37,044 nucleotides of DNA from Mycolicibacterium porcinum (GTDB lineage Bacteria; Actinomycetota; Actinomycetes; Mycobacteriales; Mycobacteriaceae). Below are positions 1 through 37,044 of the stretch, piece after piece. The translations under genes and the position numbers were made by a program. The stretch's first letter is position 1; the number at the start of each line of letters is the position of its first letter. Location: positions 1 through 37,044 of the forward strand of contig MVIG01000037.1 of assembly GCA_002086835.1 (NCBI GenBank), written 5' to 3'. The notes under the pieces are model-generated. The model saw only the letters and a list, made by a program, of their open reading frames with translations, did no database searches and was not told where the DNA came from.

Positions 1-76
1 GCACCGCCAGCTCCACGAGTTCCCGCGGCGCGAACTGCTCCGCCGATGCCTTATATCCCAGTTTCAGTTCAGCCAC
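1..76 (-). CDS. fgd: F420-dependent glucose-6-phosphate dehydrogenase, N-terminal 25 residues only (runs off the left edge)
   Basis: Only the first 25 codons are in the window, read from a GTG at 76. The peptide starts [15 protein letters not shown] and continues through PRELVELAV, which matches the N-terminus of mycobacterial Fgd1 as I remember it. The enzyme oxidises glucose 6-phosphate to 6-phosphogluconolactone and reduces the deazaflavin F420, the main source of F420H2 in mycobacteria. A GGAG lies about 11 nt before the GTG. It is on the same strand as, and 75 nt after, the catabolic run that contains an F420-type LLM oxidoreductase, so cofactor supply is a plausible link. The remaining 90% or more of the gene is outside the window. 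Confidence 0.85.
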
Positions 77-151
77 GGCTTCGTTCTCCATTTCGTCGGT
101 CGGGTCGATCGGCCTGCTGCGCCGGAAACGGCTCACGGTGCAGCGCCGGGC

Positions 152-646
152 CTAGGCCTCGGGTTGTCCGTAGACCGCGACGACGACAGTGCGGTCCAGG
201 CTGTGCTCGGACCACACCCCGATCGCGGTATTGGCACAGTCCGCCATGACCGCGTAGGCGACCGGGTCGTGATACCAGCGATTGAGCAGGTCGAGCCCGC
301 TGATCGCCAGGGCCGGATTGATCGCGACGGTTTGGGCCACCCGGCCGCGGAATCCGGCCGCCTGGGCCCGATCCTGCGATGTAGACCCGTCCGAACCCAG
401 TTCACCGTCCAGGGCCCGGTTACCCAGTACATCCCTGGTGTGCCACTCGGCGGCCTGTTGCAGCCGCTTGTCGATCTTGAGGTCGGTGGTGCAACCCGCC
501 TGGCGCTGGACCGTGTACACGTTGGCCACGACGCCGTCGTTGAGTCGTTTGTTGTCCGCACCAGCAGGTGGTGCACCGGCCAGCAACGCACCGCTCACCA
601 TCAGCACCGCAGTCAGGCCCCACTGCCGAGAAACTGTCATGGTCAT
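152..646 (-). CDS. Secreted CAP-domain (SCP-like) protein
   Basis: A 164-residue protein with an apparent signal peptide: a basic N-terminus (R7), a hydrophobic stretch at about residues 10-24 and a likely cleavage after the Ala-Gly-Ala near residue 30. The mature part resembles the compact mycobacterial CAP/SCP family: QQAAEWHTRDVL near residue 63, a RWYHDP segment near residue 122 and a VWSEHSLDRTVVVAVYG segment at the end. C52 and C137 could form a disulfide. CAP proteins are extracellular and some bind sterols or other lipids; no activity can be assigned here. It starts 4 nt after the preceding Mce-associated gene and so is probably the last gene of this run. A second ATG two codons in is an equally possible start. 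Confidence 0.72.
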   Translation of the reverse strand: MTMTVSRQWGLTAVLMVSGALLAGAPPAGADNKRLNDGVVANVYTVQRQAGCTTDLKIDKRLQQAAEWHTRDVLGNRALDGELGSDGSTSQDRAQAAGFRGRVAQTVAINPALAISGLDLLNRWYHDPVAYAVMADCANTAIGVWSEHSLDRTVVVAVYGQPEA

Positions 647-650
647 CGGA

Positions 651-1205
651 CTAAACCGGGGTGAAATCGGAGATGAGCCACTCGGAGTCCGTCCTCACCA
701 ACGTCACCTTCACGCTGGAGGCGGTGCTGGTGGGCGCACCGTCGCCGATGGTCGTGGTCTGATTGACGAACACCAGCACCTCGGCTTCGCCGGCGGTCGC
801 GGAAATCGTTGCCGCGGCGGGGATGTCGACGACCGCCGAAACCTTCTTCTCCCGGGCCCCGGGTATCACGGTGCGGTCCACCAATTCGGAGTAGGAGTCC
901 CGAAATGGTCCGGACATCCGGTCCCGGGCGGAGTGCAAGGCTTCCTCGACGGTCTGCGGTTGATAGGACAGCATCGCGATGGTGCCATCGGTGGCCGCCC
1001 GCGCCGCCTCGATTCGGGCGGTCTCGGCCGAATCCGTCTCTCCGATGGACCATTTCAGATAGCCGGCGGCGCCCACCGCGATGGCGATCATCGCCGGGAC
1101 CACGCCCAGACCGACGATGCGTGACCAGTCCCGGCGAACGGGTACCGGCGCCACTTCGATCTCGTCGTCGGGTGCCTCCAGCACATCCACGGTTTCTTCA
1201 GACAC
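651..1205 (-). CDS. Mce-associated membrane protein (second of two)
   Basis: A 184-residue protein in the family found next to mce operons. It has an acidic cytoplasmic N-terminus, one transmembrane segment at about residues 30-50, and a C-terminal NTF2-like domain with the family features EEALHSARDRMSGPF and a final WLISDFTPV strand. I chose the GTG at 1205 because a strong AGGAGG lies 7 nt upstream; a GTG at 1232 overlaps the previous stop but has no comparable ribosome site. In Mce1 and Mce4 systems such proteins are thought to stabilise the transporter in the envelope. Here it is separated from mceF by the P450 and hydrolase genes, which ties that block to the importer. Confidence 0.8.
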   Translation of the reverse strand: MSEETVDVLEAPDDEIEVAPVPVRRDWSRIVGLGVVPAMIAIAVGAAGYLKWSIGETDSAETARIEAARAATDGTIAMLSYQPQTVEEALHSARDRMSGPFRDSYSELVDRTVIPGAREKKVSAVVDIPAAATISATAGEAEVLVFVNQTTTIGDGAPTSTASSVKVTLVRTDSEWLISDFTPV

Positions 1206-1228
1206 CGATCGGCCTCCTGTCGCCGGGC

Positions 1229-1708
1229 TCACGGCACGAACTGCACGTTCGACACCTTGACCTGCTCACCATCGCGCTGAACGTCGATCCGCAACCGCCA
1301 CCGCCGCGGCTCGGGGTCCGCCTGTTCACCAAACGTCTTGACCGACACCGCCACCAGCACCCGGGCCTGATCGCCGTCGATGGATTCCAGGCCCGCGGCG
1401 GTCACGGTTCCGGTGGTCTTCGATTTGGCTTGGCGCACCACGTCGATGAAGGGTTGGGCCCGTTGATCGAAGTCCGCGCGGAACTCGCCGGTCGCCGAGT
1501 CGAGAATGCGCTGCACGTCGGCATCGACATGTGCGTAGTCGACGGTGGTGAGGTTGAGCGCGCCCTGCCGGGCCGCCTCCACCAGCACTGCCTCGTGCTG
1601 GTGCTCGCGTCGGGCGTCCTCGAGCCGAAACCCCAACCAGCCCAGGACGGCCCCCAGAGCCACCAGGGTGGCCAGTCCGAACATCGCGACGACCCTAGGC
1701 TTCGGCAT
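1229..1708 (-). CDS. Mce-associated membrane protein (first of two)
   Basis: A 159-residue protein with a transmembrane segment at about residues 7-26 (start MPKPRVVAMFGLATLVALGA) followed by a periplasmic NTF2-like domain with the family pattern VQRILDSATGEFRADFDQR and a closing strand KVSNVQFVP. It resembles the Mce-associated proteins encoded after mceF in M. tuberculosis. The ATG at 1708 lies inside the end of the M20 peptidase gene (14-nt overlap), implying translational coupling. It and the next gene form a tandem pair of related proteins, as is usual for this family. Confidence 0.8.
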   Translation of the reverse strand: MPKPRVVAMFGLATLVALGAVLGWLGFRLEDARREHQHEAVLVEAARQGALNLTTVDYAHVDADVQRILDSATGEFRADFDQRAQPFIDVVRQAKSKTTGTVTAAGLESIDGDQARVLVAVSVKTFGEQADPEPRRWRLRIDVQRDGEQVKVSNVQFVP

Positions 1709-2867
1709 GATCGGCTCCGAATGTGGTGAAAACCCTGGCGAAGGTGCGGGCCGCGGCGGTCAGCTCGGCCAGCGCGACGGATTCTTCACTGCTGTGAGCG
1801 ACGGTCATCGAGCCCGGTCCGTACACCACGGTCGGGATGCCGAGGTCGTTGCGCAGGAAGCGGGCATCGGTTCCCAGATACAGGCCCCGGATCGGGGTGT
1901 CGGCGCCCGCTGCGGCGCGCACCAGTCCGACGAACGGGTGATCGGCGTACAGTTCCGAGCCCGCGGCGAACGCGATCACCTCCACCGTGCAGTCGATGCC
2001 GTCGCCCGCCTGCTCGATCAGTGTGCGCAGGCTGGCCACGGCCTGTTCGGGGGTCTCCCCCGGTAGTACCCGGCGGTCGACCCGCAGGGTGCAGGAGCTG
2101 GCCACGATATTGGGGGCGGTGCCGCCGTCGATCTGACCGACGTTGCACGTCGGAGACCCGAGCAGCGGATGGCTGATGCCGAAGTCGGCCTGATGAAGCA
2201 CACCGACCAGCCGGGCCGCATCCGCGACGGCGGAGTGACCGACGGACGGATCACTGCCGTGGGCCGCGCGCCCGACGACGGTGATCTCGGCCAGCAGCAC
2301 TCCACGTTCGGCCACGCAGACCTGCAACTCGCTGGGCTCGGGCACGATGGCGGCGTCCGCCGCGATCCGCCCGGCGCGCAGCAGCGCCTCGGTCCCCCAG
2401 CGGCCACCGGTCTCCTCGTCGGCGACCAGATGGAAGGTCACGTCGCACGCAGGTGGTGCCTGGGCGTCGAAGCAGGCCCGCAATCCCTCGATCGCGGCCG
2501 CGATGCCGCCCTTCATATCGCAGGCGCCCCGGCCGTACAGCCGGCCATCGCGTACTACCCCGCCGAACGGCGGCAGCGCCCACTCCTCCTCGACCACCGG
2601 AACTACGTCGATATGCCCGTTGATCAACAACTGCCGACGGGGACCCGGACCGGTTCCCGCCACGGTGGCCAGCACCGAGGTCCGTCCCGGCGCTGGCTCG
2701 AAGACCTCGGGTTTGGCCCCGAGGCCGACCAGTACATCCGACAGCAGCGGGATGATCGACCGCTCGTCGCCGGGCGGATTACTGGTATCGCACCGCACCA
2801 TCGCGGCGGTCAGTTCGGCGCACCGCCATTCGTCGACCGCGGTCACGGCCGCCAGTTCAGCACTCAC
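1695..2867 (-). CDS. M20-family metallo-amidohydrolase/peptidase (ArgE/DapE/CPG2 type)
   Basis: A 390-residue protein of normal length for the M20 family. Metal-binding motifs are intact: GHIDVVP (H85, D87), GRGACDMKGG (D117) and VADEETGG (E151 as general base, E152 as ligand). A lid/dimerisation domain lies in the middle third and a late metal-ligand segment (VAHSSEE) near the C-terminus. The family hydrolyses amide bonds of N-acyl amino acids or small peptides in the cytoplasm with two zinc ions. No signal peptide is seen. The GTG start overlaps the DUF1028 stop by 4 nt (GTGA), so the two are coupled; both are candidate amide hydrolases, suggesting that the pathway substrate contains an amide. 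Confidence 0.88.
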   Translation of the reverse strand: MSAELAAVTAVDEWRCAELTAAMVRCDTSNPPGDERSIIPLLSDVLVGLGAKPEVFEPAPGRTSVLATVAGTGPGPRRQLLINGHIDVVPVVEEEWALPPFGGVVRDGRLYGRGACDMKGGIAAAIEGLRACFDAQAPPACDVTFHLVADEETGGRWGTEALLRAGRIAADAAIVPEPSELQVCVAERGVLLAEITVVGRAAHGSDPSVGHSAVADAARLVGVLHQADFGISHPLLGSPTCNVGQIDGGTAPNIVASSCTLRVDRRVLPGETPEQAVASLRTLIEQAGDGIDCTVEVIAFAAGSELYADHPFVGLVRAAAGADTPIRGLYLGTDARFLRNDLGIPTVVYGPGSMTVAHSSEESVALAELTAAARTFARVFTTFGADHAEA

Positions 2868-3775
2868 AGGTAATCCTCGACGTTGTCGAGGAAACCCAGG
2901 GGCCCGATGCCGCGGAGAAACTCGCGCAGGGCCGGCCGGTAGCCGAACAGATTGGCGAACAACGCCCGCGCCGCGTCGATATCACCGCTGCGCGCCAGCA
3001 GTACCGCCCGCCAGAAATCCGGCTCGCGATTCTGCGTACCGAGCAACCCAGCCGCATCGGCCAGCCCGGTGAGCTTCTCGCCCAACAATTCCGGGGTGAC
3101 GTTGCGGTACGGCCCGATCATCAGATCCGGTGCGAAGATCACCGCGCCCACCACATCGAAGGCCCGGTGCCGGGGCAGCAGCCGCGACAGCTCGGCCACC
3201 GGGTCGGGGTCGTCATCCACCCTGATATCGATCAGAACCTGATTCCATGGGGTATCCGACCGCTGCGCGCTGTACACCGTGAGTACCGCCGACTGTGATC
3301 CGCGGACGTCACCACCTGCCGCTTCGGCGGCCATCATAGCGGTTAGGATGCGTTCGGCCAGCGGGCCTTTCGCGCCCTGGTAGGCCTCCATCAGGTCGTG
3401 GCAGACCTGCTCGGAGGCCAGCATGTTGCCTTGCACCGCGACGCCGTCGGCCACCAGGCCGGTAGCGGCGGGGGCACAGCGGTCGCCGGTGAACGTCGCC
3501 GCGCCACCGTCGGCATCGACGACGCCGAGCTGACGGTAGGCGCTCAGTGGGTCCGCCGCCGTCACGGCATCCACTGCGGCCTGGGCGCCGGCCCCGGCCC
3601 GCATAGCCGCGACCGCGCCCGGGCCGTAGTCGACGTTGACGAAGGCCTGGGTGGCCGCCACCCCGACCCCGGCCTCGCCCCATCCAACCAGCCGACCGAC
3701 TCCGAAGAAATGCGATTGCGCTCCAATGCCTAGCTCCCCGGTTGCCGGATCCCGCGCGACAATCGAATACGTCAT
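2864..3775 (-). CDS. DUF1028-family protein, Ntn-hydrolase-like, with C-terminal helical domain
   Basis: A 303-residue protein. The first 220 residues show DUF1028 hallmarks: the opening MTYSIVARDPATGELGIG, then AGVGVAATQAFVNVDYGP, the phrase FTGDRC near residue 95 and VQGNML near residue 114. The last 70 residues (FWRAVLLARSGDIDAARAL) match the helical extension often found on this family and annotated as a putative peptidoglycan-binding region. The fold is related to N-terminal nucleophile hydrolases; Thr2 would be exposed if the initiator Met is removed, but that role is inference. It lies between an alpha/beta hydrolase (4-nt gap) and the M20 gene (4-nt overlap). The reaction is unknown. 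Confidence 0.85.
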   Translation of the reverse strand: MTYSIVARDPATGELGIGAQSHFFGVGRLVGWGEAGVGVAATQAFVNVDYGPGAVAAMRAGAGAQAAVDAVTAADPLSAYRQLGVVDADGGAATFTGDRCAPAATGLVADGVAVQGNMLASEQVCHDLMEAYQGAKGPLAERILTAMMAAEAAGGDVRGSQSAVLTVYSAQRSDTPWNQVLIDIRVDDDPDPVAELSRLLPRHRAFDVVGAVIFAPDLMIGPYRNVTPELLGEKLTGLADAAGLLGTQNREPDFWRAVLLARSGDIDAARALFANLFGYRPALREFLRGIGPLGFLDNVEDYL

Positions 3776-3779
3776 GGCC

Positions 3780-4580
3780 TCACCGTTTTTCCGCTTGGGT
3801 GTGCTGATTGATCCAGGCGGCCACCTGAGCGGGGGCCTCCACCATGGGAAGATGTCCGACGCCGTCGAGGATGACGGTGCTGCCGCCGGTGGCGGCCGCG
3901 ATCTCCACCGTCATCTGCGGCGGGCAGGTCGGGTCGTCGGTGCCGCCGACCGCCAGCACGGGCGCACACACCCGGCCGACCAGGTGCCGGATGTCGGCGC
4001 CGAAGGCGGCCCGCAGGATCGCCGCGACCACGGATTCCGGTCGTTCGCCGGCTACCCGGATGACGTCGTGCAGGGCCGGATCGTCGCGGAAGTTCGGTCC
4101 GACGATCGTCGGCGTCAGCTCGGCGAAATAACGTTGACTTCCAACCGTTTCCAGCTGGTTTACCATCGCCTCGATTTCGGGTTGGGTCAGGCCGGTGCCC
4201 AGCGTCGAGCCCAGGGTGGTCACACTGTGCACCCGGCCGGGGTAGCGAGCCGCCAGGGCCAGGGCAATGGCCCCACCCAGCGAGCCGCCCACCAGGTGCA
4301 CGGCATCCAGGCCCAGCCCGTCGAGCACCGCGAGCACATCCGGTACATATCCGTCGTCGACGGTGTACGGGCCGGACCACACCGATTGCCCGTGCCCGCG
4401 CAGATCAATTGCCACCGCGGGCAACTCCAGCAGCGGCAACACCGAGTTCCACACCACGCCGGCGGTGTTGATCGGATGCAGCAGCACCACTGCGGTCCGT
4501 TGATCGCTGGCGTCTGACCTGGTCACCGCCAGCGGTCCGGCCGGCCCGGCGACTCGACAGGACTGGAATGTCACGGTCAT
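3780..4580 (-). CDS. Alpha/beta-hydrolase fold protein
   Basis: A 266-residue cytoplasmic protein with the full alpha/beta hydrolase pattern: the strand-loop VVLLHPINTAG (oxyanion region, residue 31 on), LRGHGQS at 60, nucleophile elbow VGGSLGG with Ser100, an acidic residue in GGTDDPT (Asp215 or 216) and His243 in GVGHLPMVE. It resembles the enol-lactone hydrolase/esterase branch (PcaD-like), but the substrate cannot be read from sequence. Its ATG overlaps the stop of the SnoaL-like gene (ATGA) and it ends 4 nt before DUF1028, so it sits mid-operon. Most likely it cleaves an ester, lactone or C-C bond made by the P450 and LLM enzymes. Confidence 0.88.
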   Translation of the reverse strand: MTVTFQSCRVAGPAGPLAVTRSDASDQRTAVVLLHPINTAGVVWNSVLPLLELPAVAIDLRGHGQSVWSGPYTVDDGYVPDVLAVLDGLGLDAVHLVGGSLGGAIALALAARYPGRVHSVTTLGSTLGTGLTQPEIEAMVNQLETVGSQRYFAELTPTIVGPNFRDDPALHDVIRVAGERPESVVAAILRAAFGADIRHLVGRVCAPVLAVGGTDDPTCPPQMTVEIAAATGGSTVILDGVGHLPMVEAPAQVAAWINQHTQAEKR

Positions 4581-5044
4581 TCCGTCACGTACTTCGCCGT
4601 TCCGGCCTTGGCTGCCTCACTGACATGCATGTGCCAGATCCGCCACTGCGGCGCACCGGTGCCGTCGTCGCGGCGGTAGAATTCGGTGTTGCGGAACCGG
4701 ATCGGGCCCGAGCTCTCCAGCTTTCCGCTCGCCGAGGGCAACATGAGCTCGCACTCTCCCTCCGAGGTGAGCAGCGCGACATCACCGAACACCTCGACGG
4801 AGGGGGCACCGGTGTCGGAGATGGCGGTGATGTTGGCCCCGATGGCGGTGAGGTTGCGCCACAGCTTCGCCTTGTCCTGCACCCCGTGGTAAGTGAAGCC
4901 ATTGAGGTTGAACTGGTGGTAGGCGTCGCCGCCGGGAAAGAAGCCGATCATGGATTCGGCGATCAGGTCTACGTTCGCCGCCAGCCAGCCGTTGTGCACG
5001 GCGAGGATATCGTCGATGTCGGTGCGGGTGTCGGTGTCGGTCAT
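4577..5044 (-). CDS. SnoaL/NTF2-like small protein
   Basis: A 155-residue protein with an NTF2-like cone fold signature: an N-terminal helix with ILAVHNGWLAANVDLI, a GFFPGGDAYHQFNLNG strand, and a terminal strand WRIWHMHVSE. Members act as small isomerases, hydratases or dehydratases, or as non-catalytic binding subunits; several belong to steroid or aromatic degradation clusters. No catalytic pair can be assigned with confidence. A GGAGA precedes the ATG. It lies 22 nt after the LLM gene and overlaps the alpha/beta hydrolase gene by 4 nt, indicating a role in the same pathway. Confidence 0.75.
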   Translation of the reverse strand: MTDTDTRTDIDDILAVHNGWLAANVDLIAESMIGFFPGGDAYHQFNLNGFTYHGVQDKAKLWRNLTAIGANITAISDTGAPSVEVFGDVALLTSEGECELMLPSASGKLESSGPIRFRNTEFYRRDDGTGAPQWRIWHMHVSEAAKAGTAKYVTE

Positions 5045-5066
5045 GTTGTGTCTCCGTGAGGATCGA

Positions 5067-6068
5067 TTAGAAGAGGGATGCGATGGCGGACAACGATTCT
5101 CGGCCGTTGTCTTCGATCAGCGGTACCACCACGACCTTGTCTGCCCCGGCCTCGAACAGCCGTTTCAGTGCGACCTCAGCCTCGGCCGGTGTGCCCGTGA
5201 TGGACATGGCGTCCACCCAGTGCTCGGGCATCTCGGCGAGCACGACCTCCGGTCCGCCCCGGGTGAGCATCTCGGCGAGCACGTCATTGCCGCCGATCGA
5301 GCCCAGCATCGGGTTCGGCCCGGTCGCGGCAAGGTAGAAGGCCAGCGCAGGCTTGATCTGGTCGCGGGTCCGGACCGCAGCGGCTGGATCGTTGGACAAA
5401 TTGATCGCGCACAGCACCACAAGTTCTGGCTTGTCCTCTCGGCCCGCCTGGGCCGCGGCGGCGTCGAGTTTGATCCGGGCGCCGGCCACATATTCGGGTG
5501 TGGACAGCACGCTGACCACCAGGCCGTCGGCCAGTTCACCGGTCAACGCAATGCCCTTGTCCCCCAACACCCCGACATAGAGCGGGACCCGCTCGGCCGG
5601 CGGATGGGTCAAGCTGACCTCGGTGAAGGAGTGCACCCGGCCCTCGTCGGTCACCGTCTCGGCGCCGAGCAGCCGCCGTACCCCGGTGAGCGTCTCGCGC
5701 AGCGCGCTCATCGGGGACCGGACGGTGAGGCCCATCTGGGCGGTCCAGCCCGGCACCCCATGACCGATGCCAGGCGCGAACCGGCCGGGAAATGCCCGGG
5801 CCAGGGTGGCGATCTCCATGGCCAGCAGCGCCGGATGACGCACTACCGAAGCCACCACCGAGACCCCGACCCGGACCCGGTCCGTAGCACTCAACGCGAT
5901 CGCCGACGCCGCGATGCCGCCGAGGAAGAAGTAGTCCTCCGGCACCCACAGCTCGCCGAACCCGTTGTTTTGCACCCACTTCGCGAGCGATGCGATGTCC
6001 TCGGGCTTGGTGGTGCTGCCCAGCAACACGCCCACCCGTGAACCGTCTACCTGTGTTGTAGTGCTCAA
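5067..6068 (-). CDS. LLM-class (luciferase-like, probably F420-dependent) oxidoreductase
   Basis: A 333-residue TIM-barrel oxidoreductase of the bacterial luciferase-like family. Visible features are LGSTTKPEDIASLAKWVQ, GFGELWVPEDYFFLGG, a VRVGVSVVASVVRHP strand, RFAPGIGHGVPGW, and a C-terminal third with the EAEVALKRLFEAGAD phrase. Mycobacteria use this family mostly with F420, sometimes with FMN; F420 is favoured by context because fgd lies at the end of the same gene run. The start is a TTG that overlaps the ferredoxin stop (TTGA). Likely role: reduction, oxidation or monooxygenation of the imported compound. It is not Fgd itself, which starts separately at the left edge. Confidence 0.85.
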   Translation of the reverse strand: MSTTTQVDGSRVGVLLGSTTKPEDIASLAKWVQNNGFGELWVPEDYFFLGGIAASAIALSATDRVRVGVSVVASVVRHPALLAMEIATLARAFPGRFAPGIGHGVPGWTAQMGLTVRSPMSALRETLTGVRRLLGAETVTDEGRVHSFTEVSLTHPPAERVPLYVGVLGDKGIALTGELADGLVVSVLSTPEYVAGARIKLDAAAAQAGREDKPELVVLCAINLSNDPAAAVRTRDQIKPALAFYLAATGPNPMLGSIGGNDVLAEMLTRGGPEVVLAEMPEHWVDAMSITGTPAEAEVALKRLFEAGADKVVVVPLIEDNGRESLSAIASLF

Positions 6069-6286
6069 CGCTGTCCTCTCGGGTCCTCGTCGGATTCATC
6101 GATGGTCTCGATGGCGCCCACCGGGCAGGCCTCGGCCGCCCGGGTCACGCCGGCCTGCAGCTCGACTCGGGGCTGCTCGTCCAGCAGGGTCACCCAGCCG
6201 TCCGGGGTGCTGCCGAACACCTCGGGCGCGTTGCGCCGGCAGATTCCGCTGGCCATGCAGTGTTCGGCAGTGACGATCACTCGCAT
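6065..6286 (-). CDS. Small ferredoxin, [3Fe-4S] type, P450 redox partner
   Basis: A 73-residue ferredoxin. Its Cys pattern is C10-MASGI-C16 and later C54-P: the second Cys of a classical CxxCxxC is replaced by Ser13, so it should hold a [3Fe-4S] cluster. This is the standard type encoded next to mycobacterial P450 genes and passes single electrons from a reductase to the P450 heme. The open frame extends further upstream, but the ATG at 6286 gives the family's exact N-terminus (MRVIVTAEHC). It starts 13 nt after the P450 stop and its own stop overlaps the LLM start. A tail rich in acidic residues (ESDEDPRGQR) follows the last Cys. Confidence 0.92.
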   Translation of the reverse strand: MRVIVTAEHCMASGICRRNAPEVFGSTPDGWVTLLDEQPRVELQAGVTRAAEACPVGAIETIDESDEDPRGQR

Positions 6287-6299
6287 CGCAACCCCGCTC

Positions 6300-7541
6300 T
6301 CAGAGCCGGACCGGACGCGAATGCCAGCCGCGGGCCAGGATGTTGCTGGTGCGGCGCACCGCGGGTCCGCTGCCTGCGCTGAAATTCGGGAATCGCTCCA
6401 GGATCTTGCGCAGCACGACGGCGGTCTCCAGCCGGGCCAGCGGCGCCCCGACGCAGAAATGGATGCCATGGCTGAACGACAGGTGCCGGGACGCGTCGCG
6501 GGAAATATCGATCACCCCGGGATCGTCGAACTGCCGGGGATCACGGTTGGCCGCGGCGATGATCTGGAAACACATCTGGCCGGCCTTGATCTGCTGACCG
6601 CCGTACTCCACGTCCCGGAGCGCCTTGCGGAAGTCCATGTGGAACGGCGGGTCGAACCGCAGCATCTCCTCGAGCGCCACCGGAATCAGCGAGGGATCTT
6701 CCTGCAGTTGGGCTTTGATGTCGGGGCGGTCGATCATGATCGTCATCGCGCTGCCGATCAGCGAGGTGGTGGTGTCGTTGCCCGCCGACAGCAACAACGT
6801 TATCTGCGAGACCGCCTCGTCTAGCTCCAGCAGTTCGCCGGAATCGGTCTCGGTGGACGCGATGAGGGTGATCAGATCGTCCTGCGGATCGGCCTTGCGC
6901 TGCTTCACCAACTCGGCCAGATAGTCCAACATCTCCAGCGAGGTCCGGATCGACTCGTCACGCAGCCGGCCTTGAACCCCGGCGTCGAAGGTCCGACCGA
7001 AAGCCTCCGACCATTCCCGCAACTGCGACCACATGTCCTTGGGCACACCGAGAATCGAGGCGATCACTGCCACCGGTATGTCTGCGGCGAGGTGCGGCAT
7101 GATGTCGAGTTCCTCACCCGGCTGATACCGGCCGAGCACCTCGTCGGCGACCTCTTCCATCGACGAACGCCAACGGGCGACGGACTGGGGAGTGAACGCG
7201 TGCCGAAATATCGAGCGGATCCGGGTGTGATCCGGCGAATCCTTGAAGATGAACTGCCGCGAGCTGATCGAGATGAACCGGCGATGTTCAGCATCCTCGG
7301 GGTCGTGGATGCCCGGGCCGCCTGCGAAGAAGGTGTCGTTGGAGAAGACATCGTGCTGCGACACCATCGACCGCACATCGTCATACCGGCAGACGATCCA
7401 GGCGCCGAGCACATCGGACCAGTGCACGCCCGAGCCGAGCTCCCTGAGCTGTTCATAGAGCGGGTACGGGTCTGCGACGCCGCCCAGGACCAGGTCCCGG
7501 ACAATCGCCGCTGCGTCGACGTCTTCGATCGCGCCTACCAC
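6300..7541 (-). CDS. Cytochrome P450 monooxygenase
   Basis: About 413 residues, a normal soluble bacterial P450. Landmarks in order: the DPYPLYEQLRE N-terminal helix, SPDHTRIRSIFRHAFTP (C helix), the I-helix oxygen motif AGNDTTTS, the K-helix ExxR in EEMLRFDPP, and the heme-binding loop SFSHGIHFCVGAPLAR with Cys at about residue 363. It would hydroxylate or dealkylate the imported substrate with electrons from the ferredoxin downstream. I place the start at the GTG at 7541, which has GGAGG 5 nt upstream; a GTG at 7553 is in frame but lacks such a site. It heads the catabolic gene run; the operator-like motif shared with the mce operon lies about 80-130 nt upstream. Subfamily not assigned. Confidence 0.93.
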   Translation of the reverse strand: MVGAIEDVDAAAIVRDLVLGGVADPYPLYEQLRELGSGVHWSDVLGAWIVCRYDDVRSMVSQHDVFSNDTFFAGGPGIHDPEDAEHRRFISISSRQFIFKDSPDHTRIRSIFRHAFTPQSVARWRSSMEEVADEVLGRYQPGEELDIMPHLAADIPVAVIASILGVPKDMWSQLREWSEAFGRTFDAGVQGRLRDESIRTSLEMLDYLAELVKQRKADPQDDLITLIASTETDSGELLELDEAVSQITLLLSAGNDTTTSLIGSAMTIMIDRPDIKAQLQEDPSLIPVALEEMLRFDPPFHMDFRKALRDVEYGGQQIKAGQMCFQIIAAANRDPRQFDDPGVIDISRDASRHLSFSHGIHFCVGAPLARLETAVVLRKILERFPNFSAGSGPAVRRTSNILARGWHSRPVRL

Positions 7542-7618
7542 TTGTACCTCCACGGTCGTGGTTTGAAAGTCGTTATCCCCTCGCGGGGTTCAGATGACAC
7601 TCCCATCCGGCGCCGGGC

Positions 7619-7671
7619 CGTCACATCGGTATAGCGCGCACCGGCACTACGTAACTGCGCCTTGTCGACGC
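7619..7671 (-). promoter_or_regulatory. Shared operator/promoter-like motif upstream of the P450 gene
   Basis: ACTACGTA at 7646-7653 and TTGTCGACGC at 7662-7671, separated by 8 nt, are identical in sequence, spacing and orientation to a pair at 16933-16958 upstream of yrbEA. A second weaker block, CGTCACATCGGTAT at 7619-7632, agrees with the yrbEA region at 11 of 14 positions. TACGTA and GTCGAC are each self-complementary. Between here and the P450 start lie two further palindromic stretches, CCGGCGCCGG at 7607-7616 and CCCC-TCGC-GGGG at 7577-7588. Read on the minus strand, TATACC at about 7627-7632 could be a -10 element, which would put the motif at and upstream of -35. Confidence 0.65.
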
Positions 7672-7692
7672 ACTGCGAAACCCCCGAAAAGA

Positions 7693-7729
7693 CGAGAGCG
7701 GCACCACCGAAAAGGTGGTGCCGCTCTCG
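7693..7729 (-). terminator. Intrinsic terminator closing the mce operon
   Basis: A perfect 16-bp inverted repeat (7693-7708 with 7714-7729) around a 5-nt loop, beginning 14 nt past the mceF stop. Read on the minus strand the stem is followed directly by TCTTTTC, a short U-run, so it fits a Rho-independent terminator. It separates the yrbE-mce transcript from the P450 run and lies just upstream of the P450 regulatory motif, so the P450 run is expected to have its own promoter. Confidence 0.85.
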
Positions 7730-7742
7730 CCGTCCCCTGGCG

Positions 7743-9173
7743 TTACCGGGGCGGGGGTGTCAGCATGTCCTGCCAGGTCTGGTGTGACCCGTTGCGGGCC
7801 AAATCGGCCTGGCTGTAGAGCCGGCCGTCGGGTGCCAGATAGCTGCCGGTGGCCGGGTCGTACGGGACCGCGGCGATCGGCGCGGAGCCCGGCGACGGAG
7901 CCATCGGTTGCGGCACCGCCTGCCCGGTCAGCGTCGCGTTCGGATCGCCCTTCCAGACGTAGCCGTCGTTGAGCGGCACGTACTCCTGATCGCTCTCGCA
8001 CATCTCGACCGTCGGTGCGCGTTTACCGGGGACGGTCAAGCACGGCAGGTTGCGGGCACCTCGCACTGCGAGCATCGGATCATCCTTGGGCACCCGGCAA
8101 TACAACGCTCCGGCGGGACGCTCTGGGTGATCTTCATGCGCCGGAGCCCGCTGTTGCTGAGGCGGCAGGAATCCGGTGTTGCACGGCGGCGGCAGGTTGA
8201 GGTTCAGATTGAAGTCCAGGTACATCCCGGTGTAGTCCTGCTTGGTGTTCAGATTGGCCACACCAAGGGCCCCCATCATCGCGGTGGCCTGGGGTAACAA
8301 CACCAGCAGCTGTTCTACCGCCGGCTGATAGGCGATCGCGATCTGCTCCAGGCTGACCAGATTGGCCAGCAGCACCGGCAAAGTGGGCCGGACCTGTTCG
8401 ACCAGCTGCCTGGCTTCGTCCGCGGCCGTCGGCATCGCATTGATCATCTCGCTGAAGGCGGCGTCGTGGTTGCGGACTTGTCCGGTGATGGCGGCCAGGT
8501 TGGCGGCCCAGGCCTGGATCGAACCTGCGGTCTCGGTTTGGGAGTCGAATACCGGTTTGGACTGTTCGATCAGCGTGACGATCGGTTCCAGCTCGGTGCG
8601 GGCGTCGATCGCCAGCTTGCTGGCGCCCTTGACAATCCGGGACAGTTCGGGGCCCAATCCCGATACCGCCGTGTAGCTTTCGTCGATCACGGTTTGCAGG
8701 TTCTGCTGGGGGATGGCGGCCAGGCCGCGGTTGGTCGCATCGAGCAGGCTGCTGACGTCCGGCGGCACCGTGGTCCGGCTCATCGGGATGACATCCCCAT
8801 CGGACAGGGCCGGACCGTCGGCCCCACGTGGCAGCAGGGCGACGTAGAGTTCGCCGATCGCCGACTGGCTGTGTACCTGGGCGTCGACGTCGGCGGGAAT
8901 CTTGATCTCGGACTTCAGCGACAACACGGCCTGCGCGCCGGCGTCGGTGAGCCGCACCTCGCTGACCCGCCCAACCTCGGTGCCCCGGTAGGTGACATTG
9001 CCCCGCTCGTACAGTCCACCGGCCTGCGGCAGGTCGACGGTCACGGTGTAGCGGCCGATCCCGAACAACTGGGCGGGCAACTGCATGTAGCCACCCGCCA
9101 TGACCGCGACGGAAACCATTGCCACCACGGCGAATATCGCGAGCTGGATCTTGGCCAGCCGATTCAGATACAT
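7743..9173 (-). CDS. mceF: Mce family protein MceF
   Basis: A 476-residue Mce protein, last gene of the import operon. One N-terminal transmembrane segment (about residues 8-30) is followed by an MCE/MlaD domain at about 40-115 (GLYERGNVTYRGTEVGRVSEV), a long helical region of about 200 residues, and a Pro-rich C-terminal tail with scattered Cys. It should join the heterohexameric MceABCDEF tube that carries hydrophobic molecules across the periplasm to the YrbE permease. The start ATG is separated by only 1 nt from the mceE stop; the frame opens further upstream, but the family N-terminus begins MYLNRLAKIQ. Confidence 0.93.
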   Translation of the reverse strand: MYLNRLAKIQLAIFAVVAMVSVAVMAGGYMQLPAQLFGIGRYTVTVDLPQAGGLYERGNVTYRGTEVGRVSEVRLTDAGAQAVLSLKSEIKIPADVDAQVHSQSAIGELYVALLPRGADGPALSDGDVIPMSRTTVPPDVSSLLDATNRGLAAIPQQNLQTVIDESYTAVSGLGPELSRIVKGASKLAIDARTELEPIVTLIEQSKPVFDSQTETAGSIQAWAANLAAITGQVRNHDAAFSEMINAMPTAADEARQLVEQVRPTLPVLLANLVSLEQIAIAYQPAVEQLLVLLPQATAMMGALGVANLNTKQDYTGMYLDFNLNLNLPPPCNTGFLPPQQQRAPAHEDHPERPAGALYCRVPKDDPMLAVRGARNLPCLTVPGKRAPTVEMCESDQEYVPLNDGYVWKGDPNATLTGQAVPQPMAPSPGSAPIAAVPYDPATGSYLAPDGRLYSQADLARNGSHQTWQDMLTPPPR

Positions 9174-9174
9174 G

Positions 9175-10299
9175 TCACGGCCCCTGATCGAACTGATACG
9201 GCGCCACCAGCGGGTTGCCCCCGGTGGCCGGGCTGGGCAGTTGGCCGATGGTGCGGCCCCATTGCATCTCCAATCGGGTGAGCGCACCTTCGAACCGGGT
9301 CCCGGTGAACAGCGACGTGTCGAGACGGCTCAGGGTCAGATCGAAGATCGCGGTGAGGTTGGCATAATCGCCGCGCAGCCACTTGAGCACACCCTCCTTG
9401 GGCCACGGGAAGGTCGCGAACAGCGAAAGCGACCGAGTCATCGCAGGTCCGGCGTTGGCCAACGAGTCGAGCACCGGCCCGATGTCGCGGAACTCATGCG
9501 CCAGCGACTCCTTGGTCTGATCGATCGAGTCGGCCAGCAGCGCGTTGAGCCGACCGAAGCTGTCCAGCGCTTCGACCAACTGCTCGCGATCATCCTTGAG
9601 TACCTCGAGCGCGTTCGGAATGGTCCGTAACGCCCGGTCCAGCACTGGTTTATCGACTGCAAACCGGCCTGTCAGTCGGTTCAGCCGGTCGGTCGCGGTG
9701 AGGATGTCGTCCTTCTGTCGGTCCAGATGACCGATGAACTGATCCATCTGATCGACAAAGCTGCGCAGCTCGTTCTCCCGGCCGGCCAGCGCCGTGCTGA
9801 AGGCCCGGGTGATGTCCTGCATCTGGCCCAGGCCGCCGCCGTTGAGCAGCATCGATGCCGCGGCCAGCGTCTGTTCGGTGGTTGGGTAGGCCGCACCGCG
9901 ATCCAGGGCGATCGTCGAACCGGCCCTCAGCCGTCCACGGGGCGGTTCCCCGGCGGGCGGCGCGAGTTCGACGTGCAGCGAGCCGAGCAGGCTGGTCTGC
10001 CCGACCTTGACGGTCACATTCTCCGGCAGCTGGACATCGTCGAGCAGGTGCATCGTCACCACGGCATGCCAGCCCTGCAGCTCGATTCCGGTGATGCTGC
10101 CCACCACCGCATCAGCCACCCGCACCCGCGAATTGAGTTGCAGGTTGGTGACATCGGGTAGTTCGGCGTGAACCTCGAAGGATCCCGGACCGCGACCCTC
10201 CACCCCGGGCAGCGGTAATGAGTTCAGGCCCTGCCACGCACAACCGGTGGCCAGAAGCGGTATCGCAGCCAGCATCGTGACAATCCGCCGGCGGATCAC
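9175..10299 (-). CDS. mceE: Mce family lipoprotein MceE
   Basis: A 374-residue protein with a lipoprotein signal: basic start MIRRR, hydrophobic core, and a lipobox ending LLATGC with Cys20 as the lipidation site. The MCE domain (ELPDVTNLQLNSRVRVADAVVGSITGI) covers about residues 45-120 and a helical region follows. Position five in the operon plus the lipobox identify it as the MceE/LprK orthologue, which anchors the Mce tube in the envelope. Its GTG start overlaps the mceD stop by 4 nt. The tail is short and lacks the Pro-rich extension seen in MceC. Confidence 0.93.
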   Translation of the reverse strand: MIRRRIVTMLAAIPLLATGCAWQGLNSLPLPGVEGRGPGSFEVHAELPDVTNLQLNSRVRVADAVVGSITGIELQGWHAVVTMHLLDDVQLPENVTVKVGQTSLLGSLHVELAPPAGEPPRGRLRAGSTIALDRGAAYPTTEQTLAAASMLLNGGGLGQMQDITRAFSTALAGRENELRSFVDQMDQFIGHLDRQKDDILTATDRLNRLTGRFAVDKPVLDRALRTIPNALEVLKDDREQLVEALDSFGRLNALLADSIDQTKESLAHEFRDIGPVLDSLANAGPAMTRSLSLFATFPWPKEGVLKWLRGDYANLTAIFDLTLSRLDTSLFTGTRFEGALTRLEMQWGRTIGQLPSPATGGNPLVAPYQFDQGP

Positions 10300-11570
10300 G
10301 ATCCGCCTCCCGGCTGCGCAACCATCATGCCTTCCAATCCCTTCTCGGGGTCCGTGGCCTCCGCTGCCGGCGGTGGCTGAATTACTGCCGACTCCGGGCC
10401 GGCATGGTCCGGGCGCATCCAGTTCTCGCTGTAGGTCAGCTCATTGGGCCGAGCCGAGGCGTTGACGAACGGGTTCAGACCGATCGGGAGGAAGTTGTAC
10501 TGGCGGTTCTTGACGATCGGGGCGAGGTACTGCACGCACAATTTCGCCGACTGCTCAGCCCCCAGCCGGGACGCGGCCTGCACCGCACCGCACAGGAATT
10601 GGATCGGGTTGGCAAAGTTGTTCAGGGCCAGCGCACCGGTCAGTGACGCGTGGGCCGGCTCGTAGATGTTGACCAGGTTCTGCAGTGTGGTCGGGGCCAG
10701 GTGCAAGGCCTGTTTGATGTCCCCGCTGCTGTCGGCCAGCGCCTGGGCGATCGAATTGAGTTTGTCGGCGCCGAAGCCGACCGCCTCGCGATGTTCGGCT
10801 GCGAACGACGCGATGTCACGCGCGGCAGTGTTCAAACCCTCGACAGCGGAACCGATCTGGGCCGGGTCGTCGGCGAGCAGGGAAGTCGCCGACGCCAGGT
10901 TCCGGTTGAGGTCCTTCATCAGTCCGGTGCTCGTCTGCAGGGCCGAGACCAAGGTCGCCAGACCCTTGACGGTGCCGAACACATCGGTGCTGTGATCGCC
11001 CAGCGCAGACATGGCCCGGGACAGTTCCAGGATCGCCGCGCGAATGTCGGCACCGCGCCCGCGCAGATTCTCCGCGGCGGTGTCGACGAACGCACCGAGC
11101 GGGCTGGTGCCGTCCGAGCCCGGTTGCAAACTGGCACTGAGCTTCTCCAGCTGGGTGCGGAAGTCATCCCACTCGACCGGCACGGCAGTGCGGCTCTGCG
11201 GGATGACGGCACCGTCGGCCAGCTCGGGGCCGCCGGTGTAGGCAGGCGTCAACTGGATGGCCCTGGAGGTGATCAGCTGTGGCGACAGGATCGCCGCGCC
11301 GGCGTCGGCCGGCACCTGATGGCGCCGGTCGATCCAGAAGGTGATCTTGGCCCGTTCCGGCTGCGGCTCAATCGCGGTGATCTCGCCGATCCGGACGCCC
11401 AACAACACGACGTCATCGCCGGGGAAAATCCCGTTGCTGTTGTCGAAGTACGCGGTGATCGTGGTGCGGTTGGCGGTCGCCAGTCCGCGGACCAGCACGG
11501 CGGTTCCGGCCACCAGGCTCACCACCAATGCCGCGGTCACCCCGATCCGCACGGCCCGTTGCTTGTTCAC
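10296..11570 (-). CDS. mceD: Mce family protein MceD
   Basis: A 424-residue Mce subunit with an N-terminal transmembrane segment at about residues 10-30, an MCE domain at about 35-115 (GIFPGDDVVLLGVRIGEITAI), the linker PQSRTAVPVEWDDF that introduces the helical barrel region, and a tail with ENWMRPDHAG before a Pro/Ala-rich end. It belongs to the same periplasmic heterohexamer. It is coupled on both sides: its start overlaps the mceC stop by 4 nt and its end overlaps mceE by 4 nt. Confidence 0.93.
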   Translation of the reverse strand: MNKQRAVRIGVTAALVVSLVAGTAVLVRGLATANRTTITAYFDNSNGIFPGDDVVLLGVRIGEITAIEPQPERAKITFWIDRRHQVPADAGAAILSPQLITSRAIQLTPAYTGGPELADGAVIPQSRTAVPVEWDDFRTQLEKLSASLQPGSDGTSPLGAFVDTAAENLRGRGADIRAAILELSRAMSALGDHSTDVFGTVKGLATLVSALQTSTGLMKDLNRNLASATSLLADDPAQIGSAVEGLNTAARDIASFAAEHREAVGFGADKLNSIAQALADSSGDIKQALHLAPTTLQNLVNIYEPAHASLTGALALNNFANPIQFLCGAVQAASRLGAEQSAKLCVQYLAPIVKNRQYNFLPIGLNPFVNASARPNELTYSENWMRPDHAGPESAVIQPPPAAEATDPEKGLEGMMVAQPGGGS

Positions 11571-12832
11571 GGCTCGTCTCCTTCGATTGTCGGGGCCGGC
11601 CCAGAGCCCGATGCGGGTCCCGGTGCCGGTGGACCGGGCGGCGGTCCACCGGGTTCGGGCGCCGGCGGCGGCTCCCGGTATGGATACCGTGGGTCGCCGG
11701 GATTTCCGGTGATGGCGTCGGGCAGCGTCAGTCTCGGCTCGCCGCCCTGACCGGTACGCGGATAGGGCACCGGCTGCGGCGGGGTGCCGGGCTGGCCGGT
11801 CTGCGGATCGTTGAGCTCGGTGGGCGGCAGCACGTTCGGGTCGAGACCTAGGTCGGAGAAGGCGGCGTCGATGAATGGCTGGACGAATTGGCCGGGCAGT
11901 AGATTGACCAGATAGGCCTTGAAGAACGGCCCGGACGCCACCGATTCACCGAGCGACATCATGTAGCGGTGCAGCATGGTGATCACCTGCTGGACGTTGT
12001 GCTTGCGCGCCTCGACGATCGCCAGCACGCCGTTGAGCTTCTCCAGCGCCGGGCCCAGGGTGGCGCGGTTGTCGGCGATGAAACCCGAGACCTGCGCGGT
12101 GGCCGCCGTGACGGTGTTGGTGATCTGATCCAATGCCGCACTCTGAGTGAGCAATTGCGCCAACAGGGCATTGCTCTGGGCGATCAGCCCCACCACCTGA
12201 TCGGTGCGCTGCGCCAGCACCCCGGTGGCTCTGTGCGCGTTGGTCAGCAGAGCGCGCAACTGCTGGTCCCGTTCTCCGAGGGTGTGGGAGAACCGGGCCA
12301 CCCCGTCGACCGCGACCCGCAGTTCCGGCGGGGTCTCCCGGAAGGTCTGACTCAGGGTCCGCAGCGACTCATCGAGTCGGTCGGTGTCCAGGCCGGCCAC
12401 GGTGTCGGCCAGATCACCCAGGGCGTCGGGTAACTGGTAGGCGGGTGTGGTGCGGTCGATCTCGATGGGGCCGCGCAGGGTGCCGTCCCCGCGCGGCGTC
12501 ACTTCGAGTACCTTGGCGCCGAGCAGGCTGCGGGTCTTGACGGCGGCCTCGGTGCGCTCCCCCAGCCGGATATTCTTGTCGACGTCGAAGGCGATCAGGG
12601 CCCGGGGGCCGTCCAGTTCGACACTCGTCACCTCCCCTACCCGGTATCCCGCCACCTGGACCGCGGCGCCGGGCATCAGGCCGCTGGCATCGGCAAAGTA
12701 GGCCGAATACCGCTGCCCCGACGCGAAGAACGGCAGCTTCTTGTACTGCAACGCTCCCGCCACGATCATCGCGACCAGCGTGATGCCGATCAGACCGATC
12801 ACCATTGGATTGCGTTCGGAGAAGGATTTCAT
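11567..12832 (-). CDS. mceC: Mce family protein MceC with Pro/Gly-rich C-terminal tail
   Basis: A 421-residue Mce subunit. A transmembrane segment lies at about residues 8-27, an MCE domain at about 40-115 (GLMPGAAVQVAGYRVGEVTSV), and a helical region to about 310. From about residue 330 on the chain is low-complexity Pro/Gly/Thr/Glu (for example EPPPAPEPGGPPPGPPAPGP), probably disordered and possibly spanning or contacting the cell wall. The ATG at 12832 overlaps the mceB stop (ATGA); the open frame upstream of it is only a shadow inside mceB. MceC proteins of other mycobacterial loci have similar tails. Confidence 0.92.
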   Translation of the reverse strand: MKSFSERNPMVIGLIGITLVAMIVAGALQYKKLPFFASGQRYSAYFADASGLMPGAAVQVAGYRVGEVTSVELDGPRALIAFDVDKNIRLGERTEAAVKTRSLLGAKVLEVTPRGDGTLRGPIEIDRTTPAYQLPDALGDLADTVAGLDTDRLDESLRTLSQTFRETPPELRVAVDGVARFSHTLGERDQQLRALLTNAHRATGVLAQRTDQVVGLIAQSNALLAQLLTQSAALDQITNTVTAATAQVSGFIADNRATLGPALEKLNGVLAIVEARKHNVQQVITMLHRYMMSLGESVASGPFFKAYLVNLLPGQFVQPFIDAAFSDLGLDPNVLPPTELNDPQTGQPGTPPQPVPYPRTGQGGEPRLTLPDAITGNPGDPRYPYREPPPAPEPGGPPPGPPAPGPASGSGPAPTIEGDEP

Positions 12833-13857
12833 TTCGCCGCACACCGCCCGGTGCTCTGACCGGCCACCTTCACGTACACGGGTTGCCCGCCTTTGCCATT
12901 GAGTTTGAAGATGGCATCGCACAGATAGAAGGAGAAGTAGTCGCCGTAGAGCGCCATCCGATTCAGTGCCCGGTAGGTGTCGGGCAGCGTGTCGAGCAGA
13001 TCCTCCACATAGTCCTTGTCCGCCAGCACCGCCGAGGTGACCCGATCAGACTGGTTCACAACATTTTTGATGTCTTCGCGGGTCTGCCCCAACAGCTCGG
13101 TCACACCGGCCGCCAGCTGATTGGACGAGGCGATGCTGTCGGCGATGTCGGTCTTGCGGGCGGCCAGCCCGTCGACGAGTTCGGACAGCGAATCGACGGT
13201 CTTGTCGAACTGATCGGTCTCATCTCCGAGCGCGCCCAGCACGGAGTTGAGGTTGACGATCACCTCTCCGATGAGCTGGTCGCGGTCGGCGAGGGTGTTG
13301 GTCAGCGAGGCGGTCTGCTGCAAAAAGGACCCGATGGTGGCACCCTGGCCCTGGAACGCCTCGATCAGCTGTTGGGTAAGGGTGTTCATGGTTTCGGGTT
13401 CCAGCGCGCGGAACAGTGGCCGGAAACCGCCGATCAGCGCATCGAGATCGAGTGCCGGTTCGGTGCGGTCCACCGGGATCGTCGCGCCGGCCGCGAGCCG
13501 CTGCAGACCACCCGGACCTTCCTGCAGTTCCAGGTACCGTCCGCCGATCAGGTTGTCGTAGCGGACCATCGCACGGGTGCCCTCGGTGAGGGCGACGGCC
13601 GAATCGACCGCGAATTCCACCACGGCCCGGTTGTCGTCGTTGACGAAGATCGTGCCCACCTTGCCCACCTCGACGCCGGCGATCCGGACGAAGTTGCCCT
13701 CCTCCAGCCCGCTGATGTTGACGAACTCGGCCCGGTAGGACCGGTCGTCATTGAAGCGCAGCTCCGCGAACACCATGAGCAGCACGAAGGTGCCCACCCC
13801 GCAGGCGGTCAGAAACGCTCCGAGCCGCCAACCGACTCCGGCCAGGCTGTTCTTCAC
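12829..13857 (-). CDS. mceB: Mce family protein MceB
   Basis: A 342-residue Mce subunit, shorter than its neighbours as is usual for MceB. A transmembrane segment at about residues 12-32 precedes the MCE domain (GLEEGNFVRIAGVEVGKVGTI, about 40-115); a helical region follows, and the C-terminus has two Cys (in FYLCDAIF and GRCAAK) that are common in MceB and may pair. The GTG start at 13857 has AGGAGGG 5 nt upstream. It is 19 nt after mceA and overlaps mceC by 4 nt. Confidence 0.93.
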   Translation of the reverse strand: MKNSLAGVGWRLGAFLTACGVGTFVLLMVFAELRFNDDRSYRAEFVNISGLEEGNFVRIAGVEVGKVGTIFVNDDNRAVVEFAVDSAVALTEGTRAMVRYDNLIGGRYLELQEGPGGLQRLAAGATIPVDRTEPALDLDALIGGFRPLFRALEPETMNTLTQQLIEAFQGQGATIGSFLQQTASLTNTLADRDQLIGEVIVNLNSVLGALGDETDQFDKTVDSLSELVDGLAARKTDIADSIASSNQLAAGVTELLGQTREDIKNVVNQSDRVTSAVLADKDYVEDLLDTLPDTYRALNRMALYGDYFSFYLCDAIFKLNGKGGQPVYVKVAGQSTGRCAAK

Positions 13858-13876
13858 CGTTGCCCTCCTGTCGTGG

Positions 13877-15190
13877 TCATGGATTCGCCGGCTCGCCGAG
13901 GGCTGAATCTGGCGGCGGTGGAAGGGGTTGGTAGGCCGGGGCGCCCGGATACGGCACCGGGCCGATCGCCGGCGGGCCGGCTCCGTGCACGCTCGGCGGT
14001 TCGGGCGCGGCCCGGGTGACCGGGAAGTAGTTGGCCCACCACGGGTGTCCGATGCCCGGGTTGGGTCGCCAGTCGATGCCGGTGCCCCATCCGGTGTTGG
14101 TGATCAGCTGACGCACCGGGAACTGCTTGCTGACATCGGGCAGTGACCCGCAGCCAGGCTTTCCGCCCGGCCCTCCCTTGGCCGCCACGATCGGCAGATT
14201 GTCCGGGTAGCGGTAGGGGTCTTCACCCAGGTTTATGGCGCTGTCCAAGACGATGCTCCGACCGTTGCCGCCGACCTGCTGCTGGCCGCCGTTGTCCAGG
14301 AACCATTTGGCGCCCAGCAACATGCAGGTATAGCTCGGGTCATACGTCTTGACGAGTGCGGTGGTCGGGTCCAGGTGGTTGATCGCACCGATCAGGTTGC
14401 CCTGATTCGGCCCGATCAGGCTGCTGCCGGCGCCGGCGAAGCCGATCACGTTGAGCAGCAGGCTGTCCAGCGTTTGGGCGTTGCCGGAAACCGTTTCACC
14501 GATCGTGGCGCCGGCATCCAACACGGCGACGATGTCGTCGGCGGCCGCCGCATAGCTCGCGCTGAACTCGCCGAGTGCACGCCAGTCGGCCTGGGCCAGG
14601 TCCATCCGCGGATTGACCTCGGCCAGAACTGAATTGCTCGCCGAGAGCGCGTCACCCATCCGCTCGCCCTGGCCGCGCACTCCCTCTGCCAGCGCGGTGA
14701 GAGTGGCGTTCAACTTCGGCGGATCGACCCGGTGCAACACGTCGACCAGGTTCTGGAACACCGTGTTGACCTCGGTGGTAACATTGCCCGAAATCAGCGT
14801 CGTACCAGGCGAAATCCGTTGCGCGGACGGTTGGTCCGGGTAGACCAGCTCGAGGTACTTGGCTCCGAATGCCGTGGTGGCCCGGATCTCGGCCCCCACG
14901 TTGGCCGGGATGTGGTTCACCTGGTCGGGAAACAGCTCCAGCTGCAGCCGGACCGGATCGGTGCCGGTTACCCCGGCCACCCGGCCGACCTGCACACCAC
15001 GCATCTTGACCTTGGCACCGGACTCCATCACCAGGCCCGACCGCTCGGCAGTGACGGTCACCGGGACATAGGAGGTGAACTTGCCGGTGAACAGCACCAC
15101 CGTCATCACGACGATGGCGACCACCGTGGCCAGCAGCAGCAGCGTCCACACTCCCGGCGGGATGCTGCGTCGAGTTTTCTTGGTAGGCAT
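13877..15190 (-). CDS. mceA: Mce family protein MceA
   Basis: A 437-residue first Mce subunit. A basic N-terminus (MPTKKTRRS), a transmembrane segment at about 13-36, an MCE domain at about 40-118 (SGLVMESGAKVKMRGVQVGRV), a helical barrel region, and a long C-terminal region with the MceA-type block DPSYTCMLLGAKWFLDNGG and later a Pro-rich end. MceA subunits are surface-accessible in M. tuberculosis and the C-terminal region helps set substrate preference. It begins 3 nt after yrbEB. I do not assign a locus number (Mce1, 3, 4 and so on) because that needs a phylogeny. Confidence 0.93.
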   Translation of the reverse strand: MPTKKTRRSIPPGVWTLLLLATVVAIVVMTVVLFTGKFTSYVPVTVTAERSGLVMESGAKVKMRGVQVGRVAGVTGTDPVRLQLELFPDQVNHIPANVGAEIRATTAFGAKYLELVYPDQPSAQRISPGTTLISGNVTTEVNTVFQNLVDVLHRVDPPKLNATLTALAEGVRGQGERMGDALSASNSVLAEVNPRMDLAQADWRALGEFSASYAAAADDIVAVLDAGATIGETVSGNAQTLDSLLLNVIGFAGAGSSLIGPNQGNLIGAINHLDPTTALVKTYDPSYTCMLLGAKWFLDNGGQQQVGGNGRSIVLDSAINLGEDPYRYPDNLPIVAAKGGPGGKPGCGSLPDVSKQFPVRQLITNTGWGTGIDWRPNPGIGHPWWANYFPVTRAAPEPPSVHGAGPPAIGPVPYPGAPAYQPLPPPPDSALGEPANP

Positions 15191-15193
15191 CGA

Positions 15194-16048
15194 TCATCCC
15201 GCGAGGTTGAAGTTGCCCGACTGCCCGTATACGGCCAGCGAAATCGTGGTCACCACGGACGCGGACACCACCAGCGAAGTCCGCACTGCCCGCCCGACCG
15301 CCTGGCCCACCCCGGCCGGCCCGCCCGAGGCGGTGAACCCGTAATAGCAGTGGACCAGCATGATGACGGTGGCCATGGTGATGGATTGAGCGAAGGACCA
15401 GATCAGGTCGGTCGGGTTGAGGAATGTGTTGAAGTAGTGGTCATAGACGCCGGTCGACTGGCCGTAGATCGCGGTGGTCCCGACCCGGGCCGCGGTGAAC
15501 GCCATCGTCACACCGACGCAGTACAGCGGAATCACCACGATCACCCCGGCGATCACCCGGGTGGAGGCCAGGTAGGCGATGCTGCGGATGCCGATGACCT
15601 CCAGTGCATCGATCTCCTCATTGATCCGCATCGCCCCGAGCTGAGCGGTGGCGCCCGCCCCGATCGTGGCTGCCAACGCGATCGCGGTGGTGCCCGGCGC
15701 GATGATGCGCACGTTGAGGAACGCCGAGGCAAAACCGGTCAGCGCTTCGACGCCGATGTTGGCGAACTGGTTGTACCCCTGCACTGCGATGACCGCACCG
15801 GTCGACAGGGTGAGGAAGCCGACGATGGCCACAGTCCCGCCGATGATGGCCAGCGCACCGACGCCCAGTCCCATCTGTGCGATCAGCCGCAGCAGTTCGG
15901 TCCGGTAGTTGGTCACCGCGTCGCCGGTGGACGCGAGCACCTTGAAGTAGAACTCGGCCTGCATCCCGACCCGGTCCCAGCCCTGCTTCCAGCCCCTGAG
16001 GGCGTGGCCGAGGCGGGTGCGGGTGGCCGGCACCGATGCGGCGGTCAC
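15194..16048 (-). CDS. yrbEB: YrbEB permease of the Mce transporter (MlaE-like)
   Basis: A 284-residue integral membrane protein with five to six hydrophobic segments and the MlaE/YrbE permease signature: a helix AGATAQLGAMRINEEIDALEVIGI containing the conserved E-x-D-A-L coupling motif that contacts the ATPase, and a C-terminal GGPAGVGQAVGRAVRTS segment. It forms a heterodimer with YrbEA in the inner membrane and is driven by an MceG-type ATPase, which is not encoded in this window. Its start overlaps the yrbEA stop by 4 nt. Confidence 0.94.
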   Translation of the reverse strand: MTAASVPATRTRLGHALRGWKQGWDRVGMQAEFYFKVLASTGDAVTNYRTELLRLIAQMGLGVGALAIIGGTVAIVGFLTLSTGAVIAVQGYNQFANIGVEALTGFASAFLNVRIIAPGTTAIALAATIGAGATAQLGAMRINEEIDALEVIGIRSIAYLASTRVIAGVIVVIPLYCVGVTMAFTAARVGTTAIYGQSTGVYDHYFNTFLNPTDLIWSFAQSITMATVIMLVHCYYGFTASGGPAGVGQAVGRAVRTSLVVSASVVTTISLAVYGQSGNFNLAG

Positions 16049-16815
16049 AGCGTCACCTGCACGCCGACCGCGGTCACGACGATGTTGATGGCGAACAGCG
16101 TCATGAAGGTGAACACCACGGTCTCGTTCACGGCGTTGCCGACGCCGGCCGGTCCACCGCCGACCGAAATGCCCTTGTAGCAGGCGATCAGGCCGGCGAC
16201 CGTGCCGAAAATAGCACCCTTGATCAGGGCGATCACCACCTCGGCGACACCGGTCAGCAGAGTGAACCCGGCGACGAAGTTGCCCGGCGACACGTGCTGG
16301 ACATACACACAGAAGAAGTACGCCCCGGTCAGCCCGACCAGGATCACCGTCGAGGCCAGGGCCGTCGCGACGGTCGCGGCGGCGAGCACCCGGGGCACCA
16401 CCAGGGCCTGCACCGGGTTGATGCCCATCACCCGTAGGGCATCGAGCTCCTCACGGATGGTGCGCGCCCCCAGATCTGCACACATCGCGGTGGCGCCGGC
16501 CCCGGAGATCACCAGAACCGTTGCCAGCGGGCCAATCTGGGTCACGGTGCCCAGCGCCGCCCCGGTCCCCGACAGGTCGGCCGCGCCGAATTCGATCAAC
16601 AGAATGTTCAGGGTGAAGACCAGCAGAACCGAGTACGGGATGGTCAGCATCAGGGCCGGCAGCAGCGATACCTTCGCCACGAACCAGGTTTGGGTCAGGT
16701 ACTCACGCCAGGCGAACTGGGTCCGGAACAGAGTGACGAAGGTGTCCAGTGAGAGCGCGAAGAACTCTCCGGTCGCGTTGAGCGGCCGCGACACCGCCTT
16801 CACCGCGGTCACCAT
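16045..16815 (-). CDS. yrbEA: YrbEA permease of the Mce transporter (MlaE-like), first gene of the operon
   Basis: A 256-residue integral membrane protein. The MlaE motif is present as AMCADLGARTIREELDALRVMGI with the E-L-D-A-L coupling helix near residue 123, and a C-terminal GGGPAGVGNAVNETVVFT segment mirrors that of YrbEB. It pairs with YrbEB as the membrane gate receiving substrate from the Mce tube. It heads the eight-gene operon; the ATG at 16815 is the first good start, with further in-frame GTGs just after it. The regulatory motif lies about 90-145 nt upstream. Confidence 0.94.
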   Translation of the reverse strand: MVTAVKAVSRPLNATGEFFALSLDTFVTLFRTQFAWREYLTQTWFVAKVSLLPALMLTIPYSVLLVFTLNILLIEFGAADLSGTGAALGTVTQIGPLATVLVISGAGATAMCADLGARTIREELDALRVMGINPVQALVVPRVLAAATVATALASTVILVGLTGAYFFCVYVQHVSPGNFVAGFTLLTGVAEVVIALIKGAIFGTVAGLIACYKGISVGGGPAGVGNAVNETVVFTFMTLFAINIVVTAVGVQVTL

Positions 16816-17122
16816 TGCTGGTCCTGCTCAAAGATCCTCGGACTCATCTGCCGTTCATCCTCCTGCCGCCGGCTGACGCCCCCAAGAATGGTCTGGGTCA
16901 CATCCGCGCCACATCCGTAGCTACGTGTCCCGACTACGTACGTAGCGGTTGTCGACGCTTACCCGCCCTTAAAAATAGGAGCCGGCCGCTGACAAACCGG
17001 GGCCGGTCCGGTTATTGTGTGCCGCAACGCGTCAGCGATCGGCGCCGCCTCGGCTTCTTCTGAAACCTAATAGGCACATAATCTTTCGGCTTTCTCGAAG
17101 CGCCACCCGCTATGGAGGTTCC
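16816..17122. other. Divergent intergenic region between yrbEA and the FprB-like gene (307 bp)
   Basis: No gene is visible here. It must contain both divergent promoters. Towards yrbEA it holds the motif described at 16907-16958, including the perfect 12-bp palindrome CTACGTACGTAG at 16934-16945 and GTAGCTAC at 16917-16924. Towards the FprB-like gene, TAATCT at 17079-17084 is a possible -10 element about 39 nt before the start codon, with no convincing -35. A GC-rich stretch ACCGGGGCCGGTCCGGT lies near 16996-17012. The AT-rich run TTAAAAATAGGA at 16969-16980 stands out from the local composition. Confidence 0.6.
16907..16958 (-). promoter_or_regulatory. Shared operator/promoter-like motif upstream of yrbEA
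   Basis: ACTACGTA at 16933-16940, 8 nt, then TTGTCGACGC at 16949-16958: every one of these 18 positions and the spacing match the copy at 7646-7671 upstream of the P450 gene. CGCCACATCCGTAG at 16907-16920 is the weaker second shared block. In this copy the TACGTA half is extended to the palindrome CTACGTACGTAG. The conserved layout in front of two adjacent operons suggests a binding site for a common regulator. Confidence 0.65.
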
Positions 17123-18718
17123 ATGCCGTACGTCATCACGCAGAACTGCTGCAAGGACGCCAGCTGCGTGCCGGTGTGCCCGGTCGACTGCATCAGGCCC
17201 AACCGGGATTCCGCCGGCACCGAGATGCTCTACATCGATCCCGGCACCTGTATCGACTGCGGGGCCTGCCAGGAAGTCTGTCCGGTCGACGCGATCTACA
17301 GCGCCGATCAGCTCCCGCAGCCACTGGCACCGTTCGCCGGACTCAACGCGGCATACTTCGACGCCCACCCGCTGCGCCCGGCCGATCCACCGGTCCCACC
17401 CGCCCGCCGGACCTCACATCCGTCCACCCTGCGGGTGGCGATCGTCGGTGCCGGCCCGGCGGGATGTTACGCGGCTACCGAGCTGCTGGGCGTACGCAAT
17501 ATCGAGATCGAGCTGTTCGACCGGCTGCCAACACCTTTCGGCCTCATCCGGGCCGGGGTCGCACCCGACCATCAAGCCACCAAGAATGTGGTGCGGGTGT
17601 TCGATCGCGGGCTCGCCGACCCCCGGTTGCACTGCCATTTCAATGTGGAGATCGGCACCCGGATCACCCATGCCGATCTGCTGGCCCACCATCACGCGGT
17701 CATTTATGCCGTCGGGGCCTCTGCCGGCCGCAAGCTCGGAATCGGCGGCGAACCGTTGCCGGGTCACCACAGCGCGGCCGACTTCGTGTCCTGGTACAAC
17801 GGCCACCCCGACGCCGCAGACATCGAGGTCAACACCAGCCACCTGCGCGCGGTGATCACCGGCAACGGCAACGTTGCCCTCGACATCGCCCGGATGCTAC
17901 TGCTGGACCCGGATCGACTCGCGGTCACCGACATCGCCGACCACGCCTTGGACACCCTGTCGCGCAGCATGATCCGGGAAGTAGTGGTCCTGGCCCGGCG
18001 GGGACCGCGCGACGCGGCCTTCTCGGTCGGCGAGTTTCTGGCCCTCGGCGATCTGGACGGGGTGGACATCCAGCTGGTGGGAGCCGACGACCTCACCGGC
18101 CGGCCCGGTGACGATGTGGAAACCGCAGCCAAACTCGACCTCGCCCGCAGTTACGCGGCCCGGTCCATCTTGCCCGGCAACAAGCGACTGGTCCTGCGGT
18201 TTCACACCGAGCCGGTCGAATTGCTCGGCCCCGACCGGGTCCGCGCCCTACGGGTCCGCGAGACGGGCGCGGCCGGGGGCGGCGACGAGATACCAGCCGG
18301 GCTCGTGATCTCGGCCATCGGTTACCGCGGCCGGCCGGTCGAGGGGCTCGGCTTCGACGATGAGCGTGGCATCGTCCCCAACGACCGCGGGAAGGTGGTC
18401 GATGCGCCGGGTGCCTACGTCACCGGCTGGATCAAGCGCGGTCCGCGCGGCGTGATCGGCACCAACCGAATCTGCGCAGCCGAGACGGTAGCGGCGCTGC
18501 TCTCAGATTTCGATGCCGGGCTGCTGGACCGCGAGATCAGCGACCGCCAGGCCCTGGGTGAACTCCTGACCGACCGTGGGATCACCGAGATCGGCTGGCC
18601 CGGATGGTTGTCCATCGATGCGGCCGAACGGGCCCGGGGCGCGCAGGTATCGCGTCCGCGCCGAAAGTTCGTCACGGTGGACTCCCTGCTCGGATCTGCG
18701 CTGAGCCGCTCGACCTAG
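17123..18718 (+). CDS. FprB-type fusion: 7Fe/8Fe-like ferredoxin domain plus adrenodoxin-reductase-like NADPH oxidoreductase
   Basis: A 531-residue two-domain protein. Residues 1-65 are a ferredoxin with C9, C15, C19, C23 and a classical C43-IDCGACQEV-C53-P cluster motif. From about residue 105 an FAD domain begins (VAIVGAGPAGCYAA), followed by PFGLIRAGVAPDHQATK, an NADPH-binding GNGNVALDIAR segment and the adrenodoxin-reductase end motif GWIKRGPRGVIGTN. This is the layout of M. tuberculosis FprB (Rv0886). It transfers electrons from NADPH to ferredoxins or P450s. The ATG at 17123 has GGAGG 4 nt upstream. Its divergence from the mce operon and nearness to a P450-ferredoxin pair make it a likely electron source for that pathway. 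Confidence 0.92.
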   Translation: MPYVITQNCCKDASCVPVCPVDCIRPNRDSAGTEMLYIDPGTCIDCGACQEVCPVDAIYSADQLPQPLAPFAGLNAAYFDAHPLRPADPPVPPARRTSHPSTLRVAIVGAGPAGCYAATELLGVRNIEIELFDRLPTPFGLIRAGVAPDHQATKNVVRVFDRGLADPRLHCHFNVEIGTRITHADLLAHHHAVIYAVGASAGRKLGIGGEPLPGHHSAADFVSWYNGHPDAADIEVNTSHLRAVITGNGNVALDIARMLLLDPDRLAVTDIADHALDTLSRSMIREVVVLARRGPRDAAFSVGEFLALGDLDGVDIQLVGADDLTGRPGDDVETAAKLDLARSYAARSILPGNKRLVLRFHTEPVELLGPDRVRALRVRETGAAGGGDEIPAGLVISAIGYRGRPVEGLGFDDERGIVPNDRGKVVDAPGAYVTGWIKRGPRGVIGTNRICAAETVAALLSDFDAGLLDREISDRQALGELLTDRGITEIGWPGWLSIDAAERARGAQVSRPRRKFVTVDSLLGSALSRST

Positions 18719-21039
18719 CCGCCGACCGCATTCTGGTGGGCCACCCAGGCGGCGATCTGCGTGCGGTTGTTGAAGCCCAGCTTGGCCATCACGTGCTGGA
18801 CATGGGCTTCCACCGTTCGCCGCGATAGCACCAGCTCATCGGCGATGTCCTGATTGCTGTAGCCCAGCGCGATGAGTTCGGCGATCTGACGTTCCCGCTT
18901 GGTGGGTTTGGCGATGCCGTCGGAACCTCCGCTGGGCACGGGAACTTCCAGTGCGAAGGCCATCGATTCGTCCAAGGTCATCTGGTTACCCCGGCGGTGG
19001 GCGGCCTGAAACGGTCGCTCGCCCAGCCTGCGGGCGAGTTTGGCGCTGTGGTCTCGGTGCCGGTTGAAGCCGGGAACGGTGGCCACCGACATTCCCATGC
19101 CGTGCCAGATTCGGTCTGCCGCACCCAGCAGCACCGCGGCCCGCTCCAGCTTGCCGTCGCCGGCGGCCACCCAGGCGATGCCCTCGATGGCCTCGGCAAT
19201 CCCGATGTGGTCCCGCAGGGGACGCTTGAGATCGAGTGCCGCACGCAATAATTCGGACGCCTCGGCCAGCTCTCCGCGATTCCAGGCGTCCATTCCAGCG
19301 GCCCAGAGCGAACTGGACCAGGCCCAGGTCTCGCCATAGGGCACAGTCAGCTCGCGACATCGGCGGTGGGCCTCGGCGACCCGGTCGGATTCACCACGCA
19401 GCATCGAGACGATCGCGTAGAGCACCAGGGTGATGGCCGACCCGGCCTGATCATCGGCGGCTTCGAACTGTCCCAGGGCGCGCTCCAGCAACGCGGCCGC
19501 CTGTTCGGTGTCGTCCCGCATCAACGCCAACAATCCCTGCGCTTGTACGACGTAGGCGCGGCCGCTGGCATCGGCCTCGACCATCTGGTCGGCCTCGTCG
19601 AGCATCCGGGCGCCCGCGTCCAGCTCTCGGCGCAGGATGCACAGGCTGGCCGCCGCGTACAGGCCGTGGATCCGGACCGGGCCCGGTTCGGGCACCGCGG
19701 CAAGCAGCCGCTCGGTCCAGTAGCTGCCCTCGGCCAGCAGACCGCTCATCATCCAGTATTGGTACAGCGCACCGGCCATCTGTAGTCCGGCCGCTGCCTC
19801 CCCCGGCTCGGCGAAGCAGAAATCCAGAGCGGCACGCAGATTCGCGATGTCGGCGCGTAGCAGTTCCTGGCTTTCGGCGAGCCCGGGAGCACGCCAGTCC
19901 AGCATCGCCCGCTTGACCACTGCGAGGTACCAGTCCCGGTGCCGGCGCCGCCAAAGGGTGACGTCCGCACCGTCGTCGCCGAGCTTGTTCAGCCCGAACT
20001 GACGGATCGTCTCCAGCAGCCGGTACCGGACCCGCCCGCAGCCCTCCTCGCGGATCAGGATCGACTTGTCCACCAGGGAGGTCAGCAGCGGCAGAATTTG
20101 ATCGGCCGGTATTCGATCATCGGCGCAAATCCCCTCAGCCGCAGAAAGTTCCACACCACCGGAGAACACCGAGACTCGGCCCCACAACAGCTGCTCCGAG
20201 AGCGAGCAGATGTCGTAGCTCCACGACATCGAGGCACTCAAGGTGCGCTGGCGGGCCGGGCCGCCGCGCCGGCCGCTGTCGAGTAGGTCGGGCCGGGCGG
20301 CCAGCAGTTCCACCAGCTGCTCCAGCGACAGCGCGCGCAGCCGCACCGCGGCCAGCTCGACGGCCAGCGGTATCCCGTCGAGCATCCGGCACAGTTCGGC
20401 GACCGCACGGTGATTGGCCTCGGTCAGTTTGAAGCCAGGCACAACCGAAACGGCCCGCTCGACGAACAATCGGACCGCATCGTATTGAGCGAGACCGTCG
20501 AAGGGGCAATCTGCCGCCGGCACCTCCAGCGGCAGAGTGGGAAAGACGTTCTCACCCACCACCGCGATCGGCTCCCGGCTGGTCGCCAGGATGCTCACCC
20601 GCGAGCAGGCGATCAGCAGTTCGTCGATCAGGTGGGCGCAGGCTCCGACCAGATGCTCGCAGTTGTCCAGCACCAGCAACCGGTGCGAATCGGTCAGGTA
20701 ATCGACGAGAGTGTCCGCATTCCAGCGGTGCACCGACCCACGGAACCCCAACGCGTCGCCTACCAACTCGCACAACAGCTGGTCGTCATGCAGGTCGGCC
20801 AGCGACACGTAGGCGATGCCGTCCGGGAAGGAACCGCGCACCCGATTCGCGGCCTGGATCGCCAGCCGGGTCTTCCCGGCTCCTCCGACCCCGGTCAGCG
20901 TGACCAGCCGTTCTCTGGTCAGCAGGCGGACCAGCTGCTTGAGCTCGTTGGACCGCCCGACGAATCGCGTTGCGTCGGCGGGCAAATCATCAGCGAGTCG
21001 ACGAGGAGGATCGGATTCAGGCAAATCCATCTGACGCAT
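18715..21039 (-). CDS. Large LuxR-family regulator with NTPase (AAA/NB-ARC-like) and helical-repeat domains
   Basis: A 774-residue regulator. Walker A GVGGAGKT is at residues 50-57, Walker B LLVLDNCEH with D125, then an NB-ARC-type winged region (GIPLAVELAAVRLRALS), a long TPR-like helical middle, and a C-terminal LuxR HTH of about 65 residues (KPTKRERQIAELIALGYSNQDIADELVLSRRT, written here in outline: TKRERQIAELI then GYSNQDIADEL). Such proteins bind ATP and an effector and activate transcription. The target is unknown; both the mce/P450 motif and the bkd-hxl operon are close. It converges on the FprB-like gene: the two stop codons share CTAG at 18715-18718. A second Met three codons in is an alternative start. 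Confidence 0.9.
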   Translation of the reverse strand: MRQMDLPESDPPRRLADDLPADATRFVGRSNELKQLVRLLTRERLVTLTGVGGAGKTRLAIQAANRVRGSFPDGIAYVSLADLHDDQLLCELVGDALGFRGSVHRWNADTLVDYLTDSHRLLVLDNCEHLVGACAHLIDELLIACSRVSILATSREPIAVVGENVFPTLPLEVPAADCPFDGLAQYDAVRLFVERAVSVVPGFKLTEANHRAVAELCRMLDGIPLAVELAAVRLRALSLEQLVELLAARPDLLDSGRRGGPARQRTLSASMSWSYDICSLSEQLLWGRVSVFSGGVELSAAEGICADDRIPADQILPLLTSLVDKSILIREEGCGRVRYRLLETIRQFGLNKLGDDGADVTLWRRRHRDWYLAVVKRAMLDWRAPGLAESQELLRADIANLRAALDFCFAEPGEAAAGLQMAGALYQYWMMSGLLAEGSYWTERLLAAVPEPGPVRIHGLYAAASLCILRRELDAGARMLDEADQMVEADASGRAYVVQAQGLLALMRDDTEQAAALLERALGQFEAADDQAGSAITLVLYAIVSMLRGESDRVAEAHRRCRELTVPYGETWAWSSSLWAAGMDAWNRGELAEASELLRAALDLKRPLRDHIGIAEAIEGIAWVAAGDGKLERAAVLLGAADRIWHGMGMSVATVPGFNRHRDHSAKLARRLGERPFQAAHRRGNQMTLDESMAFALEVPVPSGGSDGIAKPTKRERQIAELIALGYSNQDIADELVLSRRTVEAHVQHVMAKLGFNNRTQIAAWVAHQNAVGG

Positions 21040-21076
21040 CCTAGTTCGTAGGGCAAGAGATGCCGTCGATTCGACT

Positions 21077-21090
21077 CGGCGGCACCGCCG
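21077..21090 (-). terminator. Weak hairpin after hxlA
   Basis: CGGCGG-CA-CCGCCG is a perfect GC-only inverted repeat starting 8 nt beyond the hxlA stop, in the 58-bp gap before the LuxR-type gene. There is no U-run after it, so it would at best slow or partially stop transcription. The next gene lies on the same strand and could be read through. Confidence 0.3.
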
Positions 21091-21097
21091 TTGCCGG

Positions 21098-21727
21098 CTA
21101 CTGCGTCAACGCCGCCTTGAGTTCGGCAGCCGCACCGGCGGGGTCGTCGGCACCGTAGATCGCGCCCCCGGCGACGGCAACCTCCGCGCCGGCCGCCCGC
21201 ACCGCCGCGATGCTGGTCACATTCACTCCGCCGGCCACCGCGAACGGCACCCCGGCGATCTGACCGTCATCGAGCAGCGTCTGCACCGAGTACCCGGGTT
21301 GGGCCTGCTCGTCGAGGCCGGCGTGAAGTTCCACGAACGCCACACCGAGCTTGACCACCTGCTGGGCCCGTTCCACCCGGTTGGGCACCCCGATCAGGTC
21401 GGCCACAACTGCCTTACCGTGCTTCTCGGCGGCCTCCACCGCGCCACGCACGGTGGGATCACCGGCGGTGCCGAGGACGGTCACCAGATCGGCACCCGCG
21501 GCGAAGGCCAAATCGGCTTCCAGAAATCCCGCGTCCGCGGTCTTCATATCGGCCAGCACCTGCTTGTCGGGGTGTGCCGCCTTCACCGCGCTGATCACGC
21601 CGAGGCCCGCACTTTTGATCAGGGGCGTGCCGAGTTCGATGATGTCGACGTGGTCGGCGACCTTGTTGGCCAGGGTCAGCGCGTCAGCTGTGGTCAGTAG
21701 ATCTATGGCTACCTGCAGTTTTGTCAT
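21098..21727 (-). CDS. hxlA: 3-hexulose-6-phosphate synthase (formaldehyde fixation, RuMP pathway)
   Basis: A 209-residue TIM-barrel enzyme of the orotidine-decarboxylase superfamily. It condenses formaldehyde with ribulose 5-phosphate to D-arabino-3-hexulose 6-phosphate. Evidence: the opening LQVAIDLL with D9, DIIELGTPLIKSAGL, the catalytic D60-M-K62-TA-D65 motif, AGADLVTVLGTAGD, and a C-terminal AVAGGAIYGADDP phosphate-binding loop; the whole closely resembles the HPS of Mycobacterium gastri as I remember it. The related 3-keto-L-gulonate 6-phosphate decarboxylase is less likely because hxlB is adjacent. AGGAGG lies 4 nt before the ATG at 21727, so the long upstream frame is not used. Last gene of the bkd-hxl operon. 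Confidence 0.92.
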   Translation of the reverse strand: MTKLQVAIDLLTTADALTLANKVADHVDIIELGTPLIKSAGLGVISAVKAAHPDKQVLADMKTADAGFLEADLAFAAGADLVTVLGTAGDPTVRGAVEAAEKHGKAVVADLIGVPNRVERAQQVVKLGVAFVELHAGLDEQAQPGYSVQTLLDDGQIAGVPFAVAGGVNVTSIAAVRAAGAEVAVAGGAIYGADDPAGAAAELKAALTQ

Positions 21728-21752
21728 ATTTCCTCCTGTTATCTGGTGACGG

Positions 21753-22313
21753 TCAGCCGATATTGGCGTGTCGGCTCCAGAGCTGTTCGGCGGTCTGGTC
21801 GGTGGCGTCCCACAGGGCATGGAACAGCGCGTCGAAGGCGAGCAGGACCGATTGCTCGAACAAGCTGCCCGCGTACTGCCGGCTCACCGAACCGCTGTGG
21901 TCCTGCTTTTCAGTGCCGGCCAGGTGCAGGACCTCATCGGCGCGTCGAGCCAGCAGTGACTCCGGTGCGGTGGTGATGGCCACCACCGACGCCCCGACGG
22001 CGCGGGCGGTGTCGGCGGCGTCGACCACCTCTACGGTGGTGCCGGACCCGGAGACCGCGAGCAGCAGATCGTCCGCTCCGATCGCCGGGGCGGTCACCTC
22101 GCCGGCCACATGCACCCTCAGCCCGAGGTGCATGAGTCGCATCGCGGCCATCTGGCCCGCGAGTCCACTGCGGCCGCTGCCGATGACGTAGATCGACCGG
22201 GCCCGCATTACCCGCGCGGCAGCCCGATCCCAGGCATCCGCGTCGATCGCATCGAGTACCCGGCGGGTTTCGTCGACGACCACCCGCCGTCCGTCACCGA
22301 ACGCGGTGCTCAC
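21753..22313 (-). CDS. hxlB: 6-phospho-3-hexuloisomerase (SIS domain)
   Basis: A 186-residue SIS-domain isomerase converting the hexulose 6-phosphate made by HxlA into fructose 6-phosphate. The sugar-phosphate site motifs are IGSGRSGLAG near residue 44 and SGSGTT at 88-93; the family end block AGSLFEQSVLLAFDALFHAL is present, with a likely catalytic Glu in LFEQ. Its GTG start overlaps the stop of the leucine-type dehydrogenase gene (GTGA) and hxlA follows after 25 nt, so the two RuMP enzymes are coupled to the amino-acid operon. Together they turn formaldehyde and ribulose 5-phosphate into a glycolytic intermediate. Confidence 0.92.
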   Translation of the reverse strand: MSTAFGDGRRVVVDETRRVLDAIDADAWDRAAARVMRARSIYVIGSGRSGLAGQMAAMRLMHLGLRVHVAGEVTAPAIGADDLLLAVSGSGTTVEVVDAADTARAVGASVVAITTAPESLLARRADEVLHLAGTEKQDHSGSVSRQYAGSLFEQSVLLAFDALFHALWDATDQTAEQLWSRHANIG

Positions 22314-23371
22314 CGGCCCCGTCCCAACCGGTCGTCGGCGATCTGTCTGGCGGCGCGGGCCGGTGTGCTGTCATGCCGTTCGGCGCGCTGCAGGATGTCG
22401 AGGACCACGCTTTCCAGTTGCCCGATCTGGTTGCGGGCCTCGGCCAGGGTCCGGCCGTCCCGCTCGGCGGCCACCTGGATGAGCCCGCCGGCGTTGGCCA
22501 CGTAGTCCGGCACCCAGACGATTCGCCTGCCGAACAGTTGTTCTTCCACCTCGTCACCGGCGAGCTGGTTGTTGGCGGCCCCGCACACGATCGAAGCCCG
22601 AAGCGCGGCAACCGATTCCGGCGTCAGGCTGCCGCCGAGGGCGCACGGTGCGTAGACATCGACGGCGGCGTCGAAGAGGCTCTCGACAATCGGCAGGTCC
22701 GGATGGGTCTGGGCGAGCCGGGCCCGCGCCGGCGCATAGTGCTCGCTGACGACCACCTCGGCACCGGCATCCAGCAGCAGATCGACGAGGCAGGAGCCGA
22801 CCTTGCCCGCTCCTTCCACACCCACCCGCATCCCGCGCAGGCTGCGGTTCGTCGTCGACGCCGCGGCCCGGATGGCCACGAACACCCCGAGTGCGGTCGA
22901 CAAGCTGCTGTCCCCGAAACCGCCGGACGCCTCGGTGCGGCCCACCAGATACCGGGTGGTCTCACCGATCACATCGAGATCGGCCGACGTGGTGCCGACG
23001 TCCGCCGCGGTGACGTACCGACCCTCGAAGGAGTCGACGAATCGCCCGTAGGCCCGCAGCAACTCAGGTGTTTTCAGCGCCACCGGATCACCGATGATCA
23101 CGGCCTTGCCACCACCGAGCGGAAGGCCGGCCGCGGCCGCCTTGTAGGTCATACCCACGCTCAACCTGCGCACATCGGTCAGCGCCGCGGCATCGTCGGG
23201 GTACGGGTAGAACCGGGTGCCGCCGAGGGCCGGCCCCAGCCGGGTGTCGTGCACGGCGATGATCGCGCGCAGGCCGGTGGCCGGATCCTCGCAGGTTCGG
23301 ACTTCTTCATAGCCGGGCACATCGAGCTGCTCGATGTGCAGCGTGTCGGAGGCGGCGCCGCCGGTAACCAT
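22310..23371 (-). CDS. Leucine/valine-type amino-acid dehydrogenase (Glu/Leu/Phe/Val dehydrogenase family)
   Basis: A 353-residue NAD-dependent dehydrogenase converting branched-chain or aromatic amino acids to 2-oxo acids and ammonia. The motifs are GPALGGTRFYPYP, MTYKAAAAGLPLGGGKA with substrate Lys77 and catalytic Lys89, and a Rossmann GVEGAGKVGS. The length and the GGGK context fit leucine or valine dehydrogenase rather than the longer glutamate dehydrogenases; the exact substrate cannot be fixed. The ATG at 23371 has GAGGAGA just upstream and lies 11 nt after the lpd stop. The product is the natural substrate for the 2-oxo acid dehydrogenase encoded just before it. Confidence 0.88.
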   Translation of the reverse strand: MVTGGAASDTLHIEQLDVPGYEEVRTCEDPATGLRAIIAVHDTRLGPALGGTRFYPYPDDAAALTDVRRLSVGMTYKAAAAGLPLGGGKAVIIGDPVALKTPELLRAYGRFVDSFEGRYVTAADVGTTSADLDVIGETTRYLVGRTEASGGFGDSSLSTALGVFVAIRAAASTTNRSLRGMRVGVEGAGKVGSCLVDLLLDAGAEVVVSEHYAPARARLAQTHPDLPIVESLFDAAVDVYAPCALGGSLTPESVAALRASIVCGAANNQLAGDEVEEQLFGRRIVWVPDYVANAGGLIQVAAERDGRTLAEARNQIGQLESVVLDILQRAERHDSTPARAARQIADDRLGRGR

Positions 23372-23382
23372 TGCTCTCCTCA

Positions 23383-24801
23383 TCAGATGTTGATGGCGTG
23401 ACCCTGCAGGCCGTGAACGGCCTCGGCAATCGCCTCGCCCAGGCTGGGGTGGATGTGTACGTTGCGAGAGATCTCGAACGAGCCGAGCTCCCACTTCTGC
23501 GCGAGCGTGAGCTCGGGAAGCAGTTCTGCGGCGTCCGCACCGATGACGTGGCCGCCGAGCAGCGCGCCATCACGGTCGGCGATGAGCTTGACGAACCCGC
23601 CGGCGTCACCGAGGCTGTGCGCCTTGCCATTTGCCGAGAACGGGAACTTGGCGACCCGCACCTCGTCGTGTTCGGCGCGGGCCTGCTGTTCGGTGAGCCC
23701 GAACGAGGCGACCTGGGGCTGACAGAAGATCGCCCTGGGCATCATCCGGTAATCGCCGAGCTCCATGGTGGTGGCCCCGGCTATGGTCTCGGCCGCGACC
23801 ACTCCCATCGCCTCGGCCACGTGCGCCAATTGCAGTTTCATCGTGACATCGCCGATCGCATGGATGTGCGGGGCGGTGGTGCGCATGCGGTCATCGATGA
23901 TGATCGCGCCGCGCTCATCGACCCCCACACCTGCGGCTTCCAGGCCCAGCCCGTCGGAATTAGCCTCGAAACCGATTGCCACCAGAACCAGGTCGGCGGT
24001 CTTGGAACCGGCCGCACCGTCGGCCTGCTGCCAGCTGACGGTGGACGAATCAGTATGGGTCTCCACGGTTTCGACCCGCGCTGCGGTGATGGTATCGATG
24101 CCAAGTTTGCGGTAGGCCTTGGCCAGTTCGCGGGAGACCTCGGCGTCCTCGGTGGGCACCACGCGGTCGGCGTATTCGACGATGGTGACCTCGGTGCCGT
24201 ACGCGTTCAGCACGTAGCCGACTTCCATGCCGATGGCCCCGGCGCCGACGATGACGATCGATCTCGGCGGCTCCGGGTCGAGGATCAGCTGCTCGTAGGT
24301 CACCACCCGAGCCGAACTCGGCACTCCCGGCAGCTGTTTCGGGCGCGCACCGGTCGCGATGATGGCGTGGCCGAAGCTCAGCGTGCACAGCTGACCGCCG
24401 GGGCCTCGGACCTCGACGGTGGTGGGCCCGGTGAAGGTGCCCCGACCGGCGACCTCGGTGATCCGGTTTTTCTTCATCAGGTAGTGGATGCCGGCGGCCC
24501 GGCCCTCGGCCACCTTGCGGCTGCGGTCGTGGGCGGTCCGGTAGCTGGCCTGCACCGCACCGCTGAGTCCGTAGTGCTGCGCTTCGTGACAGACCAGGCG
24601 GACGATCTCGGCGTTGCGCAACAACACCTTCGAGGGGATACAGCCGACGTTGAGGCAGACACCTCCCCAGTACTTGTCCTCGACGACGGCGACCGAGAGT
24701 CCCAACTGGGCGGCCCTGATCGCCGCGACGTATCCGCCGGGACCGGCACCGAGGACCACCACGTCGAAATGACGAGCGGCCTCATTATTGTTCTCTATCA
24801 A
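23383..24801 (-). CDS. lpd: Dihydrolipoyl dehydrogenase (E3) of the adjacent 2-oxo acid dehydrogenase
   Basis: A 472-residue flavoprotein reoxidising dihydrolipoyl-E2 with NAD. FAD-binding LGAGPGGYVAA begins at residue 17; the redox disulfide is C49-LNVG-C54 in GGVCLNVGCIPSK; the NAD site is VGAGAIGMEVG; and the C-terminal catalytic His is in NVHIHPSLGEA. The start appears to be a TTG at 24801 overlapping the E2 stop (TTGA); no better start is visible before the FAD motif. Mycobacterial BkdABC usually borrows LpdC encoded elsewhere, so a dedicated E3 inside the operon is notable. Confidence 0.92.
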   Translation of the reverse strand: MIENNNEAARHFDVVVLGAGPGGYVAAIRAAQLGLSVAVVEDKYWGGVCLNVGCIPSKVLLRNAEIVRLVCHEAQHYGLSGAVQASYRTAHDRSRKVAEGRAAGIHYLMKKNRITEVAGRGTFTGPTTVEVRGPGGQLCTLSFGHAIIATGARPKQLPGVPSSARVVTYEQLILDPEPPRSIVIVGAGAIGMEVGYVLNAYGTEVTIVEYADRVVPTEDAEVSRELAKAYRKLGIDTITAARVETVETHTDSSTVSWQQADGAAGSKTADLVLVAIGFEANSDGLGLEAAGVGVDERGAIIIDDRMRTTAPHIHAIGDVTMKLQLAHVAEAMGVVAAETIAGATTMELGDYRMMPRAIFCQPQVASFGLTEQQARAEHDEVRVAKFPFSANGKAHSLGDAGGFVKLIADRDGALLGGHVIGADAAELLPELTLAQKWELGSFEISRNVHIHPSLGEAIAEAVHGLQGHAINI

Positions 24802-26039
24802 AGCAATCCCATTCCCGGGTCGGCCAAGACAGCGGCGGTATCGGCCAGCAATTGCGAGCCGTGCTGCCCGTCGAGCACCCGATGATCGAACGACAGGGCG
24901 AGTTGCAGCACCGATCGTGGTTCGATGCGTTCAGCGCTTCCGGTGCCGACAACCCACGGCAGCCGTCGGATGGCGCCGACCGCGAGGATCGCGGTTTCGC
25001 CCGGGTTGAGGATGGGGGTTCCGGTGTCGACCCCGAACACACCGACATTGGTAATGGTGGTCGTCCCGTCGCGCATGGCTTCCGGCGGCGTCTTGCCCGC
25101 ACGCGCAGTGCTCGCCAGTTCGGTTATCTCGTCGACGAGTTGACGCAGGCTGAGCCGGTTGGCTGCTCTGATGTTCGGCACCACCAGTCCTCGGTCGGTA
25201 GCCGCGGCGATGCCGAGGTTGACCGCGTCCGGGACGACGATCTCCTGCGCCCGTTCATCCCAGTGACCGTTCGCGATCGGGGTCCGTGCCAGTGCGAGCA
25301 GATAGGCGCGTGCCACCAGGGCCAGCGGGGTGATCTTGGCGCCACGGAAATCACGATGCTGCGCCAGCCGGTCCTTGAGGACGAGCGTCTCGGTCATATC
25401 GACCGTGACGAACTCGGTGACATGCGGCGCGGTGAACGCCGACTGGCACATGGCCGCGGCCATGTGCTTGCGCACACCCTTGATCGGGATCCGGGTTACC
25501 GCATCCGATTGAGTTGCACCGCTTGCCGATTCGACGACCGGATCGGTACCGTGCGCGGCCAGCACGTCGGCCCGGGTGACGATACCGTCCAGGCCGGATG
25601 GTTCGATGCCGGCGAGATCGACCCCCAGCACCCGGGCGAGTTTTCGTACCGGCGGCTTCGCGCGCGGACTGCGACCCGTGGCGGGCGGTCTCGGCTCGAC
25701 GGCTGATTGCTGAGCCCGTCGCCTCCGCCGGCCCGCCTGTCCATCATCGCGTGAGCCGTACCCCACCAGCAGCTTCGGCTCCTCGGACGCGGATATTGCC
25801 GCGATCGCGATGATCGGAGTGCCTACCGCAACGGTCTGACCGGCCTCGGCCATCAGTTCGATGACGGTGCCGGCGTACGGCGAGGGCAGTTCGACCAACG
25901 ACTTCGCCGTCTCGATTTCGACGATGACCTGGTTGATCGCGACCTCGTCGCCTACCTCGACACGCCAGGAGACAATCTCGGCCTCGGTCAACCCTTCGCC
26001 CACGTCGGGCAGGTAGAACAGCTCAGCGTTGTCTGTCAT
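24798..26039 (-). CDS. E2 acyltransferase of a branched-chain 2-oxo acid dehydrogenase complex
   Basis: A 413-residue E2. Residues 5-80 are a single lipoyl domain with the lipoylated Lys46 in VEIETAKSLVELP. A variable basic linker (including RRRRR near residue 105) leads to the peripheral-subunit-binding domain (PPVRKLARVLGVDLAGI, about 127-165). The catalytic domain ends with FDHRVLDG, giving the HxxxDG active site with H386 and D390. It transfers branched acyl groups to CoA. The ATG at 26039 has GGAG 5 nt upstream; an in-frame ATG at 26078 would overlap the E1beta stop but has no ribosome site. There is a 28-nt gap after E1beta. Confidence 0.92.
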   Translation of the reverse strand: MTDNAELFYLPDVGEGLTEAEIVSWRVEVGDEVAINQVIVEIETAKSLVELPSPYAGTVIELMAEAGQTVAVGTPIIAIAAISASEEPKLLVGYGSRDDGQAGRRRRRAQQSAVEPRPPATGRSPRAKPPVRKLARVLGVDLAGIEPSGLDGIVTRADVLAAHGTDPVVESASGATQSDAVTRIPIKGVRKHMAAAMCQSAFTAPHVTEFVTVDMTETLVLKDRLAQHRDFRGAKITPLALVARAYLLALARTPIANGHWDERAQEIVVPDAVNLGIAAATDRGLVVPNIRAANRLSLRQLVDEITELASTARAGKTPPEAMRDGTTTITNVGVFGVDTGTPILNPGETAILAVGAIRRLPWVVGTGSAERIEPRSVLQLALSFDHRVLDGQHGSQLLADTAAVLADPGMGLL

Positions 26040-26067
26040 GACGGCTCCGGATGTCTTGGTTTCTTTC

Positions 26068-27042
26068 TCAGTGGCCATAGCTGGCGTCGCAGGCGTCGAG
26101 GATGCGGTCGGTATTGGGCAGCCAGTCCGCTTCCAGCCGGCTCGGCGGATACGGGGTGTCATAGCCGGTCACCCGAAGGATGGGCGCCTGCAGTTCGTAG
26201 AACGCCTCGGCCTGAACGCGGGTGGCCAGCTCGGCCCCGACACCGGCGCTCTGGGACGCCTCGTGCGCGATCACCAGCCGCCCGGTCCGGCGTACCGACG
26301 CCACCACGGTCTCGTCGTCAATCGGCGAGAGCGACCGCAGGTCGATCACCTCCACATCACGGCTCTCCTCGGCCAGCGCGGATGCGGCATTGAGCGCCAC
26401 CGGGACCAGGGCTCCGTAAGTCACCAGAGTGAGATCGGATCCTGCCCGCACGATGCGTGCACGGTCCCACGGCTGGTCATGACTTGTCTTGTCCAGCTCA
26501 CCTTTCCGCCAGTACGACTTCTTCGGCTCAAGGAAAATGACCGGATCCTCACACCGGATCGCCGCCCGCAGCATGTGGTAGGCGTCTTGCGGGGTCGACG
26601 GGCACACCACTCGCAGCCCGGCAGTGTGGGCGAAGTACGCCTCCGGCGACTCACTGTGATGCTCGATCGCCCCGATCCCACCACCGACCGGAATCCTGAT
26701 CACCACTGGGAGTTTCACCATGCCGCTGGAGCGGTGCCGATACTTGGCGAGCTGGGTGATGATCTGATTTGCGGCGGGGAACACGAACCCGTCGAACTGG
26801 ATCTCACATACCGGCCGGTAGCCGGCCATAGCCAAACCTACTGCGCTTCCGACGATTCCGGCTTCACCGAGGGGTGCATCGACAACCCGCAGCTCGTGGA
26901 AGTGTTTCTGCAGCCCGTCGGTCACCCGGAACACCCCACCGAGGCGACCGATGTCCTCGCCGATGAGAAGTACTTTCTCGTCGTCCTCCATGGCATCGCG
27001 CAGGCCGCGATTAAGGGCATGCGCCATCGGGAAGGTACTCAT
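26068..27042 (-). CDS. 2-oxo acid dehydrogenase E1 beta subunit (branched-chain type)
   Basis: A 324-residue transketolase-like beta subunit. Motifs are LLIGEDIGRLGGVFRVTDGL with the TPP-contacting Glu, DAPLGEAGIVGSAVGLA, the EIQFDGF segment, GAIEHHSESPEAYF (substrate-pocket His) and the C-terminal ILRVTGYDTPYPP. With the alpha subunit it decarboxylates branched-chain 2-oxo acids. Its ATG overlaps the E1alpha stop by 4 nt, which favours equal synthesis of the two subunits. It is of the type of BkdB (Rv2496c). Confidence 0.93.
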   Translation of the reverse strand: MSTFPMAHALNRGLRDAMEDDEKVLLIGEDIGRLGGVFRVTDGLQKHFHELRVVDAPLGEAGIVGSAVGLAMAGYRPVCEIQFDGFVFPAANQIITQLAKYRHRSSGMVKLPVVIRIPVGGGIGAIEHHSESPEAYFAHTAGLRVVCPSTPQDAYHMLRAAIRCEDPVIFLEPKKSYWRKGELDKTSHDQPWDRARIVRAGSDLTLVTYGALVPVALNAASALAEESRDVEVIDLRSLSPIDDETVVASVRRTGRLVIAHEASQSAGVGAELATRVQAEAFYELQAPILRVTGYDTPYPPSRLEADWLPNTDRILDACDASYGH

Positions 27043-28166
27043 CTCGACTCCTCCGATCCGCGTGAGACGAACTCCAGGTGCGCGACCAGCTGACTGTCCA
27101 ACTCGGGTGTCATCTCGGCCAGCGTGTGGCGGAAGGGTTCACCGGGATCGGGCTCGGGCAGCGCACGGCATCCTGCGCGGAGCCGGTCGGCCAACTGCCC
27201 CGCCTCTTCCTCGATCTCAGACAGGAAATCCTCATCGATCCGATCCTCGCCGGCAGCCTCCGATTGCAGGTAAAGGCGAAGGCGCTCAATGGGATCCCGA
27301 GCGAGCCAATGATCGTTCTCCGCGCTCGAGCGGTACCGCAGGTCGTCGTCAGAGGTGGTGTGCGGATTGCGCCTGTAGGTGACTGCCTCGATCAGTGTGG
27401 GACCACCGCCTTCGCGGGCGTGGGTGAGTGCACGGACGGTCGCGCTGTGACAGGCGACCACGTCGTTGCCATCCACCCGGACACCGGGGAACCCGAATCC
27501 GCGGGCGCGGTCGGCAGCCGGAATCCGGCTCTGGACGGAGTAGGGCGCCGAAATGGCCCATTGGTTGTTCTGACAGAAGAACACCACCGGAAGATCCTGG
27601 GTGGCCGCCCAGACGAAGGCCTCATTCGTCTCCCCCTCGCTGAGCGCCCCGTCGCCGAGGAACACCAGCACCGCACGATCCCGGTCGGGATCGCCCGTGC
27701 CGACACTGCCGTCACGCAGCAGGCCCATCGCATAGCCGACCCCATGCAGGGTCTGTGCAGCGATCACGACCGTGTAGAGCTGAAACCCGCGCTCAGCCGG
27801 ATCCCAACCACCGCAAGTCGTTCCGCGAAATACGCCGAGCAGACTGACCGGATCGACGCCCCGGCACCAGGCGACCGCATGCTCACGGTAAGTCGGAAAC
27901 ACCACATCCTGAGGCCTGACCGCAGAGGCGGCGCCCACCTGCGCCGCCTCCTGACCGAGCAGTGAAGGCCAGAGCCCCAACTCACCCTGACGCTGCAGCG
28001 CGATGGCCTCCGTATCGATCCGGCGAGCCAGGATCATGTTCCGCAACGCAGCCCGCAAATCGAGGTTCCCGGGGTTGAACTCATCGGTGGCCAGCGTCGC
28101 CGGCACACCCTCCGGAGTCAGAACAGACCATGGCTCGGATACCGCGGTGTTCGGTGCTGCGGACAT
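27039..28166 (-). CDS. 2-oxo acid dehydrogenase E1 alpha subunit (branched-chain type), first gene of the operon
   Basis: A 375-residue TPP-dependent alpha subunit. The TPP motif runs from G171-D172-G173 (FLGDGALSEGETNEAF) to N200-N201. SLLGQEAAQVGAA and PTYREHAVAW come earlier, and RRNPHTTSDDDLRYR is the conserved loop of branched-chain/pyruvate E1alpha subunits. The ATG at 28166 is chosen because GGAGG lies 5-6 nt upstream; the frame opens further back without such a site. It heads a seven-gene operon and diverges from an Lrp-type regulator. Pyruvate as substrate cannot be excluded, but the neighbouring amino-acid dehydrogenase favours branched-chain oxo acids. Confidence 0.92.
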   Translation of the reverse strand: MSAAPNTAVSEPWSVLTPEGVPATLATDEFNPGNLDLRAALRNMILARRIDTEAIALQRQGELGLWPSLLGQEAAQVGAASAVRPQDVVFPTYREHAVAWCRGVDPVSLLGVFRGTTCGGWDPAERGFQLYTVVIAAQTLHGVGYAMGLLRDGSVGTGDPDRDRAVLVFLGDGALSEGETNEAFVWAATQDLPVVFFCQNNQWAISAPYSVQSRIPAADRARGFGFPGVRVDGNDVVACHSATVRALTHAREGGGPTLIEAVTYRRNPHTTSDDDLRYRSSAENDHWLARDPIERLRLYLQSEAAGEDRIDEDFLSEIEEEAGQLADRLRAGCRALPEPDPGEPFRHTLAEMTPELDSQLVAHLEFVSRGSEESR

Positions 28167-28242
28167 CGATCCCTCCTCGGACGAAGACGTGCCGAGAGCC
28201 TGCAGCGCGCGCCAATCGCATAGCAACAACTACGCACATTCA

Positions 28243-28315
28243 CACGATAATTCGCACTGATCGTGCTCACCATCGGCTAGATTGCGCATCAATCCCTTAC
28301 GAAGCGCACTGATCG
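28243..28315. promoter_or_regulatory. Candidate Lrp-type operator: 11-bp direct repeat and inverted repeat
   Basis: In the 164-bp divergent gap between E1alpha and the Lrp-type gene, CGCACTGATCG occurs at 28253-28263 and again at 28305-28315. The start-to-start distance is 52 bp, close to five helical turns, so both copies face the same side of the DNA. The first copy is also part of an inverted repeat, CACGAT (28243-28248) and ATCGTG (28260-28265). ATTG-CGCAT-CAAT at 28281-28293 lies between them. Lrp/AsnC proteins bind helically phased sites next to their own genes, so this is a reasonable operator. Confidence 0.5.
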
Positions 28316-28330
28316 GAACCCGACACAGCA

Positions 28331-28777
28331 ATGTCACTTGACCCTGTCGACCGCGAGATCATCGAACTTCTCCGGAAGAATGCCCGCACCCCGGTGAGCC
28401 AGATCGCTCATCAGGTCGGCCTGTCCACCGGACCGGTATCGCGGCGAATAGCCCGATTGGAACGGACCGGGGTGATCAAGGGTTACGTGGCCGTCGTCGA
28501 CGAACAGGCGGTCGGCGGAATCGACGCCTTCACCGAGGTACGGCTCATCGGCAGTATCGACACCGGCGAGATCGAAGCCATGGCCGGGAACATGCCGGAA
28601 ATCAAAGAGGTCTATACGATTTCAGGCGACCCTGACGCACTGATCCGGTTCCGTGTCGAGAATGTCGACCACCTGCAGCGCGTCGTCAATGCCATCCGCA
28701 CCTCCGGGAAGGTTTTAGGCACAAAGACTTTCATCGTGCTCCGGTCCTCGGACCCGCACGCTACCGGTTCCGGCTGA
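28331..28777 (+). CDS. Lrp/AsnC-family transcriptional regulator of the bkd-hxl operon
   Basis: A 148-residue regulator with an N-terminal winged HTH (LDPVDREIIELLRKNAR then VGLSTGPVSRRIARLE, residues 3-50) and a C-terminal RAM ligand-binding domain (YTISGDPDALIRFRVEN, about 95-112). Family members respond to amino acids and assemble as octamers. It is transcribed away from the E1alpha gene across a short divergent region, the usual arrangement for the regulator of a branched-chain oxo-acid operon (as with BkdR). No clear Shine-Dalgarno is seen before the ATG. Confidence 0.92.
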   Translation: MSLDPVDREIIELLRKNARTPVSQIAHQVGLSTGPVSRRIARLERTGVIKGYVAVVDEQAVGGIDAFTEVRLIGSIDTGEIEAMAGNMPEIKEVYTISGDPDALIRFRVENVDHLQRVVNAIRTSGKVLGTKTFIVLRSSDPHATGSG

Positions 28778-28786
28778 GGCACGACA

Positions 28787-29503
28787 TCAGGCGTCGGCGG
28801 CGAACGGGTCGGTGGCGGCTGCAATACGTGCTGCGGCGTCGACGAGAATCGGTTCCCCATGGCCGAATCCGGCCCGCTGCGCACCCGTGTCCGCGAGAAT
28901 CTCCACCGCACGGGAAGCGGCGGCCCGGTCGGTGTTGAAGACGCCGAGGATCAGCTGTCCGTCGAACTCCGCGATCGCATCACCGGTGAGCACGGTATCG
29001 GCGGCGGGCAGGTACAGCGCGATGCTGCCGGGAGTGTGGCCGGGCACACCGATCACCCGGGTCCCGCCCGCGAAGTCAAGAACGGCACCGTCACCGACCA
29101 CCCGGTCCACCCGGCAGGCCGGGCCATTCGGCGGTTCCACGATGTCGGGGCGAAGCGTGCGCTCCGCGTCGGTCAGCACCGGAATCGGTCCCGGCTCGCC
29201 TCGCACGAACCCGGCATCGGCCGCGCCCGCGATCACCTCGACGTCGGACCAGTCCGCGATCTCGGCGGCCGCACCGCAATGGTCCTCGTGGAAATGCGTG
29301 AGCACTATGCGCTTGACGTGCAGGCGTCGCAGGCCCAGTTCGGTCAGTGCGTCGGCGATCAACTCGGCGCTGTCGGGCCAGCCCGTGTCGATCAGCGTCA
29401 CACCGTCGGACTCGGTCCACAGGTAGCAGTTGAGCAGATGAGCCTGGCCACCTGGGATGCGCAAACGGTAGAGCGAGGGCGCCATCTGGAGTAGGTCGGG
29501 CAT
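28787..29503 (-). CDS. Metallo-beta-lactamase-fold hydrolase
   Basis: A 238-residue MBL-fold enzyme. The zinc motif is T-H70-F-H72-E-D74-H75 (LTHFHEDHCG); later ligands are in GVPGHTPGS, VLTGDAI (Asp) and GHGEPI (His). Compared with glyoxalase II the chain is short and single-domain; the substrate is unknown (a thioester or lactone is possible). It is convergent with the Lrp-type gene, 9 nt apart, and upstream of its ATG is TAGCGT at a leaderless spacing. It follows recR on the same strand after 61 nt, but with its own apparent promoter. Confidence 0.88.
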   Translation of the reverse strand: MPDLLQMAPSLYRLRIPGGQAHLLNCYLWTESDGVTLIDTGWPDSAELIADALTELGLRRLHVKRIVLTHFHEDHCGAAAEIADWSDVEVIAGAADAGFVRGEPGPIPVLTDAERTLRPDIVEPPNGPACRVDRVVGDGAVLDFAGGTRVIGVPGHTPGSIALYLPAADTVLTGDAIAEFDGQLILGVFNTDRAAASRAVEILADTGAQRAGFGHGEPILVDAAARIAAATDPFAADA

Positions 29504-29509
29504 GGCTCG

Positions 29510-29515
29510 ACGCTA
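29510..29515 (-). promoter_or_regulatory. Candidate -10 element (TAGCGT) for the MBL-fold gene, leaderless layout
   Basis: On the minus strand TAGCGT is followed by 6 nt and then the ATG at 29503. A transcript starting 6-7 nt after the hexamer would begin at the start codon. The same hexamer at the same spacing precedes two other genes in this window. Confidence 0.5.
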
Positions 29516-29564
29516 GCGGGTCATCGAGTGCGACGCTGGCGTCGTTCGCGCTCGGCGGAAAGCA

Positions 29565-30176
29565 CTAAGCCATGGCGCGGCGGCCGGCCAGAGCCCGGCC
29601 CAGGGTGAGCTCGTCGGCGAACTCGAGGTCACCGCCCATCGGCAGGCCGGAGGCGATGCGGGTGACGGTCAGGCCAGGGATGTCGCGCAGCATCCGCACC
29701 AGATAGGTCGCCGTGGCCTCACCCTCGGTGTTGGGGTCGGTCGCGATGATCACCTCGGCGACGTCGACACCGTCGACGCGTTCCCCGATGCGGTTGAGCA
29801 GCTCCCGGATGCGCAGCTGGTCGGGCCCGACACCGGACAACGGATCCAGTGCGCCGCCCAGCACGTGGTAACGGCCCCGGAACTCGCGGGTGCGTTCGAC
29901 GGCCTGCACGTCCTTCGGCTCCTCGACCACGCACACCAGTGAGGCATCACGACGGGGGTCCTTGCAGATCCGGCAGCGTTCCTCATCGGAGACGTTGCCG
30001 CATACCGCACAGAACGTGACACCGTCACGGATACGGCCCAGCACCGCGGTCAGCCGATCGATGTCCGGCGGTTCGACGCTCAGTAGGTGAAACGCGATCC
30101 GCTGCGCACTCTTGGGCCCGATCCCGGGAAGCTTGCCGAGCTCGTCGATCAGATCCTGTACCGGGCCTTCAAACAC
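29565..30176 (-). CDS. recR: Recombination mediator RecR
   Basis: A 203-residue protein of standard RecR length. Order of domains: a helix-hairpin-helix ([20 protein letters not shown]), a four-Cys zinc finger (C56, C59, C68, C71), a Toprim domain with [12 protein letters not shown] and [15 protein letters not shown], and a C-terminal [20 protein letters not shown] block. RecR works with RecO to load RecA on gapped DNA. The GTG start directly follows the ybaB stop with no gap, the usual bacterial ybaB-recR pairing, with dnaX further along in the same neighbourhood. Confidence 0.97.
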
Positions 30177-30509
30177 TCAGAGCCCCGGAAGTCCGAACCC
30201 GCTCAACCCGCCGGCCAGCGGGCCCAGGCGGCTCTGCGCGAGGGTGGTCACCTGGTTGGAGGCGTCGGCGAGGGCGCCGACGATGAGGTCCTGCAGGGTC
30301 TCGACGTCCTCGGGATCAACAACCTTGGGGTCGATCGCCACCGCGACCACCTCACCGCTGCCCTTGACCGTCACCTGAACCAGGCCACCGCCGGCCTGGC
30401 CGTGCACCTCGGAGTTGGCCAGCGCTTCCTGCGCCTCCATGAGCTGCTGTTGCACCTGCTGTGCCTGCGCAAGCAGGGCCGACATGTCGGGCGTGCCTCC
30501 GGGTTGCAT
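30177..30509 (-). CDS. YbaB/EbfC-family nucleoid-associated protein
   Basis: A 110-residue DNA-binding protein (family of Rv3716c). The core is helix [20 protein letters not shown], then [23 protein letters not shown] and [19 protein letters not shown]. The C-terminal tail is short ([10 protein letters not shown]) compared with the long Pro/Gly tail of the M. tuberculosis protein. I chose the ATG at 30509 (start MQPGGTPDM), preceded by AAGGGGA; a second ATG eight codons later is possible. It is divergent from the amidase gene and abuts recR. Confidence 0.93.
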
Positions 30510-30608
30510 GAGTGGTCCCCTTGCCGTGTTGATTGCGTCTTGGTCTCGACTTGGTTGCTCTCGCCTGTCGGCGGCGATTCGGACTTTCAGCCTAGTCGGC
30601 GCGCGGGC

Positions 30609-30614
30609 TAGCGT
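30609..30614 (+). promoter_or_regulatory. Candidate -10 element (TAGCGT) for the amidase gene, leaderless layout
   Basis: TAGCGT is followed by 7 nt and then the GTG at 30622. There is no Shine-Dalgarno before that GTG, which fits a transcript beginning at the start codon. No convincing -35 is seen 17 nt upstream. Confidence 0.5.
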
Positions 30615-30621
30615 GGCGCCC

Positions 30622-31395
30622 GTGCGAGTCCCAGCCTGCGTGCGTGTCGGCACGGCGATCGTCAGCAGCGTATTCATCGCCGCTGCCGTCCCGGCTGTCG
30701 TCGACGCTCCTCACGCCACCGCCGCCCCGAACGTCGCCGGAATGATCGTGTTCCTCGATCCCGGCCACAACGGCGCCAACGACGCGTCGATCAGCCGCCA
30801 GGTGCCCACCGGCCGCGGCGGCACCAAGGACTGCCAGGCCAGCGGGACCTCCACCGAGGACGGTTTCCCAGAGCACACCTTCACCTGGGACACCACGCTG
30901 CGGGTCCGCGCCCTGTTGAACCAGATGGGGGTGCGGACCGCGATGTCGCGCGGCAACGACAACGCGCTGGGCCCCTGCGTCGACGAGCGGGCCACGATGG
31001 CCAATGCCCTGCGACCCAACGCCATCGTGTCCATCCACGCCGACGGAGGCCCGGCCAACGGTCGCGGCTTCCACGTCCTCTATTCGTCCCCGCCGCTGAA
31101 CAACGTGCAGGCTGGACCGTCCATTCAGTTCGCCAAGACCATGCGCGACCAGCTGTCCGCGTCGGGCATCCCGCCCGCGACCTACATCGGCTCGGGCGGG
31201 CTGGACGCCCGATCGGATATCGCAGGGCTCAACCTGGCGCAGTTCCCGTCGATCCTCGTCGAGTGCGGCAACATGAAGAACCCGGTCGACTCAAGCTTGA
31301 TGAAGACCCCGGAGGGCCGGCAGAAGTATGCCGAGGCCATCGTCCGGGGCGTCACGGCCTACCTGGGCAGCCAGGGCGGTACCCCGGCTCGTTAG
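30622..31395 (+). CDS. Secreted zinc N-acetylmuramoyl-L-alanine amidase (Amidase_3, Rv3717 type)
   Basis: About 257 residues. A hydrophobic N-terminus with an Ala-rich end (residues 8-35) looks like a Sec signal peptide. The catalytic core has zinc ligands H49 (FLDPGHNG), E84 (FPEHTF) and H139 (SIHADGG) and the general base E214 ([11 protein letters not shown]). C71 and C119 correspond to the conserved disulfide of the Rv3717 enzyme. It cleaves the amide between muramic acid and the stem peptide of peptidoglycan. The GTG at 30622 is favoured by the TAGCGT box; a GTG at 30613 is in frame. Its stop overlaps that of the SRPBCC gene (TTAG at 31392-31395). Confidence 0.92.
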
Positions 31396-31829
31396 CTTTC
31401 GACTTCTTTTTTCAGGTTGGCCAGCACCTCGTCCTGGATCTTGCGCAGGCCCAGCGGCGCGAACGTCTTCTCGAAGAAGCCCTTGACCCCGCCGGCACCG
31501 GTCCAGCTGGTCTTGAGGTTGACCGACGACCCGGTGCCCGCCGGGGCGACGGTCCAGTTGGTCACCAGGCTGGAGTTGGCGTCCTTCTCGATCACCGTGT
31601 GACCGGCCACGTCCACGGACGCCTTGATGTCGCGGACCCGGGACTCGGTGGCCTGCAGCTTCCAGCTGGCCACGGTGCCTGCGCCCTGACCGCCCTCGAG
31701 CACCTGGTAATCGCGGTAATGCGAGGAGAGGATCTTCGGGCGCACGGTCTGGTAGTCCGCGATCGCGGCGAACACAGCGGCCGGCTCGGCGTTGATCAGA
31801 ACCGTGCTGACCGCACTGACCTGTCCCAT
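31392..31829 (-). CDS. SRPBCC/polyketide-cyclase-like protein (Rv3718c type)
   Basis: A 145-residue START/Bet v1-like protein with the SRPBCC pattern: an opening strand VSAVSTVLINAEPAAVFAAIADY, a central antiparallel sheet (GTVASWKLQATES), and a long C-terminal helix (FFEKTFAPLGLRKIQDEVLANL). The family binds hydrophobic ligands in a deep cavity; no catalytic role is known for this one. AAGGAG lies 8 nt before the ATG at 31829. It is divergent from the FAD oxidase gene and convergent with the amidase, matching the M. tuberculosis order Rv3717-Rv3718c-Rv3719. Confidence 0.9.
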   Translation of the reverse strand: MGQVSAVSTVLINAEPAAVFAAIADYQTVRPKILSSHYRDYQVLEGGQGAGTVASWKLQATESRVRDIKASVDVAGHTVIEKDANSSLVTNWTVAPAGTGSSVNLKTSWTGAGGVKGFFEKTFAPLGLRKIQDEVLANLKKEVES

Positions 31830-31891
31830 GTCTGAAACTCCTTTTACTCGAGTTGCTCGTGTCTGCGGTCGCATCGGTGGCAACCTCCGAC

Positions 31892-31897
31892 TAGCGT
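31892..31897 (+). promoter_or_regulatory. Candidate -10 element (TAGCGT) for the FAD oxidase gene, leaderless layout
   Basis: TAGCGT is followed by 6 nt and then the GTG at 31904, in the 74-bp gap shared with the divergent SRPBCC gene. There is no ribosome-binding site before the GTG, consistent with a leaderless message. Confidence 0.5.
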
Positions 31898-31903
31898 ATA
31901 TGT

Positions 31904-33307
31904 GTGTCTGTTGTTACGACTGACGCACAAGCTGTCCATGCCCTCGGCGTGCAGCGCCTATTGGACAGTTACCGCGCCATTCCGCCCAATTCGACCGTGA
32001 GGCTTGCCAAGCCCACGTCGAATCTCTTTCGTGCGCGAGATCGCAGCGATGTCAGAGGTCTGGATGTATCGGGCCTGACCGGTGTGATCGCTGTCGACGC
32101 CGAAGCCCGCACCGCCGACGTGGCAGGCATGTGCACCTATGAAGATCTGGTGGCCGCGACGCTGCCGCACGCTCTGGCCCCGCTGGTGGTGCCCCAACTC
32201 AAGACCATCACGCTGGGCGGCGCGGTCACCGGGCTCGGAATCGAATCGACCTCGTTCCGCAATGGTCTGCCGCACGAATCGGTGCTGGAGATGGACATTC
32301 TCACCGGCGCGGGCGAGATCGTCACCGCCTCACCCGAGCAGCATGCCGACCTGTTTCGGACCTTCCCCAATTCTTATGGCACGCTCGGTTATTCGACCCG
32401 GCTCCGCATCGAGCTGGAGCCCGTCACCCCGTTTGTGGCGTTGCGTCACCTGCGCTTTCACTCACTGACCGAACTGGTCGCGGCGATGGACCGAATCATC
32501 GAGACCGGCGGTCTCGATGGGCAACCGGTCGATTACCTCGACGGTGTGGTGTTCAGCGCCGACGAAAGCTACCTGTGCGTCGGGTTCAAGACCACGACGC
32601 CTGGCCCGGTCAGCGACTACACCGGTCAGGACATCTACTACCGCTCGATCCAGCACGCGCAAGGCGAAAAGCACGACCGGCTGACGATTCACGACTACCT
32701 GTGGCGGTGGGACACCGACTGGTTCTGGTGTTCGCGGGCCTTCGGCGCGCAGAACCCCACGATCCGTCGGTTCTGGCCGCGCCGGCTGCGCCGCAGCAGC
32801 TTCTACTGGAAACTGATCGGCTACGACCAGCGGTTCAACATCGCCGACCGGATCGAGATCCGGAACGGCCGCCCGCCCCGGGAGCGGGTGGTGCAGGACA
32901 TCGAAGTGCCGCTGGAGAACTGCGAACGCTTCCTGTCGTGGTTCCTGGACAACGTGCCGATCGAGCCGATCTGGCTGTGCCCGCTGCGGTTACGTGAGCA
33001 TCGCCGCAACGACGCAGATATTTCCGGGGCCTGGCCCCTTTACCCACTTCGCGCTCATCACACCTACGTCAACGTCGGATTCTGGTCGTCGGTGCCCGTC
33101 GGCCCGGTGGAAGGCCACACCAACAAGCTGATCGAGGCCAAGGTCAGCGAACTCGACGGACACAAGTCCCTCTACTCCGATTCCTACTATCTACGTGAGG
33201 ATTTCGACCAGCTCTACGGCGGCGAGACGTACAAGACCGTCAAGAAGTCCTACGACCCCGATTCGCGCCTGTTTGACCTGTATTCGAAAGCCGTCCTGCG
33301 CCGATGA
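31904..33307 (+). CDS. FAD-binding oxidoreductase (PCMH/FAD_binding_4 type, Rv3719 family)
   Basis: A 467-residue flavoprotein. The N-terminal 180 residues carry the PCMH FAD fold: GVIAVDAEARTADVAGMCTYEDLV, then LKTITLGGAVTGLGIESTSF and LEMDILTGAGEIVTAS and the glycine-rich NSYGTLGYSTRL. The C-terminal substrate domain includes YRSIQHAQGEKHDRLTIHDY and W-rich segments. It resembles the DHCR24-like sterol or lipid reductases/oxidases. The cyclopropane synthase-like gene follows after 13 nt, so the two probably act together on a lipid; a role in tuning unsaturated acyl chains is inference. Confidence 0.88.
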   Translation: MSVVTTDAQAVHALGVQRLLDSYRAIPPNSTVRLAKPTSNLFRARDRSDVRGLDVSGLTGVIAVDAEARTADVAGMCTYEDLVAATLPHALAPLVVPQLKTITLGGAVTGLGIESTSFRNGLPHESVLEMDILTGAGEIVTASPEQHADLFRTFPNSYGTLGYSTRLRIELEPVTPFVALRHLRFHSLTELVAAMDRIIETGGLDGQPVDYLDGVVFSADESYLCVGFKTTTPGPVSDYTGQDIYYRSIQHAQGEKHDRLTIHDYLWRWDTDWFWCSRAFGAQNPTIRRFWPRRLRRSSFYWKLIGYDQRFNIADRIEIRNGRPPRERVVQDIEVPLENCERFLSWFLDNVPIEPIWLCPLRLREHRRNDADISGAWPLYPLRAHHTYVNVGFWSSVPVGPVEGHTNKLIEAKVSELDGHKSLYSDSYYLREDFDQLYGGETYKTVKKSYDPDSRLFDLYSKAVLRR

Positions 33308-33320
33308 ACGGAGAACAGCG

Positions 33321-34634
33321 ATGACCACCTTCAAAGAACACTCGACGCACGCAAGCGATCACAAGCTCAACCTGGCCGAGATCCTGGAGATCTTCGCATC
33401 GGGTTCGCAGCCACTGAAGTTCACCGCCTACGACGGCAGCAGCGCCGGCCCCGAGAACGCCACGCTCGGCCTGGATCTCAAGACCCCGCGCGGCACCACG
33501 TATCTCGCCACCGCCCCTGGCGATCTGGGTCTGGCCCGGGCCTATGTTTCCGGCGACCTGGAACCGCACGGCGTTCATCCCGGCGACCCGTACCCGCTGC
33601 TGTGCGCGCTGGCGGAGAAGATGGCGTTCAAACGCCCGCCGGCCCGGGTGCTGGCCAACATCGTCCGCTCCATCGGCATCGAGCACCTCAAGCCGATCGC
33701 ACCGCCTCCTCAGGAGGCCCTGCCCCGGTGGCGCCGGATGATGGAAGGCCTGCGGCACAGCAAGACCCGTGACGCCGAGGCCATCCACCATCACTACGAC
33801 GTGTCGAACACGTTCTACGAGTGGGTGCTCGGGCCGTCGATGACCTACACCTGCGCCTGCTATCCGGACGTGGATGCCAGCCTGGAAACCGCCCAGGACA
33901 ACAAGTATCGGCTGGTCTTCGAGAAGCTGCGCCTGCAACCGGGCGACCGCTTGCTCGACGTCGGCTGCGGCTGGGGTGGCATGGTGCGCTACGCGGCCCG
34001 CCACGGGGTCAAGGCGCTCGGAGTGACGTTGTCGGCCGAGCAGGCCCGGTGGGCGCGAGAGGCCATCGCGAAGGAGGGGCTCAGTGACCTGGCCGAGGTG
34101 CGTCACGGCGACTACCGCGACATCACCGAGACCGGGTTCGACGCGGTGTCCTCGATCGGCCTGACCGAGCACATCGGGGTGCACAACTACCCGTCGTACT
34201 TCGGTTTCCTGAAGTCGAAGATGCGCCCCGGTGCGCTCCTGCTCAACCACTGCATCACCCGCCACGACAACCGAAGTGGTGCGGCCGCCGGTGGATTTAT
34301 CGACCGGTATGTGTTCCCCGACGGCGAGCTGACCGGTTCGGGGCGCATCATCACCGAGGTGCAGGACGTCGGCCTTGAGGTCATGCACGAGGAGAACCTG
34401 CGCAACCACTACGCGATGACGCTGCGCGACTGGTGCGCCAACCTGGTCGAGCACTGGGACGAGGCCGTCGCCGAGGTCGGACTGCCCACCGCCAAGGTGT
34501 GGGGCCTGTACATGGCCGGGTCCCGGCTGGGCTTCGAGACGAATGTGGTTCAGCTGCACCAGGTTCTGGCCGTCAAGCTCGATGAGCAGGGTAAGGATGG
34601 CGGCCTGCCGCTGCGGCCGTGGTGGACGCCCTAG
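33321..34634 (+). CDS. Cyclopropane-fatty-acid synthase-like SAM methyltransferase (Rv3720 family)
   Basis: A 437-residue CFA synthase-family protein. The N-terminal 140 residues form the extra lipid-binding domain (GDLGLARAYVSGDL); AIHHHYDVSNTFYEWVLGPSMTY introduces the SAM fold; motif I is LLDVGCGWGGM at about residue 210; and the end has HEENLRNHYAMTLRDW. The family adds a methylene or methyl group from S-adenosylmethionine to double bonds in membrane acyl chains. The ATG at 33321 has GGAG about 8 nt upstream and is 13 nt after the FAD oxidase. It is probably co-transcribed with that gene. Confidence 0.92.
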   Translation: MTTFKEHSTHASDHKLNLAEILEIFASGSQPLKFTAYDGSSAGPENATLGLDLKTPRGTTYLATAPGDLGLARAYVSGDLEPHGVHPGDPYPLLCALAEKMAFKRPPARVLANIVRSIGIEHLKPIAPPPQEALPRWRRMMEGLRHSKTRDAEAIHHHYDVSNTFYEWVLGPSMTYTCACYPDVDASLETAQDNKYRLVFEKLRLQPGDRLLDVGCGWGGMVRYAARHGVKALGVTLSAEQARWAREAIAKEGLSDLAEVRHGDYRDITETGFDAVSSIGLTEHIGVHNYPSYFGFLKSKMRPGALLLNHCITRHDNRSGAAAGGFIDRYVFPDGELTGSGRIITEVQDVGLEVMHEENLRNHYAMTLRDWCANLVEHWDEAVAEVGLPTAKVWGLYMAGSRLGFETNVVQLHQVLAVKLDEQGKDGGLPLRPWWTP

Positions 34635-34646
34635 ACCTGTCAGACG

Positions 34647-34700
34647 ACTCAAGACGATCAGTAATGTTTTCCGGATAGTTCGTTATTGATCGTCTTGGGT
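34647..34700. repeat. Long inverted repeat between the methyltransferase and SDR genes
   Basis: Arms 34647-34664 and 34683-34700 pair over 18 bp with only two mismatches, both of which are G-U wobbles in a plus-strand RNA; the core CAAGACGATCA / TGATCGTCTTG is perfect. The loop is 18 nt. It begins 12 nt after the methyltransferase stop and ends 21 nt before the SDR start. It could act as a terminator-like structure for the upstream gene (though no U-run follows) or as a dyad operator for the SDR promoter. Confidence 0.7.
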
Positions 34701-34721
34701 GAGCCTCATACCGTCTGAGCC

Positions 34722-35462
34722 ATGAAAACGGTTCTCATCACGGGTTGTTCATCAGGGTATGGACTCGAAACGGCCCGTCACTTCCACGCCAACGGCTGGA
34801 ACGTGATCGCCACGATGCGCACGCCACGCACCGGGCTCCTGCCGGATTCGAACCGAATCCAACTGGTGGCGCTGGACGTCACCAAACCTGACAGCATCTC
34901 AGCGGCCCTCGAGGCCAGTGGCCCGATCGACGTGCTGGTCAACAACGCAGGCATCGGCGTCGTCGGCGCCTTCGAGCCCATGCCGATGGACACGATCCGG
35001 GAAGTGTTCGAGACCAACACATTCGGCGTTATGGCCATGACGCAGGCCGTGCTGCCGCAGATGCGCGCTCGCAGATCCGGGGTGGTTGTCAACGTGACAT
35101 CGAGCGTGACGCTGACCGCGATGCCGCTGGCAGCGGTGTACACCGCCAGCAAGATGGCGATCGAAGGATTCACCGCGTCGCTGGCACTCGAGCTCGACGC
35201 GGTCGAGGTGACGGCCAAACTTGTGGAACCGGGCTACGGGCCGACGACGAGCTTCACCAGCAACGGTGCGACACGGATGGACGGACTGATTCCCGAGCCA
35301 TATCAGGCGTTCGCGGCGCCGATCCTGGCGGCGTTCGGCTAGGCCACGGTCTTCACGACCGAGACCGACGTCGCCGAGACCGTCTACCACGCCGCAACCG
35401 ACACGTCCGGCCGACTGCTGTTCCCCGCCGGCGCAGACGCGGTGGCGCTCGCAGGCCAGTAG
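34722..35462 (+). pseudogene. Short-chain dehydrogenase/reductase interrupted by an in-frame amber codon
   Basis: Codons 1-206 encode an SDR: cofactor motif TGCSSGYG (residues 7-14), NNAG (75-78), catalytic Y140-TAS-K144. The frame then meets TAG at 35340-35342 but continues without a shift for 39 more codons (ATVFTTETDVAETVYHAA, then GRLLFPAGADAVALAGQ) to a second TAG at 35460. That second part has the typical SDR C-terminus of a roughly 246-residue protein. A single change (for example CAG to TAG) explains it. If only the 206-residue part is made, it lacks the last strand and part of the substrate pocket. AraC-type gene 31 nt downstream. Confidence 0.8.
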
Positions 35463-35493
35463 ACCGGCAGAGCGGAGGCGATATCTTGTCGGC

Positions 35494-36426
35494 ATGCCCC
35501 TGGCAGGTGTCGCCTCCGCGGCCGATCCGCTCGAAACGGTCATACCCTTGCTGCGCCCCCAGGTCGTGCTCTCGAAGGTCGTCAGCGGCGCCGGCGACTG
35601 GAGCATCCGCAAGCCGCGCTACGCCGACCCCTCGTTCTGTTTGATGTTGGCGGGCAAATGCTGGCTCAGCCCGGACGGTATCGATCCCGTCGAGCTCTTC
35701 GCGGGCGACTTCCTGTTACTGCCGGAGACACCGAGTTTCGTGATGGCCAGCGACCGCGCATCTGCACCGACCGACGTCGAGCTCCAGCCGGCCGCCGATT
35801 CCCACTACGGCCCGGTGGACGGGCCGAGGCCCATGCGAATGCTCGGAGGATACTTCCGCTTCGATCGGGCCAACGCCAGGCTGCTGGTGAAGCTCCTTCC
35901 GCCAACGATTCTCGTCCGCCACAACGAATCCGGCTCGGCCCGCCTGAACCGCATCGTCGGACTCATCACCGACGAGGCGATCGCGCAACGTCCGTGCCGC
36001 GAACCGATTCTCGAGCGCCTCGTCGAGGTGCTGCTGATCGAGGCCTGCCGGTTTCGAACCGAACGTCCCACCGCCGGCGAGCACGGCCTGATCGCCGGGC
36101 TTTCCGATCCGCAGCTCGCCGGTGCCCTGCGAGAGATTCACGACGGCGTCGCCGAGCACTGGACGGTCGAGAAGCTGGCCCGTACCGCGAACATGTCCCG
36201 CGCCGTGTTCGCGGAACGCTTCGCCACCACGATCGGAATGCCACCCATGCAGTACGTGCTCGAGTGGCGGGTAGCGCTGGCCAAGGACATGCTGCAATCC
36301 GGGCAACTCTCGATAGGCGAGATCGCAGCCAGGACCGGCTACCAGTCGTCCAGTGCGTTCACCACCGCGTTCACCCGGGTAACCGGACGCTCGCCCCGCG
36401 AATATGCCCGGGGCAGCGGGGATTGA
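35494..36426 (+). CDS. AraC-family transcriptional regulator with N-terminal cupin domain
   Basis: A 310-residue regulator. The N-terminal 190 residues form a cupin-like effector domain (FCLMLAGKCWLSPDG, FAGDFLLLPETPSF, MRMLGGYFRFDRANA). The last 100 residues have two HTH motifs: WTVEKLARTANMSRAVFAERFATTIG and LSIGEIAARTGYQSSSAFTTAF, with the family end GRSPREYAR. It most likely controls the adjacent SDR gene. The ATG at 35494 is the only good in-frame start, but the nearest GGAGG is about 16 nt upstream, further than usual. It ends 6 nt before the convergent dnaX stop. Confidence 0.92.
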   Translation: MPLAGVASAADPLETVIPLLRPQVVLSKVVSGAGDWSIRKPRYADPSFCLMLAGKCWLSPDGIDPVELFAGDFLLLPETPSFVMASDRASAPTDVELQPAADSHYGPVDGPRPMRMLGGYFRFDRANARLLVKLLPPTILVRHNESGSARLNRIVGLITDEAIAQRPCREPILERLVEVLLIEACRFRTERPTAGEHGLIAGLSDPQLAGALREIHDGVAEHWTVEKLARTANMSRAVFAERFATTIGMPPMQYVLEWRVALAKDMLQSGQLSIGEIAARTGYQSSSAFTTAFTRVTGRSPREYARGSGD

Positions 36427-36432
36427 GCAGCG

Positions 36433-37044
36433 CTAGCTCTCGATCTTTCGCGCGCCCAGTTCGTTCTGCAGCAGTTCCAGGGCGACCTCCTCGGGGTCGC
36501 GACGCGGTCCGGCCTCGCTCTGCGAGGCCTCGGCGAGCATCTCTGCCTCTTCCTGCTCCGGTGACGACGGCGGCTCCGGAACGGGTTCCGGTTCCGGCTC
36601 GGGAATGACGCGGCCAGGTCGGGTGGGCACCCGTGGCGGCGGCTTCGCGGTCTTCGGCGGGGGCGGTGGGGCGGACTCCGCCGTACCGACCTCGCACCGG
36701 ATCTGCCAATCCACGCCGAGGGCATCCTTCAACGCTTCCCTGATCACGTCGGCATTGCGCGACTCGGTCAGCCGCTTGGCCAACGGTGGCGAATCATGGG
36801 ACAGCACAAGCGTTTTGTCCTCGACTGCGCGGACGATCGCCCCGGACAGCATGACCTCGGTGGTCCGGCTGCGCTCACGCACCTTCTCCCGCACCGTCGA
36901 CCACATCGAGCGCACGGCGGCCGCGTTGGGCTCGCCGCCAGGGGCCACCGCTGCCGGTGCCGGCTCAGGCTCCGGTGCAACCTCAGGCTCGGGTTCGGGC
37001 TCGAAGTCGGGCTCCGGCGGCAGCGGCGGCTCGGGCTCAGAGAC
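36433..37044 (-). CDS. dnaX: DNA polymerase III gamma/tau subunit, C-terminal 203 residues (runs off the right edge)
   Basis: The reading frame is open to the window edge. It has an acidic Glu-Pro-rich linker (EPEPEPEVAPEPEPAP), then a folded block with VRSMWSTVREKVRERSRTT, LVLSHDSPPLAKRLTE and VIREALKDALGVDWQIRCEV, then a second Pro/Glu-rich stretch and the terminal PEEVALELLQNELGARKIES. This is the C-terminal tau-like region of actinobacterial DnaX, which contacts the polymerase and helicase; the ATPase part lies outside the window. The position after the Rv3720-like gene agrees with dnaZX (Rv3721c) of M. tuberculosis. The GTG at 36948 is an internal codon. Confidence 0.9.
   Translation of the reverse strand, partial: VSEPEPPLPPEPDFEPEPEPEVAPEPEPAPAAVAPGGEPNAAAVRSMWSTVREKVRERSRTTEVMLSGAIVRAVEDKTLVLSHDSPPLAKRLTESRNADVIREALKDALGVDWQIRCEVGTAESAPPPPPKTAKPPPRVPTRPGRVIPEPEPEPVPEPPSSPEQEEAEMLAEASQSEAGPRRDPEEVALELLQNELGARKIES

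Follow-up and report, generated by a model that had tools for sequence, protein, structure and literature searches.

A three-block element common to an mce import operon and a P450 operon in Mycolicibacterium, with a linked LAL regulator as its candidate binder

The 37,044-nt stretch of Mycolicibacterium porcinum DNA analyzed here (hereafter the window) carries an mce operon, a P450 operon and a gene for a LAL (MalT-type, ATP-binding LuxR) regulator, all on the reverse strand:

18715..21039, reverse strand: LAL regulator of 774 aa, the proposed binder of the element described below (GerE HTH and Walker A)
7743..16815, reverse strand: mce operon, with yrbEA at 16045-16815, yrbEB at 15194-16048 and mceA to mceF (family hits and orthologues)
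7691..7731, reverse strand: strong hairpin with an 18-bp stem, between mceF and the P450 element
1695..7553, reverse strand: P450 operon (gene order the same in five genomes), comprising the next seven entries
6300-7553, reverse strand: P450
within 6065-6469, reverse strand: ferredoxin
5067-6068, reverse strand: luciferase-like oxidoreductase
4577-5044, reverse strand: SnoaL-like protein
3780-4580, reverse strand: alpha/beta hydrolase
2864-3775, reverse strand: DUF1028 protein
1695-2867, reverse strand: M20 ArgE/DapE-type deacylase

Four proteins of the mce operon were scanned (yrbEA, yrbEB, mceE and mceF), and they gave hits to the MlaE permease, MlaD and Mce families. A search of 396 genomes of the genus recovered orthologues of the P450 at 74-78% identity in G251, G354 (M. 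komossense), G316 (M. aurum) and G199, which together with the genome of the window make up the five island genomes considered below. The mce operon, too, has orthologues in these four further islands, and in all five genomes the P450 operon follows an mce operon of eight genes. When the five stretches (46 kb each, 37 kb for the window) were compared using open frames of at least 80 aa, with at least 35% identity and at least 60% coverage, the gene content common to all of them consisted of the LAL, the mce operon and the P450 operon only. In the window, a 74-nt stretch containing the hairpin has a folding energy of -49 kcal/mol (z -7.1), and a scan for terminators that requires a T-run found none there. 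The hairpin perhaps ends the mce transcript, in which case the P450 operon would need a promoter of its own; the hairpin would thus fit two transcripts.

Both operons are preceded by the same element, which in the alignment of ten upstream regions from the five genomes reads GCGTCGACA-N5-TACNTACGTAG-N15-TACGGATGTG on the gene strand and is found upstream of both yrbEA and the P450 gene at all ten promoters. Its parts in the window are:

16950..16958, reverse strand: block 1 of the yrbEA element, GCGTCGACA on the gene strand (alignment of ten promoters)
16934..16944, reverse strand: block 2 of the yrbEA element, TACGTACGTAG (consensus TACNTACGTAG; fixed spacing in 10/10 sites)
16910..16919, reverse strand: block 3 of the yrbEA element, TACGGATGTG (promoter alignment)
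16885..16890, reverse strand: CATTCT, a -10 candidate for the mce operon, 29 nt past the start of block 3 (position shared by 10/10)
7663..7671, reverse strand: block 1 of the P450 element, GCGTCGACA (motif match and alignment)
7647..7657, reverse strand: block 2 of the P450 element, CAGTTACGTAG (motif match and alignment)
7622..7631, reverse strand: block 3 of the P450 element, TACCGATGTG (promoter alignment)
7597..7602, reverse strand: GAGTGT, a -10 candidate for the P450 operon and the poorest of the ten matches (position after block 3)

The element is larger than first described. An earlier note on this DNA had reported a bipartite motif, ACTACGTA-N8-TTGTCGACGC, and both copies are present at 7646-7671 and 16933-16958 with no mismatch. 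Its 18 fixed positions are indeed identical in the two window copies, but in the relatives the initial T of TTGTCGACGC varies; conversely, the 8-nt spacer taken to be variable (ACTGCGCC versus CGTAGCGG, agreeing by eye at one position of eight) is conserved in part among them. What had been described as a second block, agreeing by eye at 11 of 14 positions, is not a separate entity but belongs to the element as TACGGATGTG.

The layout of the element is nearly fixed. In block 1, columns 2-9 are nearly invariant over the ten aligned promoters, and exactly 5 nt separate it from block 2 in every site. Block 2 contains the 8-bp palindrome CTACGTAG, of a kind often seen in repressor operators. The spacer between blocks 2 and 3 is 15 nt long in eight of the ten sites, 14 nt in the yrbEA copy of the window and 3 nt in the P450 copy of M. 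aurum. As a result, the starts of TACGTAG and TACGGAT are offset by 22 nt in eight sites, 21 nt in one and 10 nt in one, that is, by approximately two helical turns or one. Further downstream, a hexamer of the form [CG]ANNNT lies 28-29 nt past the start of block 3 in all ten sites, reading ATTCT or ATCCT in eight of them, and is a candidate -10; if this hexamer is real, block 3 lies where the -35 would fall. The distance from the start of block 3 to the start codon, several of these codons being estimated, is 98-121 nt for yrbEA and 75-78 nt for the P450 gene.

In its full form the element is restricted to these two promoters. For the bipartite motif with up to three mismatches, 0.04 matches are expected in the window, and none of 100 shuffles gave two. 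A scan of the whole 6.96-Mb genome for the bipartite motif, as the earlier note had proposed, returned only the two known copies at up to two mismatches; a third appears at three mismatches, which is chance level (reversed control, 3+1). In a draw of 98 genomes of the genus, in which the genome of the window was the sole one of the five island genomes, the same motif had five further matches, each with two mismatches and in five genomes, against nine for the reversed control. A longer pattern of 25 positions, which misses three of the ten known sites through spacing or mismatches, gave seven matches at up to three mismatches in the 396 genomes, all of them island promoters, and none for the reversed control; it is absent from 391 of these genomes. 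With a 23-nt pattern, the seven matches at 0-1 mismatch in the five genomes are likewise all island promoters. At up to three mismatches it had 29 matches, nine of them island promoters, versus 34 for the control, so weaker sites elsewhere are indistinguishable from chance. Within the island stretches, TACGGATGTG and TACNTACGTA have no further occurrence, and the LAL gene itself is thus without them. Nor does the element accompany more distant homologues: it is absent from ten loci of P450 relatives at 44-53% identity (L087-L096; best profile score 11.8), and in the longer stretches around ten LAL homologues at 37-43% identity the best profile score was 15.8, as against 24.0-39.7 for the ten true sites.

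The 774-aa protein has the features of the LAL regulators, which are about 700-1000 aa long: a C-terminal GerE HTH (PF00196, residues 713-765, E 3.2e-17) matched by sequence to the HTH chains of NarL, GerE and DevR, a Walker A motif (GVGGAGKT at residue 50), and a Walker B motif (LLVLD around residues 121-125, recognized by eye in the alignment consensus), in an ATPase region with weak AAA/NB-ARC hits. It is the sole match to itself at E <= 1e-15 in its own genome. Full-length orthologues (65-70% identity) occur in exactly five of the 396 genomes, namely the island genomes, and the HTH segment SRRTVEAH is identical in all five; in M. komossense the gene lies directly before the mce operon. The distribution of the LAL thus matches that of the element, although the match is weakened by the linkage of the LAL, the operons and the element in a single co-inherited island. 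Moreover, the orthologues of G316 and G199 are close (91% identity for the LAL and 93% for the P450), leaving about four independent lineages. A LAL of similar identity is present in just one further genome among 296 relatives of G251, namely G171, where what remains of it spans residues 18-430, is interrupted by a stop and lacks the HTH; the 50 kb around this fragment contain no mce, P450 or element. In a plasmid collection, 334 of 335 records matching the LAL fell below 60% identity, the ten matches listed being at 42-44%; the P450 had no close relatives there, all 1384 records lying below 60%.

The LuxR-type protein nominated by the earlier note is the only regulator common to the five compared stretches, and a TetR-family repressor near the regulon was not found among their common genes. 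We accordingly favour the LAL as the putative binder of the element. On the evidence of the sequences, we consider it likely that the element is a control region uniting both operons in a small regulon, with the LAL as its most probable regulator, acting as a substrate-responsive activator. The reading of the two operons as one regulon is further supported by the behavior of the full element, which is neither scattered over unrelated DNA in the 396 genomes nor lacking at the orthologous loci, the two outcomes that the earlier note had named as refuting. In the proposed mechanism, the ligands of the LAL would be ATP and an inducer, the latter probably being the imported compound or something derived from it, and the protein would assemble on TACGTAG and TACGGAT as direct-repeat sites on the same face of the helix, the second of which would overlap the -35 position; so bound, it would activate the mce import and P450 catabolic operons together. 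The imported molecule would then be the substrate of the P450 operon.

This proposal draws on the promoters of known LAL proteins. MalT of E. coli, the prototype of the class, differs in serving maltose uptake in an enterobacterium and in its binding sequence. It binds two decanucleotides in direct repeat, according to the report on TpdR (PMC6099782). TpdR itself, a 788-aa LAL of Rhodococcus jostii TMP1, activates a catabolic operon on substrate; its promoter has two 15-nt direct repeats, of which one lies across the -35a region; deleting part of the other abolished activity (PMC6099782). The two systems are alike in the length of the LAL. Their promoter layouts would also be comparable if the putative -10 of our element is real: its TACGTA and TACGGA repeats are 22, 21 or 10 nt apart, and the proximal one would then fall at the -35 position. 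They differ in the proposed repeat, TnnAAnnGCGGAnTC in the case of TpdR, and in that the available text names no importer with tpdABC. A scan of positions 7400-7900 around the P450 element found no sigma-70-like promoter; an in-phase repeat with its proximal half where a -35 would lie and no sigma-70-like promoter fits the picture from TpdR, hence our proposal of a substrate-induced LAL activator.

The most serious alternative, though in our view improbable, is that the element is bound by another regulator encoded elsewhere, such as a TetR- or GntR-type repressor at the CTACGTAG palindrome of block 2. The KstR regulon is comparable to the present case in that a single regulator governs a lipid importer, mce4, along with genes of cholesterol catabolism. 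KstR is a TetR-type repressor with a short palindrome, and the consensus of KstR/KstR2 has no match upstream of either window operon, on which ground their control was rejected. A precedent for a repressor is Mce3R of M. tuberculosis, a TetR-like protein whose targets are the yrbEA promoter of an mce operon and other metabolic genes; its sites are long and asymmetric, namely two 25-bp sites lying 53 bp apart (PMC11667970). Our element resembles both regulons in that one element type, a presumptive operator, is common to mce and catabolic promoters, and Mce3R in particular in the use of long asymmetric sites; Mce3R nevertheless differs in being a double TetR-type repressor, whereas here the linked candidate is a LAL and the layout is another. 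Against a regulator of this kind stand the want of any further regulator gene common to the five stretches and the rarity of the long pattern: given its absence from all but the island genomes, an unlinked binder would have to be equally rare or serve other sites. Two Lrp-type candidates for a common regulator were also rejected: in G316 and G199 alone, a protein judged Lrp-like by eye ends immediately before the element, and the Lrp/AsnC gene of the window (28331-28777) lies beyond another cluster.

We regard it as very unlikely that the element serves mainly as a promoter recognized by an alternative sigma factor and has no activator of its own. The constant 28-29 nt between block 3 and the -10-like hexamer in all ten sites is what such a promoter would display, but blocks 1 and 2 are about as conserved as block 3 and lie about 43-68 nt upstream of that hexamer (with the 15-nt spacer), beyond the reach of sigma contacts alone.

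The relation between the two copies within each genome bears on the origin of the element. When the yrbEA copy is set against the P450 copy, 34 of 35 positions match in block 1, 44 of 50 in block 2 (its N excluded) and 49 of 50 in block 3. The corresponding figures are 6/25 for the N5 spacer, 107/300 for the 60 nt of upstream flank and 27/80 for the 16 nt downstream of block 3, with the 12 nt of the central spacer adjoining block 3 being intermediate (23/48; G316, whose spacer is too short, excluded). As the blocks agree while flanks and spacers differ, constraint rather than recent duplication accounts for the similarity, in keeping with the earlier doubt about a simple duplication. In favor of a recent duplication or a chance similarity of no regulatory role, one could cite that the motif was picked out by eye, that both GTCGAC and TACGTA are palindromic, that GTCGAC is frequent (41 in the window) and that TACGTA, contrary to its supposed rarity, occurs as often as composition predicts (3 against 3.2 expected). 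The conservation over five genomes with diverged spacers and flanks, and the shuffles, nevertheless leave scarcely any room for either. All three occurrences of TACGTA in the window fall inside the two elements.

In M. komossense (G354) the mce operon has a history in conflict with that of the linked LAL, while the element is retained. Relative to the other islands, its mce proteins are 53-73% identical and its P450-operon proteins 64-84%. A tree of five concatenated mce proteins from eight operons (of the three from outside the islands, two are missing one or two of these proteins) sets the other four island operons apart from the G354 operon and the outside ones with a support of 100, and placing the G354 operon beside that of G251 is rejected (AU p 1.1e-5); in the LAL tree, G354 and G251 group together (support 100). 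A tree that leaves all five island mce operons in one group is not rejected, and is itself the best tree. The single-gene trees disagree, yrbEA placing G354 with an operon of M. litorale (94) and mceA not doing so, and in the P450 tree G251 joins G316 and G199 (81) rather than G354, which is short-branched. These trees would most simply be explained by replacement of the mce operon, beneath a kept promoter, with one of a different, perhaps sister, lineage; alternatively, the mce operon of G354 may have evolved faster, and eight operons are few for settling its history. As a bolder synthesis, which we hold to be possible rather than probable, a MalT-type ATPase activator, rather than a TetR or GntR repressor, would sense an imported lipid-like compound and by way of one three-block promoter commit the cell to its import and oxidation, M. 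komossense having swapped the mce operon by natural recombination and kept the control. If so, the promoter would be the stable unit and the mce transporter the replaceable one.

The well-known regulators of mce operons are TetR- or GntR-type repressors; a MalT-type activator acting on such an operon would be unlike them. The sharing of a regulator between an mce operon and metabolic genes is already known; no description of LuxR/LAL control of an mce operon was recognized in a search of open-licence papers. To our knowledge, the substrates and inducers of most mce transporters have not been established, and an element with a linked candidate activator and a catabolic operon would provide a direct route to both; a reporter on the element would reveal the compounds that induce import. 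Among mycobacterial proteins, a parallel is IniR, an ATPase/MalT-like protein with a LuxR-like HTH that controls iniBAC in cell-envelope stress (PMC5760070). It is dedicated to one operon and differs in its target and in the direction of its mce link, which runs the opposite way, mce1 mutants showing lowered iniBAC induction (PMC5760070).

A few minor resemblances may be recorded. In the TpdR promoter, a 9-nt match, CATCCGTAG (the reverse complement of CTACGGATG, taken from mutagenesis primers), overlaps box D, where one point change abolished activity and a 5-nt deletion only halved it (PMC6099782); we treat this resemblance as a weak lead. The loci of distant LAL homologues examined were 21: two stretches of 26 kb from Rhodococcus plasmids and 19 loci with short flanks, the G171 fragment among the latter. 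In none of them do different blocks fall within 80 nt of each other on the same strand, and isolated parts of the element occur in six as a raw count. Within the island stretches, one such part, CTACGTAG, is seen in isolation at L102:9142, and GTCGACA-N5-TA occurs at L085:1765, L100:2381 and L105:2855.

The pairing of the P450 with mce genes is recurrent, since P450 relatives with about 52% identity adjoin a different mce operon in three further genomic stretches (L088, L089 and L091, from genomes G184, G363 and G178, respectively); the three-block control element is absent at these loci. Of the 10 distant homologues of the LAL regulator that were examined, one has an mce operon nearby: in G163 (L183:9732-17252), a 39% identical version, interrupted by a single stop codon, precedes an mce operon by 4.5 kb, and this operon is also without the element. 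In genome G171 (L172:12489-13718) the LAL gene itself is reduced to its N-terminal part, with a stop inside it, and the rest of the island was not found within 50 kb.

Several further features of the window accompany the two operons and the LAL gene:

7691-7731: long hairpin separating mceF from the P450 element
17123-18718: FprB-like ferredoxin/ferredoxin-reductase fusion, diverging from the yrbEA element
21098-22313: 3-hexulose-6-phosphate synthase and 6-phospho-3-hexuloisomerase (RuMP formaldehyde fixation), adjoining the LAL gene
22310-28777: ScyB-like amino-acid dehydrogenase, 2-oxoacid dehydrogenase E1-E3 genes and Lrp/AsnC regulator
28787-29503: metallo-beta-lactamase-fold protein

The FprB-like fusion may serve the P450 as its redox partner; the other four islands showed no match to it within their 20-kb stretches. 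The RuMP pair is present in three of the five islands (window, G251 and G316), and the P450 pathway may release formaldehyde through demethylation. Taken together with the M20 deacylase of the P450 operon, the dehydrogenase cluster hints at the breakdown of N-acyl amino acids. A comparable enzyme set (35-60% identity) occurs in G251, G316 and G199, where it is arranged differently from the window and lies divergent from the mce operon. The metallo-beta-lactamase-fold protein scores under the cut-offs of the 25 NCBIfam families among the matches listed. Finally, the G251 island (L083) displays a hairpin of other sequence, recognized by eye, at the same place upstream of its P450 gene.
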